Positions 1-64,000 of a DNA stretch of 64,000 nucleotides are shown here, in pieces. The position numbers and the translations under genes are program-made. The first letter of the stretch is position 1. The number at the start of each line of letters is the position of its first letter. The notes under the pieces were generated by a model. It had not been told where the DNA came from. It searched no databases and saw only the letters and a list, made by a program, of their open reading frames with translations. The DNA is from Helicobacteraceae bacterium (GTDB lineage Bacteria; Campylobacterota; Campylobacteria; Campylobacterales; Sulfurimonadaceae). Location of the stretch: NCBI GenBank assembly GCA_013138865.1, contig WTBY01000037.1, forward strand, positions 62,001 to 126,000, written 5' to 3'.

Positions 1-514
1 TTAATAAGTCATACTTTCGCTCACTTAACTCTACTAAAATTTGCTCTAATTTAATCTCGTTTAAAATATATAAATTCTCTTCATTAGCATCAAGACGATT
101 TGCTCGAATTTTTATTTGTCCTTCACTCTCTTCGCCTGTGACATAAAGAACATTTTTACCACTTTTAGCTATGTTCGCACCGATCTTTAAAAGGAGTGTT
201 GATTTCCCTACTCCAGGTGAGCCACCAATAAGTGTCAGTGAACCTGGAACTATGCCACCACCTAAAACAAGATCTAACTCTTCATCCTTAGAGCTAAAAC
301 GCTCAAAGCTACTCTCTTCAACTTTTGTTATGCTTTGTGCTTTTGCACCTTGGGTATTAGAAATTGATGATGAAAGTTTTATAACTTCTTGTTGATCTTC
401 ATTAAGCTCAACTAAAGAGTCCCATGATCCACAATTTGTACACTTGCCCATCCATTTAGGTGATGTTAATCCACAGCTTTGACACTCAAACAGTACTTTT
501 TTCTTTTTTGCCAT
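1..514 (-). CDS. radA: DNA repair protein RadA, N-terminal part (runs off left edge)
   Basis: RadA is a RecA-like ATPase that helps process recombination intermediates. Reading leftwards from ATG (minus strand), the 171 codons present show an N-terminal zinc finger made of two CxxC pairs (residues 11-14 and 25-28), a linker rich in Ser and Glu, then the RecA-type core with Walker A GGSPGVGKST at about residues 97-106 and the RadA-typical VTGEES shortly after. The frame is still open at base 1, so the C-terminal ATPase remainder and the Lon-like domain lie outside the window. Start chosen because the zinc finger begins ten residues later, as is usual for RadA. Confidence 0.95.
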   Translation of the reverse strand, partial: MAKKKKVLFECQSCGLTSPKWMGKCTNCGSWDSLVELNEDQQEVIKLSSSISNTQGAKAQSITKVEESSFERFSSKDEELDLVLGGGIVPGSLTLIGGSPGVGKSTLLLKIGANIAKSGKNVLYVTGEESEGQIKIRANRLDANEENLYILNEIKLEQILVELSERKYDLL

Positions 515-689
515 AATCTATACCTTTTTGTTATTAAGCATCATAGTCCAAAAAAGAGCGAAACTGTTAAAGCATTGCATTTTGACATATATTTAAATCT
601 CGCAAACATTCCAAATCCATAAAACTAGGCTTGTATAAATAGTTATACTGTGGAATATTTTATATAATAATGATACTCCACGTAAGTCA

Positions 690-1154
690 TTATTCTATTA
701 TATCTATAAACTTGGTATCTTTACTCGTTCTCGATGTCACTTTATGAAATTGTGCAAGAACATCTCGTTTGATTTTTGTTGATGAAGTTTGTGGACTATA
801 ATTAACTTGGATAATTTTTTTACCTTTAGATTTTAGATATTTTTCCACTGCAATATTATGTGGTTTATCTCCCCAATCTCCACCAATTACAAAAATATCA
901 GCATCTGTTTCTCTGCAAGCTGTTACATATTCTAGTTCATCATAAGAGCGAACATCATCAACACATTCTAAGGCTTTAAGCATCTGCATTCGTTGCTTTA
1001 AAGGAATTACTGGAATATTTGGTTTATAAGAATGAACTACTTTATCAGAGGCAACTCCAACAATTAAAGTATCTCCCATTGTTTTACAGTGTTCTAATAA
1101 TGCTAAATGTCCAACATGGAGTAAATCAAAAGTTCCTACAGTATATACAGTCAT
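690..1154 (-). CDS. Cytidylyltransferase-like nucleotidyltransferase (TagD/GCT type)
   Basis: Small HxGH-superfamily nucleotidyltransferase, 154 aa. The first 20 residues carry the family signature: GTFDLLHVGH, with the catalytic HVGH. Further on are VGVASD and a run of basic residues (LKQRM) expected around the nucleotide site; the C-terminal quarter is Lys/Ser/Thr rich (SSTKIKRD). The closest functional class by motif is glycerol-3-phosphate or phospho-alcohol cytidylyltransferase, which makes CDP-alcohols. It diverges, 94 bp apart, from a CDP-alcohol phosphatidyltransferase, so the pair could make and use a CDP-activated head group; the actual substrate cannot be read from sequence. RfaE-type or FMN adenylyl relatives are less likely because of length and lack of extra domains. 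Confidence 0.8.
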   Translation of the reverse strand: MTVYTVGTFDLLHVGHLALLEHCKTMGDTLIVGVASDKVVHSYKPNIPVIPLKQRMQMLKALECVDDVRSYDELEYVTACRETDADIFVIGGDWGDKPHNIAVEKYLKSKGKKIIQVNYSPQTSSTKIKRDVLAQFHKVTSRTSKDTKFIDIIE

Positions 1155-1248
1155 ATTTGTTTCCTTTAGTAATAGTAATTAAGTTATTTTAGATATAATA
1201 CCATTTATATGCTTAAATTTCAGCAAAAAATAGATAAGGACTTATAAT

Positions 1249-1893
1249 ATGTCAGATGAAAACTCCACTCAACAACCTACTATCCTCTCTTATGTTAGAG
1301 ATCTTCCAAACCTTTTATCACTCGCAGGATTAGCTTGTACTGTTTTAGCTATTTACTTTGCTATTACTGGTCTTTACGCTGCGGCAATGATTGGGATGGT
1401 TTGGGCTGTTGCTTTTGATTGGGCTGATGGTCTTGTAGCTAGAAAATTAAAAGGACGAACTCCAACTGATGCAAAGTTTGGAGGACAACTTGATGTTGTC
1501 ATAGACATAGTAAGTTATGGTGTAACACCTGCAATTTTACTTTTAAGTTATGGACACTTTCAGCCTCTGTACTTAATCGGAGCATTTGTTATGGTGGCGG
1601 CTGCTGCAATTAGACTAAGCTATTTTAGTACTTATGGACTAGCTGGTGGGACTAAATACACAGGCCTTGCACTTGATAACAATAGTTTAATTTTAGTTTT
1701 TATATTCTTACTTGAAGGTATAGTGAGTAATGGAACTTTTTCCATAATCCTTTATGCTAGTGGAGTTGGACTTGCAATACTCAATGTTTCAGAAATTAAA
1801 ACACCAAAACTTTCAGGAAATCCTAGAAATGTCTATTTACTAGCAGCTTATACTCTTGGTATAACAGCTGTTTATGGATTTCAACTTATATAA
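1249..1893 (+). CDS. CDP-alcohol phosphatidyltransferase family membrane protein
   Basis: Integral membrane enzyme of phospholipid synthesis, 214 aa with about six hydrophobic helices. It contains the family motif D-x2-DG-x2-AR ... G-x3-D-x3-D: DWADGLVARKLKG followed by GGQLDVVIDIVSYG (residues about 57-92), which binds Mg and the CDP moiety. The residues SYG after the last Asp and the length resemble phosphatidylserine synthase (PssA) and phosphatidylcholine synthase types. An AAGGA-like ribosome site precedes the ATG. It diverges from the cytidylyltransferase and is followed 25 bp later by a nitroreductase. Substrate specificity is unresolved. Confidence 0.85.
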   Translation: MSDENSTQQPTILSYVRDLPNLLSLAGLACTVLAIYFAITGLYAAAMIGMVWAVAFDWADGLVARKLKGRTPTDAKFGGQLDVVIDIVSYGVTPAILLLSYGHFQPLYLIGAFVMVAAAAIRLSYFSTYGLAGGTKYTGLALDNNSLILVFIFLLEGIVSNGTFSIILYASGVGLAILNVSEIKTPKLSGNPRNVYLLAAYTLGITAVYGFQLI

Positions 1894-1918
1894 AATTACT
1901 TAAAAAAAGGAAATAGCA

Positions 1919-2554
1919 ATGAATAAAAAAGAAGAATTTTTAAATATGATGAACTTTAGACATGCGTGTAAAGTATTTAATGAAACTAAAAAAATAAACG
2001 ATGAAGATATGCACTATATCTTAGATGTTGCAAGAGTATCCCCTAGCTCATTTGGTATGGAGGCGTGGAAGTTTTTAGTTATTACAAACGAAGAATTAAA
2101 AGCTAAATTAAAGCCATTTTGTTGGAACCAAGTACAAATTACAAGCTGTTCTCATTTAGTAATTGTTTTAGCTGGGATTGAAAATTTAAAAGTAGAAAGT
2201 GGAGTTGTAGAGTCTCAACTTATGCGTCGTAACTTACCAAAAGACAAACTAGAAGCTTTTATCGAACTTTATGCTTCACATCTAGGTAATACTTTAAATA
2301 GCGATGAAAATATATACCAATGGAGTGCAAGACAAACATATATTGCATCTGCCAATATGATGAATGCTGCTGCATCAATAGGAATAGATTCTTGTCCAAT
2401 TGAAGGTTTTGAAAAAGATAATGTTGAAAAAGTTTTAGATTTAGATACAAAAAAATATCAAGTAGCGATGGTCTTGCCTTTTGGGTATAGACTTAATGAG
2501 CAACCTGCAAAATTTCGTTCAAAATTTGAAGATGTAGTAGAGTTTATTAAATAG
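1919..2554 (+). CDS. Nitroreductase family protein (NAD(P)H-dependent FMN oxidoreductase)
   Basis: FMN-dependent oxidoreductase of the NfsB/NitA superfamily, 211 aa. Visible hallmarks are the N-terminal RHACKVFN (FMN phosphate contact; usual form is RRSVRxF), ARVSPSSFGMEAWKFLV at residues 39-55 (the family's A-R-x-APSxxNxQPW segment), and a C-terminal LPFGYR-x8-KFR ending typical for NfsB-like proteins. Physiological substrate unknown; the family reduces quinones, nitro compounds and similar acceptors. It has a clear AAGGA ribosome site and follows the phosphatidyltransferase closely; the convergent next gene starts 7 bp past its stop. Confidence 0.9.
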   Translation: MNKKEEFLNMMNFRHACKVFNETKKINDEDMHYILDVARVSPSSFGMEAWKFLVITNEELKAKLKPFCWNQVQITSCSHLVIVLAGIENLKVESGVVESQLMRRNLPKDKLEAFIELYASHLGNTLNSDENIYQWSARQTYIASANMMNAAASIGIDSCPIEGFEKDNVEKVLDLDTKKYQVAMVLPFGYRLNEQPAKFRSKFEDVVEFIK

Positions 2555-2561
2555 CACTCTT

Positions 2562-2933
2562 TTATGGCATTGAAAATTGATAGTTTGGATCAAGCATATT
2601 TTTATTGAAATAATTTGCTTTTTCAAAATCTCTAACATTCGTTCCAATATTTGGAACCGATGGAAGCATTGAAGACAAATCTTTAACTATCGTTCTTGAT
2701 AAATTTTGTTTCTGATCATCTGTTCTACCTTCCATTATATTTGAAAATACATGAATGAAATCCTCTTTTCTTTCTCCTGTTATAAAATCTTCAAAAACAT
2801 TAACGCGTACTTTTATATCATTTTTATGAAATAGTTTAGTTGATACAGCTGAATTATACACTTGCTCAATTATCTCTTGCAGTGAGTACGATTTTAGAAT
2901 ATTTTTTGAACAGTCTATTATAAAATGTGGCAT
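2562..2933 (-). CDS. 5-carboxymethyl-2-hydroxymuconate isomerase (CHMI) family protein
   Basis: Small tautomerase-superfamily enzyme, 123 aa. It starts MPHFIIDCS, so after Met removal Pro1 would be the catalytic base, as in CHMI (HpaF) and 4-oxalocrotonate tautomerase. The Arg-containing strand VRVNVFEDF and the central segment FIHVFSNIMEGRTDDQK match the CHMI family layout, which builds a trimer. No other homoprotocatechuate-pathway gene is nearby, so a catabolic role is unlikely to be testable from context; the family is common as a stand-alone protein. It is convergent with the nitroreductase and divergent from the PHP gene. Confidence 0.8.
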   Translation of the reverse strand: MPHFIIDCSKNILKSYSLQEIIEQVYNSAVSTKLFHKNDIKVRVNVFEDFITGERKEDFIHVFSNIMEGRTDDQKQNLSRTIVKDLSSMLPSVPNIGTNVRDFEKANYFNKNMLDPNYQFSMP

Positions 2934-3018
2934 TACATTCCTTTTATGAATTTTTTCAAATAATTGTAACCTCTCTGTTATTATTTATCGATAAAATATA
3001 GAAAAATAAAGGAACATT

Positions 3019-4266
3019 ATGAAAATAGCTCCTAGTGTAGTAGCTCAAAATAAAAATATCGACTATAAACTTACTTTAAAAAATTCAAATAATATTGAAT
3101 CTATTGAAGTCCTCTCTCGAGGAGATTATTATCATAAAGATGAAGTCACTTATACTATCCAAAACAAAACTATTTTATTTACTTACAATATGCAGTATCT
3201 CGGTGAATTTATTGTAAAAGTAAATTTTACCTACAAAGAGTCTAATATTATTTGTCTCTATTGCCTTGATGATACGATGATTAAATTAAGACCAATAAAG
3301 GGTGATTTGCATATGCACTCGATATATTCTGATGGAAAAGCTACACCTTTTGCAATGGCGTTGGCTTCTTTAGGCGCTGGTATGGATTTTATGAGTATTA
3401 CAGATCATGATAGCTATAAAGGCTCTCTCAAAGCAATAGAAAAAGTAAAACAACACAATATCGACCTTTTAGTCTTAACAGGAGAAGAGGTTAGTGTTGG
3501 TGGGAAGAAAGATATGTCGATCTCTCAAGGAAACGGTCATATTCTTTCAATCAATGCAAATAGATCCATACAAACGCAAAGAAAAAATACTGAGAAGTAC
3601 GAACAAGAACTACAGGATATTGTTGCAGTATTAAAAAAAGAGGATATAGATAAAAACATCAACCTCCAACATTATGCAAAAAATATTTGGGTAATAGCTA
3701 AAATAAAAGAAGCAGAAGGTATATCTATTTTAGCACATCCAAACTGGGTCTACCGTGATGGAAAGTACCATCTTCATCAAGCTTTTTATAAAGAGATGTT
3801 GAGAAGTTCTCAGCTCGATGGAGTTGAAGTTTTTGGGGAAGAAAAAGTGAAAGAGCATAATAATATGACCCATTTAACGGCACTTCAAACAAAAAATGAA
3901 CACAAATATTTAGCACCATTTGCGAACTCTGATGCACACGACAGTGACCATGAAATAGGAGATCGTTTTACAATAGTATTTGTAAAAGAAACATCTGCTT
4001 CTAATATTACTACCGCGATTCACGCAGGGTTAACCTGTGCTGTATTTAAAAGAGAAAATAATGAACATCAATTTATAGGAAAAGATGAGATGGCTCAATA
4101 TGTTTATTTTTTAATAAAAGAGTATTACCCTAAGCATAATAGTTATAAAAATAGATTAGCAAAACTTTATATTGACCAATTATTAAATAATGAAAGTTTT
4201 GAGAAAAGCATTAGTAGGGTTAAATTACAATTAGAGAAGCATACAAGTACCTTTTTTCAAAATTAG
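3019..4266 (+). CDS. PHP-domain phosphoesterase with beta-rich N-terminal domain
   Basis: Predicted metal-dependent phosphoesterase, 415 aa. Residues 1-95 look like an all-beta module without signal peptide. The PHP domain begins at about residue 95 with GDLHMHSIYSDG (metal-binding HMH) and continues with SITDHDSY, GEEVS, ILAHPNW and NSDAHD, i.e. all usual metal ligand motifs are present. A helical C-terminal tail (about 340-415) is not recognised. The family includes the PolX/HisN-like and RNase AM (YciV) enzymes; the extra N-terminal domain sets this one apart. AAGGA ribosome site directly upstream. It diverges from the CHMI-like gene. Confidence 0.85.
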   Translation: MKIAPSVVAQNKNIDYKLTLKNSNNIESIEVLSRGDYYHKDEVTYTIQNKTILFTYNMQYLGEFIVKVNFTYKESNIICLYCLDDTMIKLRPIKGDLHMHSIYSDGKATPFAMALASLGAGMDFMSITDHDSYKGSLKAIEKVKQHNIDLLVLTGEEVSVGGKKDMSISQGNGHILSINANRSIQTQRKNTEKYEQELQDIVAVLKKEDIDKNINLQHYAKNIWVIAKIKEAEGISILAHPNWVYRDGKYHLHQAFYKEMLRSSQLDGVEVFGEEKVKEHNNMTHLTALQTKNEHKYLAPFANSDAHDSDHEIGDRFTIVFVKETSASNITTAIHAGLTCAVFKRENNEHQFIGKDEMAQYVYFLIKEYYPKHNSYKNRLAKLYIDQLLNNESFEKSISRVKLQLEKHTSTFFQN

Positions 4267-4314
4267 AGATTAAATTTTAGCTTTAAAGGAAAACAACCAA
4301 CAGAACAGAAGTTA

Positions 4315-4345
4315 TTGTTCCATAATCCACCTCTTAATGGAACAA
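4315..4345. other. Imperfect hairpin in the gap after the PHP gene
   Basis: A 9-bp perfect inverted repeat (TTGTTCCAT / ATGGAACAA) with a 13-nt loop lies in the 147-bp gap between two convergent genes. No T-run follows on either strand, so it is not a textbook terminator, but its position between the stop codons of the PHP gene and ftsY makes a role in transcript ends plausible. Confidence 0.4.
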
Positions 4346-4413
4346 CATTTATATTAGAATAATGTACTCAAAACCTAGTAATTTGAGTCACATTTTGACA
4401 TATTTACAGTTAA

Positions 4414-5289
4414 CTATTCACTTATAAATATAGCATCTAGTAAAGAGTCAACAAACTCATACTTATCAAATGGTACTAGATCTTCAGGTTGTTCACCAAC
4501 ACCTACAAATAGGATAGGAACTCTAAGTGCGTGAGCTATACTAAAAATAGATCCACCTTTTGCCGTTCCATCTAGTTTTGTTATAATTATTCCATCTATA
4601 TCAATCATTTCATTAAAAGCTTTTGCTTGTGCGATCGCAGAGTTTCCTTGCGTTCCATCAAGTATAAGTATTTTTCTATGAGGAGCATTCATATGTGCTT
4701 TGTCACAAATACGAACAATTTTTTTCAACTCTTCTGAAAGATTTTTTTGTGTATGAAGACGACCAGCTGTATCTATAATCACATGATCAATCCCTTTAGC
4801 TTTTGCAGATTCTATAGCATCATAAGCGACAGCTGATGGGTCATGACCTTGCTGTGAAGAGACAATAGGAATATTAAGTTTTGTTGCCCACTGAGTTAAC
4901 TGCTCGATCGCAGCTGCACGAAAAGTATCACTTGCGCCTAACATTACACTCTTACCATCATTTATAGAGTGCTTTGCAAGTTTAGAAATTGTAGTAGTTT
5001 TTCCAGCACCATTAACACCAACAATTAAATCAACAAAAGGTGCTTCGTAATCTGGTTGAATATATTTAGTGTAAGAGAGTGTCATTAGAAGTTTGGACTC
5101 CAACTGCTCACGTGTTACTTCATCTTGATAAAGCTCACGAAGTATAATTTCTATTAAATCATACTCAACATCAGCCTCTAGCAAAATATTTTCTAGGTCA
5201 TCTTTTAATATTTTTACTTTTTTCTTAGGTGCTACTGTTTTTATGGCTTCAACAGTTTTGTTAAGTCCTTTTTTTATAAAACCAAACAT
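4414..5289 (-). CDS. ftsY: Signal recognition particle receptor FtsY
   Basis: GTPase that docks the SRP-ribosome complex at the membrane. The 291-aa protein holds the N domain (residues 1-80) and G domain with [15 protein letters not shown] (G1), [20 protein letters not shown] (G3) and [10 protein letters not shown] (G4 plus closing loop). It lacks the long acidic A domain of enterobacterial FtsY; instead it starts with a Lys-rich amphipathic helix ([19 protein letters not shown]) that can serve as membrane anchor, as in other Campylobacterota. It lies 8 bp downstream of a TlpA-like lipoprotein gene on the same strand, so the two are probably co-transcribed. Confidence 0.97.
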
Positions 5290-5297
5290 CTTTTTCC

Positions 5298-5864
5298 TTA
5301 TTTACCTAAAGCCACTTTAATATCGCTCTCAATCATCTCTTCAGGAACAGCTCCTGCGTAGTGAGTTATATATTTACCATCTTTAAACATAACCATTAAA
5401 GGTATTCCAAATCTTTCACCTACACCTATTGTTGAAGCGATAGCACGAGATAGTTTCTGGTTTGCAGAAGAGTTTACAAAAGCATATGTAGCGTTATACT
5501 CCTTTTTCCAAGCGTTAAGCGACTCATTACCTTTATTTTCTTCGATCGTAATACCTAAAATTAGTAGTTCATCTTTATACTTACGTTGTAAATTTCCTAA
5601 GTGTGGTGCTTCTGCTTTACATGGTGGACACCAAGTTGCAAATAGATCAAAAATAACTACTTTTCCTTGAGTACCATCTACAAAAAAGTTATTTGCTTTT
5701 TTAGTTACTTTAAAACTCTCACCCTCAGTTCCTACAAGGTTATAAATATCTTTTGAAACCATAGCATTTTGTGCTGATGCACCTGAAGAAGTTGTATCAC
5801 TAGAACATCCACTTAAAAGTGCGATAAGAAAAGTTGTTGCGAGAAATAGTCTGTTTTTAATCAT
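5298..5864 (-). CDS. TlpA-like thioredoxin-fold lipoprotein
   Basis: Periplasmic thiol-disulfide protein, 188 aa. A signal peptide ends in the lipobox LLSGC (Cys20), so it should be membrane anchored in the periplasm. The redox motif [12 protein letters not shown] follows at about residue 76, and the cis-Pro loop appears as FGIPLMVMF. Family members reduce cytochrome c apoproteins or other envelope disulfides. It is first gene of a two-gene unit with ftsY; this pairing looks positional rather than functional. Start ATG is preceded by an AAGGTAA-like ribosome site. Confidence 0.9.
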
Positions 5865-5981
5865 TTTGTAGTTACCTTATATAAAATATAAAAAGATTAT
5901 AGCTCATATATTACTTTTAAAGAAATATTTGAGTATCTATTTTAAAGAAAACCTACTGACTATACTCTAAAAAAACAAATA

Positions 5982-5990
5982 TGCTATAAT
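5982..5990 (+). promoter_or_regulatory. Extended -10 promoter of the first toxin-antitoxin pair
   Basis: TGCTATAAT is an exact extended -10 element (TG-N-TATAAT) 20 bp upstream of the antitoxin ATG, followed by an AAGGAAG ribosome site. No good -35 box is visible, which fits an extended -10 promoter. Confidence 0.6.
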
Positions 5991-6010
5991 TCAAATAAAA
6001 AAGGAAGTAC

Positions 6011-6199
6011 ATGGTAGCTGTAAAACAAGAAGCACAGGAGATGATTCAAAATCTTCCGGACAACTGTACTTATGAAGATATTCAATATCACCTTTATGTT
6101 GTAGAAAAAATTAAAAATGGTATTAGTCGTGCTGGGAATGGCGAAGTTTCTTCACATCAAGATGCAAAACAAAGAATGGTTAAATGGCTCTCACACTAG
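6011..6199 (+). CDS. Antitoxin-like protein of a ParE/RelE module
   Basis: A 62-aa, mostly helical, charged protein directly upstream of, and overlapping by 16 bp, a RelE/ParE-fold toxin. It has the compact shape of stand-alone antitoxin or 'addiction module component' proteins (NLPDNCTYEDIQYHLYVVEKI ... QDAKQRMVKW), with the last helix probably covering the toxin. No helix-turn-helix or ribbon-helix-helix is evident, so whether it binds its own promoter is unknown. Own promoter (extended -10) and strong AAGGAAG ribosome site. Function is inferred from gene order and the partner. Confidence 0.75.
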   Translation: MVAVKQEAQEMIQNLPDNCTYEDIQYHLYVVEKIKNGISRAGNGEVSSHQDAKQRMVKWLSH

Positions 6200-6495
6200 A
6201 GTGGTCAGAAGAAGCTCTTGAAGATATAGAGTCTATCGCCACTTACATAGAAAAAGATTCCCCAACTTATGCAAAATCTGTAGTTTCAAAGTTTTTTGAA
6301 AAAGCAGAAATATTACAAGAATTTTCAGAACTAGGTCGTAAAGTTCCTGAATTCAGTGATACAACAATTCGAGAAATATTTATTTATAGTTACAGACTTA
6401 TATATAAACTAAGTAAAGAAAAGGTTTTGATTGTAGCCATTATTCATGGTAAAAGACTTCTTGAAAATAATTTGTCACACGATCAATTAAAATAA
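6184..6495 (+). CDS. RelE/ParE family toxin
   Basis: A 103-aa protein with the RelE/ParE superfamily layout: N-terminal LEWSEEALEDIESIATYI (helical hairpin), the turn LGRKVPE at about 59-65, then the beta sheet IREIFIYSYRLIYKLSKEKVLIVAIIHGKR. The RxIFxxSYRLIYK and VLIVAIIHGKR strands are typical of ParE-like gyrase poisons and plant-stabilisation toxins; RelE ribonuclease activity is the alternative. ATG overlaps the end of the antitoxin gene, implying coupled translation. Reading frame is intact. Confidence 0.88.
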   Translation: MALTLEWSEEALEDIESIATYIEKDSPTYAKSVVSKFFEKAEILQEFSELGRKVPEFSDTTIREIFIYSYRLIYKLSKEKVLIVAIIHGKRLLENNLSHDQLK

Positions 6496-6552
6496 GCAGG
6501 TAAAGAATTAAAAAAGCTTCATACAAATAATAATAATTAAAAAGAGTTTTAT

Positions 6553-7179
6553 ATGGAAAAAAGTCAATTTAGAAACTTATGTTTAAAGAGTCGCAAAAAA
6601 GAAACTACTCATAACCTACGCTATAAAAATCATATAGCAAACCAAAAACTATCAAATATTTTAAAAAATTTAACTTTTAAAAATGCTCTTTTTTATTGGC
6701 CACTTGATGAAGAGATCGATTTTAGAGAAACTATTAAAACACTTAGACGTGATAAAAAAGAGATCTTTTTACCTTTTATGCAAGGCAACAGTTTTAAAAT
6801 GGTAAACTTTAGGCTACCACTTAAAAGAAAAAAATTTGAAATTTTTGAAGCTGGTAATAGTTTAAAAGATAATAAGAAAATAGATATAGTTATAGTACCA
6901 ATTGTTGGAATAGATGTTAATTTTGCTAGAGTTGGTTTTGGAAAAGGGATGTACGATCGCTTTTTTGAAACATTAAAGAATAGACCAATTACGATTTTTG
7001 TACAGCCACAACTCTGTTACACAAATGAAAATATTTGTAACGAACATGATATACAATCAAATTTAGTTTTAACCTATAGCGGTTGCTATAACAAAAAAAG
7101 GATAAGAAGTGTTAGACTCAATACTCACAACGGTGCCCGTTGCACTAGTAGGTGGAGTAGTCGGTTTTTTCATCTCTAA
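6553..7179 (+). CDS. 5-formyltetrahydrofolate cyclo-ligase
   Basis: Converts 5-formyl-THF to 5,10-methenyl-THF with ATP. The N-terminal KSQFRNLCLKSRKK (ATP-binding basic helix), FYWPLDEEIDF, and above all the family signature FARVGFGKGMYDRF at about residues 124-137 (usual form R-L-G-x-G-G-G-x-Y-D-R) identify it. The frame runs 71 bp into the next gene (rny), and the last 25 residues are Arg/Ser rich and unlike the family, so the ancestral stop has probably been lost and the tail is read from rny's first codons in another frame. The tail is likely dispensable; this is inference. Confidence 0.85.
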   Translation: MEKSQFRNLCLKSRKKETTHNLRYKNHIANQKLSNILKNLTFKNALFYWPLDEEIDFRETIKTLRRDKKEIFLPFMQGNSFKMVNFRLPLKRKKFEIFEAGNSLKDNKKIDIVIVPIVGIDVNFARVGFGKGMYDRFFETLKNRPITIFVQPQLCYTNENICNEHDIQSNLVLTYSGCYNKKRIRSVRLNTHNGARCTSRWSSRFFHL

Positions 7180-8677
7180 AAAGATTACAAGTTCAAAATT
7201 TAATATTTATACAAATACAGCCAAAGCCAAAGCTACGGCTATAGAAAACGAAGCAAAAAATGTACTTCATAGTGCATCACTAAAAGTTGTTGAGATTCAA
7301 AAAGATGCTCAAAAACGTTATGACGATGCGCTAGAGTTAGCTGATAAAGCTTTAGAAAATAGAGATAAAGAGACTGCTCGTAGAGAGCGTGAATTTTCTG
7401 CTTTTCAAAAAGGTGAATTAGAACACATTAAAATAGAGCGCTCAAAAGCTGATAGCAAACTATTAAATATTAAACGAAATGAAAAATCTTTAGAGAATTT
7501 AAAAAAAGAGTACCACGCTAAAATAGATCAAGCTATGAAACTAGCTGAAAACTGTGCTTCACTGACAAAAGATGAAGCTAAAAAAATAGTCTTAGATAAA
7601 GTTCAAGAAAACTCTCGTGGCGACATTGCTACTATGATGAAAAAAATAGAAAATGAAGCGAAAGATAGAGCTAAAAAGGGTGCTGCTTATATTTTGGCGC
7701 AAGCTACTTCTTCGTATGCTGGTGAATTTGCATCTGAGCGCTTAGTAAATATAGTAAAACTTGAAGATGATGAACTAAAAGGTCGCATAATTGGTAAAGA
7801 GGGTCGTAATATTAAGGCTCTTGAAACTCTACTTGGTGTTAATATCATAATAGATGAAACACCAAATGAAATTTTAGTTAGTAGTTTTAACTTATATAGA
7901 CGCACGATCGCGACTAAGACTTTAGAGCTATTGATCGAAGATGGAAGAATTCAGCCTGCCCGCATAGAAGAGATCTTTGCGAAAGTAAGTGATGAGTTTG
8001 AAGACTCGATCTTGCATGAGGGTGAAAATATAGTTTATGAGATGGGCATTCATGCTATGAACCCTGAGCTTATAAAACTCATAGGTCGTCTTCGTTACCG
8101 TGCTAGTTATGGTCAAAATGCTTTAGCTCATACTTTAGAAGTTGCCAACTTAGCAGGTCTAATGGCAGCAGAACTTGGTGGAGATCCTAAAAAAGCTAGA
8201 CGTGCAGGACTACTGCATGATATAGGTAAAGCTTTAACTCACGATCAAGAAGGAAACCATGTTGATCTTGGTGCTGAAGTTTGTCGCAAGTATGGGGAAG
8301 GTGACATAGTCATAAATGCTATCTACGCTCACCATGGACACGAAGAGATGAATACTGTAGAGTGTGCAGCAGTTTGTGCAGCAGACGCGCTCTCTGCTGC
8401 TCGTCCAGGAGCACGTCGTGAAGTTTTAGAAAGCTTTTTAAAACGTGTTGAAGACATAGAAGACATAGCATCTGAACATAGCGGAGTTAAACAAGCATAC
8501 GCAATCAATGCAGGTCGTGAAGTTCGTGTGATCGTTAATGCAGAGTTAGTAAATGATAGTGAAGCACTGCTTCTAGCTCGTGAGATCGCAACTAACATAG
8601 AGTCACGTGTTCAATACCCTGGTGAAGTTAAAGTAAATGTAATTCGGGAGAGCCGTGCTATTGAATACGCAAGATAG
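7109..8677 (+). CDS. rny: Ribonuclease Y
   Basis: Membrane-anchored endoribonuclease that starts mRNA turnover. The 522-aa protein has a single N-terminal transmembrane helix (VPVALVGGVVGFFI), a long coiled coil (about 35-170), a KH domain (GRIIGKEGRNIKALETLLGV at about 228-247; GxxG loop present) and an HD domain with LLHDIGKALTHD (HD ligands) plus INAIYAHHGHEE. All four modules are complete and in the normal order and length. Start is GTG, preceded by AGGA at good spacing; it lies inside the end of the cyclo-ligase gene, so translation may be coupled. Confidence 0.97.
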   Translation: MLDSILTTVPVALVGGVVGFFISKKITSSKFNIYTNTAKAKATAIENEAKNVLHSASLKVVEIQKDAQKRYDDALELADKALENRDKETARREREFSAFQKGELEHIKIERSKADSKLLNIKRNEKSLENLKKEYHAKIDQAMKLAENCASLTKDEAKKIVLDKVQENSRGDIATMMKKIENEAKDRAKKGAAYILAQATSSYAGEFASERLVNIVKLEDDELKGRIIGKEGRNIKALETLLGVNIIIDETPNEILVSSFNLYRRTIATKTLELLIEDGRIQPARIEEIFAKVSDEFEDSILHEGENIVYEMGIHAMNPELIKLIGRLRYRASYGQNALAHTLEVANLAGLMAAELGGDPKKARRAGLLHDIGKALTHDQEGNHVDLGAEVCRKYGEGDIVINAIYAHHGHEEMNTVECAAVCAADALSAARPGARREVLESFLKRVEDIEDIASEHSGVKQAYAINAGREVRVIVNAELVNDSEALLLAREIATNIESRVQYPGEVKVNVIRESRAIEYAR

Positions 8678-9137
8678 AAAAATAGTAATTAAGAACTTAA
8701 GTGAAGCGGACAAAAGAGATATTTCCACATGGAAATATAGCTCTGAATACTCCACTTTTAACTATGCTACTGAAAAAAATGGCTGGATAGATAAGTATTG
8801 TTGCGAAAAAAATGCTTACTGCTATGGTGTAAAAGATAACAATGAACTTGTTGGACTCTTTATGTTTATACAGAAGTATGAAAATGAGTTTAGAATTTTA
8901 ATAAACCCATCATGTCTGAGTCAAGGCTATGGTAAACAGATTACAAATGAAGCTTTACGTATAGGTTTTGAAGAGTTAAATCTTGAACAGATCTCACTTA
9001 TAGTTAGACAAAACCACCCAGTTGCTATTAAACTTTATGAGAAATTAGGCTTTGAAATAGTTGGTGAGACAACTCAACCACTAAATGGTGAGCAGATGAA
9101 TTTTTATAAAATGTTAAAAAACAAGACTCCTTTTTAG
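8655..9137 (+). CDS. GNAT family N-acetyltransferase (RimJ/RimL-like)
   Basis: A 160-aa GNAT-fold acetyltransferase. The acetyl-CoA signature appears as SCLSQGYGKQITNEAL (Q/RxxGxG/A motif, about residues 102-117) followed by VRQNHPVAIKLYEKLGFEIVGE, which is the standard motif B ending of RimI/RimJ-type enzymes. Substrate unknown. The GTG start lies 23 bp inside rny; a TTG two codons later is an alternative. Gene order after rny suggests co-transcription. Confidence 0.85.
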   Translation: MLLNTQDRKIVIKNLSEADKRDISTWKYSSEYSTFNYATEKNGWIDKYCCEKNAYCYGVKDNNELVGLFMFIQKYENEFRILINPSCLSQGYGKQITNEALRIGFEELNLEQISLIVRQNHPVAIKLYEKLGFEIVGETTQPLNGEQMNFYKMLKNKTPF

Positions 9138-9179
9138 CTTCCTAAATCTGACTTAATTAAGTCCTAAAGAAAAATAATC

Positions 9180-9353
9180 ATGATAGCACCACAACCATTT
9201 AAATATAAATGTTTTGAATGTGGTTATAGTAAAGTAGTTAAGCCTAAAAGTGATGTGCTTAACTCAATAGATATGTTAAATATTTGTCCTAAATGTAAAA
9301 ATAAAATGGAAAAAGTTAATTTGAACATTATTGATAAATTATTTAGCTTTTAA
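9180..9353 (+). CDS. Small zinc-ribbon protein, 57 aa
   Basis: A 57-codon open frame from ATG to TAA with two Cys pairs: KCFECG (CxxC, residues 11-14) and ICPKCK (CxxC, residues 36-39), a classic zinc-ribbon arrangement with about 21 residues between knuckles. The rest is Lys-rich. It fills nearly the whole gap after the acetyltransferase and ends exactly where a strong stem-loop terminator begins, which supports it being a real gene. Function not recognised; such proteins can bind nucleic acid or a partner. No clear ribosome site is visible, so the start is moderately certain. Confidence 0.6.
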   Translation: MIAPQPFKYKCFECGYSKVVKPKSDVLNSIDMLNICPKCKNKMEKVNLNIIDKLFSF

Positions 9354-9380
9354 AACTTAAGTGAACTTCACTTAAGTTTT
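9352..9380. terminator. Bidirectional rho-independent-like terminator
   Basis: Perfect 14-bp inverted repeat (AAAACTTAAGTGAA / TTCACTTAAGTTTT) with one unpaired base, starting within the stop codon of the zinc-ribbon gene and ending in TTTT. The stem is AT-rich but long. A TATAAT box for the next gene (9383-9388) begins three bases after it. Confidence 0.7.
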
Positions 9381-9415
9381 GATATAATATTGTATTAATA
9401 AATTTGGAGTATTTC

Positions 9416-9664
9416 ATGCAAACTTTAGCAGTACAAATTCAAGATAGTTATATTGAAAATTTTATGAATTATGTTAATAATCATAGTGAAAATATAACTA
9501 TTTCTAAAGATAAAAATCTAGAACTTGACCCCTACTTTTATGAGAGACGAAAAGAGTTACATCAAACTAGAAATGATATAAAAAATGGAAACATTGAAAT
9601 GGTATCACATGAAACACTTTGGGGAAATATTAAAAACCATTTGAAAACTATTGAAACAAAATGA
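9416..9664 (+). CDS. Putative antitoxin, 82 aa
   Basis: Helical, charged protein directly upstream of a RelE/ParE-type toxin frame, with the stop and the toxin ATG overlapping as ATGA. ATG at this position is chosen because GGAG sits 6 bp upstream; a TTG four codons earlier would overlap that ribosome site. Sequence (LAVQIQDSYIENFMNYVN..., later DPYFYERRKELHQTRNDIKNG) resembles small RelB/StbD-like antitoxins with a C-terminal toxin-binding helix (ETLWGNIKNHLK). A TATAAT at 9383-9388 is its likely -10. Assigned by context and shape, not by a diagnostic motif. Confidence 0.7.
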   Translation: MQTLAVQIQDSYIENFMNYVNNHSENITISKDKNLELDPYFYERRKELHQTRNDIKNGNIEMVSHETLWGNIKNHLKTIETK

Positions 9665-9946
9665 AGATTATTTATAATCCAATTTTTGAAAATGAACTAC
9701 TTCACATAGTTAACTACACTGCAGAAGACAAACCAAATGCAAGTATTAAATTTTGCATTAGAATTAGAAAAAGCTATTCTCGATATTCCAATCTTTCCAT
9801 TTAAATATAAACCATCATCTTATTTTGATGATAAAAATGTAAGAGATATGACATACAAAAGATATACAGTAGTATATGAAATTAATTTAGATGCGAACAC
9901 AATAGAAATACTAAAAATATTTAATCAGAACAAACCTTCACAGTAG
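9661..9946 (+). pseudogene. RelE/ParE family toxin broken by a +1 frameshift
   Basis: The first frame reads MKIIYNPIFENELLHIVNYT then EDKPNASIKF, a normal RelE/ParE start, but soon hits a stop. The other frame continues from there with FALELEKAILDIPIFPFKYK, DMTYKRYTVVYEI and a C-terminal beta strand TIEILKIFN, a normal ParE end. Removing one T from the TTTT run near 9751-9755 joins the two into a single protein of about 94 aa. So the toxin is either inactivated by a one-base insertion, phase-variable at the T-run, or hit by a sequencing error. The antitoxin gene upstream is intact. Confidence 0.8.
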
Positions 9947-9949
9947 TAA

Positions 9950-10020
9950 AGATACAACAAATCATAGGAACACAATAAATTACCTAGCGGAAATTTATTG
10001 GCTATATTCAGTCGTTATCT
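9950..10020. repeat. attC-like imperfect palindrome, site A
   Basis: Starts 3 bp after the toxin stop. The two halves pair over most of their length: outer AGATA(C)AAC with GTTATCT, inner CAATAAATT with AATTTATTG (perfect 9 bp), then CC/GG around the loop TAGC. Outer AAC...GTT plus inner arms with a conserved apex is the architecture of integron attC sites. A similar element (site C) follows another cassette-like gene downstream and a 5' half (site B) follows a third. Confidence 0.6.
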
Positions 10021-10034
10021 ATAAAATCACACAC

Positions 10035-10064
10035 TTGATAAAAGTTCACATTTATGTTAACATA
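10035..10064 (+). promoter_or_regulatory. Promoter and palindromic operator of the HigBA-type module
   Basis: TTGATA is followed 17 bp later by TAACAT as a -35/-10 pair. The perfect 12-bp palindrome TATGTTAACATA (10053-10064) overlaps the -10 box and sits 5 bp before the toxin ATG. An HTH antitoxin is encoded in the operon, so this is a good candidate for its autoregulatory operator. Prediction only. Confidence 0.5.
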
Positions 10065-10069
10065 TAACT

Positions 10070-10417
10070 ATGAAAGAAATAAAATTCTATAAAACATTAT
10101 CAGGAAAAAGTCCCATTGAAGATTTTCTTGATTCACTATCATCAAAAGAAGCCCAAAAGATTACTTGGGTTTTGAGCTTAATTGAAGAGATGGATAGTGT
10201 ATCTACTAAGTTTTATAAAAAACTTAGTAACTGTGATGGCATTATAGAAGTTAGAGCTCAAATTGATAAAAATAATTTTAGACTTTTAGGTTTTGAATAT
10301 GATGGTTCATTTATTGTACTTACAAATGGCTTCAAAAAGAAAGACCAAAAAGTTCCAAAATCTGAAATATCATTAGCTCAAAAAAGAAAAGATGAATATC
10401 TATCACGAGGAGAATAA
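10070..10417 (+). CDS. higB: HigB-like toxin (phage-derived Gp49-like / RelE superfamily)
   Basis: 115-aa protein of the DUF891/Gp49-like branch of RelE-type toxins: start [22 protein letters not shown] (the family's typical Y-x-x-x-x-G-x-x-P-V-x-x-F-L), central [16 protein letters not shown], and the closing [20 protein letters not shown] with the conserved GF-x-KK-x-x-K-x-P. Members cleave mRNA on the ribosome. Gene order is toxin first, antitoxin second, as in HigBA. Two bases separate its stop from the antitoxin ATG. Frame intact. Confidence 0.9.
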
Positions 10418-10418
10418 C

Positions 10419-10694
10419 ATGAGTGATTTAAAAAAATATATTTCAAAAAGAAAAAAAAGTGATACTGAATTTGCTTTAAATTTTGATGATGGATACCAAG
10501 AGTTCAAAATTGGTGAAATGTTAAAACTAGCTAGAAAAGAGACAGGCTTAACACAAGAAGATGTAGCCGAAGCGATGCATACTAAAAAGTCTGCTATTTC
10601 AAGAATTGAAAATCATGCACAAGATATTAGACTCTCAACGCTTCAAGCTTTTGCTCATATTATGGGTAAAGAACTAAAAATACAACTGGTATAA
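10419..10694 (+). CDS. higA: HigA-like antitoxin, XRE-family helix-turn-helix
   Basis: 91 aa. A lysine-rich N-terminal arm precedes a clear [41 protein letters not shown] (about residues 26-60), with the LTQEDVA helix and SAISRIEN recognition helix. The ATG chosen has GGAG eight bases upstream and leaves no overlap with the toxin; an upstream in-frame ATG would lie inside the toxin gene. It neutralises the preceding toxin and probably represses the operon at the palindrome upstream. Confidence 0.9.
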
Positions 10695-10698
10695 AAGA

Positions 10699-10722
10699 GA
10701 TAACAAGTACTAGGAGACAAAT
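10699..10722. repeat. Half of an attC-like repeat, site B
   Basis: Five bases after the higA stop, about 24 bp match the 5' arm of sites A and C (GATAACAAGTACTAGGAG compared with GATACAACAAATCATAGGAA and TATAACAAATACGAGGAA), but the sequence then diverges and no complementary 3' arm with GTTAT follows. It looks like a truncated or recombined copy. Confidence 0.45.
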
Positions 10723-10795
10723 AAGGGTATAAGAAAGTTGCACCCCTGTGATTGAATATCCACTTTTAAGGTGTAACAAACAAAAAGGTAAAATA

Positions 10796-11035
10796 ATGAA
10801 AACCATAAATATTGAAGAAGCAAATTATATAACTGATTATCAATTAAAATTAAAATTTAACAATGATGAAGTTAGAACTGTTGATTTAAAAGATGAATTG
10901 TTTGGAGAAGTTTTTGAACCTCTTAAAGATAAACAGTTTTTTAAAGATTTTTTCATATCGCACAATACTGTAGAATGGAAAAATGGTGCAGATTTCGCTC
11001 CTGAATTTTTATTTGAAATTGGACAGAAAGTATAA
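10796..11035 (+). CDS. DUF2442 domain protein, 79 aa
   Basis: Whole protein corresponds to DUF2442: IEEANYITDYQLKLKFNNDEVRTVDLKDEL (the L-x-F-x-D/N-G-x-x-x-x-v-D-l segment), then the variable middle and the conserved end TVEWKNGADFAPEFLFEIG (usual form W-x-x-G-x-D-x-x-P-E-x-L). The family commonly sits beside DUF4160 proteins and is thought to act in toxin-antitoxin-like pairs; no DUF4160 partner is present here. ATG chosen because AAAAGG lies upstream. An attC-like repeat starts inside its stop codon. Confidence 0.8.
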   Translation: MKTINIEEANYITDYQLKLKFNNDEVRTVDLKDELFGEVFEPLKDKQFFKDFFISHNTVEWKNGADFAPEFLFEIGQKV

Positions 11036-11096
11036 CAAATACGAGGAACGAATAATTACCTTAGCGGAAACTTATCGGTCACGACAACCGTTATGT
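11032..11096. repeat. attC-like imperfect palindrome, site C
   Basis: Begins in the DUF2442 stop codon. ATAAC at the left end pairs with GTTAT at the right end, and an inner imperfect stem (GAATAATTACC with GGAAACTTATC) closes on a TTAG loop. The apex ACCTTAGCGGAAA is nearly the same as ACCTAGCGGAAA in site A, so the two are members of one repeat family. Confidence 0.6.
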
Positions 11097-11110
11097 GACA
11101 GTGCAATAAA

Positions 11111-11139
11111 TTGATAAAGTGAATAAATTTGAATATAAT
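11111..11139 (+). promoter_or_regulatory. Sigma-70 type promoter of the fourth toxin-antitoxin pair
   Basis: TTGATA (11111-11116) and TATAAT (11134-11139) are separated by exactly 17 bp and lie 30 bp upstream of the antitoxin ATG, which has its own AAGGA ribosome site. It starts only 15 bp after attC-like site C, so the module carries its own promoter. Confidence 0.65.
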
Positions 11140-11169
11140 TAGGTTTATAAATATTCAAAGGAACATATT

Positions 11170-11373
11170 ATGAAAACAGTTACAATGAGAGTAGACGATT
11201 CAACCTATAATATGATAAAGCTTGCTGCAGAAGGTCAAAGAAGAAACTTGTCAAACTTCATAGAGTTTGTAGAAAAAGATGAAATGGCTGAAATTTTAGA
11301 AGATAAAGATCTTGTTGAAAATTTAATGAATGGATTAGAGGACTTCAAAAAAGGTGACTATACAATTGTCTAA
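11170..11373 (+). CDS. Ribbon-helix-helix antitoxin-like protein, 67 aa
   Basis: N-terminal KTVTMRVDDSTYNMIKLAAEGQRRNLSNFIEF is a ribbon-helix-helix DNA-binding domain (beta strand TVTMRVD, two helices, RNLSNFIE as in CopG/RelB-like proteins). The acidic C-terminal half (KDEMAEILEDKDLVENL) would wrap the toxin. It overlaps the following RelE-type toxin by 20 bp. Likely represses its own promoter just upstream. Confidence 0.85.
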   Translation: MKTVTMRVDDSTYNMIKLAAEGQRRNLSNFIEFVEKDEMAEILEDKDLVENLMNGLEDFKKGDYTIV

Positions 11374-11638
11374 ATATCAAATTGCTGAGACTAAGACTTT
11401 TGAAAAAGTTAAAAAAAGGATAGATAAAAAGCTCTACTCAAAAATAGAAAATTTTGTTTATCCTCAACTTAGAGAGAATCCATTTTATGGCTCTAATATC
11501 AAAAAATTAAAAGATAATTTAGAAGGTTATTATAGATATAGGATTGGAAACTATAGACTATTTTATCTTGTTGAAGATGATAAACTCATTATAGTCATTG
11601 TTGATTTTAAACATAGTCAAGAAGCTTATTTAGCTTAA
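11354..11638 (+). CDS. RelE-type toxin, 94 aa
   Basis: RelE superfamily by the block KKLKDNLEGYYRYRIGNYRLFYLVEDD (K-L-x-G-x-x-R-x-R-x-G-x-Y-R-l-x-Y), followed by the core strands KLIIVIVDFKHSQEAY. These Arg and Tyr positions correspond to those used by RelE/YoeB-like mRNA interferases. The start is GTG inside the antitoxin gene; TTG four codons later is an alternative. Complete frame. Pairs with the ribbon-helix-helix antitoxin. Confidence 0.87.
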   Translation: MTIQLSKYQIAETKTFEKVKKRIDKKLYSKIENFVYPQLRENPFYGSNIKKLKDNLEGYYRYRIGNYRLFYLVEDDKLIIVIVDFKHSQEAYLA

Positions 11639-11791
11639 AAAAAACTAGATGGACGAGCTACAAAAGGTCAACTTCTTGATGAATATATTAAAATGAATCC
11701 TAATTATGCAGAAAGTGATAATATTAGTCTTGACATATGGGGACACTATAATAGAAACAAACACTCAAGTACAATTGCACTCAAGCGTTAA
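11639..11791 (+). pseudogene. Orphan coding remnant after the toxin
   Basis: Directly after the toxin's TAA the same frame stays open for another 50 codons (KLDGRATKGQLLDEYIKMNP and on to STIALKR), with protein-like composition but no plausible start codon. It looks like the 3' end of a gene whose 5' part was replaced by the toxin-antitoxin module. Read-through of the TAA is possible but unsupported. No family recognised. Confidence 0.35.
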
Positions 11792-11804
11792 AGAGTAAAA
11801 CTCC

Positions 11805-13199
11805 TTAACATACCTTTGGTGCAGAGCTAATTACTTTAGCTTTTTTTCCCTCATCTTCTAACTCAAATATAGCCTCTTTTATGTGCTTAACAAGTAGAGT
11901 TGCTAAATCATAATCAAACCCTTCTTTAGCAACAACTCTTAAAATAGCAACCTCTTTACAATCTTTAGGAAGTGTATAAGCAGGAACTTGCCAGCCGTGG
12001 TAACGAAGCTTGTCAGATATTTGATAAACATCATACGAGAGTCCATCTTTTAACTTAAAAGCTATAAGTGGCATTTTAATATCTTTTACGATCGGCTCTG
12101 CAATGCCTGACTTTTCTAACTCATCTCTTAAGTAAAAGGTTACGTCTAAACACGCTTGATGAATTTTTCTATACCCTTCAAAACCAAGTCGCATAAGGTT
12201 GTAGTACTGTGCGATCACTTGTGATCCTGGACGTGAAAAGTTAAGTGCGAAAGTTGGCATATCTCCACCTAAGTAATTTACATGAAAGATTAACTCTTCA
12301 GGTAAGAATGACCAATCTTTCCACATAGCCCAACCAACACCAGGAGCAACGAGACCAAACTTATGACCTGAAACGTTAATAGAGTTAACCCATTTTAGTC
12401 TAAAGTCCCATTCAAGTTCTGGGTCTAAAAATGGAGCAATAAAACCACCACTAGCAGCATCAACATGTATAGGAATATTAAAACCTGTTTTAGTGTTATA
12501 CTCTTCCATTAATGTGTCTAATGCCTTAACATCTTGGTACTCACCCGTGTAAGTAGTACCTAAAATAGCTAATACACCTATTGTATTCTCATCACAAAGC
12601 TCTACTACTTTATTTGGGTTAAACTTATAGCCATCTTCTTGACTCATGTTTACTGTTCTCATCTCTATTTCCCAATAGACACAAAATTTTTCCCAACACA
12701 CTTGAACGTCAGATCCAACTACAAAGTTTGGTTTTGTAGTATCTTTTCCTAATCCAACTCTTCTTTTTTTCCAGTTCCACTTCATAGACATACCACAAAG
12801 CATAGCAGCTTCACTAGAGCCTATAGTAGAACAACCACAAGCCTCTTTTTGATCGTTTGTATGACCATGAAAAAGGTCTGAAATAATATTTACACATCGC
12901 ATTTCGATCTCTGCTGTTTGAGGGTATTCATCTTTATCGATCATATTTTTGTCAAATGTTTCACTCATTAACTGCTTAGCTTCAGGCTCAATCCATGTTG
13001 TTACAAAAGTTGCTAAGTTTAGTCTTGAATTACCATCTAACATAAGTTCATCATGAACAAGTTGGTAAGCATCACGTGGTGTCATCTCATTTTGAGGAAT
13101 ATTATATTTTGAAGCACTAGAGGCTAATGCACGTCCGCCATATACTGGGTCATCTTCTTTACTTTTAACGTCATCTTGATGTACTCTTTTGTGTAACAT
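11805..13199 (-). CDS. gadB: Glutamate decarboxylase
   Basis: PLP enzyme that turns glutamate into GABA and CO2, consuming a proton. 464 aa, essentially the length of E. coli GadB (466). Visible: the Gad N-terminal VYGGRALASSASKYNIP, IGSSEAAMLCGMSMKWNWKK, PIHVDAASGGFIAPF, and the PLP lysine in NVSGHKFGLVAPGVGW. The ATG used here has a strong AGAAGGA at 6 bp; an in-frame ATG 12 codons upstream has none. No GABA/glutamate antiporter is adjacent, so its role in acid resistance is uncertain; the divergent neighbour is a membrane protein of unknown role. Confidence 0.95.
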   Translation of the reverse strand: MLHKRVHQDDVKSKEDDPVYGGRALASSASKYNIPQNEMTPRDAYQLVHDELMLDGNSRLNLATFVTTWIEPEAKQLMSETFDKNMIDKDEYPQTAEIEMRCVNIISDLFHGHTNDQKEACGCSTIGSSEAAMLCGMSMKWNWKKRRVGLGKDTTKPNFVVGSDVQVCWEKFCVYWEIEMRTVNMSQEDGYKFNPNKVVELCDENTIGVLAILGTTYTGEYQDVKALDTLMEEYNTKTGFNIPIHVDAASGGFIAPFLDPELEWDFRLKWVNSINVSGHKFGLVAPGVGWAMWKDWSFLPEELIFHVNYLGGDMPTFALNFSRPGSQVIAQYYNLMRLGFEGYRKIHQACLDVTFYLRDELEKSGIAEPIVKDIKMPLIAFKLKDGLSYDVYQISDKLRYHGWQVPAYTLPKDCKEVAILRVVAKEGFDYDLATLLVKHIKEAIFELEDEGKKAKVISSAPKVC

Positions 13200-13257
13200 A
13201 TATTTCCTTCTACTTGTTTTGTTGTATGATATCATTAAAAATTAAAAAGATGAATAT

Positions 13258-14019
13258 ATGCACTACAAGAAGTTAGGTCCATTTATAACTCAAGCTATTA
13301 AACATGATCTACTACTTCATACTTCAAGAAGTTTAAGAAAAAGTTTACATAAACCTAAAAGCATATCATGGTGGATCTCAGTTTTATTTATGATCGGCTC
13401 ATCTCTATTTGCATTACCTACACTTATATTAACATACCCACACCTTGAAGTTATGTCTGATATTATAAACACAATCTACTTTATAGGTTCTCTCTTTTTT
13501 ACCTCAGCCGCTTATTTACAATACCTGGAGTCAATAAATTCAGATATCACAAATAGTACACATGTAAATATGCATAAAGATAGATGGTTATGGTTTAGGT
13601 ACAGACCACATAATTTAGGCTACTTATCAAGCTTGACACAACTCATAGGTACACTTTTTTTTAATATGAACACACTCGAACCTTTACTCTACTCCCTAAG
13701 TATAACTCAGAGCAATATGCTTATTTGGACACCTAATATGCTAGGTTCAATTCTATTTTTAACGTCTTCATTTTTTGCATGGTTAGAGGTTTTTCATGAT
13801 GGACATGTTAAGGCATTTAAAACAAATACTTGGTGGATTATCTGGATAAATATTCTAGGTTCTATATTTTTTCAACTCTCAGCGCTATATAGTTTTAATT
13901 TTGCAAGTGGGGATAACTCATTTTTTGATTCCATAGCAGAGTGGACAACATTTTGGGGAGCACTCTGTTTTTTTAGTGCAGCACTTTTACTACGTTTTGA
14001 GAAAAATTTTAAATCATAG
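13258..14019 (+). CDS. Multi-spanning membrane protein, possibly YrhK-like repeats
   Basis: 253 aa with six hydrophobic helices arranged as three similar pairs. Each pair contains an IGS/LGS-x-x-F motif (MIGSSLFALP, FIGSLFFTSAAYLQYLE, LIGTLFFNM, MLGSILFLTSSFFAWLE, ILGSIFFQLSALY, WGALCFFSAALLLRFE), which resembles the small YrhK domain repeated in tandem. N-terminus is cytoplasmic and basic. Function unknown. It diverges from gadB with only 58 bp between the starts, so the two may share control; a link to GABA or pH homeostasis would be speculation. Confidence 0.7.
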   Translation: MHYKKLGPFITQAIKHDLLLHTSRSLRKSLHKPKSISWWISVLFMIGSSLFALPTLILTYPHLEVMSDIINTIYFIGSLFFTSAAYLQYLESINSDITNSTHVNMHKDRWLWFRYRPHNLGYLSSLTQLIGTLFFNMNTLEPLLYSLSITQSNMLIWTPNMLGSILFLTSSFFAWLEVFHDGHVKAFKTNTWWIIWINILGSIFFQLSALYSFNFASGDNSFFDSIAEWTTFWGALCFFSAALLLRFEKNFKS

Positions 14020-14124
14020 AGATTCACTCACATTGGTATATTTCATAAAAGTTTTAAAGTTTTAAAGCTTTATTGTAATAAAATAGCAAAATAACTTAAT
14101 TAGCTTTTTTCTTTGGAGAACATA

Positions 14125-16440
14125 ATGAATTCTAAAAAACAGATAATTGTATTAGGAGCAATTTTTATAACAATTTTTACTATTTTATTTTTAAATATTA
14201 GAAATGAGTATAGCAATGAGTATAAGGCTAAAGTTCTTGAAATTAATGGTATAAACAAAATTACTCATATTTCGGAACTAGATCTACTATTAAAAAGTGT
14301 TCGAGGGCTTACTCAATTAAATAAAGTAGATGCAGAGGTATTAAAAAAGCGTCTATTTATAAATGATGATGAAATATTAGAGAAAATTGAACAACTCAAT
14401 TGTAAGCAAATCACTGATCTATATAATAGTATTAATAAAAACAAAAATAATTTATCAAAAATGCAACTACTCACTGAGTATACAGAGCTTCTCAAATTAA
14501 TAAACAATAAGAGAATAGATATAGCAGCTAGCACTAATTTAGTTTTAGAATCAGACAAAGATACATATTTTCTTATAATGATCACTATTTTAGAAATTCC
14601 AAAAACTATAGAAAATATTGGAAAAATAAGAGCATTTGGTATTGGATTACTAGACAAACATAATAATAATAATAATAAACTGACGTTTTCATTAGATATG
14701 AATATTAAATTATTTATAGATAAAGTTGAAGAGATCAAATATACCATTAAGCAACTACACTTAAGTGATCGAAATAAGTTAAAATCACTGTTAGATTTAA
14801 TTGTATCTGATTTTTATAATATTCAAATTATTGTGTCTGATGTTGAAAAAAATGAGTCTCAATTAAGTGCAAAAGAGTACTTTTTAGAAATTTCAAAACT
14901 AGTGAATAAAATAGATGCTCTATTTGACACATCAATAAACATTTTAAACTTTAAACTAGAAAAAAGAAAGTTGGAACTTGAAAACTTATTACTTATTGGT
15001 AGTACTTTATATATCCTTCTTATGTTTATTATTTTATTGAGTCTTTATTACAATTATCAAAAATTTGATAGGGATTCTAAATTAAAACTGTACAAAAATA
15101 AACAGAAAAATTTTTTACGCAAGCTAGAAAAAGATTACCTAGATGACAGTAGTTTAAAAAATATATCTAATAAATCCCTTACTAACCTTATTAGCTACTT
15201 TAACGCTCTTAACGGTACAGTCTACCTTTATGATCATAAAAATAAAAAACTCTATTTAGCTGCTACTTATGGCATAGAATACGACAGTTTAGAACATACA
15301 TTAAGTATGCATAAAAACTTAATCTCAGAAAATATTTTAGAAAAGTCAATAAAAATTATAGATATAGATGAGATGATAAATATTGGTAATATTAAAATAA
15401 ATGCTACAAAACTTGTCACAATTCCTATTCATGAGTTTGAAAATAGTATAGGTACTATACAGCTAATATTTGACAAAAATTTTGCTAAAATAGATCTTGA
15501 TTTTCTAGAGTCTGTTGTCTCTTTTATGGGGACATATATTTACAAAGCATTAAAAGAGGAAGAAGCAAATAAGTACTTAAAACTTATAGATAAAAATGTT
15601 CTACTTTCAAAAACTGATTTAGATGGAAATATTACAGAAATTAGTAAGCAACTGTGTGAATTATCTCAATACACTAAAGAGGAAATTTTAGGTAATACAC
15701 ATAGAATTTTTAGACATACAGACATGGAATCAGAAGTTTTTGAGTATCTATGGGAAAAAATACTTGAAGGTAAAAACTGGAATGGCAATTTAAAAGATAG
15801 AAAAAAAGATGGCACTTACTACTGGGTAGATACTCATATAGCACCTGATCTAGACATTAATGGCAACATTATTGGCTTTACTGCTATAAGAACAGATATA
15901 ACTGATAAAAAGAAACTTGAAGAAATAGCTATTACTGATGGACTAACTGCTTTATATAACAGAAGGCATTTTGACAATATATTTGCTAACCAAGTAGAGA
16001 TAAATAGAAGAGACAAAAAACTATTAGCTTTTATACTAATTGATATAGATAATTTTAAACAATATAATGATACTTATGGTCACCAGGATGGAGATATTAC
16101 TTTAAAGCTTGTAGCAGACTCATTAAAAAATACTTTAAAACGTACTGATGATTATACATTTAGACTTGGTGGTGAAGAGTTTGGACTGCTGTATCATATT
16201 GAAAATTTTGATGATGCTTATTTAATAGCAAATCAAGCAAGAGAAAATATAGAAGCACTGAAAATATTACATAGCAAAAATAGTGCTTCTAAGTTTGTCA
16301 CTATATCTGGTGGACTTTATATTCTTAAGAGTAGTGACAATTCAACGATACAAGAAATATATAAAAAAGCTGATCAAGCACTATACAAAGCAAAAAATAG
16401 TGGGCGAAACCAAATTAGTGTTACTTATGACACTTTTTAA
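14125..16440 (+). CDS. Membrane diguanylate cyclase with GAF, PAS and GGDEF domains
   Basis: 771 aa. TM helix near residues 5-22, a helical periplasmic sensor of about 260 residues, TM helix near 280-302, then a GAF-like domain (about 335-475), a PAS domain with LSKTDLDGNITEISKQLCEL and the PAC-type WNGNLKDRKKDGTYYWVDT, and a C-terminal GGDEF domain: ALYNRRHFD, DIDNFKQYNDTYGHQDGD and active site RLGGEEFG. GGEEF implies c-di-GMP synthesis; no RxxD inhibitory site was noted before it. ATG chosen since GGAG lies 10 bp upstream. The last 20 bp overlap the convergent ychJ-like gene. Confidence 0.9.
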   Translation: MNSKKQIIVLGAIFITIFTILFLNIRNEYSNEYKAKVLEINGINKITHISELDLLLKSVRGLTQLNKVDAEVLKKRLFINDDEILEKIEQLNCKQITDLYNSINKNKNNLSKMQLLTEYTELLKLINNKRIDIAASTNLVLESDKDTYFLIMITILEIPKTIENIGKIRAFGIGLLDKHNNNNNKLTFSLDMNIKLFIDKVEEIKYTIKQLHLSDRNKLKSLLDLIVSDFYNIQIIVSDVEKNESQLSAKEYFLEISKLVNKIDALFDTSINILNFKLEKRKLELENLLLIGSTLYILLMFIILLSLYYNYQKFDRDSKLKLYKNKQKNFLRKLEKDYLDDSSLKNISNKSLTNLISYFNALNGTVYLYDHKNKKLYLAATYGIEYDSLEHTLSMHKNLISENILEKSIKIIDIDEMINIGNIKINATKLVTIPIHEFENSIGTIQLIFDKNFAKIDLDFLESVVSFMGTYIYKALKEEEANKYLKLIDKNVLLSKTDLDGNITEISKQLCELSQYTKEEILGNTHRIFRHTDMESEVFEYLWEKILEGKNWNGNLKDRKKDGTYYWVDTHIAPDLDINGNIIGFTAIRTDITDKKKLEEIAITDGLTALYNRRHFDNIFANQVEINRRDKKLLAFILIDIDNFKQYNDTYGHQDGDITLKLVADSLKNTLKRTDDYTFRLGGEEFGLLYHIENFDDAYLIANQARENIEALKILHSKNSASKFVTISGGLYILKSSDNSTIQEIYKKADQALYKAKNSGRNQISVTYDTF

Positions 16441-16861
16441 CTTTTTTACCACTACCGCAAGGGCATGGTATATTACGCTCTATTTTAGAAGTTAAGAGTT
16501 CTCCACTCTCATAAAACCACTTGCCATCAATGTTTATAAACTCACTCTTTTCATGAAGTACAAATAGTTTTTCATCTTCCATGTAATAGGCTTTAAATTC
16601 GACTCTATTTTTACTTGAGCTAATCACATCAAGTTGCAACCACTCTAACTGCTCTTTACTTTGTGAAATATACTCTACTATCTCTTCACGAGAAGCAAAC
16701 TTTGGATCAGTTGTTTCATATAGGTACTCACCAAGTCCTAAAGCGTAAGCACTATAACGCGATCGCATTAACTGCTCAGAACTTGTTGCTACATTTTTAT
16801 TTTTATGAAGAGGCTCGCAACACTCACTATAACTTAATGTTTTAGAACAAGGACAGTTCAA
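16421..16861 (-). CDS. YchJ family SEC-C motif protein
   Basis: 146 aa. A SEC-C-type zinc motif occurs at both ends: N-terminal CPCSKTLSYSECC and C-terminal IPCPCGSGKKVKKCHK, around the YchJ/UPF0225 core (LMRSRYSAYALGLGEYLYETTDP). This arrangement and length are the normal YchJ layout; the NTF2-like core between the motifs has no known ligand. The stop lies inside the end of the diguanylate cyclase gene (20 bp tail-to-tail overlap). Probably co-transcribed behind the CDF exporter gene, 3 bp upstream. Confidence 0.92.
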   Translation of the reverse strand: MNCPCSKTLSYSECCEPLHKNKNVATSSEQLMRSRYSAYALGLGEYLYETTDPKFASREEIVEYISQSKEQLEWLQLDVISSSKNRVEFKAYYMEDEKLFVLHEKSEFINIDGKWFYESGELLTSKIERNIPCPCGSGKKVKKCHK

Positions 16862-16864
16862 CAG

Positions 16865-17752
16865 TTAGTGCTCTTCTTCATTTATTTCTGAGTCATCGTA
16901 AGGATCCATATGAATAATAGGGTGAACACTATTCTCAGGAAACAGATCTTTGAACTCAGCTTCTACTCGATCAGCTATAAGGTGTGCATCGTATAGACTA
17001 ATACTTATAGTATAAACAAGGTGAACAGAAATAAAAATATCATCAGCTGACTGTCTTGTAGTTAAGAAATGGTAATCAGTTATCTCTCTATTTGTATCTA
17101 AAACATTTTTAATTTTTGCTACACTCTCTTCTTCAAGGGCAGCATCAAGTAACATTAAAATACCATTTTTTATGATTGGTATTGCAGAGTAGATCATATA
17201 AATAGCAATTGCAATACCAAGGACAGGATCTATTAAATTTTCGCTTGTTAAGTGGATCGCTACAAGTGCAAAAAGGATCGCACCATTTGAGTAGAGGTCA
17301 GTTTTATAGTGAAGTGCATCTGCTTCTAAAACCATATTACCAGTTTTCTTGGCCATACGTTGTAAGTACATAACTAAAAAATATGTGATCACAGTTGAGA
17401 TAACCATAACCCAAATAGAGACATCTAAATGCTCTACTGGCGAATTTTCATACATTTTTCCTATCGCTTCGTAGAAAATAAATAGCGCAGACATTGTAAT
17501 CACAACACCCTCGATTACAGAAGCTAAAGGCTCTATTTTTGTTCTACCAAAGTTAAATGATTTATCTGGATTTTTCTCAGACTGATGAAGTGCGAAGTAG
17601 TTAAAAAGTGAAACTACAAGGTCTAAAAGAGAGTCAATAGCAGACGCAATCACAGCAATCGAGCCACTGATAACTCCGACAGTCATCTTCATAACCATTA
17701 AAAGTGCCGCAACACTACTTGAAACTACTACCGCTTTTTTTTCTGCTCTCAT
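16865..17752 (-). CDS. Cation diffusion facilitator (FieF-like) metal exporter
   Basis: Proton/divalent metal antiporter, 295 aa. Six predicted helices; the metal site of TM2 shows ASAIDSLLDLVVSLFNYFAL and that of TM5 EADALHYKTDLYSN (the HxxxD-type site), as in FieF/ZitB. The C-terminal cytoplasmic domain (about 205-295) has DAHLIADRVEAEF and VHPIIHMDP, the metal-sensing fold, and ends with an acidic His tail. Metal (Fe, Zn or Mn) cannot be told from sequence. Middle gene of a minus-strand run yqeY-like, CDF, ychJ-like. Confidence 0.92.
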   Translation of the reverse strand: MRAEKKAVVVSSSVAALLMVMKMTVGVISGSIAVIASAIDSLLDLVVSLFNYFALHQSEKNPDKSFNFGRTKIEPLASVIEGVVITMSALFIFYEAIGKMYENSPVEHLDVSIWVMVISTVITYFLVMYLQRMAKKTGNMVLEADALHYKTDLYSNGAILFALVAIHLTSENLIDPVLGIAIAIYMIYSAIPIIKNGILMLLDAALEEESVAKIKNVLDTNREITDYHFLTTRQSADDIFISVHLVYTISISLYDAHLIADRVEAEFKDLFPENSVHPIIHMDPYDDSEINEEEH

Positions 17753-17765
17753 ATTATAATTTACC

Positions 17766-18209
17766 TTACGCTAAAAGCTTCTTAACGGCTTCATTAATTC
17801 TTTTACCATCAGCACTATCGCCAATAACACTCTTTGCTTTTCCCATGATTTTTCCCATGTCTTTCATAGTTGTTGCACCAACTTCATCTATGATAGTTTT
17901 CATTTTAGCTAGTAGTTCGTCATCACTTAACTGTTTAGGCATGTACTTAGAAAAAATTTCTATCTCTGCTCTCTCTTTAACTGCAAGTTCTTCTCTACCA
18001 CCCTCTACAAAAGCAGTAATAGAATCATTTCTTTGTTTAACCTGCTTAGCTATGATCGTAGTTACATCGCTGTCACTTAACTCTCTTCGCTCGTCTATTT
18101 CAATCTGCTTCATAGCACTGTCTAAAAGTCTTAGAGCGTCACGCGTAGCAACATCTTTAGCTTTCATAGCAGTTTTAATATCATCTTTAATTTGTACTCT
18201 TAAACTCAT
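17766..18209 (-). CDS. GatB/YqeY domain protein
   Basis: 147 aa, the normal size for YqeY proteins, which are related to the C-terminal tRNA-binding domain of GatB. Recognised by LRVQIKDDIKTAMKAKDVATRDALRLL at the N-terminus, DVTTIIAKQVKQRNDSI, and the closing DMGKIMGKAKSVIGDSADGKRINEAVKKLL. Molecular role in bacteria is not settled. First gene of the minus-strand run leading into the CDF exporter, and divergent from flgH, with which it shares a 53-bp intergenic region. Confidence 0.93.
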   Translation of the reverse strand: MSLRVQIKDDIKTAMKAKDVATRDALRLLDSAMKQIEIDERRELSDSDVTTIIAKQVKQRNDSITAFVEGGREELAVKERAEIEIFSKYMPKQLSDDELLAKMKTIIDEVGATTMKDMGKIMGKAKSVIGDSADGKRINEAVKKLLA

Positions 18210-18217
18210 TATTTGCC

Positions 18218-18234
18218 TTTGGAATTATATTTGC
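18218..18234 (+). promoter_or_regulatory. Candidate sigma-54 promoter of flgH
   Basis: TTTGG-AATTATATT-TGC contains GG and GC with the exact 10-bp spacing of the -24/-12 element, 29 bp upstream of the flgH ATG. In Campylobacterota hook-basal body genes are usually RpoN-dependent, which fits the downstream gene. Confidence 0.6.
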
Positions 18235-18262
18235 TAGATTATATCAAATAAAGGTTATATAT

Positions 18263-18985
18263 ATGTCATCAAAAATTATTCTACTAAGTTCTATTACTAT
18301 TTTACTGCTAAGCGGATGTACTGCTAAACTCACTGATCCAGACCAAATTGACTTTTCTCCACCTACTTATGTTGAGCAGATGCCAGCACAAGAAGTAGAA
18401 GATAGGTTCGCTCCAACAGGTAGTATTTTTGGGCAAGGCGATAACCCGCTCTTTTCTGATCATAAAGCTATGAGAGTAAACGATATAGTTACAGTTACGA
18501 TCACAGAAACTATAAAAACGACAAACTCTGCAAATAAACAGTTAAGTGAATCTGACAACGCAGCACTTGGTGGCGGTGTATTTGGTGGTTTAGGCGGAGC
18601 TAATGGGCAGGCACAAGGGGCTATGGGCACAGCAACTGGCTTCACAGATGTAGGTTTTAAAACAAACTCAACAAGCTCTTTTAAGGGTGCAGGAAGCTCT
18701 TCACGTGATGCATCTTTTACTACTACCGTTTCAGCTAGAATAGTTAAAGTTTTAGAAAATGGTAACTATTTTATAACAGGTAGACGTGAGATCATGGTAG
18801 ATAATGAAAAGCAACTTATTCAACTAAGTGGTGTAATTCGTCCTTATGACATAGATCAATACAACAAAATAAAGTCTGAAAATATGAGTGATGCTAAAAT
18901 ATCTTACAACTCACAAGGTGATGTTGCTAAGTCAAATGAACAAGGTTGGGGAACAAAACTTATTCAGTCTGTTTGGCCTTTTTAA
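18263..18985 (+). CDS. flgH: Flagellar L-ring protein FlgH
   Basis: Outer-membrane lipoprotein that forms the L-ring bushing of the flagellar rod. 240 aa with a signal peptide ending LLSGC (Cys19). Family motifs: GSIFGQGDNPLFSDHKAMRVNDIVTVTITETIKTTNSA, a Gly/Ala-rich middle, then the conserved end TTTVSARIVKVLENGNYFI-x-G-R-REIMVDNEKQLIQLSGVIRP. Single gene behind a sigma-54-like promoter; other ring genes are not in the window. Its last 4 bp overlap the convergent propeller gene. Confidence 0.96.
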   Translation: MSSKIILLSSITILLLSGCTAKLTDPDQIDFSPPTYVEQMPAQEVEDRFAPTGSIFGQGDNPLFSDHKAMRVNDIVTVTITETIKTTNSANKQLSESDNAALGGGVFGGLGGANGQAQGAMGTATGFTDVGFKTNSTSSFKGAGSSSRDASFTTTVSARIVKVLENGNYFITGRREIMVDNEKQLIQLSGVIRPYDIDQYNKIKSENMSDAKISYNSQGDVAKSNEQGWGTKLIQSVWPF

Positions 18986-19935
18986 TCAATTTTCCAAACA
19001 TAGATCTTATTTTCATAACCAGCAGAGAAAACTCTGTTTTCATCATAAAACTTAGTAACAGTAGGTAGTGCATGCTGTCCTACTAGTGTCTCCATTTTTT
19101 TGCCTGTTTTAACGTTAAAAAGTTGTAAGTCACTATTTGAGTTAGAAGAGTACAAACCTATTTTTGCACTTGGGCTAAGTGCTACACTATAAACCAAGAA
19201 GTCACTTTTTATAACGTAAGGCTGAGAGTTTTTAGGAAATACTGCTACTTTCCTATCTTGTCCTGCTGTTATAACCGTTCCATTTTTATAGGCTATTTGG
19301 TAAACTTTGTCTAAGTTTAGTGGTTTAAAAAGTTTTAATACTTTTCCACTTTTCACATCACTAAGTGTTACCTGACCACTCTCACACGAAGTTACCATAG
19401 TTTTTTTGTCTTCACTTACAACTAAATCTTCAAAAGAGCTCTGCTCAACATGTTTTTTATAAGAGCTATAGTTATCACTTATGTTGTACAAGATCATCTC
19501 ATAACCTAACGTACCAAATATAAACTTATCATCATCAACAAAACGAGCCTCTTTTATGGCTGTTTTATCTTCTGCTTTAATAATCTGTTTTAATTTCACT
19601 CCATCATGCAACCATACATCTCTATATGGTGTATTTGTACTTGTTACGATCAGTATTTTCCCATTCGAAACATCTACACTTAAAATTTTTACATTTTGCC
19701 ACTCTTGTTTGGTTGTTAAAATTGGTTCTAGTTTTATTTCAGTTATAAGTTTACGTGATCGTAAATCAAATATTTCAACTGAGCCTTCATCATTTGCAAC
19801 AAAAAGTTTCTCACCCTCAAAAATAAAGTCATTTACAAAACCTTTTGATTTTAATGTAAACAGTGGTTCTATATTTTTAGCATAGGTGTTAATTAAAAGC
19901 GTAAACAATAAAAAAAATAATTTAAAAATATTCAT
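18982..19935 (-). CDS. Periplasmic WD40-like beta-propeller, NapL-like
   Basis: 317 aa from the ATG that starts a signal peptide (MNIFKLFFLLFTLLINTYA). The mature part is a single beta-propeller with WD-type blades (VANDEGSVEIFDLRSRKL, CESGQVTLSDVKSGKVL, GQDRKVAVFP, NSDLQLFNVKTGKKM, ENKIYVWKID). Among Campylobacterota this size and architecture fits NapL, an accessory protein of periplasmic nitrate reductase, but no other nap gene lies in the window, so NapL is a tentative name. It converges on flgH. An ATG three codons upstream is an alternative start. Confidence 0.65.
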   Translation of the reverse strand: MNIFKLFFLLFTLLINTYAKNIEPLFTLKSKGFVNDFIFEGEKLFVANDEGSVEIFDLRSRKLITEIKLEPILTTKQEWQNVKILSVDVSNGKILIVTSTNTPYRDVWLHDGVKLKQIIKAEDKTAIKEARFVDDDKFIFGTLGYEMILYNISDNYSSYKKHVEQSSFEDLVVSEDKKTMVTSCESGQVTLSDVKSGKVLKLFKPLNLDKVYQIAYKNGTVITAGQDRKVAVFPKNSQPYVIKSDFLVYSVALSPSAKIGLYSSNSNSDLQLFNVKTGKKMETLVGQHALPTVTKFYDENRVFSAGYENKIYVWKID

Positions 19936-20007
19936 AGTTATCATTTTATCATTTCTTTTAACTCTTAATGCTAAAATATATGTAACTTAAAAAGTAATGG
20001 AAATTAT

Positions 20008-21105
20008 ATGAGATACTTAATACTACTAAGCCTAATTTTAGTATTTACTTTAAGCTCTTTTGCAAATGAGAGAGTACGTATAAAAGCGATCGCTATTCCC
20101 TTAGCAGATCACTATGCAGCCATAGTGGCTTATGAAAAATATAGAACTAAAATGAGGGAAGCTGACTTTAAACTTCTTTTTTTAAAAGGTCCTAAGCTAG
20201 TTCGTGCCTACTTTAACACTGAAGATGATGCAGATATAGCTTTTAACGTCTCCCCTATGGTTATGGATATGTTCTCAAAAAACCCTAACTTCAAGTGGGT
20301 TAGCCTAATTCATAGAGATGGTAACGCACTTACCATTAACTCTTTAATGAATGAAAAAGTAAAACTACCAAAAGATAAAAAACTAAGAAAACCAGACGCT
20401 AAAGTCGCTAATGCTTTTAGCGAATTTAAAAAAGAGAACTCTCAAGCTACGGTGTGTGCTGTACCTTCCCCACTAGCTACGCATACAACTATTCTTTACA
20501 AATACTTAAAAGATCATAACAAGACACTCAGTTTTAACAAACACTCAAAAGCTGATCTGATTTTAAATATAGTTAAACCACCACTCTCCCCTGTCTATTT
20601 AAAAAAACAGAGTGCAAGAAGTCAAGCTGCTTCATTTGAGCAGTCTCTTCCTTGGCCTGAGATCGCCAACATGGGTGGAAAAAGTCAAATAGCTTGGTAC
20701 TCTAAAGACGTTATGAATACTCCAAAAGGTCATGTTGAGTGTATTATAATTGCTAAAAACAGTGTTATAGAAAAGAAAAATGCTGCTCTCAAAGAGGTTA
20801 TTTACTACATTCATAAAGCTGGTCAAGATATTGAAAAAGCAAGAACTTTGGGAGGCCAACAGCTTGAAGAGATCATAAAAATGATCACAAGACATATTCC
20901 TGCACACACACCTGAAGCTATTAAGGAGAGTCTAAACCCTGACATTATGGCTATTAACTATAAGAACCTTAACATAGATCAAAACTCAAAAGATAGTTTT
21001 GACGAAATTATGAACTTAGCATATGAGGCAGGTTTTATAAAGAGTAAAATAGACATAAATAAATTAACAGACGATAGTTTTAATACAACTATTACACAGG
21101 AGTAA
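20008..21105 (+). CDS. Periplasmic substrate-binding protein (ABC type) of a signalling operon
   Basis: 365 aa with an N-terminal signal peptide (LILLSLILVFTLSSFA). The mature sequence follows the NMT1/NrtA/PhnD-like binding-protein plan: IPLADHYAAIVAYEKYR, a D-AD-IAFNVSPMVMDMF hinge segment, and a late HIPAHTPEAIKESL. There are no permease or ATPase genes nearby; instead a hybrid histidine kinase starts 3 bp after its stop. The binding protein therefore more likely presents a ligand to the kinase, as TorT does for TorS, than feeds a transporter. Ligand unknown. Confidence 0.8.
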   Translation: MRYLILLSLILVFTLSSFANERVRIKAIAIPLADHYAAIVAYEKYRTKMREADFKLLFLKGPKLVRAYFNTEDDADIAFNVSPMVMDMFSKNPNFKWVSLIHRDGNALTINSLMNEKVKLPKDKKLRKPDAKVANAFSEFKKENSQATVCAVPSPLATHTTILYKYLKDHNKTLSFNKHSKADLILNIVKPPLSPVYLKKQSARSQAASFEQSLPWPEIANMGGKSQIAWYSKDVMNTPKGHVECIIIAKNSVIEKKNAALKEVIYYIHKAGQDIEKARTLGGQQLEEIIKMITRHIPAHTPEAIKESLNPDIMAINYKNLNIDQNSKDSFDEIMNLAYEAGFIKSKIDINKLTDDSFNTTITQE

Positions 21106-21108
21106 GTT

Positions 21109-24108
21109 GTGGGTACAAATACTTCTTTAAAAATATCACTCTTAAAATGGTTCTTACTACTCTCTATAGTACCAACAATTATAATATCTTACTTATACTA
21201 TGAAAATAGTGCCAAAAACCTTTACAATCTAACAACTGAAAAACTAATAGAGAGTGCTCAACTAAATGAAAAATTTATACTCAACTGGTTTAACTTTAGA
21301 AAGTCTGATATTTTGACTTGGTCACAATCCTCTCAAACTATTAAATTTTTAGAAGTTCTAGAAAAAGAAAATAGTGAATATGACTCTACTGAGCATAAGT
21401 TTCGTGATAGTTTTACTTGTGCTAAGCTTTACACAAAATATGAAAACAACTTATTAACACTAGCAAGAGAATATAACTATATTTACGATATTTTTTTAAT
21501 AGATACAAAAGGAAATATTTTATATACAGTGGCTAAAGAAGCTGATTTAGGAGAGAACCTACTAGATTCTAAACACTCAAATACTCTATTTACTTCAGCA
21601 TTCAAAAAGAGCTTAAGAACAGGACAATTAGCTTTTTCAGATCTTGAGAAATATAAAGCATCGAACAACATTCCTTTTAGCTTTATAACTGCTCCTATAA
21701 TTGATAATAGTGGAGATATAATAGGTATTTTTGCAGTACAAATACGATATGAAGCATTTATGTCATCAATAAAATATACAAATGGTTTTTCTAACTACTT
21801 TGTAGGTTTAGATAACTATCTAAGAAGTGAAATAAACTCAAAAGATGAAATTTTAAATCTTAAAATAAATCAAGAACAAGCAAACATAATTAATAAAGTT
21901 GAGTTAAATTTAAACTATAAAGATAGAGTAGTTGAGTACCAGAATATGTTCAACAAAGATGTTATAGGTGTTCATAGACATATAAATATATTTGGAACAA
22001 AGTGGACTCTAATAAATGAAGTGGATAAACAGATACTGTATGCTTCTATAAATGAACTAGCAAAAAATATGTTTATATCGACACTATTTTTGATCATTTT
22101 GCTTATATTTATATCTCTTTTTATAGCTAAAAAAATAACTAAACCTATTGAAAACTTAACTAATGCAAATATGAAATTCTCAAACGGTGAGAGAGATATA
22201 CATGTAGCTGAGTCTACTGAGAATAGAGAACTTTCTCAACTTACAACATCATTTAACAGTATGATCGCTTCCATAAATAAAAATGAGCATAAACTTCGAG
22301 AACAGACTAAAAAAGCACAAATAGCTCTAGAAACCAAGTCAGAGTTTTTAGCAAGTATGAGCCATGAAATACGTACTCCTATGAATGGTGTGATCGGTAT
22401 GCTTGGTCTTCTACTACATACTAAACTTGACAAAGAACAACTACATCAGATAAGTATTGCTCAAGGTAGTGCAGAATCTTTACTGTCACTTATTAACGAT
22501 ATTTTGGACTTTTCAAAAGTTGATGCTGGCAAAATGGAGTTGGATATTATAGAGTTTGACATATACAATGAATTAAGAAACTTTTTGGAGACTATGAAAT
22601 TTAGGTCTCAAGAGAAAGGTATAGAACTTTTGCTTGACATGAGCAATCTTACTCATACCACTGTACTTGCTGATCCTACAAGAATTAGACAAATTTTAAA
22701 TAACCTTGTAGGAAATGCTATTAAATTCACATCTAAAGGTAGTGTAAAAGTTACAGCTATTTTAGAAAAAAATGTGAGTAGTGTTATGTACTTAACTTTA
22801 ATAGTTGAAGACAGTGGCATAGGAATTCCTGAAGAAAAAATTGCAACACTATTTGACTCTTTCACGCAGGTTGATGCTTCTACAACGAGAGAGTTTGGAG
22901 GAACAGGACTAGGTCTTGCTATCGTTAAAAAGCTAGCTGAGTTAATGAGTGCAGATATAAAAGTTACAAGCACACTAGGTGTTGGTAGTACATTCGAGTT
23001 TAGTATGCCAGTTGAAGTTAGTGACAAACCTATAATTATTAATAGTGATGTTAAAGTAGATAATATCACTTGGGACAAAGAGTTTAAACTTCTACTTGTT
23101 GAGGACAATAAAACAAACCAAATCGTAGCAAAAGGCATACTTAAAAACTTTGGCTTTGATATACATATAGTTGAAAATGGTCTTGAAGCAATCGAAGAGC
23201 TTAAACGGACCCCACCGCTGACATACTCACTTATTTTGATGGATTGTCAAATGCCTATAATGGATGGTTATGAAGCTACAGAAGCTATAAGAAGAGGTGA
23301 AGCGGGAGAAATCTATCAAGATATTCCTATTATAGCTATGACGGCTAATGCTATGAAAGGTGACAAAGAAAAATGTTATGTAAGTGGTATGGATGACTAT
23401 GTTAGTAAACCAATTGATCTTAATCTTCTTAAAAATACTCTTAGTAAATGGACACAAAATATAGGTATAGAGTGCTCTTCACCTTCAGTAAATACTCAAG
23501 TTGAAACTGAGAATTCTACAGATGAGAGAGAGGAAGTAGTTTGGAGCCGATCTAAACTTCTAAAAAGAGTAGCGGATGATGAAGATTTACTAAAAAGTAT
23601 AGTTGTAATCTTTATGGATGATATAGACCTACTCCTTAATAAGTTAAGTAGTGCTATTAAAGTACAAAATACAAGTGCTATCAAAATAGAGGCACACTCC
23701 ATTAAAGGTGCTTCTGCAAATATTGAAGCTTCTAAACTCTCAAGCTTGGCACATGATATTGAACAATTAGTACTTAAAGATAGTAATGAAGATATAAATC
23801 ACAAGTTAACAGCTCTTAGTAGTGAAGTTGAGAGTGTTAAAAATATACTACAAGCTTATCTTGATGAGAATAGAGTAGAGGTCAAAAAAGAGCATACTCT
23901 AAGTAATAGTGAAATAAAAGAGTCTTTAGAAGAGCTACTTAAAGAGTTAGAAGCAGGCTCTTTTATAGATGTAACTGAGTTAAAGATCTTTAACAGCTTA
24001 CATAGTGCCGATATAGAAGATAGTTTAACACTATTAAAAAAAGAGATCTCTCATTTTGCAACAGATGAAGCAATAGAAATAATTTCTGAAATACTCAAAA
24101 AGGTTTAA
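21109..24108 (+). CDS. Hybrid sensor histidine kinase (dCache-HAMP-HisKA-HATPase-REC-HPt)
   Basis: 999 aa. TM helices at about 10-28 and 325-345 enclose a large dCache-like sensor; then HAMP, HisKA with [18 protein letters not shown] (His about 425), HATPase with [13 protein letters not shown] and [10 protein letters not shown] / [10 protein letters not shown], a REC domain ([16 protein letters not shown], phospho-Asp in [14 protein letters not shown]) and an HPt domain ([16 protein letters not shown]) near 850-865. So a complete phosphorelay sits in one chain and can pass phosphate to the response regulator encoded 1 bp downstream. Start is GTG with GGAG at 9 bp. Binding-protein gene precedes it. 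Confidence 0.93.
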
Positions 24109-24109
24109 T

Positions 24110-24994
24110 ATGAGTAAAAAAAATGTAATTTTAATAGTAGATGACATACCATCAAATGTTCAAATATTAGCAAATATTTTAAAAGATGAGTATGCGATCA
24201 AAGTAGCAACAGATGGAAAACGTGCAGTAGAGTTGGCACAACAAGAACCTCAACCAGACCTAATTTTACTAGATGTAGTTATGCCTGACATGGACGGTTA
24301 TGACGTTTGCTCAGCTCTAAACGATATGGGAAATACTAAAGATATACCCATTATTTTTGTAACAGCAAATGATAGTGTAGAAGACGAGGAGAGAGGTTTA
24401 AATTTATGTGCGGTTGATTACATAACAAAACCAGTAAACTCTGCCATAGTGAAAGCAAGAGTTAAAACACATATAACTATAAAGCGTCAGTATGACGAAT
24501 TAAAATTCATGGCTCTTCACGACAAGCTAACAGGACTTTATAACCGTCACTACTTAATGGACGAAGCTGATCGAAAAATATCAAGTGCCTTAAGAAAAAA
24601 TGAACCGCTTACTATTATGATGGCAGATATAGACCATTTTAAATGTATTAATGATAATCATGGTCACTTAGTAGGTGATAAAGTATTAATAGCAGTTGCC
24701 GCTGCATTAGACAAAAACAAAAGAGCTGTAGATTTTGTATCACGTTATGGTGGAGAAGAGTTCGTTACTATATTTGACAACTGTAATATAGAAGATGCAA
24801 AGCTCAAAGCTGAAAAGATCAGAGTAGCTATCGAGAGTCTAAATCCTGAAAATTTAACTGTGACATCTAGCTTTGGTCTTGTTCAGTTAAATAGTAATCA
24901 CCATAATTTTGACTCTCTTTTAAAAGATGCTGATGAAGCACTATATGAAGCTAAAAATAGTGGCAGAAATAGAGTTGTTGTGTATGAGAATTAA
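24110..24994 (+). CDS. Response regulator with GGDEF output (diguanylate cyclase)
   Basis: 294 aa. REC domain: LIVDDIPSNVQ, phospho-Asp in LILLDVVMPDMDGYD (about residue 55), FVTANDS and the Lys in YITKPV. GGDEF domain: FMALHDKLTGLYNRHYL, MADIDHFKCINDNHGHLVGD and the intact active site SRYGGEEFV, so PleD-like c-di-GMP synthesis on phosphorylation is expected. It is the natural target of the hybrid kinase, whose stop is one base before its ATG. Confidence 0.95.
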   Translation: MSKKNVILIVDDIPSNVQILANILKDEYAIKVATDGKRAVELAQQEPQPDLILLDVVMPDMDGYDVCSALNDMGNTKDIPIIFVTANDSVEDEERGLNLCAVDYITKPVNSAIVKARVKTHITIKRQYDELKFMALHDKLTGLYNRHYLMDEADRKISSALRKNEPLTIMMADIDHFKCINDNHGHLVGDKVLIAVAAALDKNKRAVDFVSRYGGEEFVTIFDNCNIEDAKLKAEKIRVAIESLNPENLTVTSSFGLVQLNSNHHNFDSLLKDADEALYEAKNSGRNRVVVYEN

Positions 24995-24997
24995 ATT

Positions 24998-25114
24998 ATG
25001 AACTACTTTAATGAAATTTTATGGTTTTTAAGCTGGCCTCTATTAATCTATGTAAGTTATAGGTTTGTTATACTTAACTTAAAACAGTTCTCAAAATTTG
25101 AAGATCAAAATTAA
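24998..25114 (+). CDS. Small single-span membrane protein, 38 aa
   Basis: A 38-codon frame starting 3 bp after the response-regulator stop and ending 2 bp before the cardiolipin synthase start. Residues 8-26 (LWFLSWPLLIYVSYRFVIL) form one transmembrane helix; the tail is charged (LKQFSKFEDQN). It fits the gap so closely that it is probably translated as part of the operon. No ribosome site is evident; function unknown. Confidence 0.55.
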   Translation: MNYFNEILWFLSWPLLIYVSYRFVILNLKQFSKFEDQN

Positions 25115-25116
25115 CC

Positions 25117-26505
25117 TTGAGTACTGAACTAGCACACCTTATTTTTTACCACTCACTTGTAGTAGCTGGAGAGTTACTAATAGTAATAGCACTTATACAT
25201 ATGCTTTACAAAAGGAGAACACCCACAAGCATAATAGCTTGGCTTCTTTCAATGGTCTTAATTCCTTACTTTTCTGTTATTTTGTATTTTATTTTTGGTA
25301 GTAGAAAGCGTATCAATAGATATGAAAAAGAAAATATCACCTTTAAATATTCTAAACATAACTATAATGAGTTAAACCCTATTGATGGTGTTTTAAGAAG
25401 TGCTGGTATTGCAGGAGCACAAGAGGATCAAGAGTTCGAAATAATAACAGACCCAACTGAAGCATATAGTGAGTTTATGAGCTCGATCGAGAGTGCAACT
25501 AGCTCCATTTATATTAGTACCTATGTTTTTAAATATGATGTAACTACCAAGGCTATTTTAAAAGCTCTAACACTTAAGGCCAAAAGTGGTGTTGAAGTAA
25601 AACTTTTAATAGATTCTCTTGGATCATGGCAACTTTACTTCTCACAGCGTAGACTCAAAGAGTTACGATCAGCTGGTGCAATAGTTGAATTTTTCATGCC
25701 TATTTTAAGAATGCCTTTTAGAAACTACATAAACCTAAGAGATCATAGAAAAATATATATGTTTGATGAGAAAAAAGTCTTAAGTGGAGGTATGAATTTA
25801 GCAGATGAGTACCTAGGAGAAGATCCAACTACTTCAAGATGGGACGACATGCTTTTTTCAGTTAAAGGTAGCTCAATAGAGCACTTCTTTAACATATTTG
25901 CTTCAGACTGGTTATATGCATCATCTAAAAAAATAACATATAAAAACAGACAAGTAGAAAATAGTGGTAATACTTATGTTCAAGTTGTTCCCTCTGGTCC
26001 TGATGTTCCACAAGACGCTCTATATGAAGCTCTACTAAGCGCTATTTATAGTGCAAAAAAACGTATATGGATCGTAACGCCCTACTTCATACCTGACGCT
26101 TCACTTTCTCAAGCTCTAACAATAGCTTCACATAGAGGGGTTGATGTAAAACTGATCACACCTGCAGTCTCAAACCACCTAATAGCAGACCTTACAAGAA
26201 GCTCTTTTATGAGAGAACTAGAAGAAGCAGGAGTAAGTATAGAGCTATATACAGGAGCTATGCTTCACGCAAAAGCTGTTCTCTTTGATGAGTTAGGCGC
26301 AATGTTAGGGAGCGTAAACTTAGACAATAGAAGTCTATTTTTGAACTACGAGATTGCAACTTTTGTATACTCAGAAGATGTAATAGATGAGATAGATCAG
26401 TGGATGAGAAACTTACTATCATCTTCATCGAGAGGAACTGCAGAAGTATCAAAAGCAAGACGAGTTTTTGAAAATTTTATGCGTATTTTTGCTCCGCAGA
26501 TGTAG
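25117..26505 (+). CDS. cls: Cardiolipin synthase (phospholipase D family)
   Basis: Makes cardiolipin from phosphatidylglycerol. 462 aa with two N-terminal TM helices (about 12-32 and 42-62) and two HKD catalytic motifs: NLRDHRKIYMFDEKKVLSGG at about residue 210 (HRK variant with Asp) and MLHAKAVLFDELGAMLGS at about 386. The preceding RRTPTSIIAWLLSMVLIPY is the usual Cls segment. The start is TTG, GAGT follows; no other upstream start fits. Membrane enzyme. Confidence 0.93.
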   Translation: MSTELAHLIFYHSLVVAGELLIVIALIHMLYKRRTPTSIIAWLLSMVLIPYFSVILYFIFGSRKRINRYEKENITFKYSKHNYNELNPIDGVLRSAGIAGAQEDQEFEIITDPTEAYSEFMSSIESATSSIYISTYVFKYDVTTKAILKALTLKAKSGVEVKLLIDSLGSWQLYFSQRRLKELRSAGAIVEFFMPILRMPFRNYINLRDHRKIYMFDEKKVLSGGMNLADEYLGEDPTTSRWDDMLFSVKGSSIEHFFNIFASDWLYASSKKITYKNRQVENSGNTYVQVVPSGPDVPQDALYEALLSAIYSAKKRIWIVTPYFIPDASLSQALTIASHRGVDVKLITPAVSNHLIADLTRSSFMRELEEAGVSIELYTGAMLHAKAVLFDELGAMLGSVNLDNRSLFLNYEIATFVYSEDVIDEIDQWMRNLLSSSSRGTAEVSKARRVFENFMRIFAPQM

Positions 26506-26533
26506 CTGTTAGGTATATGGAAATTTTAAATTT

Positions 26534-27268
26534 ATGTTGAAGCCACAAAAAACTCTTAAACTCTTAAACCACCAAAATGAAGAGTGTGCCAATAGCTTTA
26601 CTTTGCTTAATTGGAATATAGCAAAAGAGTCTCAAAACAGTGCTTTTCAAAACTATCTACAAGAGATTATAACAGATGAAAAAGTTGACTTTATAGCTCT
26701 GCAAGAAGTAAAAGAGCATCTCAGTCAACCAAATAGCTTAAAGGACTTCTCTTATGTAATCTCTGCAAATATGCAGACCTCTAAACATATTTTTGGAGTT
26801 TTAAATGCTTTTAAATTTTCTTGTACTAACCACACAGCACTTCTAAGTTCTGTAAGAGAGCTGAAATATGCAACTCATAAAAGCTCACTAATAACTGAAC
26901 ATAAACTACAAAATAGTAGTACACTAAAAGTTGTAAACCTACACGCTATAAACTTTGTAAGCTCACAAGAATTTAAAAAAGAACTAAAGCAAATAATGTT
27001 AGAAATATCTTCTTATAGTGGAGCCTTGATCGTAACTGGTGACTTTAACACTTGGAGTACAAAACGCTTACAACACTTAAAAGAGTTTATAAAAGATCTC
27101 TCATTAATTGAAGTCAATTTTCAAAGTTCTCAGCACATAAAACAAGTCTTCTCAAAGAGTCTTGACTATGTTTTTTATAGAGGACTAAAAGTTGAAAACT
27201 CTAAAGTCATAAAATGTGAAAAGCACTCCGATCACAACCCTATGGTAGTGAGTTTTAGGGTTTTATAA
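26534..27268 (+). CDS. Endonuclease/exonuclease/phosphatase (EEP) family protein
   Basis: 244 aa without a signal peptide. EEP core motifs: FTLLNWNIAK, DFIALQEVKEH (metal Glu), ALIVTGDFNTWS (catalytic GDFN), and the C-terminal CEKHSDHNPMVVSF (SDH). Members are Mg-dependent phosphodiesterases acting on DNA, sphingomyelin or inositol phosphates; which applies here is unknown. Follows cls by 28 bp on the same strand and its end overlaps the convergent heptosyltransferase gene by 6 bp. Confidence 0.88.
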   Translation: MLKPQKTLKLLNHQNEECANSFTLLNWNIAKESQNSAFQNYLQEIITDEKVDFIALQEVKEHLSQPNSLKDFSYVISANMQTSKHIFGVLNAFKFSCTNHTALLSSVRELKYATHKSSLITEHKLQNSSTLKVVNLHAINFVSSQEFKKELKQIMLEISSYSGALIVTGDFNTWSTKRLQHLKEFIKDLSLIEVNFQSSQHIKQVFSKSLDYVFYRGLKVENSKVIKCEKHSDHNPMVVSFRVL

Positions 27269-28225
27269 AAGTTCTACCAACTCCTCTTTAACTCTATGAA
27301 ACAACTCTTCTCTCTCATTTTTTTGAGTTGGGATCATGTACGGGTGTTGAATAAGCTCATCGCTAATAGTTTTCCATCTTTTAACAGAAGCAAAAAGGGA
27401 GTTTCCAAAAAATGTCATTGTTGGTGTTCCAACTAGACCAGCTAAGTGGTAAGTTCCTGTTGATGTACTTACAAAGAGTTTGAAGTGTGAAATGAGTGAG
27501 CAAAAATTTACTATGCCATTGAGTGATCTAAAAAGTACTACATTTTTATTTTTGAAAATTTCTCTACTTCTGTTATATAAATCTTCTTCATCTGGACCAA
27601 AAGTCATAATAACTTGTATTTTCTCATTTTTTAGAGCGATATTAATTAGCTCTTCATACTCATCATAACTCCAGTTAGCGTCACTACTTCCACCAAAACC
27701 TACATGAAATGCCACTATAGGTTTTGCTATGTTGTTCTCACTTATAAAGCGATCGTAAACATCATTTTCATTAAAAGTTAAAAGTGGTTTTTTGAAAGTT
27801 AGGTCTATATTAGAAAAAAGAGATTTACTAAGCTCTAGGTTATACTCAAACTCTGCCATTTTAACTTCTGATCGTCTCTGTTTTATGCGATCGGTGTAAA
27901 ATATTTGTGCAAGTTTTGTAGCAGGTGCTATACGTTTTGGTATTCTTGCTAAAAACTGTGCAACTGCTACACGAGTGTTAGAGAAAAGTGTGATCGAAGC
28001 ATCTATGTTAAAAGATGCTATTTTTTTTGAGAGTTCTAAAATAGTCTCACCCTCATCCACGATCACATCATCTATAAATTCACACATAGAGGCCAACTCC
28101 ATGTTTAGCGGTGCAACAAGTGCGATCACTCTATTTTTAGGGTCATGTTTTTTTAAAACTGCGAAGGTTGGAAGTGCTGTTATAAAGTCACCGAGCTTAT
28201 CTGTTCTAACTACTAATATGTTCAT
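27263..28225 (-). CDS. Glycosyltransferase family 9 (heptosyltransferase-like)
   Basis: 320 aa from the internal ATG that begins MNILVVRTDKLGDFITALP, the GT9 signature start; an in-frame ATG 18 codons upstream would lie in the 5' end of the divergent gene. Later motifs: PIVAFHVGFGGSSDANWSYDEYEELI, VIMTFGPDEEDL and LFVSTSTGTYHLAGLVGTPTMTFFG, the ADP-heptose binding region. Likely adds heptose to lipid A-core, together with the WaaF-like enzyme encoded 1.2 kb away on the other strand. Confidence 0.88.
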   Translation of the reverse strand: MNILVVRTDKLGDFITALPTFAVLKKHDPKNRVIALVAPLNMELASMCEFIDDVIVDEGETILELSKKIASFNIDASITLFSNTRVAVAQFLARIPKRIAPATKLAQIFYTDRIKQRRSEVKMAEFEYNLELSKSLFSNIDLTFKKPLLTFNENDVYDRFISENNIAKPIVAFHVGFGGSSDANWSYDEYEELINIALKNEKIQVIMTFGPDEEDLYNRSREIFKNKNVVLFRSLNGIVNFCSLISHFKLFVSTSTGTYHLAGLVGTPTMTFFGNSLFASVKRWKTISDELIQHPYMIPTQKNEREELFHRVKEELVELL

Positions 28226-28252
28226 AAATAGAATTTTACTATAATGCACCTT

Positions 28253-29419
28253 ATGAAAAAACCTTTTACTTGGGATCAATACTCAGATCAACCATCAATC
28301 ATTCGCGATCGCTCTTTTAAAAAGATGATGAGACGACGTGAACTATTCTCACTAATCAAAACTATTTTGATCTCACTTGTAGTTTTACCTATAAGTTTTT
28401 TACTTATGAGCTTTACTAAAAGAAGAGACATAAACTCATCAGAATTTTTTGGAATGAGTATTAACTTAGATGAGCACACTACTTTAAGTAAAGAGCTAAT
28501 AGAGGAGCTTGGCGTAGAGAGTATACTTATACGTTTTCCTTTATGGGAAATGAAACGAATAGAAGAGTACAAAGAGTTCATAGAGTCATTTAAAGAGAAA
28601 AAAATACTCATAAACATTATGCAAGATCGAGAACATATAGAAGACTTAGAACTTTTAAAGAGTGACTTACAAAAAGTTTTTAAAGAGTTTACTCCGTATA
28701 CAAAAAGCTTCCAAATAGGAACAACGATCAACAGAGCTAAATGGGGCTTTTTTAGTGTAAATGAGTACTTGAAATTTTATGAAGTGGCTTACAAACTAAA
28801 AAGTGAGTTTAATAACTTAGAGTTAGTAGGCTCAAATGTTATAGATTTTGAGTACCATTTTACAGCTCACACACTATTTAACTTCACAAAAATTAAGTAT
28901 GATATTTTAGGTACACTTTTATATGTTGATCGCAGAGGTGCACCAGAAAAGACTCAAATGGGCTTTAACCTTATTAACAAAATAAAACTACTCTCTTCTA
29001 TGGTTATGTTAAGTCCAAAAGTTAAAAATAGAGTCTATATAACAGAGACTAACTACCCTATAAGTGGAACTGCTCCTTACGCTCCTACAAGTGAATACGA
29101 GTGTGTAAGTGAAGAGGATTACGCTAACTATATGGAGCGTTATTTTTTACTAGCTTTTGCAACTCAAAGAGTTGAGAAAGTATTTTGGCACCAACTTATA
29201 GCTTCAGGTTACGGTTTGATCGATGTTCGTGATGGTGAGCGAAAAAGAGAGGCATATAAAGCTTTTAAAAATATGTATACACATTTAAAAGATGCTAAGT
29301 TTGTAAAATTTAACACTTGTGTTAATTACTACACTTTAGGGTGTGATACTCCACGTGGTAAACTATTTGTTCAGTGGGGTGAAAAACCAATTTATAGATA
29401 TGAAAGTGAGAAGTCATGA
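28253..29419 (+). CDS. Membrane-anchored TIM-barrel, glycoside hydrolase-like protein
   Basis: 388 aa from the second Met (MKKPFTWDQY). One N-terminal TM helix (about 32-54), then a periplasmic domain with TIM-barrel-like strand order: FFGMSINLDEHT, VESILIRFPLWEM, ILINIMQDREH, SFQIGTTINRAKWG, LVGSNVIDFEYH, RVYITETNYPISG, VEKVFWHQLIASGYGLID. The Glu in ITETNY resembles the strand-7 nucleophile of clan A glycosidases. No exact family recognised. It sits between two heptosyltransferase genes and overlaps waaF by 4 bp, pointing to a role in LPS or surface polysaccharide. Confidence 0.65.
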   Translation: MKKPFTWDQYSDQPSIIRDRSFKKMMRRRELFSLIKTILISLVVLPISFLLMSFTKRRDINSSEFFGMSINLDEHTTLSKELIEELGVESILIRFPLWEMKRIEEYKEFIESFKEKKILINIMQDREHIEDLELLKSDLQKVFKEFTPYTKSFQIGTTINRAKWGFFSVNEYLKFYEVAYKLKSEFNNLELVGSNVIDFEYHFTAHTLFNFTKIKYDILGTLLYVDRRGAPEKTQMGFNLINKIKLLSSMVMLSPKVKNRVYITETNYPISGTAPYAPTSEYECVSEEDYANYMERYFLLAFATQRVEKVFWHQLIASGYGLIDVRDGERKREAYKAFKNMYTHLKDAKFVKFNTCVNYYTLGCDTPRGKLFVQWGEKPIYRYESEKS

Positions 29420-30372
29420 AAATTTTAGTAGTTCTTCCAAACTGGCTAGGTGACGCGGTTATGGCGACTCCAGCTATAGAGTTACTTTGTGAAAAGTACA
29501 AAGATGTAAAACTTACTTTCGTAGGATCCTTTGTTGCGATCGAAGCTCTAAAATACCACCCAAAGTGTGAAGCTTTTTTTATAGATGAGACAAAAAAAGA
29601 GAGCAACCGTTTTTTAGCTACTTACAAACTTGCTAAGAAGTTAGGTAGTTTTGATCTTGGGGTTACTTTTAGAAACCAGCTTCACTCTTCACTACTACTG
29701 TTCTTTAGCTCTTCAACTACTACGATCGCTAAAAAGAGTTGGCATGCTTCTTTGTTTGTTAACAAAACTGTAAAAGAGTTACAAAACTCACACTTAGTTG
29801 AGAAATACGCACACATTGTAAGTGAAACGAAACCATCAAGTTTAAAACTATACATAGAGGCTAAAAAGTCTGACAAACCTCTACTTGGAATTAACGCAGG
29901 TGCAACCTATGGAAGTGCAAAACGCTGGAGTAGTGATCGCTTTGCAGAAGTTGCTGTACACTTTAGTGATCGCTACAATATAGTTCTTTTTGGTGGTCCT
30001 AATGAAGTTGAAATAGTCAATGAGATCCAAAAGCTTATAAATACAAGTGGTGTAAAAAACGTAACCAACCTAGCAGGAAAAACAACCATAAAAGAGTTGT
30101 GTGAAAATATAGCTTCACTAGATCTATTTGTAACAAATGACAGTGGACCAATGCATGTAGCAGCAGCTTATCAAATCCCAACACTGTCCATATTTGGACC
30201 AACAAAGTTTAAAGAGACTTCACAATGGATGAACCCCAAAGGCACAATTGTAAGACATGACATAGAGTGTTCTCCTTGTATGAAAAGAGAGTGTCCTATA
30301 AAAACTCATGAGTGCATGGTAGGTATAAACTCAACAGAAGTTATTGAAGTTATTGAAAAAGAGTTGTTGTAA
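29416..30372 (+). CDS. waaF: Lipopolysaccharide heptosyltransferase II
   Basis: Adds the second heptose to the LPS inner core. 318 aa, GT9 family: start MKILVVLPNWLGDAVMATPA is the WaaF form (N-W-x-GD), followed by LTFVGSFVAIEAL, GINAGATYGSAKRWSSDRFA and LFVTNDSGPMHVAAAYQIP (the conserved ND-S-GP-MHVA). A Cys-rich stretch CSPCMKRECPIKTHECM near the end is common in epsilonproteobacterial WaaF. ATG overlaps the end of the TIM-barrel gene (ATGA). Confidence 0.95.
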   Translation: MKILVVLPNWLGDAVMATPAIELLCEKYKDVKLTFVGSFVAIEALKYHPKCEAFFIDETKKESNRFLATYKLAKKLGSFDLGVTFRNQLHSSLLLFFSSSTTTIAKKSWHASLFVNKTVKELQNSHLVEKYAHIVSETKPSSLKLYIEAKKSDKPLLGINAGATYGSAKRWSSDRFAEVAVHFSDRYNIVLFGGPNEVEIVNEIQKLINTSGVKNVTNLAGKTTIKELCENIASLDLFVTNDSGPMHVAAAYQIPTLSIFGPTKFKETSQWMNPKGTIVRHDIECSPCMKRECPIKTHECMVGINSTEVIEVIEKELL

Positions 30373-30378
30373 GAAGAA

Positions 30379-30437
30379 GCCTATTTAAATAGTTTAGAAT
30401 GTGTGCCTATTTAAATAGTTTAGAATGTGTGCCTATT
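30379..30437. repeat. 26-bp tandem direct repeat, two copies plus 7 bp
   Basis: Unit beginning GCCTATTTAAATAGTTTAGA repeats perfectly at 30379-30404 and 30405-30430, then GCCTATT begins a third copy. Each unit contains the palindrome ATTTAAAT. It lies 7 bp after the waaF stop, at the left edge of the accessory island. Confidence 0.9.
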
Positions 30438-30556
30438 CTAAGTTCTAATATTTTGTAATATTCGTTGAATGAATAGTTAGGTAACCATAAATCTAAATGT
30501 TAAGAAAAATTAAAGTATAATTCTAAATTAAAATAAATATAAAAGGGTTTTAGCTT

Positions 30557-31639
30557 ATGTTTGGACAACTGAACCACTTGAAAATAAATGGTTATAAATC
30601 TATTAAATCACTAGACTTAGAGTTAAAACCCTTAAATATAATAATTGGTTCAAATGGCGTTGGTAAAAGTAATTTTATTGGTTTTTTTAAGTTTATGAAA
30701 AAAATTATAGATAAAGATTTACAATTTTACACAGCACAGCAAGGTGGAGCCAACAAAATACTATGTTTTGGAAGTCAGACAACTGATGAAATTAATTTTA
30801 ATTTAACATTTGATCCAAATGGATATAGTGCAGTATTAGTGCCAGGAAATGATGATAATTTAATTTTTAAGCAAGAAAAAACATCTATAGTAACTAGTGC
30901 TAAAAACTTTTTAAAAGACAACTTTGGTGGGAAAGAGTCTAATTTACCTAACAATTATTCTGCTAATGTAAATGGATTTGTAGTTGAATATATTAATGAC
31001 TGGAAAGTATATCACTTTCATGATACTAGCGCTACTGCTAAAGTAAAACAAACCTGCAATATAAAGGATTATCGTACTTTAGCTTCAGATGGAGCAAATA
31101 TAGCAGCTTTTTTATTATATACTAGAGATAATAATGAAAAGTCATATACCCAAATTGTTAAAACAATTCAAAGGGTTGCACCATTTTTTCATGATTTTAA
31201 ATTGGAACCAGAAATAAATAATCCTGAAACTATAAAATTAAAATGGAAGCATAAAGGAACAGATGACTATTTTGATGCTAATGATTTGTCAGATGGAACA
31301 TTAAGATTTATCTGTTTAACAACCTTACTGCTACAACCAAACTTACCAAAAATTATTCTGCTAGATGAACCTGAACTAGGGTTACATCCTTTTGCTTTAA
31401 TATTATTGGCAAGTATGTTTAGAAAAGTATCTAAAAAGACACAAATCATTGCCTCTACTCAATCAGTTACTTTAGCAGATAATTTTGATATCGAAGATAT
31501 AATAATAGTTGATAGAGTTGATAATTATTCAAAATTTAAAAGACTAAATAAGAATGAATATAAAGATTGGCTAGAAGAATATAGTTTAGGTGAAATTTGG
31601 CAAAAGAACTTAATAGGTGGAGTTCCAACTTATGATTAG
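30557..31639 (+). CDS. AAA (ABC-type) ATPase of a two-gene defence-like module
   Basis: 360-aa ATPase of the COG4637/AAA_21 type. Walker A IIGSNGVGKSNF at about residues 31-42 follows the typical start LKINGYKSIKSLDLEL; the signature LSDGTLRFICLTTLLLQP at about 243 and Walker B IILLDEPELGLHPFAL at about 265 follow, then IIASTQSVTLADNF. The gene overlaps by 8 bp the DUF4276 gene. ATPases of this class paired with an effector gene occur in OLD/Gabija/Septu-like anti-phage systems; this particular pairing is often seen in islands. A TATAAT lies at 30516-30521. AT-rich like its surroundings. Confidence 0.85.
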   Translation: MFGQLNHLKINGYKSIKSLDLELKPLNIIIGSNGVGKSNFIGFFKFMKKIIDKDLQFYTAQQGGANKILCFGSQTTDEINFNLTFDPNGYSAVLVPGNDDNLIFKQEKTSIVTSAKNFLKDNFGGKESNLPNNYSANVNGFVVEYINDWKVYHFHDTSATAKVKQTCNIKDYRTLASDGANIAAFLLYTRDNNEKSYTQIVKTIQRVAPFFHDFKLEPEINNPETIKLKWKHKGTDDYFDANDLSDGTLRFICLTTLLLQPNLPKIILLDEPELGLHPFALILLASMFRKVSKKTQIIASTQSVTLADNFDIEDIIIVDRVDNYSKFKRLNKNEYKDWLEEYSLGEIWQKNLIGGVPTYD

Positions 31640-32273
31640 AATAGCAATTTCTGTTGAAGGACAGACAGAGGATGAGTTTTGCAAACAAGTTTTACAACCA
31701 TACTTTAGAAATAAAAATATTGAATTAAAACCTGTGATTGTTACAACAAAAAGGCAAAACTGTGGAATAAAACATAAAGGTGGATGTATTAATCTTGATA
31801 GGATTAAAAATGAGATTACAAAACTATTGCAAAGTTTTGATTATGTTACTACATTTTATGACCTATACGGATTCGATATAACAGGAGAATTCACAGCTGA
31901 TGAATTAGAAACAAAAATAAGTGCATTATTTTCTGAAGATAGAAGACTTCTTCCATATGTTCAAAAATATGAATTTGAAACTTTACTTTTTAGTAAACCA
32001 TCATATTATGAAGAATACTTTGAATCAAATGCTAAAGCTGACATTGAACAAATTATTACTAGTTGTGGCGGAGTAGAAAATATTAATAATTCAAAGGAAA
32101 CAGCACCTTCAAAGCGAATTATTAAATTCTTTGATAAGTACAATGAACAATATGATAAAGTTTTCCATGGGGCGAGCATAGCAGATGATATCGGTTTAAA
32201 AATAATAATAGATAACTGCCCTAGATTTGCACAATGGCTAAAAAATATTGAAAGTTTACCTAACAAAGCCTAG
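31632..32273 (+). CDS. DUF4276 family protein, partner of the AAA ATPase
   Basis: 213 aa. DUF4276 hallmarks: RIAISVEGQTEDEFCKQVL at the N-terminus (conserved E-G-x-T-E), the GG of KHKGGCINLDRIKNEI, VTTFYDLYGF (D-x-Y-G), and LPYVQKYEFETLLFSKP (H/Y-E-F-E-A/T-L-L-F). The acidic residues recall a TOPRIM-like nuclease site, which is an inference. ATG lies 8 bp inside the ATPase gene; a longer non-ATG start upstream is less likely. Probably the effector of the pair. Confidence 0.85.
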   Translation: MIRIAISVEGQTEDEFCKQVLQPYFRNKNIELKPVIVTTKRQNCGIKHKGGCINLDRIKNEITKLLQSFDYVTTFYDLYGFDITGEFTADELETKISALFSEDRRLLPYVQKYEFETLLFSKPSYYEEYFESNAKADIEQIITSCGGVENINNSKETAPSKRIIKFFDKYNEQYDKVFHGASIADDIGLKIIIDNCPRFAQWLKNIESLPNKA

Positions 32274-32341
32274 CAGTAAACGCTCTCGTCACTGAAGTCA
32301 ACCATTGTAGGTAAATCAATAGAAATGATTAAGAAGAATTA

Positions 32342-32486
32342 CTTAGAAAATAGCTTGAAGTGCAATAAGGGTTGTAATTAACCGTGAGTTCTTGTCCATT
32401 TTTTATGACTTCCTTTGAAGTTCACACTATAAAATAAATCTGATCACTTTTTTATAACTCTCTTGTTTAAAACGCAAAAAGTGTTG
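32342..32486 (-). pseudogene. Decayed copy of the holA 3' end
   Basis: About 140 bp align base for base, without gaps, with the last 140 bp of the intact holA gene 4.1 kb to the right (36477-36616), same orientation, with roughly 20 differences counted by hand. Read on the minus strand it still gives FKQESY and LQAIF followed by a stop, but two in-frame stops interrupt it, so it is not functional. The matching ends where the real gene has its stop codon. Confidence 0.85.
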
Positions 32487-32537
32487 TTATAAGAAAAAGA
32501 TTGTAAACTATATAGCAAAACATAAAAAGGACCTCAT

Positions 32538-33779
32538 ATGAGAAAAAATTATATTTCAGCTATGCTAATAACAACCGTTTTATTTCTACTAAGCGGATGT
32601 AGCGCGTTACAAATTAATACACCTTCTTTAGCTAAAGATACAACTATTAAAACACTAGTAGTCTTGGATCGACCACATACTTTACTAGACTATAGACTAT
32701 ACTATGCACTTACACAATCAACACAAAGACAGAAGCTAGGACTTAAATTTAAACTGCATATGGCAAATCCTTTTTTAGCAAAGAGTATAGATATGCCACT
32801 AAAAATGAGAGAACAGCAACTCTCAATGTATGCAGATATAAACGCTAGTGTAAAGACATTGTTAAAAATTAAAGAGAGTAAGCCTGAGGCTTTAAGTATG
32901 TCATCTGCACTATTTGAGTACATTAAAAATAATCCTAAATCTAACCTAAGTAGTGCCCATATAGTAGCTTCAGAACTGATGAAAGATTTTAATTTAATGA
33001 TCATAGAACCAACAGGTACAACAGCTTTACACCCTCTTTATTATGATAAAAAGCTGATCTCTGTTAATGGTTATGGTGCAAATGTGTTAGATCTTCTTGA
33101 TAGTACTTACCAATTAATGTTAATAGACCATGCATTAAAAAATAACATACCTGTTATAGGAATGTGTCATGGAGCACAGGTTGGTTATGCCTATGCAGGT
33201 GGGGATCTTGAAAAGTACTTTGACGTTGAAGCCGAAGCTAAAAATTTAGCTGGAAATAAGCATATGATTATGGCTCGAGAAAACCCTTATGGTAGTGGCG
33301 TTGAAGTGTGGAACTTAGAGAACTACATTATGACAAGACTCTGGAACGACCATACAACCTCGTTTGAAAATATAAAATATCCAATAGCACCATACATGAA
33401 AAAGGCACTAAATATTTCTGATAATAAAGATATATTTATTAACAAAGAGTTTGCTCAGTCACTTGCTATGAAACTACCAGTACCAAAAGGTGTTGAGAGC
33501 TATACAATGCATCCATTAAGTAGCTTAAATGAGAATATGTCAACTGTTATTACAGACTTTAACTCTCTACCAAGTGAAGATAGTTATGTAACGCAAGAGA
33601 GTACTAAAAACTTTTTAGATGTTTTTAAAGATAAGCTACAAGTAGTGGACTTTTTTAAATATAAGACACTATATGCAACTCAGTACCATCCTCAATATGT
33701 TTATAACGATTATGACACAAGTTTAATATTTGATTTTTATACACAAATGATTAAAGAGAACTATAAAAAATTTAATTAA
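32538..33779 (+). CDS. Lipoprotein with class I glutamine amidotransferase-like domain
   Basis: 413 aa. Signal peptide and lipobox LLSGC (Cys20) place it in the cell envelope. From about residue 150 it has a GATase1-type fold: LLDSTYQLMLIDHALKNNIPVIGMCHGAQVGYAYAGGD, with the nucleophile elbow G-M-C-H-G-A-Q (Cys about 210), and late YATQYHPQY (His about 384). The usual Glu after HP is Gln here. This resembles gamma-glutamyl hydrolase/peptidase C26 proteins. The first 130 residues are helical and unrecognised. An export signal on such a fold is unusual. Substrate unknown. Confidence 0.75.
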   Translation: MRKNYISAMLITTVLFLLSGCSALQINTPSLAKDTTIKTLVVLDRPHTLLDYRLYYALTQSTQRQKLGLKFKLHMANPFLAKSIDMPLKMREQQLSMYADINASVKTLLKIKESKPEALSMSSALFEYIKNNPKSNLSSAHIVASELMKDFNLMIIEPTGTTALHPLYYDKKLISVNGYGANVLDLLDSTYQLMLIDHALKNNIPVIGMCHGAQVGYAYAGGDLEKYFDVEAEAKNLAGNKHMIMARENPYGSGVEVWNLENYIMTRLWNDHTTSFENIKYPIAPYMKKALNISDNKDIFINKEFAQSLAMKLPVPKGVESYTMHPLSSLNENMSTVITDFNSLPSEDSYVTQESTKNFLDVFKDKLQVVDFFKYKTLYATQYHPQYVYNDYDTSLIFDFYTQMIKENYKKFN

Positions 33780-33897
33780 TTTGAAGAGCTATTTTTAATA
33801 AAGTATCAAACTGGTAGCAAAAGTATTTTTTTTTGCTATTTGAATGATATTTAATTGTGTTAAAGTGCAACATACTTAAAACTTAAAGGTCAAAGTT

Positions 33898-36375
33898 ATG
33901 TTCACAAAAAAGAAAATATTTAGTAAAAAACATGTTGCAATATGGGTAAGTTTAACTGCTTTACTTTTTGTAGGTTGTGACAGTAATGAAAAGCCAGTCT
34001 TTAGTGGTAAAGTTATTGGTAGTCACTATGAGGGAGCAAAAGTTTTTATAGACTTAAATGATAACTTATTACACAATCAAGATGAACCATTCACAATTAC
34101 TGCAAAAGATGGTAGTTGGACTCTTGCCAATCCTGAAACTAAAGTATTCAATATTGTTGCAGATATTTCAGTAGGAAATACTGCTTATAAATTCAACTCA
34201 ATACCAATGATGAGAAAAGTAACAAAACCATTAAAATTTATTGCTTCAACACAAAGTACTGGTATAGATGGGCAAATTATGGTTAGTGCAATTTCTACTA
34301 TGGTTTACAAAGAGATGAAGAGTAGTTCCACATCATTAGAAATTGCTCAAGCTTCAGTAGCAAAAGAGCTTGGTGTTGAAGTGTTTGATATGTTAAATGA
34401 TTTTGATGTTCTAGAAAGAACTGAGATTACTGATCAGCTACAATTTGCTTCTAACATGGAAACTTCAGAACTTGAGACTAGCCCGGTACATGAAAGTTCT
34501 TCAGATGATAATACAAATTCATGTAAAAAGAAGTCAGGTTTTTTTAGTTTTTTAAAAAAAGGGGTTAGCTTTGTTGTAAAGGATCCAGAAGTAGTTGCAG
34601 CCACCTCAAGTCAACTAGTAGTTTTAAATGATGTGGAAGAAGATGATGATGATATAGATCCACCTGAGCCTGACCCTGCAGACAATCCAGATCATGATTA
34701 TACATGTCAGTTAAATACTATGATTGGTATTCAAGAAAATATTGAAGGAAATGTAACACAAATCAATTCTGAACTTAAGGTTGCAGATAGTTTATTGACT
34801 GATATTTATAATCAGATGATAGAGGATAATGAAGCAAAAGCACAAGAACAGATTAGTAAATTTCTAGTTGCTGCAAAAACTACATGGCAAGACTTTAACG
34901 ACAATTTTTTACCTGCAAACTCTAATCTTGAATTCGTTAAAAATTGCGTTAGTATGAAATATATAAGTGCAACAAATGTTTTTAATAACACTTCTGCTAA
35001 TGATAATAATATATTCGCACTTATAACCTATGTAGACACTTTACTAGGTTCTGGATTAGCTGATGACCAAATAATACAAGCTATGCTAAGTGCTAAGGTT
35101 ACACTAGAAAGTGAGAATAAGGTTACATCTACTCAAGGTACCAAAGGTGATGATATTGTTACACAAATGCTACAAAGTGGTAATAGTGCATTCTATATAT
35201 TTATGCAAATTGCTACCGCACTACAACAAACATATAATCTTGAAGCAGCAAATGCACTGTTTATATATTCTCAAATAAATGAAACTATGTGTTCTGATGA
35301 TAGTATTCAACTATTTATAGCTACAGATGGAATAAAAATTAAAGATACATTATTCGACAATATAACAACTTTGAATCAAACATATTTTGCAAGATTTAAA
35401 AAATTACAAGAGCTTATTATTAAATACTCTGGTTTACATAGTGACCATATGGATAATATCAATCCTGATTTATCAGATGATGTACCATCTGCTTCAAGTT
35501 ATGCTGGTGTGCCAAATGGAGATTGGACTAATGAGGGAACACTCTTTACACCAATGATACTAGTAGGTTCAGACTATAATGTAACTGGTTACTATGATGG
35601 TGTAACCTTAACAAGTGTGAACCCATATGATAGAAGCTCTAGGACAAGTTTAGATCTAAGTGACTGTTTAGATCCGTCTACAGATGCACCTACCTTGATG
35701 ACATATGGAACTATCTCCAATGAAATTAATAAAACTAATCAAAAGTTATCTTGTGGTTGGCTAAATGCCAGTAAATATTCATGGTTAATTACGAAAGAGC
35801 TCGGACATACTAGAGAACCTCCTTATGCGTGGGCTCATGGTATTGGTGAGGGTGATGCTTATAATACATATATTTATCCAGATAGTGCCTTTAATACCTT
35901 CTACCAGGGAAAAACTCTAATAAAAAATGGTGATGAAGAACATAAACCTGTTGTTGATGATAAAAATAACTTAAAGGTAGCAAGTAACAGCACAAAGGCA
36001 CAAACAATACAGTTTACATCACCAAATGGTGAAAAAGCCTTATTTCAGCTTGGATATAAAACAAAAAATAATGCAGCTTCCGGAGCATCTATAACTTGTG
36101 GCTCATCAGGTGAGGGAGAGTATTCGAATGATGACTATTCATGGACTTGTACAGGTGTTCAGTATGCTGATAAGTATTTAGAGAAGTTACATATTGGATT
36201 TCCTAAGACAAGTGGTGATAGGTATACTATCTACTTCGGATTCCATGGTAAGAATGTAGAGAAAAATCGTTATGCCAATGGGTATCTTGATCATTGTGAT
36301 TTAGGAGATTTTAGCTGTGCAAAAAAATTATACAAGGATTATAATAGCTATACTCTAATACCTTGGGTCCAATAA
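33898..36375 (+). CDS. Large lipoprotein, 825 aa, function unknown
   Basis: Signal peptide with lipobox LLFVGC (Cys about 27). Residues 32-90 (FSGKVIGSHYEGAKVFIDLNDN, then DGSWTL) look like an SdrD-B or carboxypeptidase-regulatory-like beta domain, often found on surface proteins. A highly acidic linker (EEDDDDIDPPEPDPADNPD) lies near 245-265, a helical middle follows (280-510), and the C-terminal third is rich in Gly, Trp, Tyr and Cys (SWLITKELGHTREPPYAWAH). No family recognised for the last 550 residues. It is 118 bp after the amidotransferase-like lipoprotein, on the same strand. Confidence 0.7.
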   Translation: MFTKKKIFSKKHVAIWVSLTALLFVGCDSNEKPVFSGKVIGSHYEGAKVFIDLNDNLLHNQDEPFTITAKDGSWTLANPETKVFNIVADISVGNTAYKFNSIPMMRKVTKPLKFIASTQSTGIDGQIMVSAISTMVYKEMKSSSTSLEIAQASVAKELGVEVFDMLNDFDVLERTEITDQLQFASNMETSELETSPVHESSSDDNTNSCKKKSGFFSFLKKGVSFVVKDPEVVAATSSQLVVLNDVEEDDDDIDPPEPDPADNPDHDYTCQLNTMIGIQENIEGNVTQINSELKVADSLLTDIYNQMIEDNEAKAQEQISKFLVAAKTTWQDFNDNFLPANSNLEFVKNCVSMKYISATNVFNNTSANDNNIFALITYVDTLLGSGLADDQIIQAMLSAKVTLESENKVTSTQGTKGDDIVTQMLQSGNSAFYIFMQIATALQQTYNLEAANALFIYSQINETMCSDDSIQLFIATDGIKIKDTLFDNITTLNQTYFARFKKLQELIIKYSGLHSDHMDNINPDLSDDVPSASSYAGVPNGDWTNEGTLFTPMILVGSDYNVTGYYDGVTLTSVNPYDRSSRTSLDLSDCLDPSTDAPTLMTYGTISNEINKTNQKLSCGWLNASKYSWLITKELGHTREPPYAWAHGIGEGDAYNTYIYPDSAFNTFYQGKTLIKNGDEEHKPVVDDKNNLKVASNSTKAQTIQFTSPNGEKALFQLGYKTKNNAASGASITCGSSGEGEYSNDDYSWTCTGVQYADKYLEKLHIGFPKTSGDRYTIYFGFHGKNVEKNRYANGYLDHCDLGDFSCAKKLYKDYNSYTLIPWVQ

Positions 36376-36472
36376 TTCTCATTACATATTTTCTGAGATC
36401 ATGAAAGAACTAACTTTCACACTCTCAAGAAAGTTTAAATTTAATAATTTTGGAGAGTATTAATAACTTTTT

Positions 36473-37447
36473 CTACAAAATAGCTTGAAGTGAAATAAGG
36501 GTTGCAATTAAAAGTGAATTTTTGTCCATTTTTTGTGACTTCATTTGAAGTTCACACTCCAAAAGAAGCCTGATCGCTTTCTCATAACTCTCCTGTTTAA
36601 AACGTAAACAGAGTTGAGAACGCTCTTTTTCTATAAAAGGTGGTAGTCTATAGCCTAAAATATCTGCCGAATTTACATTTCCATTTATTTTGATGTAGAT
36701 GTAAAATAGGTAAAGTGTTGTTAAAAAACTGCTAACGGCAGTTATTATACGGATCTCATCTTCACCATGTTCTAGTAGTAACTGAAGATCCTTTTTAAAC
36801 TCTTTTTTGTGAAGAAGTGCATTTATAAAAACATCAAGTTTTACCTCAGCGAGAGCAAAAACCAACTCATCTATATCTTTTGTAGTTACAGCTCTATCTA
36901 AAATACCAAGTTTTGAGAGTTCATTAAAAGCTAAAGCTAAATCACCGTTTTGTGCAAGTAAAAGGTGTGAAGCAGAATAACCATCCATATTTATATTTAG
37001 TGATCTTGCTTCTTCAAGAAGAATAGTTTTGGCTTCATTTTCGTATGGAGTAAATAAACGAACACTATCTCCTCCACTCTTCTTGTTAAAAGCAGAAGTT
37101 GCACTTGCTTTATAGTCACTTCCATAGTAGCCATAAATGAAAATATTGTCACTATTTTTTTGAGTAAGCTCTACTAAAATATCTAAATCTTTTTTAGAAA
37201 CTTTTTTTTCACTTTTGATTATTAAAATAGATCGATCACCAAATAGTGATCCTTGAGAAAGATGTGCTTTGGCTAAGTTAAAGTCATACTCATCATGGTA
37301 GAGTGAAACTATCTGTGCGTCAGCAACATTACTAATTCTTTGAACATAACGATCAATTAAAAAGTGACTCTCTCCAAAAAGCATGATCGCACTTGGAAGC
37401 CTTTGAGCTTTGATCGCATTGTCTAACTCATGGCGCTTTAGTGCCAT
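36473..37447 (-). CDS. holA: DNA polymerase III subunit delta
   Basis: Clamp-loader subunit that opens the beta clamp. 324 aa, typical length. AAA-like N-terminal part: MLFGESHFLIDRYVQRI (in place of a P-loop), LFGDRSILIIKSEKKVSKKDL, IFIYGYYGSDYKA; helical C-terminal collar (RLLLECELQMKSQKMDKN...). It starts 0 bp after the rnr stop, so both are one operon. Its 3' end is the source of the decayed copy at 32342-32486. Confidence 0.9.
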   Translation of the reverse strand: MALKRHELDNAIKAQRLPSAIMLFGESHFLIDRYVQRISNVADAQIVSLYHDEYDFNLAKAHLSQGSLFGDRSILIIKSEKKVSKKDLDILVELTQKNSDNIFIYGYYGSDYKASATSAFNKKSGGDSVRLFTPYENEAKTILLEEARSLNINMDGYSASHLLLAQNGDLALAFNELSKLGILDRAVTTKDIDELVFALAEVKLDVFINALLHKKEFKKDLQLLLEHGEDEIRIITAVSSFLTTLYLFYIYIKINGNVNSADILGYRLPPFIEKERSQLCLRFKQESYEKAIRLLLECELQMKSQKMDKNSLLIATLISLQAIL

Positions 37448-39382
37448 CTACTCTGCTTTTTCTTCTACTGTTGCAGTTATTTTTGCAGTTGCTATGTCTG
37501 AAGTTTCAAGTCTAACTATAAGCTCGTCAAAGAGTAAAATAGGAATTGTAGAGACTATGTGAAGACGAGCTCCAATGATCCCCTCTGTAGTCTCAGCAAA
37601 GATCTCATCTTCAGTTTTTATAACACGCGCTTTAAAAGTTTTACCTATATTTTCATCTGCCCAACGAGCAAATTTTCGTTGCATAAAGTCTAACTCAATA
37701 CTACCAGCTTCACGCTCTTTCTCACTAATGATTACACAAAGTGCGTCAATATTACGAAGAACATAAGAACCTTCTTCTGTATCGTTAGAGTTTATAGCTT
37801 TTAAAAGTCGGTGAATGATCAGATCTGAGTAACGTCTGATCGGAGATGTAAAGTGTGAGTAAGCTTCAAAGCCTAAACCAAAGTGACCAACATTGTCAGG
37901 TGCATAACGTGCTCTCATTTGTGACTGAATGATCAGTTTATCAACGTCACTTAAAATGTTTAGTCTCTCAGCTTCACGCTGAATGTAAGTGATCGTCTCT
38001 TTTAGTGACTCTTTAGGCTCGATCATCATACCGATTCCAGCTAACTCTTGGTAAAGTGTTTGAATTTTGCTCTGTGAAGGTGGTTCATGTATACGAAAAA
38101 CTCCACGCTCAAACTTAGAAGCTGCGGCTTTGTTAGCCAAGAGCATACAGTCCTCAACAAGTGAGTGTGATGGAGTATCATCTGCGATCGTAGTCGCTTG
38201 TATAAGTCCAGCTTCATTCAGACTCATTTCGATCTCATCTGAGCGAAAGTCAAAACCTATCTTAAGGCGTTTTTCTCTAAGTGCATCTGTAACTTTTTTA
38301 AGAGGTCTTAAATATGCAAAAACCTCTCTCTCTTCATCATTTTTAGGTTTTAATTTTCCCTCAAAAAAAGCATCAACATCTTCATAAGTAAAACGTCTAC
38401 TTGAGTGAATAATAGCTTCATAAACAGTTGCTTCAACAACTTCAAGTTCTTCTAGTTTCATCTCAAAAACATAAGCTAGTCTATCAACATGAGGTTGAAG
38501 CGAACAGAGTGTTTCACTTAAAGTTCTTGGTAACATAGGTATAGATCTGTGAGGTAGATAGATAGAGAAACTTCTGTAAATTGCTTCAACATCAATAGCA
38601 CCAAAAGGTTTTACATATTCACTAACATCTGCGATCGCCACGTAGATCGTTGAATTTGACTCATCGTAATAGATCGCATCATCAAAATCTTTAGCAGTAA
38701 CAGGGTCAATCGTACAAAATGGAAGTGAACGAAGATCTCTGCGATCACTGTACTTTGAAGCATCAACTTCATTAAACTCACTAGCCATAGCTAAAACATC
38801 TGGCTCAAACTCATCATGTTTATTGTAGGCTGATAGAACTATCTTCTCATCTACAAGAGGATCACTTATATTTCCTAGCACTTCTTCTATTGTATTATTT
38901 TCATTGTTAATTTTAAAAAGAGTCCCAACTTCATAAGTGTCTATCTCTTTTTGAGATATAGGTACACCAATATTGTAAGAGGTTTTTATACTAACAACTA
39001 CTTTTTCATTCTCATGTATCTTTACGATCGCGATCGAGTAACTCTGTTCACGTCCAACAACTTTAACAATTTTTGCACTTGGTCGTCCACGCCCACCTAA
39101 AAGACGTTGAGCTATAACTATATCGCCTTGAGTAGCACCATGCATATCATTAGTATCTATGTAAAGATCACGTACAGCAGTTGCTCCAATGATCTGTAAA
39201 TAGGCACTATTATCTTGCGAAACTGAGAGTGTACCGGCTCTATATTTTGAAGGGAGTGTATAGATGTTTTTTTCGTAAGTGATAAAACCCTCTTCAAAAA
39301 GAGAGTTTACATGTTCACGTTCGTCTTTTGAGATATCTTGTTCATAAAGACCAAGTGTTAGTTTTATTAAAAGGGTTTTAAT
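37448..39382 (-). CDS. rnr: Ribonuclease R (VacB family), probable ATT start
   Basis: 3'-5' exoribonuclease. The RNB core shows LPFCTIDPVTAKDFDDAIYY (four catalytic Asp), AYVFEMKLEEL, LVEDCMLLANKAAASK, HFTSPIRRYSDLIIHR; an S1 domain ends the protein (FKARVIKTEDEIFAETTEGIIG). The first ATG in frame (39145) would cut off a well-formed N-terminal region (KLTLGLYEQDISKDEREHV ... IIGATAVRDLYIDTND) typical of the family. That region is open back to 39382 but has no ATG, GTG or TTG; ATT at 39382-39380, overlapping the upstream gene's TAA as ATTAA, is the only sensible start, giving 644 aa. A frameshift or sequencing error is the alternative. Confidence 0.88.
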   Translation of the reverse strand: MKTLLIKLTLGLYEQDISKDEREHVNSLFEEGFITYEKNIYTLPSKYRAGTLSVSQDNSAYLQIIGATAVRDLYIDTNDMHGATQGDIVIAQRLLGGRGRPSAKIVKVVGREQSYSIAIVKIHENEKVVVSIKTSYNIGVPISQKEIDTYEVGTLFKINNENNTIEEVLGNISDPLVDEKIVLSAYNKHDEFEPDVLAMASEFNEVDASKYSDRRDLRSLPFCTIDPVTAKDFDDAIYYDESNSTIYVAIADVSEYVKPFGAIDVEAIYRSFSIYLPHRSIPMLPRTLSETLCSLQPHVDRLAYVFEMKLEELEVVEATVYEAIIHSSRRFTYEDVDAFFEGKLKPKNDEEREVFAYLRPLKKVTDALREKRLKIGFDFRSDEIEMSLNEAGLIQATTIADDTPSHSLVEDCMLLANKAAASKFERGVFRIHEPPSQSKIQTLYQELAGIGMMIEPKESLKETITYIQREAERLNILSDVDKLIIQSQMRARYAPDNVGHFGLGFEAYSHFTSPIRRYSDLIIHRLLKAINSNDTEEGSYVLRNIDALCVIISEKEREAGSIELDFMQRKFARWADENIGKTFKARVIKTEDEIFAETTEGIIGARLHIVSTIPILLFDELIVRLETSDIATAKITATVEEKAE

Positions 39383-40196
39383 CTTGATCTTGAACTTCTC
39401 TCATGTTATTAATAGCATCTAAAAGAGCAGCATCGTCTAAACCGTTTGCTTTAGCACAAGCAACAGCTTCTGCTGAACTCTCATCTGTTACAACACCATT
39501 TAAAGGTATTGCAATACGAACAGCTTGAAGAATAGCAGATCTAGTTTTTGTTTCAGGATCAGGTGCTTTTGATGGATCTGAACAGTATCTAATAGTACTA
39601 ATTAGTGAGTCTTCAAATCTCCAGTGATCAAATATAGTAGCACTTGCTTCTGCTGTATCTATCTCTATAAATTCAACTTCAGCTTCTTTTATTTTACCTT
39701 CAACAATCATAGCTTTGAAAGCATCTTTATCGCCACTTTCAATAATGATCTGAGCAATTAAAGCTTTACCAATCTCAACTAAGAAAGAAGCAGGAGAAAG
39801 AACATTTAACATAAGTCTATCAATTTTAGCATACCAGTTATTTACAAGAGCAACTTGGTTTTGAGAAAGTGATGCAAACTGATCGTTAGTAATACCGTAA
39901 GCAGAAAGGTCAAGTTTAAAGCTTTTCTTAACGATACTTGCAAGTGCAAAACCACGAATAGCACCCATACCAAAAAGACTAACAGCACGCTCTATAGAGT
40001 TAATTTCACGAGAAAAACCATAAAGTGGTGAGTTAGCTGCTTTTAAAATATCAGCAGTTAGAAGAGGATCAGACTCTAAAACTTTAACCATATCCATGAA
40101 ACTACTCTCAGGATCTTGGTAAATTGCCTCTATTTTAATAGCAGACTCAGGAAGTGGTGGAAGCTGTTTGATCTTTTCTAGTAACTTATCTTTCAT
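39378..40196 (-). CDS. HDOD domain protein
   Basis: 272-aa HDOD (HD-related output domain) protein: LLEKIKQLPPLPESAIKIEAIYQDPE is the canonical opening, followed by VLESDPLLTADILKAANSPLYGF and INSIERAVSLFGMGAIRGFAL. Stand-alone HDOD proteins act in stress and motility signalling without proven enzymatic activity. The gene overlaps the presumed rnr start (ATTAA) and is probably the first gene of an HDOD-rnr-holA transcript. Confidence 0.93.
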   Translation of the reverse strand: MKDKLLEKIKQLPPLPESAIKIEAIYQDPESSFMDMVKVLESDPLLTADILKAANSPLYGFSREINSIERAVSLFGMGAIRGFALASIVKKSFKLDLSAYGITNDQFASLSQNQVALVNNWYAKIDRLMLNVLSPASFLVEIGKALIAQIIIESGDKDAFKAMIVEGKIKEAEVEFIEIDTAEASATIFDHWRFEDSLISTIRYCSDPSKAPDPETKTRSAILQAVRIAIPLNGVVTDESSAEAVACAKANGLDDAALLDAINNMREVQDQD

Positions 40197-40291
40197 TATT
40201 TAACCCATTCGTAAAAATTTATTATGGCATTATACACATTTATTTGTTATGATACAATATTATAAATAATTTTAATGGAGAAATAGAACAA

Positions 40292-40618
40292 ATGCAAAAT
40301 ACTGAAATATTAAATCACTTAGGTTACAAAGTGAATGACGCTCTTTTAGAGCAGTTAGATAGAATTATCGAAAATACACACGGCTTTAGTAAAATTGTTA
40401 AACACGTTATGGACTTACATGATGTTTTAAAAGTTGATGATTCTCATGTAGCAATGTCAAATAGTTTTGATGTTTTTAAAATTAAAGTTGAAGCACCAAG
40501 TGAACCTAGAGTTGAAGAAGCACTAGAAAAAATTAAACACTTTGAAGAGAAATTTAAAGTAATTTTAGAAAAAGTTCAAGGAAAAGAGACTTACTACATT
40601 AAAGGCTTTGCTAAATAG
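40292..40618 (+). CDS. Conserved hypothetical protein, 108 aa
   Basis: Soluble, mixed alpha/beta protein beginning MQNTEILNHLGYKVNDALLEQLDRIIENTHGFSKIVKHVM, with a charged C-terminal half (EEALEKIKHFEEKFKVILEKVQGKETYYIKGF). No catalytic motif or known family recognised; it looks like a small lineage-conserved protein. GGAG ribosome site at 14 bp, own promoter region divergent from the HDOD gene. Its stop overlaps by one base the GTG start of the Gre-like factor, so they are co-translated. Confidence 0.8.
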   Translation: MQNTEILNHLGYKVNDALLEQLDRIIENTHGFSKIVKHVMDLHDVLKVDDSHVAMSNSFDVFKIKVEAPSEPRVEEALEKIKHFEEKFKVILEKVQGKETYYIKGFAK

Positions 40619-41142
40619 TGAGAGTTGAACCAATAACACAAGAGGGTTACGATCTTCTTCTTTTAGAGTTTAAATTTTTAAAAGATAAAGAGAAGCCCAA
40701 AGTAAATAGAGAGAAACAAGAAGCAGCAGCACAAGGTGATAGAAGTGAAAATGCTGACTATCACGCTGCAAAAGAGAAACTGCGTCATATAGATAAACGT
40801 CTTTTTTATCTTAACTCAATGATCGAAAAATCAAAAATAATAGACCCTTCTATACTAAAACACGATCGTGTCTCTTTTGGATCTACGATCACACTCTTAG
40901 ATCTTGAGAGTGATGAAGAGAGAGAAATAACTATTTGTGGTGTGTTAGAGAGTGAGCCTGATAATTTACTTATTTCTATTCACGCGCCACTTTCTCAAGC
41001 TATGCTAGGTAAATTAGAAGGAGATGACTTCATTGTCACCCTTCCAAATGGTAAAAAAGAGTATGAAATAGTTAAAATAGAGTACATAAATATTTTCTCG
41101 CTTAAACAAGTTATTAAGAGTGAAAAAGAGTTTGCTGTATAA
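40618..41142 (+). CDS. GreA/GreB-family transcription elongation factor
   Basis: Reactivates backtracked RNA polymerase by stimulating transcript cleavage. 174 aa. N-terminal coiled coil with ITQEGYDLLLLEFKFLKDKEKPKV and the tip region AAAQGDRSENADYHAAKEK (the catalytic acidic D/E pair: D-x-S-E-N-A-D-Y), then the C-terminal FKBP-like domain (RVSFGSTITLLDLE ... SPL-like PLSQAMLGKLEGD, YEIVKIEY). GTG start, one-base overlap with the upstream gene. Length and the extended C-terminus resemble GreB more than GreA. Confidence 0.88.
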   Translation: MRVEPITQEGYDLLLLEFKFLKDKEKPKVNREKQEAAAQGDRSENADYHAAKEKLRHIDKRLFYLNSMIEKSKIIDPSILKHDRVSFGSTITLLDLESDEEREITICGVLESEPDNLLISIHAPLSQAMLGKLEGDDFIVTLPNGKKEYEIVKIEYINIFSLKQVIKSEKEFAV

Positions 41143-41212
41143 GTAAACTCAGTACAAAGCTGAAAGCTTGTGCTAGAGTTTACTTACTTCTAATTCTGAA
41201 AGAATTATGAAG
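41143..41212. repeat. Double-hairpin intergenic repeat, copy 1
   Basis: Begins directly after the Gre-factor stop. Hairpin 1: GTAAACTC ... GAGTTTAC (8 bp) extended inwards by AGTACAAAGC / GCTTGTGCT; hairpin 2: CTTCTAATTCT / AGAATTATGAAG. The same element occurs after rpsR. It probably ends the transcript, though no T-run follows. Confidence 0.85.
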
Positions 41213-41217
41213 CCACC

Positions 41218-42384
41218 TTAAATAAACCTCTTCTTAGCTTCGGTAACTTTTTTCATATAGTCTCTAGTCTCTTTGTAAGGTAGTGAACTTCTTAATTTAG
41301 AGTAAACTTGACTTGGTGTTAAAGAGTTAATAACTTTAATAGCACGCGATCTATCATTTTTATAAAAAGTCTTTAACACATTCCCACTACCTGTATTGTA
41401 AGCTGCGATCGTACAGTATTCACGTGAGCGTTTATCTGTAATAGCTTTCAAGTATTTAGTGTTAATTATGTGTAAATAGGCACTTCCCATCTCTATGTTA
41501 TTCTTTTCGTTAAATAGGTAAGAGCGTGTTGGCATTCCATCTTTTCCTTTTAAGAACTTCCAACTGTCAACACCTGCACTATGTGGAACTATCTGCATAA
41601 GACCATAAGCTGGTATGGCACTTGTGGCGTAAGGGTTAAAACTACTCTCTGTCTCTATGATCGCATATATAAGTGATGGGTGAAGTTTAAAACGAGTTGC
41701 ATTTTTATTTACAAAAGGTGCTAACTCCTTAGCTTGGTTATGAAGTGCATTTTGAACCATAGCAATATCCACATAGTGAATAGTTTTTTCACCCTTAGCT
41801 GTCTTAATAAGTTTTGATTTATATGAATTTTTGAGTAAGTAAGAGGCAAACTTATTTGTACTCCACTCCCATCTAAGTGGTTTTTTATTCTGATCTACAA
41901 CTAAGTTATAAAGAAAAGGTGTTTTACCAAGCTTTACAGCTTTTGAAGAGTGCAAGTCAACATCACTTGGATCATAAGGAGTAAGAAGAGTCGAGACAAT
42001 AGCCTCCTTTAGCGTTCGCTTTGGGTAGTTGTTATCAATCGTCTCAATTGTTACACTATGGTGTTCAAAATCAACAATAGAGCGACTTTTATAGTCTTGA
42101 AGATATTTAACATACTCTTTTTGTGAAGCTACTTTAGGCTTCTGCTCCCATTTTTCAGAGATAATATTTAAAAATTCTACCAACTGTTTATGTATGATCT
42201 TTTCACTAGCTAAAACTTGTGCGATCGCAGGGTGCTGTGCTCCTGCAAGTCGCAAAGCTTTTTCGGTGTTCATAGTTGGTAGCTGAGTAAGTACATTTAA
42301 ACTTTGGTTAATTTGCGATGGTGTACACGCACTAAAGAGGTTTATAATAACAAGTAGTAGAAAGATAGAAGCTAATTTATTCAT
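41218..42384 (-). CDS. mltC: Membrane-bound lytic murein transglycosylase C
   Basis: 388-aa lipoprotein (signal peptide, lipobox LFSAC) of the MltC type. N-terminal MltC-specific domain (about 50-190; KPKVASQKEYVKYLQDYKSR, VETIDN-like), then the SLT domain at about 235-360: LHPSLIYAIIETESSFNPYATS with catalytic Glu, AYGLMQIVPHSAG, NIEMGSAYLHII, CTIAAYNTGSGNVLKTF. Cleaves peptidoglycan to 1,6-anhydro-muropeptides in the periplasm. Single gene between the repeat and the cytochrome gene. Confidence 0.93.
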   Translation of the reverse strand: MNKLASIFLLLVIINLFSACTPSQINQSLNVLTQLPTMNTEKALRLAGAQHPAIAQVLASEKIIHKQLVEFLNIISEKWEQKPKVASQKEYVKYLQDYKSRSIVDFEHHSVTIETIDNNYPKRTLKEAIVSTLLTPYDPSDVDLHSSKAVKLGKTPFLYNLVVDQNKKPLRWEWSTNKFASYLLKNSYKSKLIKTAKGEKTIHYVDIAMVQNALHNQAKELAPFVNKNATRFKLHPSLIYAIIETESSFNPYATSAIPAYGLMQIVPHSAGVDSWKFLKGKDGMPTRSYLFNEKNNIEMGSAYLHIINTKYLKAITDKRSREYCTIAAYNTGSGNVLKTFYKNDRSRAIKVINSLTPSQVYSKLRSSLPYKETRDYMKKVTEAKKRFI

Positions 42385-42436
42385 AAGCTATATATCGTCA
42401 AAAATAACTTAAGACAAAAATATAACTTTTTTACTC

Positions 42437-42453
42437 AGCAGTTTAAAACTGCT
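42437..42453. other. Perfect hairpin after the cytochrome gene
   Basis: AGCAGTTT and AAACTGCT form an 8-bp stem around one base, 6 bp beyond the stop codon of the minus-strand cytochrome gene. The flanks extend the pairing (CTC/AAG partly). No T-run follows in the minus direction, so it could stabilise the 3' end rather than terminate. Confidence 0.45.
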
Positions 42454-42458
42454 AAGTA

Positions 42459-43571
42459 TTATTTAATTTTAAAAGTTTCTTTAGAGATCACTCTAAGCTT
42501 TTTAACTTCTTTGTTATCTTGTAAACCAAACTTTTTTGCAGCACCTGGCTTCATAAGTAGGTGTCCAAATTTCGCAGTTACCACATCTCCACTTTTTAAA
42601 ACAAAATCAAAGTTAAAACTTTTCTTTGTATTAGCTGGTATTCTTGAGTCTGCAATATTTTTAGTTGCTAACCAAGGTGGTGTTTTTTTAGATCCATTTT
42701 TAGTTTTAATGCCTATTGTTTTGGACATATTCACAGGCTTCATTTTAATGACTTTACCATCTCTTTTGATCGTTACTACAAGTTTAGACATACGCAAAGG
42801 GTGTAGTGTTGAAGCATGTGATGCTCTATGATCAACTACAATACTAAATTTATTTTTGCTATCTTTTAAAGATAAAGTAACATATTTAGATAGTTTACTT
42901 ATATCACCATGAATACCTGGAAAACCATGAAATGTGTGATCTTTACTCTTCGTTACGTTAGATACAGAACCTTTAACTTTTGGCATGTGACATGTAATAC
43001 AGTTATTTTTACCATTCATATTATTGTCTTCAGTTGAACAAACATCAAAACCTTTTTTATTTGCTTTGTGCATATGACAACCCATACAAAGTTTACCAGT
43101 TTGAAAACCTTTATTACCAGTTACAATCTCATGAAATTCTGATTTAGCATTACCTTTTCTATTTCCAAAGTATTTTTTAGGCTCTTTAGAAATAACATTT
43201 TTATTCATAGCTTTACCTGGTAGTGTGTCAGATATTCTATGACAATAGGCACAAGCTACAGCCTCATTTTGTGTTTCATTATTAATATCTGGAATAACTC
43301 CATTTTTTGGCTTCAATAGAGCATCTAAGTTATCAGCAGTTGGAGTGTGACACTTGCCACAACGATATTTTTGTTTTTTATTCTTTTGTGGGTGTTTATC
43401 ATACACAGCTCCATGAATAGGATCTTTAAAAACTGTTGCATTAGCATGTTGTGATGTCATATACTCTTTAAAGATTTGAGGATGACACTCACTACACTTT
43501 TTGTTTTTTTCAAAATGCATATTTGCTTGAGCTAAAAGCCCAAACATCATTATAAGTAGTAAATTTTTCAT
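42459..43571 (-). CDS. Periplasmic pentaheme cytochrome c (cytochrome c554-like)
   Basis: 370 aa with an N-terminal signal peptide (LLLIMMFGLLAQA). Five CxxCH haem sites: CSECH, CGKCH, CAYCH, CMGCH, CITCH, all in the first 200 residues, spaced as in the cytochrome c554/multihaem CYT family. The C-terminal 170 residues have no haem motif and look like a beta-sandwich (SKLVVTIKRDGKVI, FDFVLKSGDVVTAKFG). Pairs with the upstream porin gene (9 bp apart), suggesting electron or substrate exchange across the outer membrane. Electron acceptor unknown. Confidence 0.85.
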   Translation of the reverse strand: MKNLLLIMMFGLLAQANMHFEKNKKCSECHPQIFKEYMTSQHANATVFKDPIHGAVYDKHPQKNKKQKYRCGKCHTPTADNLDALLKPKNGVIPDINNETQNEAVACAYCHRISDTLPGKAMNKNVISKEPKKYFGNRKGNAKSEFHEIVTGNKGFQTGKLCMGCHMHKANKKGFDVCSTEDNNMNGKNNCITCHMPKVKGSVSNVTKSKDHTFHGFPGIHGDISKLSKYVTLSLKDSKNKFSIVVDHRASHASTLHPLRMSKLVVTIKRDGKVIKMKPVNMSKTIGIKTKNGSKKTPPWLATKNIADSRIPANTKKSFNFDFVLKSGDVVTAKFGHLLMKPGAAKKFGLQDNKEVKKLRVISKETFKIK

Positions 43572-43580
43572 GACTTACCT

Positions 43581-44951
43581 TTAAAACTTATAGTTAGCTA
43601 TTAAACGAGTATGATTTTGAGTACGGTCTGTTGTAGCAGTATCATATTCTGAAGTTCTACTTGCATTAAATAGTTTTAACATTACATTTTTCATAGGCTT
43701 ATAAACTACAACAACATCTGCTTCAGTTGCATCTGTTGTTGGATTAACTTTATATTTAGCACTATACATATCTGATTTACCATAGTTAGCATAACCAGCC
43801 ATTAGTTTTAGACCCTTCATAATCTTGTAAGAGAAGAAAAGTTTATATGCTTTTACATTTGATCTATACTCATTACGAGAAAAAATAGAACTTGTGTAAC
43901 CTGGATCAGCGCCCCATGCATTTAAGAAACCTTTGTCATCTTTAGAATTTACTGATGCTTTCACAGTGAATGCTCTAATTTTAACAGCTGCTTGAAGTCC
44001 GTACATTGTCCCACCGTATTTATCACTTAAAATTGTAGTTCCATCAACTTGTCCACTGTCAACACTTTGGTTTAGTACTTGAGCTGAAAAAGTTGTTGAT
44101 ACACCCTTAGGTGCAGGAATTTTATAATCAACTGAAGCATAAAAGTTATTTAAAATATTTAACGCTCTAAAATCCCAAGCACTTATTTTTAGGTTATTAA
44201 ACTTATTTTCATAACCTAAAATAGCTATACCACTACTTGAGTTAGCTCCCTTTATTGTCTCATCAATTTTATAAAAATCACCTCTTTTAATAGCTGGTGC
44301 AACAGTTGAACCTGGAGTAGCAAGTGGTGAAATGTACATACCAGCAGTACCAGTAAACTCACCAATTAGTCCCCAGTCAGTAGCAGATCTACTACCATAA
44401 GACATTCTGTCCATGAAAGCTAAATTTACTTTACCAAAGCTAGTTTTAGCGCTTACTTGTGCAAACTCATACATATTTGGAACAAAAGTAATAGGTACTT
44501 TTGTTAATGGCGATTTGAACTCGCTACGAGCTACTTCTAATTTAAGTTCTTTTGTAGCTTGATAAGAGATGTGAGCACCGAAACTTCCACCATAAGCGTA
44601 GTCAGTTCTAAACTCATTCATCATCATACCAAATGCGACACCAGTACCTGCAGTACCTCTGTTAGTTTTAGTTAAACCAGTATCTTTTGAACCATAATAT
44701 TCAGCACCAACTCTAAGTCCATCTAAAACTTCTAGCCCATACTTTAAACCAAAACCAACAACACTCCCTGTGTCTTTATCATAACCATTTGACTTACCAC
44801 TAAATATTTGGTGTAGTCTTACATAACCATGTACATGACCATCATCAACAGCGTGTTTCGCTGTAATATTCATTGACTTCGTAGGTAGTTCTGCGTATGC
44901 AGATGTTGATAGCAGCAGACCTGCTAATAGTACTTTCGATGTTTTGATCAT
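43581..44951 (-). CDS. Outer-membrane porin (OprD/Campylobacterota type)
   Basis: 456 aa. Signal peptide MIKTSKVLLAGLLLSTSAYA; the mature protein starts NITAKHAVDDGHVHGYVRLHQIFSG and is made of alternating amphipathic strands with aromatic belts, ending in HTRLIANYKF, the terminal Phe typical of outer-membrane barrels. Layout matches porins placed next to cytochromes or transport systems in Sulfurimonas-like genomes. First gene of a two-gene unit with the pentaheme cytochrome. Its solute is unknown. Confidence 0.85.
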   Translation of the reverse strand: MIKTSKVLLAGLLLSTSAYAELPTKSMNITAKHAVDDGHVHGYVRLHQIFSGKSNGYDKDTGSVVGFGLKYGLEVLDGLRVGAEYYGSKDTGLTKTNRGTAGTGVAFGMMMNEFRTDYAYGGSFGAHISYQATKELKLEVARSEFKSPLTKVPITFVPNMYEFAQVSAKTSFGKVNLAFMDRMSYGSRSATDWGLIGEFTGTAGMYISPLATPGSTVAPAIKRGDFYKIDETIKGANSSSGIAILGYENKFNNLKISAWDFRALNILNNFYASVDYKIPAPKGVSTTFSAQVLNQSVDSGQVDGTTILSDKYGGTMYGLQAAVKIRAFTVKASVNSKDDKGFLNAWGADPGYTSSIFSRNEYRSNVKAYKLFFSYKIMKGLKLMAGYANYGKSDMYSAKYKVNPTTDATEADVVVVYKPMKNVMLKLFNASRTSEYDTATTDRTQNHTRLIANYKF

Positions 44952-45277
44952 TTATATTTCCTTTGTGTGCACTCCATTAAAACTCTTAATGCACAAATAA
45001 TTTGTGTAATTATATTGTAACTAATTTTAAATTATTATAAAACTATTACAATTCAACTATTAAAAAAATTAATATGTAACACCCATATAAAATAATTAGA
45101 AATTTAAAATCTTCACTTTAAAAAAGTTTAATCATTGAAATATTCAAACTAAAAATTTATCTTTAATTTATATAAAAGTAACTTTTTAGTATCATTGCGC
45201 GTTCCTTGCCCTTTGTGATCTATTTATTAGACCATATTATCCCGTAAGAGAGCATATACCAAAAGGAGAAATACTCT
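44952..45277. other. 326-bp intergenic region between porin and rpsF
   Basis: Very AT-rich divergent promoter region. No open frame of note. Near the porin start is a direct copy pair of GTGTGCACTCC/ATGCACAAA-like sequence without clear palindrome; the right third holds the rpsF promoter and leader (TTGTGA-N16-TATTAT at 45213-45240). The leader ATTATCCCGTAAGAGAGCAT to the ribosome site GGAG may contain the S6:S18 feedback RNA, but I could not fold it convincingly. Confidence 0.6.
45213..45240 (+). promoter_or_regulatory. Candidate promoter of rpsF-ssb-rpsR
   Basis: TTGTGA and TATTAT are separated by 16 bp and lie about 40 bp upstream of the AAGGAG ribosome site of rpsF. A GC-richer stretch (CATTGCGCGTTCCTTGCCC) lies just upstream in otherwise AT-rich DNA. 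Confidence 0.45.
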
Positions 45278-45730
45278 ATGAGACATTACGAAAACTTAGT
45301 AATCGTAAAACCGACATTAACTGAAGAAGAGATTCAAGCTAAATTAGCTGAGATCGCAGAAATTATTACATCTAACGGTGGTGAAATCATCGCGCGTGAC
45401 GACATGGGAATGAGAAAATTAGCATACCCAATTGACAAAAACGCACGTGGTTACTACCATGTTTTTTATTACACAATAGATCCTGCATCTATTATGGAAA
45501 TTGAGCGTCGTTTTAGAATTAACGAAGAGTTATTACGTTTCGTTACTATGAAATTTGACACTAAGCGTGAAGTTAAAGCTTGGACTGATCTAGTTGAAGC
45601 AACTAACAAAAGAGCTAAAGCATCTGCTAAAACTGTAGAAGCACCAGCTGCAACAGAAGCTCCGGCAGCAGAAGAAGCACCAGTTGCAACAGAAGTTCCA
45701 GCTACAACAGAAGAAGTAGTAGCTTCTTAA
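45278..45730 (+). CDS. rpsF: 30S ribosomal protein S6
   Basis: 150 aa. The S6 fold is complete: MRHYENLVIVKPTLTEEEI, GGEIIARDDMGMRKLAYPI, RGYYHVFYYTIDP, RRFRINEELLRFVTMKFD. After residue 110 follows a low-complexity Ala/Pro/Glu/Thr tail of about 30 residues (repeats of EAPA, ATEAPA), longer than in most S6. First gene of the rpsF-ssb-rpsR operon, with a strong AAGGAG ribosome site. Confidence 0.98.
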   Translation: MRHYENLVIVKPTLTEEEIQAKLAEIAEIITSNGGEIIARDDMGMRKLAYPIDKNARGYYHVFYYTIDPASIMEIERRFRINEELLRFVTMKFDTKREVKAWTDLVEATNKRAKASAKTVEAPAATEAPAAEEAPVATEVPATTEEVVAS

Positions 45731-45744
45731 TTTAAGGATTATTC

Positions 45745-46323
45745 ATGTTCAATAAAATAATACTGGTAGGTAACTTAACAAGAGACATCGAACTTCGCTA
45801 CTCTCAAAGTGGAACAGCGATCGCAAATACTGCTATTGCTACTACACGTAAATTCACTTCTAATGGTGAAAAGAAAGAGGAAGTTTGTTTCGTAGATATT
45901 ACGTTTTTTGGACGTAGTGGAGAGGTTGCAAATCAATACCTAAGAAAAGGATCTAAGATCCTAATTGAAGGTCGTTTAAACTTTGAACAATGGGTTGACA
46001 AGCAAAATGGTGGTAACAGATCAAAGCACTCTGTGGTAGTTGAAACTATGCAAATGCTTGACTCACGTGCTGATTCTCAAAGTGGTGGTGGAAATAGTAA
46101 TTACAATGCACCAGCTGCAACGCAGCAAGCGCAAAGTAATCAAAACTATGGACAAAATAGTGCTCCTCAAGGTGGTGGTTATAACAAACCTCCTCAACAG
46201 CAATATAGTGCGCCACAACAACAGAATCAACAATACAACGCACCTCAACAAAATCAAGCAGCAAGTATGCCACAAAATAGCATACCGACTATTGATATTG
46301 ATGAAGATGAAATTCCATTTTAG
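45745..46323 (+). CDS. ssb: Single-stranded DNA-binding protein
   Basis: 192 aa. OB fold at residues 1-110 (FNKIILVGNLTRDIELRYSQSGTAIA, VCFVDITFFGRSGEVANQYLRKGSKILIEGRL), a Gln/Asn/Gly-rich flexible linker (about 115-180, several PQQQ and YNAPQQ runs) and the conserved acidic tip DIDEDEIPF that recruits partner proteins. Binds and protects ssDNA at forks. Middle gene of the ribosomal operon, as in most bacteria. Confidence 0.98.
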   Translation: MFNKIILVGNLTRDIELRYSQSGTAIANTAIATTRKFTSNGEKKEEVCFVDITFFGRSGEVANQYLRKGSKILIEGRLNFEQWVDKQNGGNRSKHSVVVETMQMLDSRADSQSGGGNSNYNAPAATQQAQSNQNYGQNSAPQGGGYNKPPQQQYSAPQQQNQQYNAPQQNQAASMPQNSIPTIDIDEDEIPF

Positions 46324-46370
46324 GAATTAATAAAAGATAGAGCCCTCAGGGTTAAATTTGGAGAATTATT

Positions 46371-46634
46371 ATGGCAGAAAAAAGAAGATTTAAAAAAAGA
46401 TATTGTAAATATTGTGAAAGAAAAACAGACTTTATGGACTACAAAGATATTAGTTCATTAAAGTTCTCTCTTTCAGAGCGTTATAAAATTATGCCTCGTC
46501 GTTTAACAGGTAACTGTAAACGTCACCAAGACATGATTGCAAAAACAATTAAACAAGCTCGTGCAGCTGCTTTAATTCCTTACACAGTAAGTAGAAAAGC
46601 GGTAGTACTTACTCCGTTTGAAGAAATTAAGTAA
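46371..46634 (+). CDS. rpsR: 30S ribosomal protein S18
   Basis: 87 aa with the S18 sequence pattern: basic N-terminus [23 protein letters not shown]-like [29 protein letters not shown], and [13 protein letters not shown]. The CxxC ... C/H set (YCKYCE, NCKRH) corresponds to a zinc-ligand form of S18. It binds next to S6 on the 30S platform. Last gene of the operon; a double-hairpin repeat follows at the stop codon. Confidence 0.98.
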
Positions 46635-46701
46635 ACTCAGCGCAAAGCCAAAGGCTTGTGCTAGAGTTTACTTACTTCGTAATTCTGTAAGAATTACGAA
46701 G
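46631..46701. repeat. Double-hairpin intergenic repeat, copy 2
   Basis: Same design as the element after the Gre factor: GTAAACTC ... GAGTTTAC around AGCGCAAAGCC / GGCTTGTGCT, the invariant linker TTA, and a perfect 12-bp hairpin CTTCGTAATTCT / AGAATTACGAAG. It abuts the rpsR stop. About 60 of 70 bases agree with copy 1; differences in hairpin 1 partly compensate. Confidence 0.87.
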
Positions 46702-46862
46702 TCACATTAGCCTCGCAGAGAAAACACAACGAGTACTCAAACCTACTCTTAGTATCTATTCCCCTTATGAAAAACCTCACAAAATAATAAATATAAAACT
46801 CTAACACTATTCTAATAACTTTACACAATTCATTAGAAAAATCAAATATATACCAAAAATTA

Positions 46863-46890
46863 TAAATATTTATGATAATCATCCGATAAT
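46863..46890 (+). promoter_or_regulatory. Sigma-28 type promoter of the flagellin gene
   Basis: TAAA (46863-46866) and CCGATAAT (46883-46890) with a 16-bp spacer match the FliA consensus closely. It lies 31 bp upstream of the flagellin ATG, whose AAGGA ribosome site is at 46907-46911. Confidence 0.75.
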
Positions 46891-46920
46891 AGTCTTAATA
46901 ACAGAGCAAGGATGCTTAAA

Positions 46921-48852
46921 ATGTCATTTCAGATAGCGACGAATATATCTTCATTAAATGCACAACTTAATGTTTCTTCTAATGCTAGAAATATGGACAC
47001 ATCACTCTCTAAACTCTCATCTGGTCTTCGTATAACACAGGCTTCCGATGATGCTTCTGATCTAACGATTGCAGATTCACTTAGAAGTCAGTCTCAAACA
47101 CTAAACCAATCGATCAGAAATGCAAATGATGGTATATCGATCATTACGATCGCAGACAAAGCTATGGAAGAGCAAGTAAAAATTCTTGACACTATAAAAA
47201 TAAAAGCGACTCAAGCTGCACAAGATGGACAAAATTCAACTTCACGTGCTGCACTTCAAGATGACATTACTCGTCTTATGGAAGAGCTAGACAACATAGC
47301 AACAACAACAACTTACAATGGACTTTCACTTTTAAATGGTCAGTTTACAAATAAATCTTTTCAAATTGGTGCAGAGTCAAACCAAACCATTGAGATCTCT
47401 GTTGGTAATACTAGCTCAGACAAAATAGGGAATACTCGTTTTGAAACCTCTTCTACTATTAGTGCCTCTTCAAATGAGTCTCTAACATTTAGCGATGTTG
47501 ATGGTAGAAATAGTTACACATTAGAATCAGTAAAAATTTCTACAAGTGCTGGTACTGGGATTGGAGTTTTAGCTGAAACAATTAACAAAAATTCTGATCT
47601 ATTAGGTGGAATTAAAGCAAGTTTTAAAGTTGTAACAACTGCTGAGTTACCAGTTAGTGCAGGTACTATTACAAGTTTAATAATCAATGATATAGAAATC
47701 GGCGAAGTAAATGATGTACTAGTAAATGATAAAGATGGAAAACTTGTTAGTGCAATTAACGACAAAACCTCACAAACTGGTGTTGCAGCTTCTGTTGACT
47801 CTAGAGGGCACTTAGAATTTACTAGTGTTGATGGTAGAGGTATAAATATAACCGAAGAGATAGAACAAGCGGATACTACAGACTTTGCTGGAGCAGATGG
47901 AAATCCAAGGTTTAATATTCAGTGGTATAGTGATGTTGATTTAGACCCAGTTGTAGTTGATCCTAGTGGTGACTCAATGGGTTATGACACTTCAATAGCT
48001 GGTACTGACTCAAATGGAGATAATAAAACAACCGACAGTGGTGGAATTTGGGATGTTGATGACACAGGAAATGGTAGTGGCGATGACGATCCAAATCAAG
48101 AAAACTTTACTTGGCCAACTACAGAGGGTGCAGAAGGTGACTATAAAGTATATATAAAAAATTATGGTGGTGCCGTATCAGAAGATACGGATGTAGATAT
48201 CAATTTTATATCTAATGGTATTTTAACAACTCAAACTGTTACAATTCCAGCAGGTTCAGAAAGTATAGGTGCTTATAGTTTTGAACATAAAGAGCCAAGT
48301 ATCATAAATGTTCCAACAGATGAGCGTGAGAATTATGGTCGTTTAACACTTACACGTGTTGGCGCTAGTGATATACAAGTTTCTGGTTCTGGAGCGGCTA
48401 CTGGTTTAACTGCACATATGCAAACAAATGCAATGGAAGAGAGTATAAACTTACGCGATATTGCAGGAGCTTTAAGTGCTGATCAAGCAAGTGCTATGGG
48501 CTTTAATACTAATGTAAATACTATAGCTGCTGTTGACGCTAACAATGTTGGTGCAGGTGTTACTACTCTTCAAGGCGCCATGAGTGTTATGAGTATAGCT
48601 GATTCTGCTCGTGAGGGTCTTGATAAAATTAGGGCCTCTTTAGGTACTGCGCAAGCGCAATTCATATCAACTATAAATAATATATCTGTTACCTCAGTAA
48701 ATGTCCAAGCAGCAGAGTCTCAACTACGAAACATAGACTTTGCAACTGAATCAGCGAAATTCTCTAAACAAAATATAATTGCTCAAGCAGGATCGTATGC
48801 ATTAACGCAAGCAAATACTAAACAACAAGCAGTTTTACAACTTTTACAGTAA
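46921..48852 (+). CDS. Flagellin with inserted YfaP/DUF2135-like domain
   Basis: 643 aa, filament subunit. D0/D1 N-terminus: MSFQIATNISSLNAQLN, LSKLSSGLRITQASDDASDLTIADSLR; C-terminal D1/D0 ends [42 protein letters not shown]. Between about residues 331 and 445 lies a foreign-looking beta domain: FNIQWYSDVDLDPVVVDPSG, SGGIWDVDDTGNG, FTWPTTEGAEGDYKVYIKNYGG, i.e. the D-x-D-L-x-V-x-D-P-x-G ... W-P ... G-x-Y-x-V-Y-x-x-Y pattern of DUF2135 proteins. It would stick out from the filament. The ATG chosen has AAGGA at 9 bp; an ATG three codons earlier has no room for one. Driven by a sigma-28 promoter. Confidence 0.93.
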   Translation: MSFQIATNISSLNAQLNVSSNARNMDTSLSKLSSGLRITQASDDASDLTIADSLRSQSQTLNQSIRNANDGISIITIADKAMEEQVKILDTIKIKATQAAQDGQNSTSRAALQDDITRLMEELDNIATTTTYNGLSLLNGQFTNKSFQIGAESNQTIEISVGNTSSDKIGNTRFETSSTISASSNESLTFSDVDGRNSYTLESVKISTSAGTGIGVLAETINKNSDLLGGIKASFKVVTTAELPVSAGTITSLIINDIEIGEVNDVLVNDKDGKLVSAINDKTSQTGVAASVDSRGHLEFTSVDGRGINITEEIEQADTTDFAGADGNPRFNIQWYSDVDLDPVVVDPSGDSMGYDTSIAGTDSNGDNKTTDSGGIWDVDDTGNGSGDDDPNQENFTWPTTEGAEGDYKVYIKNYGGAVSEDTDVDINFISNGILTTQTVTIPAGSESIGAYSFEHKEPSIINVPTDERENYGRLTLTRVGASDIQVSGSGAATGLTAHMQTNAMEESINLRDIAGALSADQASAMGFNTNVNTIAAVDANNVGAGVTTLQGAMSVMSIADSAREGLDKIRASLGTAQAQFISTINNISVTSVNVQAAESQLRNIDFATESAKFSKQNIIAQAGSYALTQANTKQQAVLQLLQ

Positions 48853-48887
48853 GTTACTAAGAACTAATACAATTATATACTATTAGT

Positions 48888-49268
48888 TTAACCCAGATCT
48901 TCTATTATCTTATCAACTGTTATTAGCAGAGTTTTTAATTTGCTATCGCATACATTGTAAATCTCATTTGCGTCAATGTCAAAATAGTGATGAGATATTA
49001 TATCTCTTATACCTTTGGCACCTTTCCAATCTATATTATTATATTTTGAAAGTAACTCTTTATTTGTGATCTTGTCAATATTCTTTAAACTCTCTCCAAT
49101 AGCTATGAGTTGCATACAAATACCATCAAGTTTTTCCATACCCTCAGGTGAATCTGTAAAATAATCTACACTAGTAACAACACTAAAACGATCGAGAACT
49201 AATTTACTAGCATTACTTATTTGAGTAAGTATCTCAATAACTAGCTCTTTATCATACATAAATGACAT
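48888..49268 (-). CDS. hepT: HepT-type HEPN ribonuclease toxin
   Basis: 126-aa helical HEPN protein. The catalytic R-x4-H-x-Y motif is in GIRDIISHHYFDID (about 86-99); the Tyr is the site AMPylated by the MNT partner in studied HepT/MntA pairs. Upstream LDGICMQLIAIGESLKNI is the usual HepT helix. Its start overlaps the MntA gene by 17 bp (an ATG three codons later would overlap by 8). RNase toxin, neutralised by MntA. Confidence 0.92.
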   Translation of the reverse strand: MSFMYDKELVIEILTQISNASKLVLDRFSVVTSVDYFTDSPEGMEKLDGICMQLIAIGESLKNIDKITNKELLSKYNNIDWKGAKGIRDIISHHYFDIDANEIYNVCDSKLKTLLITVDKIIEDLG

Positions 49269-49542
49269 CTTTTTCTATTCTATTTTTTAAAAAAGGATTC
49301 ATTTTCTCTCTTAGTCTAACAATATCTATGTTCTTTGATAGAAGTTCTTGTAGTTCATCTTTAATGTGTACCATTGCAAACATATCAGGATTAGAAGTCT
49401 TTATAACTATGTCAACATCACTATTAGATGAGGCTTCATCTCTAGCAACTGATCCAAAAAGTCCTAATGCATCTATATTGTATTTTCTAGCACTAGAGTT
49501 TTTGTATTTTGTCAATATTTCTAAAACTATTTCTCTTCTCAT
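49252..49542 (-). CDS. mntA: MntA-type minimal nucleotidyltransferase antitoxin
   Basis: 96 aa. MNT active site ALGLFGSVARDEASSNSDVDIVI (about residues 25-47): GSxARxE/D ... DxD, matching the polymerase-beta-like MNT. C-terminal NIDIVRLREKMNPFLKNRIEKD with conserved I-x-D-v-I/V. It modifies and silences the adjacent HepT. Transcribed first, HepT second. The pair is missing from the paralogous copy of this junction at 50.8 kb. Confidence 0.92.
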   Translation of the reverse strand: MRREIVLEILTKYKNSSARKYNIDALGLFGSVARDEASSNSDVDIVIKTSNPDMFAMVHIKDELQELLSKNIDIVRLREKMNPFLKNRIEKDVIYV

Positions 49543-49603
49543 TTTTTAACCTCTTATAAAAGTATAACCAAACAACTTTTTATTTTCAAATGTAGATTAC
49601 TGT

Positions 49604-49873
49604 TTAATTATGTGTATCTTTTTTTGATACTTTTTCAATATAAGGCTCAAAGAAGTTAGCTATAGGTGTCTCTAGTATCTCTGATATTTTTAGTAGGTGT
49701 TCTATGTTGAAGTGTTTGCCATTGTAGAACCTTTCAGCACTAGCAACTATAGAGACACTTTTATGACCTAGTTGTAATGATAGATCTAGTTGACTTAGCT
49801 TTTTATCCTTACGGTAATATGCTACCCTCATGCCTATATCTTTATGTTTATTAGCAATATCATCATCATTCAT
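49604..49873 (-). CDS. XRE-family transcriptional regulator, 89 aa
   Basis: Small HTH protein: NKHKDIGMRVAYYRKDKKLSQLDLSLQLGHKSVSIVASAERFYNGKHF contains a XRE helix-turn-helix (LSQLDLSLQLGHKSVSIVASAER, with a slightly odd insertion-free turn) and the typical FNIEHLLKISEIL core end. The protein ends in a Lys/His tail. No adjacent toxin matches it directly; the gene's 3' end is duplicated at 50811-50887. It may control itself or the diverging barrel gene. Confidence 0.8.
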   Translation of the reverse strand: MNDDDIANKHKDIGMRVAYYRKDKKLSQLDLSLQLGHKSVSIVASAERFYNGKHFNIEHLLKISEILETPIANFFEPYIEKVSKKDTHN

Positions 49874-50014
49874 CCATAGTCCTATAGCACTTAAATATAA
49901 TGAAAGGTTATCTATAGTAAAGTATTAATTCAATCTTCTATAGAACTTAGTTCTATAGTACTTTTTATAATTAACGCCTACCAAAGAGTTATAAGTCGGA
50001 CACAAAGGGTAAAA

Positions 50015-50617
50015 ATGAAAAAAAGTTTAGTAGTAGCTAGTTTGCTAATAATGGTAAGCATAAGTGCTAATGCAGCTAAAATTGGTGATATGACAGTTGG
50101 ATTAGAATTCGGTGCACTAAATAGTAACTATACAGGTACTCTAGTTACTGGAGGGAACAGTGTAGATTCTAAGCAAGATCATGATACAACATTTGAAGCT
50201 ATTAAAATAGGTAAGTACTTTGATTTTGGTCGAGTATCTGCTACTGTTGGTATAGGTAATAAGAAAGATAATACTACTCAACAATATTATGCCATAGGTT
50301 ATGATTATATATTTTATAGTGAAAGTAAATTAACTCCATTTATTGGTGGCACTATTGCATACACTACTGTTGATGCAGATAACTATGGTATATTTGAAGG
50401 TACTTCAATGAATTATACTGGATTTAATTATGGAGTAGATGCTGGAGTAATATATGCAATTACTAAAGATATAGATTTTGAAATAGGTGCAAGATATTTA
50501 CTAAGCAATGTATCTTCTAATGAAGTAACTAATACTGTTAGTGGTACTACATATAAATTTTCTGGTGAGACTAATAACGTAAAACAATTTTATATAGGTG
50601 CTAACTACAATTTCTAG
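50015..50617 (+). CDS. Small outer-membrane beta-barrel protein
   Basis: 200 aa. Signal peptide [20 protein letters not shown]; mature protein of about eight amphipathic strands ([86 protein letters not shown]) and a final [12 protein letters not shown] with C-terminal Phe. This is the OmpW/OprF-N-like 8-strand barrel design. Function unknown. Its stop codon overlaps the flagellin-tail remnant that follows. Confidence 0.82.
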
Positions 50618-50805
50618 TAAACGATAGTGATGGAAAACTAGTCGATGTTAACAAATGTCAAGCAGCAGAGTCTCAACTTCGTGACATAGACTTTGCAAGT
50701 GAGTCAGCAAGGTTCTCTAAACAGAACATAATCGCACAAGCTGGATCGTATGCATTAACACAAGCAAACACTAAACAACAAGCAGTTTTACAGCTTTTAA
50801 GTTAA
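50617..50805 (+). pseudogene. Flagellin 3'-end remnant
   Basis: A 62-residue frame without start: it opens with [10 protein letters not shown], which matches an internal segment of the large flagellin (VNDKDGKLVS), then jumps to [21 protein letters not shown] and [22 protein letters not shown], the flagellin D0 end. So it is a second flagellin copy with an internal deletion and no N-terminus. DNA similarity to 48705-48852 is high. Confidence 0.88.
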
Positions 50806-50973
50806 GCAATATTTTCAAATGAAGATTATTTTGATACTTCTTCAATATAAGGCTCAAAGAAGTTAGCTACAGGTGTCTCTAGTATCTAACGGTAAGCTTT
50901 TACACTCATTTTATTTTTTTGATGTTATAATTAATAATATAAAATAAATATGACTTATTTAAGGATATAGAAT
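50618..50973. other. Gene-free stretch made of remnants
   Basis: After the barrel gene, this 356-bp region holds only the flagellin and XRE remnants and then about 85 bp of AT-rich DNA with a TATAAT-like box (TATAATTAATAATATAAAA near 50927-50945) that could drive the DUF4258 pair. Confidence 0.7.
50811..50887 (-). pseudogene. 3'-end remnant of the XRE regulator
   Basis: Matches the end of the intact XRE gene (49582-49680) with one internal deletion of about 21 bp; the stretch TCAATATAAGGCTCAAAGAA is identical. It follows the flagellin remnant by 5 bp and stops abruptly. Confidence 0.85.
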
Positions 50974-51309
50974 TTGTTAGACTCAAAAACATTTTTTTTG
51001 ATTAAAGAGTTAGTTCTAACAAAAAAAATACTTATTTCAAGTCATGGTTATGATGAATTGGCAGAAGATGGAATATTTTTAACAGATGTATTAGCTTCCA
51101 TAGAAGAAGCAATAGTAGTTGAGGATTATCCAAATGCTTACAAGGGTGCATCTGTTTTACTTTTACAGTTAGATAGAGACCACAATCCAATTCATACAGT
51201 TTGGGGTGTACCAAAAGGTAAAAGTGAACCAGCTGTATTAATTACATCATATAAACCTAGTCCTACAAAATGGGATACAACATTTACAAGGAGAGCAGAA
51301 AATGAATAG
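50974..51309 (+). CDS. DUF4258 domain protein (toxin-like)
   Basis: 111 aa with TTG start and AAGGA at 8 bp. DUF4258 pattern: ILISSHGYDELAEDGIFLTDVLASIEEAIVVEDYPN (H-x-x-x-x-x-x-x-R/D ... I), YKGASVLLLQLDRDHNPIHTVWGV (the G-x-H-V-V-x strand) and VLITSYKPSPTKWD (the T-x-Y-x-P-x-x-x-W end). This fold is related to RelE/BrnT-like toxins. It overlaps the next small gene by 8 bp, as toxin-antitoxin pairs do. Confidence 0.8.
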   Translation: MLDSKTFFLIKELVLTKKILISSHGYDELAEDGIFLTDVLASIEEAIVVEDYPNAYKGASVLLLQLDRDHNPIHTVWGVPKGKSEPAVLITSYKPSPTKWDTTFTRRAENE

Positions 51310-51520
51310 TAGATTGCATACAAAAATGATTCATGAAGGCAAATATATGGCAGAAGTAGAAGTTAGTTTTATAAATACTAATAATGATGATTGGTCCCCA
51401 TACTTATCGTTAGATGATGCTTTAAAAATTGACAAAGTTAGAGAAGCTTTAAAAAATGATGATTTGTCTATCGCAAAAGGTTTAGCAAAAATTTATATTA
51501 TCTCTGAAGTTGCTGCTTAA
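51302..51520 (+). CDS. Partner of the DUF4258 protein, antitoxin-like
   Basis: 72 aa. Starts MNSRLHTKMIHEGKYMAEVEVSFI and has LSLDDALKIDKVREALKNDD in the middle. No DNA-binding motif stands out. The pattern (small protein following DUF4258 with an 8-bp overlap) is often seen; role as antitoxin is inferred from gene order only. Confidence 0.65.
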   Translation: MNSRLHTKMIHEGKYMAEVEVSFINTNNDDWSPYLSLDDALKIDKVREALKNDDLSIAKGLAKIYIISEVAA

Positions 51521-51705
51521 TTTATAAAAAAAGATAGCTGACAAGTTCTGATATATAGTGGTGACTAAGTGTGATACGTGCTTGACATATTAAATTTTAA
51601 AATTCTCTAATAAATATTAATACGAAAGAGTACTCCTTCAAAAAACTAAATCTTTTCGGAATAAGTTTTGCTATAGTGTGCTAAATTCATACTAAAGCAT
51701 AATTA

Positions 51706-53430
51706 ATGACTAAACTACTACTATTTTTAATATTCCCACTTTTTCTATTTTCGAATGAAGATTACTCTATAGTAATAAAAGGTAAGTTTAACGACTCACT
51801 ATCAGACATAACACAAGACTACAATGGCAACCTCTCCGTAGTGGGCTTTAGTGAGAAATTTTCTACATCTATAAAACCAAAACAACAAACTTTTTACAAC
51901 GCCTTTGACTATCTTGCAAGTACTAAAGACAACAGTGCTAAGCAAATTAGACTTATTAGACTAAACGAAGAGGGAAATATTAACCTTGACTTCTCAGCCT
52001 CTTTATCGCAAATGAACAGAGCTGTCTCAGTTATTAAAACACCTACAAATGGTTACTACATAGGGGGCTATACAGAAAATGGATCACTACTACTACTTAA
52101 ACTTGATGCCTCTGCTAATGTAATATTTTCTAAGACTTTTGGTACTCAAAGTTACGATCAAATGAATCAGCTAGTAGCACTTAAGGATGGTGGTGTTTTA
52201 GCAGTTGGATCTGCAATTACAACACGATCTAAAATGGACAATATATTCAACCAAGGCTTAGGTGTAAACGATATTTTTGTAACACGTTTTTCAAAAAATG
52301 GAGAGCTTCTATGGAATAAAAAGCTAGGTACTACTAACGACGATCGAGGAGTTAGTGCTACTGAAGCTTATGATGGAACTATATTGCTAATAGGAACTTC
52401 AGCTAAAGGCGATAATAGAGAAGTTTTACTTTTCAGACTTAGTGAAAATGGTGACAAAATTTGGATGCAAAACTATAAGAAACACAAAATGCTTAACGTT
52501 TACTCTCTAATTACTCTACGCGATCAGAACTTCTTAACACTACTTACATATTACGATGAAAAATACAAAGAGAAGATCAAACTAGTTAAATTTGACTTAC
52601 AGAAAAATATACTTCAAGAGACCGATGTTGATTACAAAGGTTCTAGTAAACTTGTAGATATAAAAGAGAGTGTAAACAATGAGCTTATAGCAGTAGGACA
52701 AACAACAAACACTGGAAAAACAAAAGCATTAGCTATTAAATTTTCTAAAGACTTACTTCCTGTTTGGAAAAATGTTTATGGTACCAACAGTAGAGAGTTG
52801 TTCAATGCAGTAACTATAACTTCAGATGGTCAGTACGCTGTTGCAGGTGAAAAGACAACTTCAGACAATGAGTTTACAAACATGTGGGTATTAAAACTTT
52901 TTAATGATGGAGGCATAGCACCAAAAGTTTTTAACAAAGACTCAAGTGAAGTTATAAAAGCTCTCTACGCACAACTTAATATTGTTTTTGCTAAAGAGAT
53001 CAAAAATGGAACTATTAAAATAAGTAAGAATTTAAAAATAACTTTTGATTACGGAAGGTTTAATTTTAAAGTTGGAGAGTACAAACTAACAAAAGAGCAA
53101 AATGAGTTTTTAGCTCCATTTAGTAAAAAACTATTAGAAACTTTAAAACCTTACGCTAAATATATAAAACGTTTTAGAGTAAACGGTTTTACCTCAAGTG
53201 AGTGGAAAAGTGCTACAAGTGAAACTGGCTACTTAAAGAACTCTAAACTATCTTCTGCAAGAGGTTTTGAAGTACTCTCTAAGATCTATAAAACAAACAA
53301 AACAGATCAAAAATGGTTAAGTAAAATTTTAGACAATAGTGGAAACTCTTACGCAGATCAAGTTAAGTTGTATAACGCAGAGGACAAAAAAGCCTCACGT
53401 CGTGTTGAGTTAAAAATAGTTTTAAATTAA
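51706..53430 (+). CDS. OmpA-like protein with N-terminal beta-propeller
   Basis: 574 aa with signal peptide (LLLFLIFPLFLFS). Residues 30-400 form repeated blades of about 50 residues (GGYTENGSLLLLKLDASANVIF, VTRFSKNGELLWNKKLGT, FRLSENGDKIWMQNYKK), the pattern of PQQ/SBBP-like propellers. The C-terminal 160 residues are an OmpA-type peptidoglycan-binding domain (FRVNGFTSSEW, NSKLSSARGFEVL, and the closing ASRRVELKIVLN). Likely envelope-anchoring protein in the periplasm; ligand of the propeller unknown. Confidence 0.75.
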   Translation: MTKLLLFLIFPLFLFSNEDYSIVIKGKFNDSLSDITQDYNGNLSVVGFSEKFSTSIKPKQQTFYNAFDYLASTKDNSAKQIRLIRLNEEGNINLDFSASLSQMNRAVSVIKTPTNGYYIGGYTENGSLLLLKLDASANVIFSKTFGTQSYDQMNQLVALKDGGVLAVGSAITTRSKMDNIFNQGLGVNDIFVTRFSKNGELLWNKKLGTTNDDRGVSATEAYDGTILLIGTSAKGDNREVLLFRLSENGDKIWMQNYKKHKMLNVYSLITLRDQNFLTLLTYYDEKYKEKIKLVKFDLQKNILQETDVDYKGSSKLVDIKESVNNELIAVGQTTNTGKTKALAIKFSKDLLPVWKNVYGTNSRELFNAVTITSDGQYAVAGEKTTSDNEFTNMWVLKLFNDGGIAPKVFNKDSSEVIKALYAQLNIVFAKEIKNGTIKISKNLKITFDYGRFNFKVGEYKLTKEQNEFLAPFSKKLLETLKPYAKYIKRFRVNGFTSSEWKSATSETGYLKNSKLSSARGFEVLSKIYKTNKTDQKWLSKILDNSGNSYADQVKLYNAEDKKASRRVELKIVLN

Positions 53431-53777
53431 CTCTCACTACTCTTAGAATTCTCTTTTTCTAGTTCTATTTTATTCTCTAAAATACTAAGTCTTTTGTCTG
53501 TAAAGAACGTACCAAAAGGTATAAGTGAAGCTATGAAAAATATAGTACTATCTTTTGTAGAGAAGTTATGTCTTTGAGCAGCTTGCATTAGAAGAATAAG
53601 AAAAATAATAAATAAAATTCCATGTGTCATTCCAACAATTTTAGTTGCAACAGCTATTCCCATCATATATTTCATTGGCATTGCAATAAATAGTAACACT
53701 AGGTACGAAATTCCCTCAACAAAGCCTATTATTCTAAACTTTCCTATTAAATCACTGTGTATATTTTGTAGTATCAT
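53427..53777 (-). CDS. DUF3817 family integral membrane protein
   Basis: 116 aa, three or four TM helices. DUF3817 hallmarks: FRIIGFVEGISYLVLLFIAMPMKYMMG, KIVGMTHGILFIIFLILL (H in helix 2) and the end PFGTFFTDKRL. Function of the family is not known. The last 4 bp overlap the convergent OmpA-like gene. A charged C-terminal tail follows the last helix. Confidence 0.9.
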   Translation of the reverse strand: MILQNIHSDLIGKFRIIGFVEGISYLVLLFIAMPMKYMMGIAVATKIVGMTHGILFIIFLILLMQAAQRHNFSTKDSTIFFIASLIPFGTFFTDKRLSILENKIELEKENSKSSES

Positions 53778-53982
53778 TTTTAACTATCCTCTATTTTTAT
53801 CTGAAATAATATCATATTAACAGAAGAGTAACTTATGTAAAATATTCTTTTTATTTATTTAATTTTTACTAAAGGTTTAGAGAAATAGTATTTTAAATTC
53901 TGTATTTTTAAATACTTTCAACAAAAAGCAACCTACTCTTAGATAAAATCGCATAATTAATAAACTTCTTCAAGGAATAGTA

Positions 53983-54906
53983 ATGGATTATAAAGTTTTT
54001 GCAGGTCGCAGTAGTCATAAGTTTGCAGAGGACGTCTGTTCTCATTTAGATAGACCTCTATCTAAAGCTGATATTAAATCATTTAGTGATGGTGAGATTA
54101 GTGTTCAAATTAGTGAAAGCGTACGTGGTTTAGACGTTTTTATAGTTCAGTCAACTGGTGCTCCATCAAATGACAACTTAATGGAACTACTAATTATGAC
54201 TGATGCACTTAGAAGAAGCTCTGCTAACTCGATCACAGCTGTTGTTCCTTATTATGGTTATGCAAGACAAGATCGTAAAGCTGCTCCTCGTGTTCCGATC
54301 ACAGCTCGTCTTGTAGCTGACATGTATGAAAAAGCAGGAATTGATCGCGTTGTTACTATGGATCTGCATGCTGGACAAATTCAAGGTTTCTTTGACATAC
54401 CTGTTGATAACCTTTATGGTTCAGTAGCTTTTCAAAAATATGTGTTAGACAAAAACCTTAAAAATCCGATCGTAGCTTCTCCAGACATTGGTGGTGTTGC
54501 TCGCGCTCGTTACTTTGCTAAAAACTTAGGTTTAGAGATGGTTATAGTTGATAAACGCCGTGAAAAAGCAAATGAGAGTGAAGTTATGAATATTATAGGT
54601 GATGTTGCAGGTCGTGATGTAATTATGATCGATGACATGGTAGACACAGCTGGAACAATGGTTAAAGCTGCCGCTGCACTAAAGGCTAAAGGTGCAACAA
54701 GTGTTATGGCATGTGCAACGCATGGTGTTCTTAGTGGTAAAGCATATGACAACCTAAGTAAAGATGGTTTAGATGAGCTGATCATTACTGATACATTAGT
54801 AACTCAACCACATGAAAAAGTAACTATTTTAAGTGTTGCTCCTCTTTTTGCAGAAGTTATCAAACGTGTTTCAAATAATGAAAGTGTAAACGGACTGTTT
54901 GAATAG
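53983..54906 (+). CDS. prs: Ribose-phosphate pyrophosphokinase
   Basis: Makes PRPP from ribose 5-phosphate and ATP. 307 aa, complete class I PrsA: VFAGRSSHKFAEDVCSHL, FSDGEISVQISESVRG, VVPYYGYARQDRK, VDLHAGQIQGFF-like MDLHAGQIQGFF, SPDIGGVARAR and the PRPP loop VIMIDDMVDTAGTM. First gene of a tight unit with lepA (0 bp apart), then comF-like and purL-region genes. Confidence 0.98.
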   Translation: MDYKVFAGRSSHKFAEDVCSHLDRPLSKADIKSFSDGEISVQISESVRGLDVFIVQSTGAPSNDNLMELLIMTDALRRSSANSITAVVPYYGYARQDRKAAPRVPITARLVADMYEKAGIDRVVTMDLHAGQIQGFFDIPVDNLYGSVAFQKYVLDKNLKNPIVASPDIGGVARARYFAKNLGLEMVIVDKRREKANESEVMNIIGDVAGRDVIMIDDMVDTAGTMVKAAAALKAKGATSVMACATHGVLSGKAYDNLSKDGLDELIITDTLVTQPHEKVTILSVAPLFAEVIKRVSNNESVNGLFE

Positions 54907-56697
54907 ATGAAAAATATTAGAAACTTCTCTATAATTGCACATATAGATCATGGTAAATCAACTCTAGCTGATCGTATTATTCAAGAGTGTGGTTCTGTAA
55001 CTGAACGTGAGTTGGGTACGCAGATGATGGACACAATGGACATCGAGCAAGAACGTGGTATTACGATCAAAGCACAGTCTGTTAGACTAAACTATGTTAA
55101 AGATGGTGAACCATATATTCTTAACCTTATAGACACTCCAGGTCACGTTGACTTCTCTTATGAAGTAAGCAAGTCTTTAGCTTCTAGTGATGGTGCCCTA
55201 CTCATTGTAGATGCAGCACAAGGCGTTGAAGCACAAACGATCGCAAATGTTTACATGGCACTAGATAATAACCTAGAAATTTTACCAGTTATTAACAAAA
55301 TAGACCTGCCATCTGCTGAGCCTGAGCGAGCGGCAGAAGAGATCGAAACAAGTATAGGGATCGATGCTACTGACGCGCTTTTAGTCTCTGCAAAAACTGG
55401 TGTTGGTATCCATGAGCTGTTAGATGCGATCGTAGATCGTATTCCTGCACCTGAGGGTGATCCATTAGCTACAACAAAAGCTATTATTTATGATAGTTGG
55501 TTTGACTCTTATTTAGGTGCATTGGCACTTGTGAGAGTTTTTGATGGTGAAATTACAAAAGGACAAAATGTAAAACTTATGAGCAACAACGAGAGCCATA
55601 AAGTTTTAGATCTTATGTATCCGCATCCACTTAAGCGACAAAATACTAAAAGCATTCAAAGTGGTGAAATTGGGATCGTTGTTCTTGGAATAAAAGAGGT
55701 TGGGATCGTAAATGTTGGTGATACGCTCACAGACACTGCAAACCCAACAAGTGAGCCTGTCGGTATTTATGAGCCTGCTAAACCTTTTGTTTTTGCTGGA
55801 CTATACCCGATTGATACAGATAAATTTGAAGAGTTACGTGACGCACTTGATAAGCTCCGTCTAAATGATAGTTCACTCTCTTACGAGCCTGAGACTTCAG
55901 TAGCACTTGGTTTTGGTTTTCGTGTTGGTTTTCTTGGAATGCTTCATATGGAAGTTATTAAAGAGAGGCTAGAGCGTGAGTTCGATATTGATATGATCGC
56001 TACTGCTCCATCAGTTATTTACAATGTTTACTTAAATGATGGATCCCTGTTATCAGTGCCAAATCCTTCAGAGTTTCCAGAAGTAAACCATATTGATCAC
56101 ATTGATGAACCTTATGTTAAAGCAACTGTTATAACACCTACAGAGTTTCTTGGAAATGTTATGGGTCTACTAACTGAAAAGCGTGGTACGCAAGAGAAAA
56201 TGGACTACTTAAATGAAGAGCGTGTTCTTTTAGAGTATTCACTTCCTATGAACGAGATCGTAGTTGACTTTTACGACAAGTTAAAGTCGATCTCAAAAGG
56301 TTACGCTAGTTTTGACTATGAGCCATCAGAGTTCAGAGAAGGCGACCTTGTAAAGCTAGATGTTAAAGTTGCAGGAGAAGTTGTTGATGCACTCTCTGTG
56401 ATCGTTCCTCGTACTTCAAGTGAATATCGTGGTCGTATTTTAGTTAAAAACATGAAAGATCTAATACCTAGACAACTTTTTGAAGTTGCAGTTCAAGCTT
56501 CGATCGGCTCTAAAGTTATAGCTCGTGAAACTGTAAAGTCAACTGGTAAAAATGTAACTGCTAAGTGTTATGGTGGAGATATTACAAGAAAACGTAAACT
56601 ACTAGAGAAACAAAAAGCAGGTAAAAAACGTATGAAAGCTATTGGTAGAGTTCAACTTCCACAAGAAGCTTTTATGTCAGTTCTAAAAATGGACTAA
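54907..56697 (+). CDS. lepA: Elongation factor 4 (LepA)
   Basis: Ribosome-associated GTPase. 596 aa, normal length. G motifs: [17 protein letters not shown] (G1), [21 protein letters not shown] (G3), [10 protein letters not shown] (G4), and the LepA-specific C-terminal domain end [18 protein letters not shown]. The ATG follows the prs stop directly, so translation is coupled. Confidence 0.98.
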
Positions 56698-56698
56698 A

Positions 56699-57280
56699 AT
56701 GCAGTGTATGTTGTGCGACTCTCTTAGTCACACACATATCTGTAAAAAATGTCAAAACACCCTACTTGCCCCCTCTCTTTACAAAAGAAAAGTTCAAAAT
56801 ATAGAAGTTGTTTCATTTTATAAATATAGTGAAATAGAGATGTTACTTAAGACAAAACATAGTGATCTAGGCTTTTATATTTACAATATTTTGGCAAAAC
56901 TATCTTTTAAAAAATTCAGTAAAGAGTTTGATTTCAATGAAAAAGTAGCCTCGATCGCTATAGATGATCACACTCGTCACGGTTACTCACATAGTGCTAT
57001 TTTAAACAAACAGTTAAAAACTAAAACAATAAAACCTCTTTTTAATAAGTTACGATCACAAAATGATGTTACCTACTCCGCTAAAAGTTATGAGTTTCGC
57101 TCTCAAAACCCTCGTAAATTTACTATGTTACCTTTTAAAGAGAAGAGTGTTATTTTAGTTGATGATATAATTACAACAGGTTTAACACTATCACAAGCTA
57201 TTAACACACTAAGAGCAAATAATAAAGAGGTGCTCTTTTGTTTAACTTTAGCAGATGCAGACTTGAAGGATAATAGATGA
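56699..57280 (+). CDS. ComF-family phosphoribosyltransferase-like protein
   Basis: 193 aa. N-terminal zinc knuckle pair CMLCDSLSHTHICKKC, then the phosphoribosyltransferase fold with the PRPP-binding loop VILVDDIITTGLTLSQAI near residues 150-168. This is the ComF/GntX architecture, a family linked to DNA uptake in competent bacteria, though the molecular role is unclear. It starts one base after the lepA stop and overlaps the next gene by 4 bp. Confidence 0.85.
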   Translation: MQCMLCDSLSHTHICKKCQNTLLAPSLYKRKVQNIEVVSFYKYSEIEMLLKTKHSDLGFYIYNILAKLSFKKFSKEFDFNEKVASIAIDDHTRHGYSHSAILNKQLKTKTIKPLFNKLRSQNDVTYSAKSYEFRSQNPRKFTMLPFKEKSVILVDDIITTGLTLSQAINTLRANNKEVLFCLTLADADLKDNR

Positions 57281-57732
57281 AATATTTACTACTACTTTTA
57301 CCCCTACTTTTAAGTGCAGCTATTCTTAAAGTGGGCGATGATTTTCAGCTTAGAGAGTTTAAAGATCAAAAAGAGAAAAGTCATAAACTTAAAAAAAACC
57401 AGACTATTGTTATGACTTGGGACAAAGAGAGTACACAAATTGCAAATAGTTTTTTTGATGAGAATAGAGAACTTTTAAAAGATGACAAAATAGTTATGAT
57501 CGTAGATGTATCAACTACTCCTTATGGGATTATGCAACTATTTGTTTTACCAAAACTAGAGGGTTATAAGCACCCTATTCTACTCTCTTACGATGAAGCT
57601 TATAATCTAAACCTACCCTATAAAGATGGCTTTTTAACACTCCTAAAAATAACTAATTCAAAAGTTAAAAATATAGAGTTTGTAGAGACTAAAGAGAATT
57701 TAAAAGAAAATTTAGCTAAAATCACTCCTTAA
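57277..57732 (+). CDS. Periplasmic thioredoxin-fold-like protein without CxxC
   Basis: 151 aa with signal peptide MKYLLLLLPLLLSAAI. Mature part: VGDDFQLREFKDQKEKSHKLKKNQTIVMTWDKESTQIANSF, then FVLPKLEGYKHPILLSYDEAY. The strand order recalls a thioredoxin-like fold, but the active site reads WDKESTQ instead of CxxC, so no redox function is expected. Not assignable further. Overlaps the comF-like gene by 4 bp. Confidence 0.6.
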   Translation: MKYLLLLLPLLLSAAILKVGDDFQLREFKDQKEKSHKLKKNQTIVMTWDKESTQIANSFFDENRELLKDDKIVMIVDVSTTPYGIMQLFVLPKLEGYKHPILLSYDEAYNLNLPYKDGFLTLLKITNSKVKNIEFVETKENLKENLAKITP

Positions 57733-57759
57733 TTTACAAACATATTAAGGAACTACACA

Positions 57760-59973
57760 ATGAGCCAACCACTAGAAAATATCGAAGAAGTTTTAGCTTC
57801 TCATAAACTTTCAAATGAAGACTATATTCATATTAAAGAAATTTTAAAAAGAGAGCCAAATCTTGTTGAAATTGGTATCTTCTCAGCTATGTGGTCTGAG
57901 CACTGTAGTTATAAATCTTCAAAAAAACATCTTAGTGGTTTTCCTACTAAAGCGCCATGGGTTATTCAAGGTCCAGGTGAGAATGCTGGTGTTATTGACA
58001 TTGGTGGTGGTTACGCTGCTGTTTTTAAAATGGAGTCACATAATCACCCTAGTTTTATAGAACCTTACCAAGGTGCAGCAACTGGTGTAGGTGGAATTAT
58101 GCGTGATGTATTTACAATGGGTGCTCGTCCTGTTGCTTCACTTAATGCTCTACGTTTTGGAAATGTTAACAAAGACAACGATGTAGCTAAACACCAACGC
58201 TATTTAGTTCGTGGTGTAGTTGATGGGATCGGTGGTTATGGTAACTGTATGGGTGTTCCAACTATCGGTGGTGAAGTTAGCTTCGATGATAGTTACAATG
58301 GAAACATTTTAGTAAATGCTTTTAACCTTGGAATTGCTAAGAGTGACGAAATTTTCTTAGGTGTTGCTGAGGGTATTGGTAACCCTGTTATGTATGTTGG
58401 TTCTAAAACAGGTCGTGATGGTTTAGGCGGTGCAGTTATGAGTTCAGACTCATTTACAGAGGAGTCAAAGTCACTTCGTCCAACTGTTCAAGTTGGAGAC
58501 CCTTTTACTGAAAAACTTCTTCTTGAAGCTTGTTTAGAGCTTTTCAAAACTGACTATGTGATCGGTATTCAAGATATGGGTGCCGCTGGTCTTACTTCAA
58601 GTGCTTTTGAAATGGCAGGGCGTTCAGGTTCAGGAATGATCATGAACCTAGACTGTGTTCCAGCTCGTGAAGAGGGAATGACTCCTTATGACTTTATGTT
58701 AAGTGAGTCACAAGAACGTATGTTACTTTGTGCTAAAAAAGGAAGTGAGCAAGCGATCATAGACATTTTTGAAAAATGGGATCTTGACGCAGCTGTTGTT
58801 GGTGAAGTAACTGCAACAGGCACAATGGAGCTTTTCTGGCATGGTGAAAAATGTGCTGAAGTTCCAGTTGATCCAGTTAGTGAAGAGGCTCCAATTTTAG
58901 ATCGTCCAACTACAAGACCTACTTATTTAGATAAGATCAAAAATATAAAAATAACAGACTTCGATCGTCCATCTAACCAAGATGCATTTGAGAAGATGTT
59001 AGGTAGTATGGAAATAGTGGACAAAAGTTGGATCTATGAGCAATATGACTCAATGGTTCAAACTAACACGATCAAAAAAGGTGGTCAACTAGACGCATCT
59101 GTTATTCGTGTAAAAGAGAATGGTGTTGCCTTAGCTATGAGTAGTGACTGTAATGTTCGCTACTGTTATATTGATCCTCGCAATGGTGCTGCTGCTGCTG
59201 TTGTTGAGAGTGGTAGAAATGTAGCTATGAGTGGTGCTACTCCAAAAGCGATCACAGATTGTCTTAACTATGGTAACCCTGAAAACCCAGAAGTTATGTG
59301 GCAGTTTGCACAAGGGTGTTTAGGTATTAAAGAGGCTTGTGCTGAACTTACAACACCTGTAATAGGTGGAAATGTTTCTCTTTACAATGAAACAAATGGT
59401 GTTTCAGTTTTCCCAACTCCTGCGATCGCAACTGTTGGTGTTAATGAAGATCAAGATCGTGTTCTTATGTCTAACTTTAGTGCAAGTGGAAACTCACTAT
59501 TTTTAGTTGGTGAGAGTGCTAGTGACTTTGGTGGTTCTTTGTATATGAAAGAGATTTGTGATCAGGTTGCAGGAGAGTTAGCTCCTATCGATTATAAAAA
59601 AGAGTTAGCTCTTTGGAACTTAGTTATTGAAGCAAATAAAAAAGGACTTTTAGAGTCTGCAAAAGATCTTAGTAGTGGTGGTGCTGCGATCGCTTTAGCT
59701 AAAATGTCTGCGACAAGTGGTTTTGGTGTTAAAGCTACTATGAAAACTTCAATGAATGAAGATATATTTTCAGAGTCTTTTTCTCGTGCGATCATAGAAG
59801 TGAAAAGTGAAAATGAAGCTGAATTCACATCTATGTTAAATGCTCTAGCTTGTGAAAAAATAGGTACAACAACTCCTAAAGATTTCTCTTTAAACGACGT
59901 AACTATGAGCACTGAAAAAATGGATGATATCTACTTCAATACATTCAAAAAAGTAATTGAGCAAGATATTTAG
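57760..59973 (+). CDS. purL: Phosphoribosylformylglycinamidine synthase subunit PurL
   Basis: FGAM synthase large subunit of de novo purine synthesis. 737 aa, i.e. the small PurL that needs separate PurS and PurQ (not in the window). Motifs: FSAMWSEHCSYKSSKKHL, KMESHNHPSFIEPYQGAATGVGGI, QDMGAAGLTSSAFEMA, GGNVSLYNETNG, DLSSGGAAIALAKM. Strong AAGGA ribosome site. A 14-bp stem terminator follows. Confidence 0.98.
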   Translation: MSQPLENIEEVLASHKLSNEDYIHIKEILKREPNLVEIGIFSAMWSEHCSYKSSKKHLSGFPTKAPWVIQGPGENAGVIDIGGGYAAVFKMESHNHPSFIEPYQGAATGVGGIMRDVFTMGARPVASLNALRFGNVNKDNDVAKHQRYLVRGVVDGIGGYGNCMGVPTIGGEVSFDDSYNGNILVNAFNLGIAKSDEIFLGVAEGIGNPVMYVGSKTGRDGLGGAVMSSDSFTEESKSLRPTVQVGDPFTEKLLLEACLELFKTDYVIGIQDMGAAGLTSSAFEMAGRSGSGMIMNLDCVPAREEGMTPYDFMLSESQERMLLCAKKGSEQAIIDIFEKWDLDAAVVGEVTATGTMELFWHGEKCAEVPVDPVSEEAPILDRPTTRPTYLDKIKNIKITDFDRPSNQDAFEKMLGSMEIVDKSWIYEQYDSMVQTNTIKKGGQLDASVIRVKENGVALAMSSDCNVRYCYIDPRNGAAAAVVESGRNVAMSGATPKAITDCLNYGNPENPEVMWQFAQGCLGIKEACAELTTPVIGGNVSLYNETNGVSVFPTPAIATVGVNEDQDRVLMSNFSASGNSLFLVGESASDFGGSLYMKEICDQVAGELAPIDYKKELALWNLVIEANKKGLLESAKDLSSGGAAIALAKMSATSGFGVKATMKTSMNEDIFSESFSRAIIEVKSENEAEFTSMLNALACEKIGTTTPKDFSLNDVTMSTEKMDDIYFNTFKKVIEQDI

Positions 59974-59996
59974 TAATAAGTAAATATCTAAAAAAT

Positions 59997-60025
59997 AGCT
60001 ACATCAAACTCAGTTTGATGTAGCT
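59997..60025. terminator. Bidirectional terminator between purL and the histidine kinase
   Basis: Perfect 14-bp stem AGCTACATCAAACT / AGTTTGATGTAGCT with a single C in the loop. On the minus strand it is followed by ATTTTTT, a good rho-independent terminator for the kinase gene, whose stop is 2 bp away; from the plus strand it caps purL. Confidence 0.85.
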
Positions 60026-60027
60026 CT

Positions 60028-61224
60028 CTAGTTATCTTCAAAGCTAATAACATAGTTTAACCCCTCATCATTAAAATAGTCTAACTCCCCTTTTAACTGA
60101 AAAGTAGTGAGTGACTCAATAAGTTTAAACCCAAAGTTTTTCTCTAGTCTGTCAAATGTTATTCCTACACCATTATCTCTAATTTTTAAATATATATGTT
60201 CACTAATTTTTTCTATCTCTATGTTTATTATTGCTTTTTTACTAGATCTGTTATTAAAAGCATATTTAATACTATTTGTTAAAATTTCATTTACTATGAG
60301 ACCAAGTGGTACAGCACTTTTAAGTGAAATATGTATATTTACACACTTTACATTAAACTCTACATTACTACTATTTAAAGAGTACTTTATGTACTCTATT
60401 AAACTATTCATATATTCACTAAAATTAACACTTTCTATGTCCTCTGAGAGGTAGAGTTTCTCATGGATCATACCTATTGATCTAATAGTTCTTATTGAGT
60501 GTAAAAAAACTTCTTTGGAGTCTTGATCGTTAACTTTAGTAGAGTGTTTGTTTAAAATACTAGAGACTATTTGTAAATTATTTTTCACTCTATGAGAAAG
60601 CTCTTGGAGTAAAATATTTTTATTTTTTACCTCTTGTATGAGTTGTAAATGTTGTAAGAAAATAGTTTTATTTGAACTGTGCAGTAAAAAAGCACTCATA
60701 AAACTAAGAGTGAAAGCCGAAAAAAGCCAAAAAATATGCATAAATAGTGCATTGTCATCTAAAACACCCACATAATAATTAATCACAATTGACTGGAAGA
60801 CAATTGCTAGTGCTGTTAACATAGCATCTTTTAAATTTAGTCCAGAAGCTGTAAAAACCCAAAAAACAATTAGATAAACCTCAGATATAAATAGAGCTCC
60901 ACCATGAGAATATATAACAACATAAGTATTAATTAAAGAGGCTATAAAAGGTGCAATCATAAGTGTTTTTATCATCAAGGAGTAGTTAATTTTATAATAT
61001 GCAATAAAAGAGATAAGTATAAGTATGAATGTAACTAAAGAGTGTAGCAAGATTACCATTTGTGAGTTTTCAACAGGCTTTATAAATAACTCAAAAGCTA
61101 CCATTGTAAAGTACATTGACGCTGTAAAAATAGCTATAATATAAATCTGCTTTAGTTGGGACTCTTTTCTGTACTCTTCATATTTATAATCTAACTCTTT
61201 AGTTTCAAAGTTAAAAATTTTCAT
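60028..61224 (-). CDS. Membrane sensor histidine kinase (HisKA_2 type)
   Basis: 398 aa. N-terminal half has six TM helices (about 33-175), without a large periplasmic domain, so it may sense something in the membrane. Then LLQELSHRVKNNLQIVSSILNKHS (HisKA_2 dimerisation helix; His about 211) and an HATPase domain: LGLIVNEILTNSIKYAF (N box), IRDNGVGITFD (G1), FGFKLIESL. Second gene of a two-gene unit, 3 bp behind the response regulator. Confidence 0.9.
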   Translation of the reverse strand: MKIFNFETKELDYKYEEYRKESQLKQIYIIAIFTASMYFTMVAFELFIKPVENSQMVILLHSLVTFILILISFIAYYKINYSLMIKTLMIAPFIASLINTYVVIYSHGGALFISEVYLIVFWVFTASGLNLKDAMLTALAIVFQSIVINYYVGVLDDNALFMHIFWLFSAFTLSFMSAFLLHSSNKTIFLQHLQLIQEVKNKNILLQELSHRVKNNLQIVSSILNKHSTKVNDQDSKEVFLHSIRTIRSIGMIHEKLYLSEDIESVNFSEYMNSLIEYIKYSLNSSNVEFNVKCVNIHISLKSAVPLGLIVNEILTNSIKYAFNNRSSKKAIINIEIEKISEHIYLKIRDNGVGITFDRLEKNFGFKLIESLTTFQLKGELDYFNDEGLNYVISFEDN

Positions 61225-61227
61225 TGA

Positions 61228-61935
61228 CTAAGCTTTTTTAAGTATATAGCCTATACCAACAGCTGTCTCTATTTTTAAAAATGGTAGTCTCTTTCTAAGT
61301 CGTAAAATAGTGTCCCTAATAGTTGAGTTAGAGACCTCTTTAGCTTCCCAGACAAAACTTTGTAGTTGTTGGTAATTTAAAGGTTTTTCAATATTAATAC
61401 AAAAAATATACAACAATTTAGACTCATTTTTACTAAGTAACAAAACACTCTTTTTATAAGTTATAGTCTTATTTTTAAAGTTATATATATATTCGCTATT
61501 TAGTTTCAACTCATCTGAGTTTATATTTATATGTTGCTTACTTAGTAGTGCCTCTTTTTTTAGTTTTGCCATAGCAACATTTAAAACTGCTTCAATATCT
61601 CTTTTACTAAACGGTTTATTTATAAAACCATAAATATTACTCTCACTAGCTTCTTTAATAGTTTCAGAGTCGCCAAAAGCACTCATGTAAATAATAGGCA
61701 TTACACTATCTCTATTTAACTCATTGGCTAAAGCAATGCCATCCATAGAGCCTTCTATATTTATATCCATAAATATAAGATCTACACTATTTTTAGCACA
61801 AAAATCAATTACTTCAGGAGCTGAATTGAACATACCTACAACTTCATGTTCTAGCTCTTTAAGCTGATCACTCACAAACTCTGCATTTAACCACTCGTCT
61901 TCTACTACTAATATTTTATATATTTTTTTTAACAT
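61228..61935 (-). CDS. Response regulator with winged-helix DNA-binding domain
   Basis: 235 aa. REC domain: ILVVEDEWLNAEFVSDQL, phospho-Asp in LIFMDINIEGSMDG (about residue 57), the Lys in INKPFSKRD. C-terminal wHTH: LLSKNESKLLYIF, VSNSTIRDTILRLRKRLPFL, VGIGYIL, the OmpR/PhoB-like fold. Partner of the downstream kinase. It diverges from the flagellin-tail mini-protein; a pair of GACACA boxes in between is a candidate binding site. Confidence 0.92.
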   Translation of the reverse strand: MLKKIYKILVVEDEWLNAEFVSDQLKELEHEVVGMFNSAPEVIDFCAKNSVDLIFMDINIEGSMDGIALANELNRDSVMPIIYMSAFGDSETIKEASESNIYGFINKPFSKRDIEAVLNVAMAKLKKEALLSKQHININSDELKLNSEYIYNFKNKTITYKKSVLLLSKNESKLLYIFCINIEKPLNYQQLQSFVWEAKEVSNSTIRDTILRLRKRLPFLKIETAVGIGYILKKA

Positions 61936-61970
61936 GTTTTAATTATACAATAAATAAAATTGCTATTTCC

Positions 61971-61987
61971 GACACATAGCTGACACA
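61971..61987. promoter_or_regulatory. Candidate direct-repeat operator GACACA-N5-GACACA
   Basis: Two GACACA boxes whose starts are 11 bp apart, about one helical turn, lie between the divergent response regulator and mini-protein genes. OmpR-like regulators bind such tandem repeats. A GATACTAT sequence (61993-62000) next to it may be a -10 box for the plus-strand gene. Confidence 0.4.
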
Positions 61988-62009
61988 GTTTTGATACTAT
62001 CTAAATTAT

Positions 62010-62261
62010 ATGAAGTTTAGAAAGGGATGGAAAGTGTTCACTACTAATGAAGAAGCTATTGTTGCTTTACTACTTAAAGAAAAATCTACAAATTTAAACA
62101 TTAGTACTGAAACAACTTTTAAAAATACTCCTTTTAATAACCTAAACTTTGCACTAGAATCTGCATCATTTCAAAAATTAAACATACTTTCAAAAAAGGG
62201 AAGCTACGCACTAGCTCACGCAAATACTAGAGTACAATCTGTACTAAGACTTTTAAGCTAA
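62010..62261 (+). CDS. Flagellin C-terminal (D0) domain mini-protein
   Basis: 83 aa. The last 42 residues align with the flagellin end: NNLNFALESASFQKLNILSK and KGSYALAHANTRVQSVLRLLS against [18 protein letters not shown] and [21 protein letters not shown]. The first 40 residues (MKFRKGWKVFTTNEEAIVAL ...) are unrelated to flagellin and there is no N-terminal D0. Frame is clean, unlike the remnant at 50.6 kb. ATG has no good ribosome site; GTG at 62034 behind AAGGG is an alternative start (75 aa). It diverges from a two-component system. Role unknown; possibilities include a FliS/FliW-binding decoy or filament cap. Confidence 0.65.
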   Translation: MKFRKGWKVFTTNEEAIVALLLKEKSTNLNISTETTFKNTPFNNLNFALESASFQKLNILSKKGSYALAHANTRVQSVLRLLS

Positions 62262-62337
62262 CCTATAATTCAAGAAAGTTCTAAACAGCAAGAAGTCCTA
62301 TTACTTTTAGGTTAGATCCTCTTAAACTTGATAGAAT

Positions 62338-62360
62338 AACTACTTATTTTAAAATAGTAG
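62338..62360. other. Near-palindrome before the glucosaminidase start
   Basis: ACTACTTATTTTAAAATAGTAGGT pairs CTA-TATTTT with AAAATA-TAG around its centre and overlaps the ribosome-binding region 8 bp upstream of the ATG. It could be an operator or mRNA hairpin. Low certainty. Confidence 0.35.
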
Positions 62361-62367
62361 GTGTATT

Positions 62368-63141
62368 ATGAAAAAGTTATTGAGTTTAGGTCTTCTGTTT
62401 TCAATTGTTGTAAGTAGTGTATATGCTGAAAAATTTTCATTAAGAAAATATGAAAATGTGAAGCATTTTTATAGTGAAATTGCTGATAGTGCGATCGCAG
62501 TTGCTAAAAAGCACAACTTACCAGCTGCAGCTATGCTTGCACTTGCTGGTTTAGAGTCTGGTTATGGTAGCGGTTATGTTGCACAAATTAGTGGTAATAT
62601 TATGAGTCTTGGTGCTTTTAAAAGCGATGCAGAGCTTCCTGCACTTTACCTACCCTACTCCAAATCACAAAAGAAAATTTTATTTGATCCTAGCCAGATC
62701 AAAGAGTGTTCTAAAAGTGACCTATCTTGGAAAAAAAGAGCTCCAAGTTTGAAAAGAGACTATCGTCCTGCGCCATACGCAGGAACTGACAAAAATTTAG
62801 CACTTTTAAAAGATAACGAAAAACTACAGATGAAAGCTTATGGTGAGTGTTTAGATGACTTTGCTACAAGATGGATCGTTACAACTTCCAACATTCCAGT
62901 ATTTAGTAGTGCTAAAAAATGGCTTGATAAAAAAGTGGCTAAAGATGGTGTTCAAACTCTTTTTAGTGAAACTACTAATGTAGCATTTATAAATAAAATA
63001 GGTGGTGTACCACACTCATTTAACTACAGAAAAACATGGCCACCAAAAGTTCAATACATTTTAGATCGAGCTGGTTTAGTTGAGTTAGTTAATAATATGA
63101 AAAAAGGCATTAGTTTTGAGAAGGCTTGGAGTCAAAAATAA
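62368..63141 (+). CDS. Exported N-acetylglucosaminidase domain protein (FlgJ/Bax-like)
   Basis: 257 aa. Signal peptide MKKLLSLGLLFSIVVSSVYA. The glucosaminidase fold is seen in AAAMLALAGLESGYGSGYVAQISGNIMSLGA (catalytic Glu in LESGYG; usual form A-Q-A-x-L-E-S-G-x-G), AYGECLDDFATRWIV and NKIGGVPHSFNYRKTWPPKV. Cleaves glycan strands in the periplasm; the relation to flagellar FlgJ muramidase is only structural. Gene follows the flagellin-tail mini-protein by 106 bp. Confidence 0.87.
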   Translation: MKKLLSLGLLFSIVVSSVYAEKFSLRKYENVKHFYSEIADSAIAVAKKHNLPAAAMLALAGLESGYGSGYVAQISGNIMSLGAFKSDAELPALYLPYSKSQKKILFDPSQIKECSKSDLSWKKRAPSLKRDYRPAPYAGTDKNLALLKDNEKLQMKAYGECLDDFATRWIVTTSNIPVFSSAKKWLDKKVAKDGVQTLFSETTNVAFINKIGGVPHSFNYRKTWPPKVQYILDRAGLVELVNNMKKGISFEKAWSQK

Positions 63142-63161
63142 TAGTAGCAAAAGCTACTATT
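63140..63161. terminator. Hairpin between glucosaminidase and TonB receptor genes
   Basis: AATAGTAGC / GCTACTATT, perfect 9-bp stem with AAAA loop, starting in the glucosaminidase stop codon and lying 8 bp from the convergent receptor's stop. Serves both convergent genes; T-runs are weak. Confidence 0.65.
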
Positions 63162-63169
63162 AAAAGTTA

Positions 63170-64000
63170 CTAGAAAGAGTAACGAAGGTTAGCATACATA
63201 TAGCGACCTGGTTCATTCATAAGCATAGTGTTAGCACCATTACCTAAAAGAGTTAAGTCAGCGTAAGTATTACTTCTTGCATAGTTTTGGTTTAGAACAT
63301 TATCTATTCCGATCATAGCGTCAAAGCCTTTTCCTAGTTCTCTTTTATACTGTAGGTTTAAAATTCCCCAGCCTGCTAAATGTTGCTCACCATTTTCTGC
63401 ATCATAGTTATCCCATGCGTTAGAAGCTAGCACTTCTACTGATGCTGTATCAACTTCAGTCATGTCTGATGTTACTTTTACGTTAGCTTTTAGTGGTGGC
63501 ATATCTGCTAAGTTTGTACCACTCTGGTTACGAAGTGCATCTCTTGTTCCTTTTTGGTAAGCTGCTCCTGCTTCTAAAAATAGGTCATCACTTAAAAAAT
63601 AGTAACCATTAAGTTCAAGTCCATAAACTCTAGCATCAACATTTTCAAACATATTTGTTGTTTGAGATTTGTTATAAGCTATGTAGTTATTCAACATAGA
63701 GTAAAAAACTTTTGCATTAATTGAAGAGCCTTCAAACTTTTTTTCTACACCTAAGTCAACTTCATAATTATCAACATGTTTTAAATCTGGAGTACCTTCT
63801 AATGCACCTGTACTTTTTCTATTGTAAAGCTCTCTTGCATCAGGAACTCTTGAAGACTTTCCAACACCTGCACTGTAAGTTAAGTCACTTCCCATATCCA
63901 TAGTAGCAAATATGTTTGCACTTAAATAGTTATAGTTATTATCTACAGCAGCAACGTCAGCAGTGTTAACTTCTGCATTATCATAACGCATACCAACCTT
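63170..64000 (-). CDS. TonB-dependent receptor, C-terminal part (runs off right edge)
   Basis: Outer-membrane receptor barrel; 276 codons present, frame open to the end of the window. TonB-barrel features: VGMRYDN (strand start), SRVPDARELYNRKSTGALEGTPDLKHVDNYEVDLGVE (the R-x-P-x-x-E-L-Y ... NP-x-L-x-x-E-x-S-x-x-x-E region), ARVYGLELNGYYFLSD, MIGIDNVLNQNYARSNTY, and the terminal PGRYMYANLRYSF ending in Phe. The SR-x-P-DARELY form resembles copper/NosA-like or colicin-type receptors; substrate not determinable without the N-terminal plug. Confidence 0.9.
   Translation of the reverse strand, partial: KVGMRYDNAEVNTADVAAVDNNYNYLSANIFATMDMGSDLTYSAGVGKSSRVPDARELYNRKSTGALEGTPDLKHVDNYEVDLGVEKKFEGSSINAKVFYSMLNNYIAYNKSQTTNMFENVDARVYGLELNGYYFLSDDLFLEAGAAYQKGTRDALRNQSGTNLADMPPLKANVKVTSDMTEVDTASVEVLASNAWDNYDAENGEQHLAGWGILNLQYKRELGKGFDAMIGIDNVLNQNYARSNTYADLTLLGNGANTMLMNEPGRYMYANLRYSF

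What the first reader, a model, noticed from the sequence alone, without database searches (positions are those of the whole stretch)
32342..36616. Direct-repeat holA 3' ends flank a 4-kb segment with two lipoprotein genes
An interrupted 140-bp copy of the holA 3' end (about 86% identical by hand count, two in-frame stops) lies in the same orientation 4.1 kb from the intact gene, and ends exactly at the stop codon. The segment between carries two unusual lipoproteins. This is the footprint expected if an element inserted at the holA 3' end brought a replacement end and left the displaced end to decay, or if a tandem duplication was later eroded.
Basis: partly seen in the sequence, partly recalled or inferred. 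Interest (0 to 1): 0.62.

Follow-up and report, generated by a model that had tools for sequence, protein, structure and literature searches.

The report
Displaced holA gene end beside insertions
A bacterial replication gene (holA) has a decaying second copy of its tail 4 kb away, most likely because genes for two lipoproteins were inserted there together with a fresh tail, and next to the old tail sits an integron cassette carrying a probable phage-defence gene pair; such footprints are a known kind of thing, but this one is well preserved.

Summary
A 144-bp copy of the holA 3' end (32343-32486, minus strand) matches the end of intact holA (36473-37447) at 122/144 bases without gaps, has two in-frame stops and ends at the stop codon. 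These are the only two copies in the genome. Polarised against 42 relatives, nearly all protein-altering changes lie in the copy, so it is the displaced, drifting one. A dedicated element is not supported: no integrase on the contig, no recognisable core site, no relative with a holA-end remnant, and no sister genome to show the empty site. I favour an insertion that carried its own holA end, joined on one side by homology in holA; a site-specific element and a tandem duplication are not excluded. Two things were missed. HEC-01, a candidate defence pair just beyond the old holA end, is an integron cassette (attC at 32255-32313, matching left core site at 30476). And holA has lost its usual neighbour rpsF through a rearrangement. 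Ordinary in kind, moderately interesting.

The parts
36473..37447 (-). holA, DNA polymerase III subunit delta, intact (324 aa)
   Evidence: NCBIfam NF006302 3e-107 and TIGR01128; single full-length copy
32343..32486 (-). decayed second copy of the holA 3' end, two in-frame stops, ends at the stop codon; inferred to be the original end
32487..36472 (.). inserted segment between the two holA ends (left limit uncertain by up to about 50 bp)
   Evidence: genes absent from the family
32538..33779 (+). LP1: 413-aa lipoprotein with a class-I glutamine amidotransferase-like domain (Cys in GMCHGAQ at 208-214; YHPQ at 383-386 where the usual motif is HPE)
   Evidence: Pfam PF00117 8e-8, PF07722 1e-5; motif positions; no full-length relative in family, order sample, plasmids, phages, viral contigs or genome contigs
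33898..36375 (+). LP2: 825-aa lipoprotein of unknown function; residues 411-663 resemble a second protein of the same genome (G000:C62), N-terminal part resembles proteins of 12 family genomes at 25-38%
30477..32304 (+). integron gene cassette holding HEC-01A and HEC-01B (limits inferred from the core sites)
30476..30482 (+). left core site G|TTAGGT of the cassette, exact reverse complement of the attC R'' site ACCTAAC (32258-32264)
32255..32313 (+). attC site of the cassette
   Evidence: covariance model R1, 67 bits, E 9e-14 (this site was among those used to build the model); homologous sites next to integron integrases in relatives
30557..31639 (+). HEC-01A, AAA_21 ATPase of a candidate anti-phage pair
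   Evidence: PADLOC PDLC04175 9e-148, Pfam AAA_21 4e-30
31644..32273 (+). HEC-01B, DUF4276 protein of the pair
   Evidence: PADLOC PDLC04188 9e-62, Pfam DUF4276 3e-43
29416..30372 (+). heptosyltransferase gene (waaF-like), left neighbour; convergent with holA
   Evidence: Pfam Glyco_transf_9 8e-42
45278..46323 (+). rpsF and ssb, which follow holA directly in many relatives; here separated from it and in a changed orientation
   Evidence: synteny in relatives; gene names from knowledge of the families

Best explanation
A DNA segment carrying LP1 and LP2 together with a holA 3' end entered the chromosome inside the last ~144 bp of holA. On the holA side it was joined by homology (shown only as a seamless, intact holA), so the gene kept a working end; on the far side it was joined just upstream of the original end, which was cut off, stayed next to its old neighbour waaF and has since drifted (two stops). 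The joining was most likely ordinary homologous recombination plus an illegitimate join, or a single crossover with a circle carrying a holA end, not a dedicated integrase (inferred). Separately, an integron integrase inserted a cassette with the HEC-01 defence pair into the 142-bp space between waaF and the old holA end (cassette limits shown; mechanism inferred). LP1 and LP2 have stayed open while the old end decayed, so they are probably selected for; what they do is unknown (LP1 may be an envelope-bound glutamine amidotransferase-like enzyme).
For: Two holA ends in direct orientation, the intact one continuous with holA. Changes lie on the copy, not on the intact gene, at conserved residues (Ile in the copy where all 42 relatives and the intact gene have Leu; Met to Arg; Glu to stop). 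The substitution mix fits a copy released from selection when the two ends were identical or modestly diverged, and rejects mostly pre-existing species-level divergence. Both copies share residues that relatives lack, so the donor was close kin or the cell's own line. LP1 and LP2 absent from 227 family genomes. If LP1 and LP2 had drifted neutrally as long, about 22 stops would be expected; there are none. The copy sits beside waaF with only an identifiable cassette between, which gives a simple 142-bp empty site.
Against: No sister species or strain is held, so the empty site has not been seen. The crossover point and the left limit of the insert are not resolved. Similarity stopping exactly at the stop codon is also what a gene-end-restoring integrase would leave. 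Composition of the segment (30-34% GC) is not foreign-looking. The argument for selection on LP1 and LP2 assumes that they and the duplicated end arrived together.
Confidence: 0.5

Rival explanations
1. A site-specific integrative element (satellite or decayed island) uses the holA 3' end as its attachment site, carries a replacement end and has lost or never had its integrase.
For: The anatomy is the one such elements leave: gene, new end, cargo, old end in direct orientation, homology ending at the stop codon. The genome has many tyrosine recombinases.
Against: No recombinase in the segment or anywhere on its 137-kb contig; the longest identical blocks are 16 and 15 bp and lie near the gene's end and middle, not at the outer limit of the copy where a core would be expected; no holA-end remnant downstream of holA in 49 relatives checked by self-comparison; no viral or plasmid relative of the cargo.
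Confidence: 0.2
2. Tandem duplication of a unit containing LP1, LP2 and the holA end, followed by loss of the outer LP copy.
For: The two ends may have been identical when one began to drift, as a duplication within the genome would give.
Against: The outer copy of LP1-LP2 must have been lost exactly up to the holA stop codon; no trace of a second LP copy is found; it still needs an earlier arrival of LP1-LP2 next to holA.
Confidence: 0.2
3. A short tandem duplication of the holA end arose first, and the LP genes were inserted later between the copies.
For: Partial gene-end duplications need no donor; the absence of stops in the LP genes would then only mean that they came later (inference).
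Against: Two independent events at one place; nothing points to an insertion inside an existing duplication.
Confidence: 0.1

Closest known systems
Integrative elements that restore the 3' end of a protein-coding target gene (general knowledge of integrase-mediated islands)
   Same: Gene kept whole by a supplied end; displaced original end at the far border in direct orientation
   Different: No integrase, no demonstrable core site, only two cargo genes, no second occurrence
Insertion by homology on one side and an illegitimate join on the other (homology-facilitated illegitimate recombination in naturally transformable bacteria; general knowledge)
   Same: One seamless homologous border, one non-homologous border, duplicated target end
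   Different: Competence of this organism and a donor arrangement were not tested
Integron gene cassette inserted outside an array (attG-type site; Loot et al. 2024 as cited in PMC12444791 and PMC12901181)
   Same: attC with paired R''/R' sites after the last gene, left core site G|TT, lone cassette far from an integrase; genome has an integron integrase
   Different: Two-gene cassette of 1.8 kb; target site not compared with the published attG consensus
HEC-01 candidate defence system (PADLOC-DB)
   Same: Both proteins match their HEC-01 models strongly
   Different: Activity untested; found here as an integron cassette

Membership tests
Integron gene cassette | attC site downstream of the genes: inverted R''/R' pair and inner imperfect stem with an extrahelical base | tested here: met
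   Model R1 67 bits; across 15 sites 88% of cells paired, 5 pairs with changes on both sides (1.3 expected in shuffles, 2 of 500 as high). This site was one of the 15.
Integron gene cassette | Left core site G|TTRRRY complementary to R'' | tested here: met
   GTTAGGT at 30476-30482 is the exact reverse complement of ACCTAAC at 32258-32264; at 6 per 64 kb the chance of this 7-mer in the 184-bp gap is about 2%
Integron gene cassette | The same att sites occur next to integron integrases | tested here: met
   In two relatives with single-contig assemblies (L153, L154) sites lie about 2-5 kb from IntI in the divergent orientation; a third (L157) has four sites in 4.2 kb on one strand
Integron gene cassette | Integron integrase in the genome | tested here: met
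   G000:C11, TIGR02249 307 bits, above cut-off 265, plus two C-terminal fragments; none on the window's contig
Integron gene cassette | Recombination of this site by IntI | not testable with these tools
   needs an excision or integration assay
Site-specific integrative element at holA | Integrase gene in the element | tested here: not met
   only LP1 and LP2 lie between the ends; no tyrosine recombinase on the contig
Site-specific integrative element at holA | Core sequence repeated at both borders | tested here: inconclusive
   the copies have drifted 15%; no long identical core
Site-specific integrative element at holA | Other genomes with cargo at the same gene end | tested here: not met
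   no remnant of the own holA end downstream of holA in 49 relatives
HEC-01 candidate defence system | AAA ATPase and DUF4276 partner in one operon | tested here: met
   genes adjacent, same strand
Class-I glutamine amidotransferase (LP1) | Cys-His-Glu catalytic triad | tested here: inconclusive
   Cys motif present; HPQ instead of HPE; model of the fold failed (pLDDT 34.5)

The most novel reading that the evidence does not exclude
The holA 3' end is the attachment site of a so far unrecognised class of small integrase-less elements in this genus, which bring a replacement holA end and lipoprotein cargo, and which build up beside a stray integron cassette carrying a defence pair.
Probability: 0.1. 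Interest if true: 0.55.

Novelty: new member of a known kind. Interest (0 to 1): 0.35.

Why it matters
It shows in one place how an essential gene survived an insertion into its own end, with the displaced end still readable, and it points to two lipoproteins that seem to be under selection although no other species sampled in the family has them. The neighbouring find, a candidate defence pair packaged as an integron cassette outside any array in a Sulfurimonas-like genome, would extend reports of defence genes in integrons to this group if the recombination and the defence activity are confirmed.

Tried and rejected
Chance match of the repeat: rejected. Divergent ortholog from another species as the source of the replacement end: mostly pre-existing divergence is rejected by the substitution mix, and the intact end is not an outlier in similarity to relatives (rank 7 of 43). 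Origin by the rearrangement that separated holA from rpsF: not a sufficient cause, because staggered inversion breaks leave inverted, not direct, copies, and no holA piece lies upstream of rpsF. The 45-bp sequence after HEC-01B first looked like an insertion-sequence end, because an IS200-like transposase remnant follows its second copy at G000:C54:136.5-136.9 kb; rejected in favour of attC after the relatives' copies and their integrases were seen. The holA-rpsF gap as a mobile-element hotspot: rejected; long gaps in relatives hold ordinary genes such as aspartokinase, queuosine and folate enzymes. Further attC sites in the lipoprotein segment: none. Searches of plasmids, phages, viral contigs and genome contigs for LP1, and of plasmids and viral contigs for LP2: nothing. 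Structure model of LP1 without an alignment: useless. A family-wide search with a holA-end profile reported extra weak matches in G029, G128, G140 and G184 that were not listed; the holA loci of G029, G128 and G140 were fetched and show no remnant nearby; where those matches lie is unresolved.

Full report
What was claimed and what is there. The window lies in G000:C54:62001-126000 of a 3.03-Mb genome in 82 contigs. The closest named matches by holA are an uncultured Helicobacteraceae bin and a Sulfurimonas bin, so it is a Campylobacterota genome of the Sulfurimonas kind, and it is the only genome of its genus held. The reported repeat is real: 32343-32486 and 36473-36616 agree at 122 of 144 positions without gaps, E 1.4e-42, and there is no third copy in the genome. 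The copy has two in-frame stops and ends at the holA stop codon. A weak continuation beyond 32486 (p = 0.01) leaves its other limit open.

Which end is the old one. holA proteins of 42 relatives were aligned. At most sites where the two ends differ in protein, the intact gene agrees with the family and the copy does not: Ile where all 42 relatives have Leu, Arg where they have Met, Leu or Ile, a stop at a Glu. A few sites go the other way or are uninformative. The 22 differences spread 7/5/10 over codon positions. Counting gives dN 0.125, dS 0.36 (ratio 0.35, bootstrap 0.12-1.09). Simulations fit when the copies started identical or with modest divergence and the copy then drifted neutrally for about 0.08-0.17 changes per site; they do not fit when most of the divergence predates the drift. 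Both ends share residues absent from relatives, so they are close kin to each other. The copy is therefore a displaced end, and the end now in use was close to the same sequence when it took over.

The segment between. LP1 (32538-33779) is a 413-aa lipoprotein with a weak class-I glutamine amidotransferase domain (Pfam PF00117, 8e-8); the Cys motif is there, the HPE motif reads HPQ. LP2 (33898-36375) is an 825-aa lipoprotein without a reliable family. Neither has a full-length relative in 227 other genomes of the family, and LP1 has none in a sample of 398 other genomes of the order, nor in plasmids, phages, viral contigs or genome contigs. LP2 shares residues 411-663 with a 685-aa protein of the same genome beside a purB-like gene and a transposase fragment (G000:C62). 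If the LP genes came with the event that displaced the old end, neutral drift for that long should have left about 22 stops; there are none. They are probably under selection.

Surroundings. In many relatives holA is followed within 85-210 bp by rpsF and ssb. In this window rpsF and ssb lie at 45278-46323 in an orientation that implies a rearrangement with one breakpoint at the holA end. None of the relatives examined has waaF next to holA, so the state before the insertion cannot be read from them. Longer holA-rpsF gaps in relatives hold ordinary genes, so the place is not a recognisable mobile-element hotspot, and none of 49 relatives keeps a remnant of its own holA end downstream.

An integron cassette beside the old end. 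Between waaF and the old holA end lie an AAA_21 ATPase and a DUF4276 protein, which match the two components of the candidate defence system HEC-01 in PADLOC (9e-148 and 9e-62). Directly after the second gene is a 59-bp site (32255-32313) that occurs once more in this genome and in 13 other genomes of the family. It has the make-up of an integron attC: outer complementary core sites, a conserved spacer and an inner stem with one extrahelical base, with compensatory changes. In two relatives with single-contig assemblies such sites lie a few kb from an integron integrase in the divergent orientation, and in a third there are four in 4.2 kb on one strand, with variable stems. This genome has an integron integrase at the start of contig C11 (TIGR02249, 307 bits, cut-off 265) and two fragments. 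The left limit is a core site GTTAGGT at 30476-30482, the exact reverse complement of the attC R'' site ACCTAAC. The cassette is thus 30477-32304. Taking it away leaves 142 bp between waaF and the old holA end, which places the copy as the native neighbour of waaF. Sulfurimonas autotrophica is listed with an integrase-only integron and an attC cluster (PMC10295459), and insertion of cassettes at non-classical attG sites is described (Loot et al. 2024, cited in PMC12444791 and PMC12901181). The defence activity of HEC-01 and the recombination of this site are not tested.

How it most likely arose. Shown: two direct copies of the holA end, one intact and continuous with the gene, one drifting and next to the old neighbour; accessory genes between; a separate cassette insertion. 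Inferred: DNA carrying LP1-LP2 next to a holA end recombined with holA by homology on one side and was joined on the other side just upstream of the original end. A circle integrating by one crossover would give the same picture, and so would a site-specific element whose integrase is lost. The last has no support beyond the anatomy: no recombinase on the contig, no core, no second case. Tandem duplication would need the outer LP copy to be lost exactly to the stop codon, and no trace of it is found.

Verdict. The neighbouring defence cassette is arguably the more useful find.

Noticed in passing
window 30476-32313: HEC-01 candidate defence pair packaged as an integron cassette (attC 32255-32313, left core 30476) outside any array; adjacent to the finding.
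   Followed up: yes
G000:C54:136529-136946 (L111:3030-3440): Second attC of the same type near the contig end, followed by a broken IS200-like transposase remnant, beside a 178-aa gene of unknown function.
   Followed up: partly
G000:C11:103-852, C11:30.7 kb, C17:55.4 kb (L134, L143, L144): Integron integrase gene at a contig start and two C-terminal fragments; integron integrases also in relatives L153 and L154, several attC sites in L157.
   Followed up: partly
window 36473-45277 versus 45278-46632: Gene order holA-rpsF-ssb, common in the family, is broken here; rpsF and ssb lie 8.8 kb away in changed orientation, as after an inversion of 36473-45277.
   Followed up: partly
window 33795-33860 and G000:C17:31553-31619: A 66-bp stretch upstream of LP2 is 87% identical to an intergenic region between a solute-binding-type gene and a response-regulator gene elsewhere; possibly a shared regulatory site with a palindrome.
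   Followed up: partly
window 41141-41190 and 46629-46678: Two near-identical palindromic stretches directly after the greA-like gene and after rpsR, in the same orientation (terminator-like).
   Followed up: no
window 30379-30430: Perfect tandem duplication of 26 bp right after the waaF stop codon.
   Followed up: no
window 30478-30512 and 32308-32341: The bases after the cassette's left core site and those after its attC are about 80% alike over 36 bp; chance, or a sign that the cassette entered a similar sequence.
   Followed up: no

Follow-up and report, generated by a model that had tools for sequence, protein, structure and literature searches.

In textbooks, class I glutaminase folds belong to the cytoplasm. 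How, then, should one read a gene that appears to place a glutaminase-type active site behind the N-terminus of a bacterial lipoprotein, and is its product still an enzyme? The question is raised by an open reading frame at positions 32538 to 33779 of the plus strand of a 64,000-nucleotide stretch of DNA, which was analysed at its full length and is called the window below. A preliminary description of this DNA had proposed a lipoprotein that is exported and has a core of the class I glutaminase type, and the two parts of that proposal hold on different evidence: the core on Pfam, controlled profiles and an alignment-guided fold, and export on the N-terminus only. We describe the product here as a GATase/C26-like lipoprotein of 413 amino acids, in which the residues of interest are C21, C210, H384 and Q386.

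The N-terminus and the glutaminase-type domain

The gene starts with ATG, has no internal stop and shows a codon use that resembles that of the neighbouring genes and is host-like. An RBS-like sequence, AAAAGGA, is seen by eye directly 5' of the start codon. Bacterial lipoproteins carry a positively charged n-region and a hydrophobic h-region ahead of a lipobox with the pattern [LVI][ASTVI][GAS]C, and the N-terminus of this protein, MRKNYISAMLITTVLFLLSGC, reads by eye in just this way: running from MRKNY to LLSGC, it has a positive n-region, then a hydrophobic stretch, then the lipobox L18-S-G-C21, in which C21 is the candidate lipidated cysteine. The clear lipobox that had been noted ahead of the active site is therefore there. 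The sole in-frame ATG besides M1 ahead of the domain encodes M9, and a start at M9 retains both the hydrophobic stretch and the lipobox. A lipid anchor is probable on these features, from which export, lipidation in the cell and localisation are predicted.

Two curated Pfam models match the protein above their cut-offs, PF00117 with 32.6 bits (E 7.9e-8, cut-off 22.8) in two stretches and PF07722, Peptidase C26, with 25.6 bits (cut-off 20.5). The highest profile score, 41.1 bits over residues 139-245 and 347-395, came from a profile built on 19 viral C26 proteins with the motif H-H-Q-M-M, which recovered both halves of the active site in the correct order; with the same profile, 500 shuffles gave at most 6.6 bits, and the 99 other window frames of at least 80 amino acids at most 3.4 bits. 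A second profile, built on 57 other viral C26 proteins, scored lower, at 34.4 bits, against 3.1 bits for its best shuffle and 4.2 for its best other window frame. In PHROGs the protein matched a glutamine amidotransferase only weakly (22.1 bits, E 2e-4). No NCBIfam equivalog cut-off was reached among the 13 models listed, of which the best, gamma-glutamyl-CDP-amidate hydrolase (NF045546), scored 21.2 bits against a required 250. No synthase domain or partner that would use ammonia was found within the protein by Pfam or recognised among its neighbours. Judged by these matches, and at an overall identity of 14-28% to the aligned relatives, the glutaminase-type domain is real and the protein is a member of the class I glutaminase superfamily; its mature part, from about residue 35 to 413, would have a divergent fold of the class I glutaminase type, with Peptidase C26, the gamma-glutamyl hydrolases, as its closest family.

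Structure prediction points the same way. From the sequence alone AlphaFold2 produced no fold (mean pLDDT 34.5), while guided by an alignment of the 19 viral C26 proteins (set A3) it reached a mean pLDDT of 50.9 and a pTM of 0.52, with 225 of the 413 residues below 50. The ten-residue blocks covering 151-170 and 181-220 have a pLDDT of 76-86, and the block 171-180 one of 53. Within the model, a strand at 206-209 leads into C210 and a helix at 211-219, which is the elbow arrangement, and a strand at 378-381 leads to H384. A GATase1-type core is present in this alignment-guided model of low whole-chain confidence: VIA-align matches it to PuuD with a Z of 16.2 over 220 aligned residues (rmsd 4.2), to Lin1909 and SpuA with 15.7 each, to plant GGP1 with 15.1 and to human gamma-glutamyl hydrolase with 12.9, and the glutaminases of aminodeoxychorismate and anthranilate synthases are interspersed among the C26-type matches at 14-15. 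Foldseek finds the same superfamily (best E 8.3e-7), but its TM-scores are modest: the top match reaches 0.30 by model length and PuuD 0.38. In the 50 fold matches listed, the aligned part begins at model residues 29-38, directly past the expected cleavage site, so the N-terminal strand is placed as well, at a low confidence (blocks of pLDDT 43-50) and in a region where A3 had no other rows. Because the model was guided by an alignment it counts as support and not as independent proof, and on that footing the alpha/beta glutaminase fold is supported. The earlier label "gamma-glutamyl hydrolase-like" is likewise sound as far as kinship goes: among the relatives found, C26-type proteins stand closest by sequence and by fold.

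Active-site residues compared with C26 relatives

The nucleophile elbow, G208-M-C210-H-G-A-Q214, matches G-x-C-x-G-x-Q, and together with the loop Y383-H384-P385-Q386 it identifies the triad-type residues as C210, H384 and Q386; both the G-M-C-H-G-A-Q elbow and the Y-H-P loop had been pointed out before. We compared them with 13 relatives (set A1) and with viral C26 proteins. Frames were chosen by the elbow pattern, the viral loci were retrieved with words such as GICRG and QWHPE, and 76 out of 85 viral proteins were kept after filtering by length, elbow position, a [QM]-x-H-x-E loop and redundancy. The 19 members of A3 were picked from these by H-H-Q-M-M, so that HHQ is there partly by selection; the unselected motifs are GG-x-D and R-D-x-x-E, and in the 76 viral proteins HHQ also. 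Aligned with these sets, C210, H384, both elbow glycines and Q214 are shared with 13/13 A1 and 19/19 A3 proteins, and G160 with 12/12 aligned A1 rows and 19/19 of A3.

The Cys-His-Glu triad is incomplete, as the preliminary description had stated: the third position is Gln386 here and Glu in all 13 A1 and all 19 A3 relatives. For this reason we do not file the protein as a triad GATase. The changes extend beyond the triad. The conserved GG-x-D has become G160-T-T-A, with Thr161 for the second glycine and Ala163 for the aspartate, each invariant in 12/12 aligned A1 rows and 19/19 of A3. At 188-192, R-D-x-x-E has become D-S-x-x-Q: Arg188 (13/13 A1, 17/19 A3) is replaced by Asp, Asp189 (12/13 and 17/19) by Ser and Glu192 (13/13 and 17/19) by Gln. 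The C-R-G of the elbow is C-H-G, with His for an Arg211 found in 13/13 A1 and 17/19 A3 proteins. The GG, HHQ, the Glu before the last strand and Q-x-H-x-E each occur in 76/76 viral C26 proteins, and within the A3-aligned columns the H-H-Q motif has no clear counterpart in our protein. Because GG-x-D, R-D-x-x-E, C-R-G and probably H-H-Q differ, we call the protein C26-like and not a member of C26. A further Glu-to-Gln change at a third invariant site, 368, was considered and dropped, being alignment-dependent (Glu in 19/19 A3, Gln in 9/13 A1), and only those at 192 and 386 were kept.

The distance from the nucleophile to the histidine is also unusual, at 174 residues versus 82-99 in the 13 A1 relatives, 90-123 in A3 and 87-143 in the 76 viral proteins; the C26-type median is about 100, which leaves some 75 extra residues between C210 and H384. 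The alignment of residues 229-370 varies with the settings, and our claims are independent of that region.

Among known systems, the PuuD-type C26 hydrolases (E. coli PuuD, 6vtv; Lin1909, 3fij; SpuA, 7d4r, 7d50 and 7d53) rank among the best matches both by fold, with Z values of 14.3-16.2, and among the PDB entries found with the A1 profile. They share with the lipoprotein the G-x-C-x-G-x-Q elbow, the Q-x-H-P loop, and P166 and Y169 after the oxyanion loop; they differ in lacking the lipoprotein N-terminus, the Gln in place of the triad Glu, the altered GG-x-D, R-D-x-x-E and C-R-G, and the long Cys-to-His spacing. The viral proteins of A3, small C26-like proteins with H-H-Q-M-M seen on viral contigs such as L077, L079-L083 and L087, have 199-250 residues, lack an evident signal peptide in those rows that were read, and have an intact H-H-Q and Q-x-H-P-E (partly by selection); a G-x-x-H context at H242 is common to them and our protein in the A3 alignment, although the region aligns otherwise under other settings. 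Human gamma-glutamyl hydrolase (1l9x), which has the same fold and weak sequence similarity, is exported in eukaryotes and is not known to carry a lipid anchor. The cyanophycinase CphE of Pseudomonas alcaligenes belongs to the glutaminase-like superfamily but uses a serine nucleophile and is of a different family. It is reported to be extracellular and made with a leader peptide (PMC3235067).

An enzyme or a binding protein

The most likely reading, to which we give about even credence, is that the protein is a divergent exported C26-like thiol hydrolase with a predicted activity. It would be exported via Sec, lipidated at Cys21 and anchored toward the periplasm or the cell surface. At the nucleophile elbow, Cys210 would be activated by His384, with Gln386 or no residue as the third member, and would attack a small amide or gamma-glutamyl-like bond to form a thioester that water then releases, so that the enzyme would hydrolyse without donating ammonia. 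Catalytic activity and substrate class are what we infer from this arrangement.

Does the missing glutamate speak against catalysis? The preliminary description had offered a pseudoenzyme as one explanation, on the ground that Glu is replaced by Gln, and that argument turns out weaker than stated. GatD and CobB/CobQ are glutaminase parts of amidotransferases, are not known to be exported and are not among the closest sequence matches of our protein. Like it, they keep the Cys-His pair without the Glu (PMC5871853). In that source, the E. coli carbamoyl-phosphate synthetase is described as requiring its Cys and His but not Glu355, the IGPS data as favouring a non-catalytic Glu, GatD as possibly working as a Cys-His dyad with a third residue possible in the full complex, and CobB/CobQ as likewise devoid of a triad Glu (PMC5871853). 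Because catalysis without the Glu is thus reported for class I glutaminases, and Cys-His dyads are supported for them, Gln386 alone is weak evidence for a pseudoenzyme (PMC5871853). Stronger evidence would lie in the changed GG-x-D, R-D-x-x-E and C-R-G. This wider change of the C26 hallmarks points to a new substrate or, alternatively, to a role in binding.

The binding role is a close rival, if somewhat less probable. A C26-like fold may have been turned into an envelope lipoprotein that binds a glutamyl-like ligand or another protein, or that serves as a scaffold, and cuts nothing; the replacement of several family-conserved residues besides the triad Glu and the roughly 75 additional residues separating C210 and H384 agree with this. 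Set against it is the retention, at 14-28% identity, of both chemically essential residues and of the full G-x-C-x-G-x-Q elbow, together with the point that loss of the Glu alone does not end catalysis in this fold (PMC5871853).

A more specific proposal of the preliminary description, an envelope endopeptidase or amidase acting on gamma-D-Glu bonds of peptidoglycan, finds no specific support and is improbable. The N-terminus implies export, possibly to a position facing the cell wall, C26 enzymes cleave gamma-glutamyl bonds, and the gene of an MltC-type lytic transglycosylase lipoprotein (41218-42384, minus strand; Mltc_N and SLT domains) lies 7.4 kb to the right of the GATase gene. This is, however, the nearest recognised cell-wall gene, on the other strand and outside the repeats described below; the immediate neighbours include none, the Pfam matches of the protein include no peptidoglycan-binding domain, known C26 enzymes work on small free gamma-glutamyl compounds, and the C26-conserved residues are changed.

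More doubtful still is a cytoplasmic enzyme whose lipobox would have arisen by chance or whose start codon would be misplaced. Those C26-like relatives in the phylum whose N-termini were read do look cytoplasmic by eye, but the alternative start at M9 would leave the hydrophobic stretch and lipobox in place, the RBS-like AAAAGGA precedes M1, and the fold matches, among the 50 listed, begin right after the expected cleavage site. Least credible of all is a chance elbow motif in an unrelated lipoprotein without any glutaminase fold, with which the foldless single-sequence AlphaFold2 run and an orphan status that precludes an independent family alignment would agree, but which has to contend with two Pfam models above cut-off, a profile score of 41.1 bits where 500 shuffles do not exceed 6.6, and fold matches at a Z of about 16 (alignment-guided).

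The wider meaning is conditional: if the protein is lipid-anchored, with Cys and His kept and the rest of the pocket rebuilt, it would show how a glutaminase fold reaches the envelope, and it would offer a simple test case of whether Cys-His suffices without Glu. The reach of the finding is limited to one known genome and comes with no substrate clue.

Distribution and the repeat-flanked segment

A search of the source genome at E values up to 10 returned only the protein itself. No orthologue was found in 151, then 228, genomes of the family (at least 40% completeness, up to 8 candidates scored per genome), where seven genomes matched at E 1e-3, namely the protein itself and six matches to the elbow region, at 33-40% identity, in C26-like frames where reading by eye shows no evident signal peptide. 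Nor was one found in 397 genomes of the phylum (up to 4 candidates per genome scored), in plasmid and phage collections at the sensitivities used, or by peptide words in genome and viral contigs, which gave near relatives only; the degenerate pattern P-x-x-G-M-C-H-G-A-Q had 0 matches in the same contigs. We do not count a class-level search as independent, because its 21 listed genomes are those of the phylum search. These searches reach mainly the same phylum and similar elbow letters, so that distant relatives may exist elsewhere, and the source genus is represented by one genome in the collection; within what was searched, the protein appears to be an orphan of one genome.

The genome has nine PF00117 places, one of them our protein, and seven of the eight others were read (L004-L008, L010 and L011), with no evident signal peptide by eye. 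The 42 relative loci yielded 37 frames (L003, L009, L013, L026 and L027 gave none, L026 being read separately), of which three are the lipoprotein itself; in the other 34, no signal peptide is evident by eye. The searches made did not turn up the combination of a bacterial lipoprotein and a C26-type glutaminase core anywhere else, and literature searches of titles and abstract starts returned no published description of an exported C26 or GATase lipoprotein.

The gene is followed on the same strand, after the 118 bp that the preliminary description had given, by a reading frame at 33898-36375 for a large lipoprotein-like protein of 825 amino acids, known from the open reading frame, its lipobox by eye and similarity searches. 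The gap and strand stand, but as a second lipoprotein it is less secure, its lipobox being a weaker F-V-G-C with Phe at -3. Parts of its first 210 or so residues match proteins in nine other genomes of the family at 30-38% identity, and six of these nine have a lipobox by pattern; residues 411-663 have a distant paralogue (33%) in the same genome, within a 685-residue protein. This exported-looking paralogue (L043:5409-7466, contig G000:C62) adjoins a reading frame at 7655-8332 that carries a DUF772 transposase domain. The GATase lipoprotein is absent, by the family search, from all nine genomes that match the 825-residue protein, and since no G-x-C-x-G-x-Q frame occurs in the short loci read around these matches or around the own-genome paralogue, the pair is not obligate. 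PADLOC matched neither of the two lipoprotein genes.

Both genes lie in a 4.1-kb segment bounded by a 143-bp direct repeat of the 3' end of a gene at 36473-37447, which we take to be holA (it has no Pfam match at 1e-5). The right copy, 36474-36616 on the minus strand, is the intact end of that gene; the left copy, 32344-32486 on the same strand, is decayed, being 85% identical, with 22 differences over 144 bases in frame and two internal stops. A 78-base piece of the repeat matches strongly at these two places of the genome only, and the decayed copy is closer to its own genome's holA than to the holA of 19 relatives. Between the repeats the open reading frames of at least 100 amino acids are the two lipoprotein genes, neither with an integrase or recombinase match in Pfam, and one overlapping frame of 100 amino acids on the minus strand; no integrase or recombinase was found. 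The segment has the appearance of an old insertion at the 3' end of holA, either alone or together with a duplication.

If the repeat dates the arrival of the segment, the two open reading frames stayed open while the holA copy decayed. Under simulated neutral change the GATase reading frame remained free of stops in 0.1% of 2000 runs at 15% change, 7.7% at 5% and 19% at 3%, and the 825-codon frame in 0/2000 at 15%, an argument that takes the repeat to be as old as the arrival of the segment and that is weak if the change was small.

In 6 of the 19 relatives rpsF follows holA; here the rnr-holA run is on the minus strand and rpsF (Ribosomal_S6) and ssb are 8 kb off on the plus strand (region 36473-46323), which suggests that the 3' end of holA may be one limit of a rearrangement, perhaps of an inversion. 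None of the 12 window proteins tested besides rnr and holA was found in the holA stretches of the 19 relatives, two of which are shorter than 300 bp.

To the left of the segment, outside the repeats, lies a candidate defence system, the HEC-01 pair (30557-32273, plus strand), consisting of an AAA ATPase at 30557-31639 (HEC-01A, 490 bits in PADLOC) and a DUF4276 protein at 31617-32273 (HEC-01B, 216 bits), both recognised by Pfam as well. The term HEC-01 did not occur among the literature matches listed. New here is the repeat-flanked 4.1-kb setting of the GATase lipoprotein and its lipoprotein-like neighbour beside this pair. A fuller reading, which we hold only tentatively and consider unlikely as a whole, would join these elements: the protein would be an active thiol hydrolase of the Cys-His(-Gln) type, anchored in the envelope, that has a remodelled pocket and acts on a new substrate outside the cytoplasm, and its gene would be the cargo of a small repeat-flanked segment beside a candidate defence pair.

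Two smaller features of the left side were also seen. The GC3 of the HEC-01 genes, 0.156 and 0.170, is lower than that of most neighbours, and a perfect tandem copy of a 26-bp unit is found at 30379-30430, between a heptosyltransferase gene and the pair.
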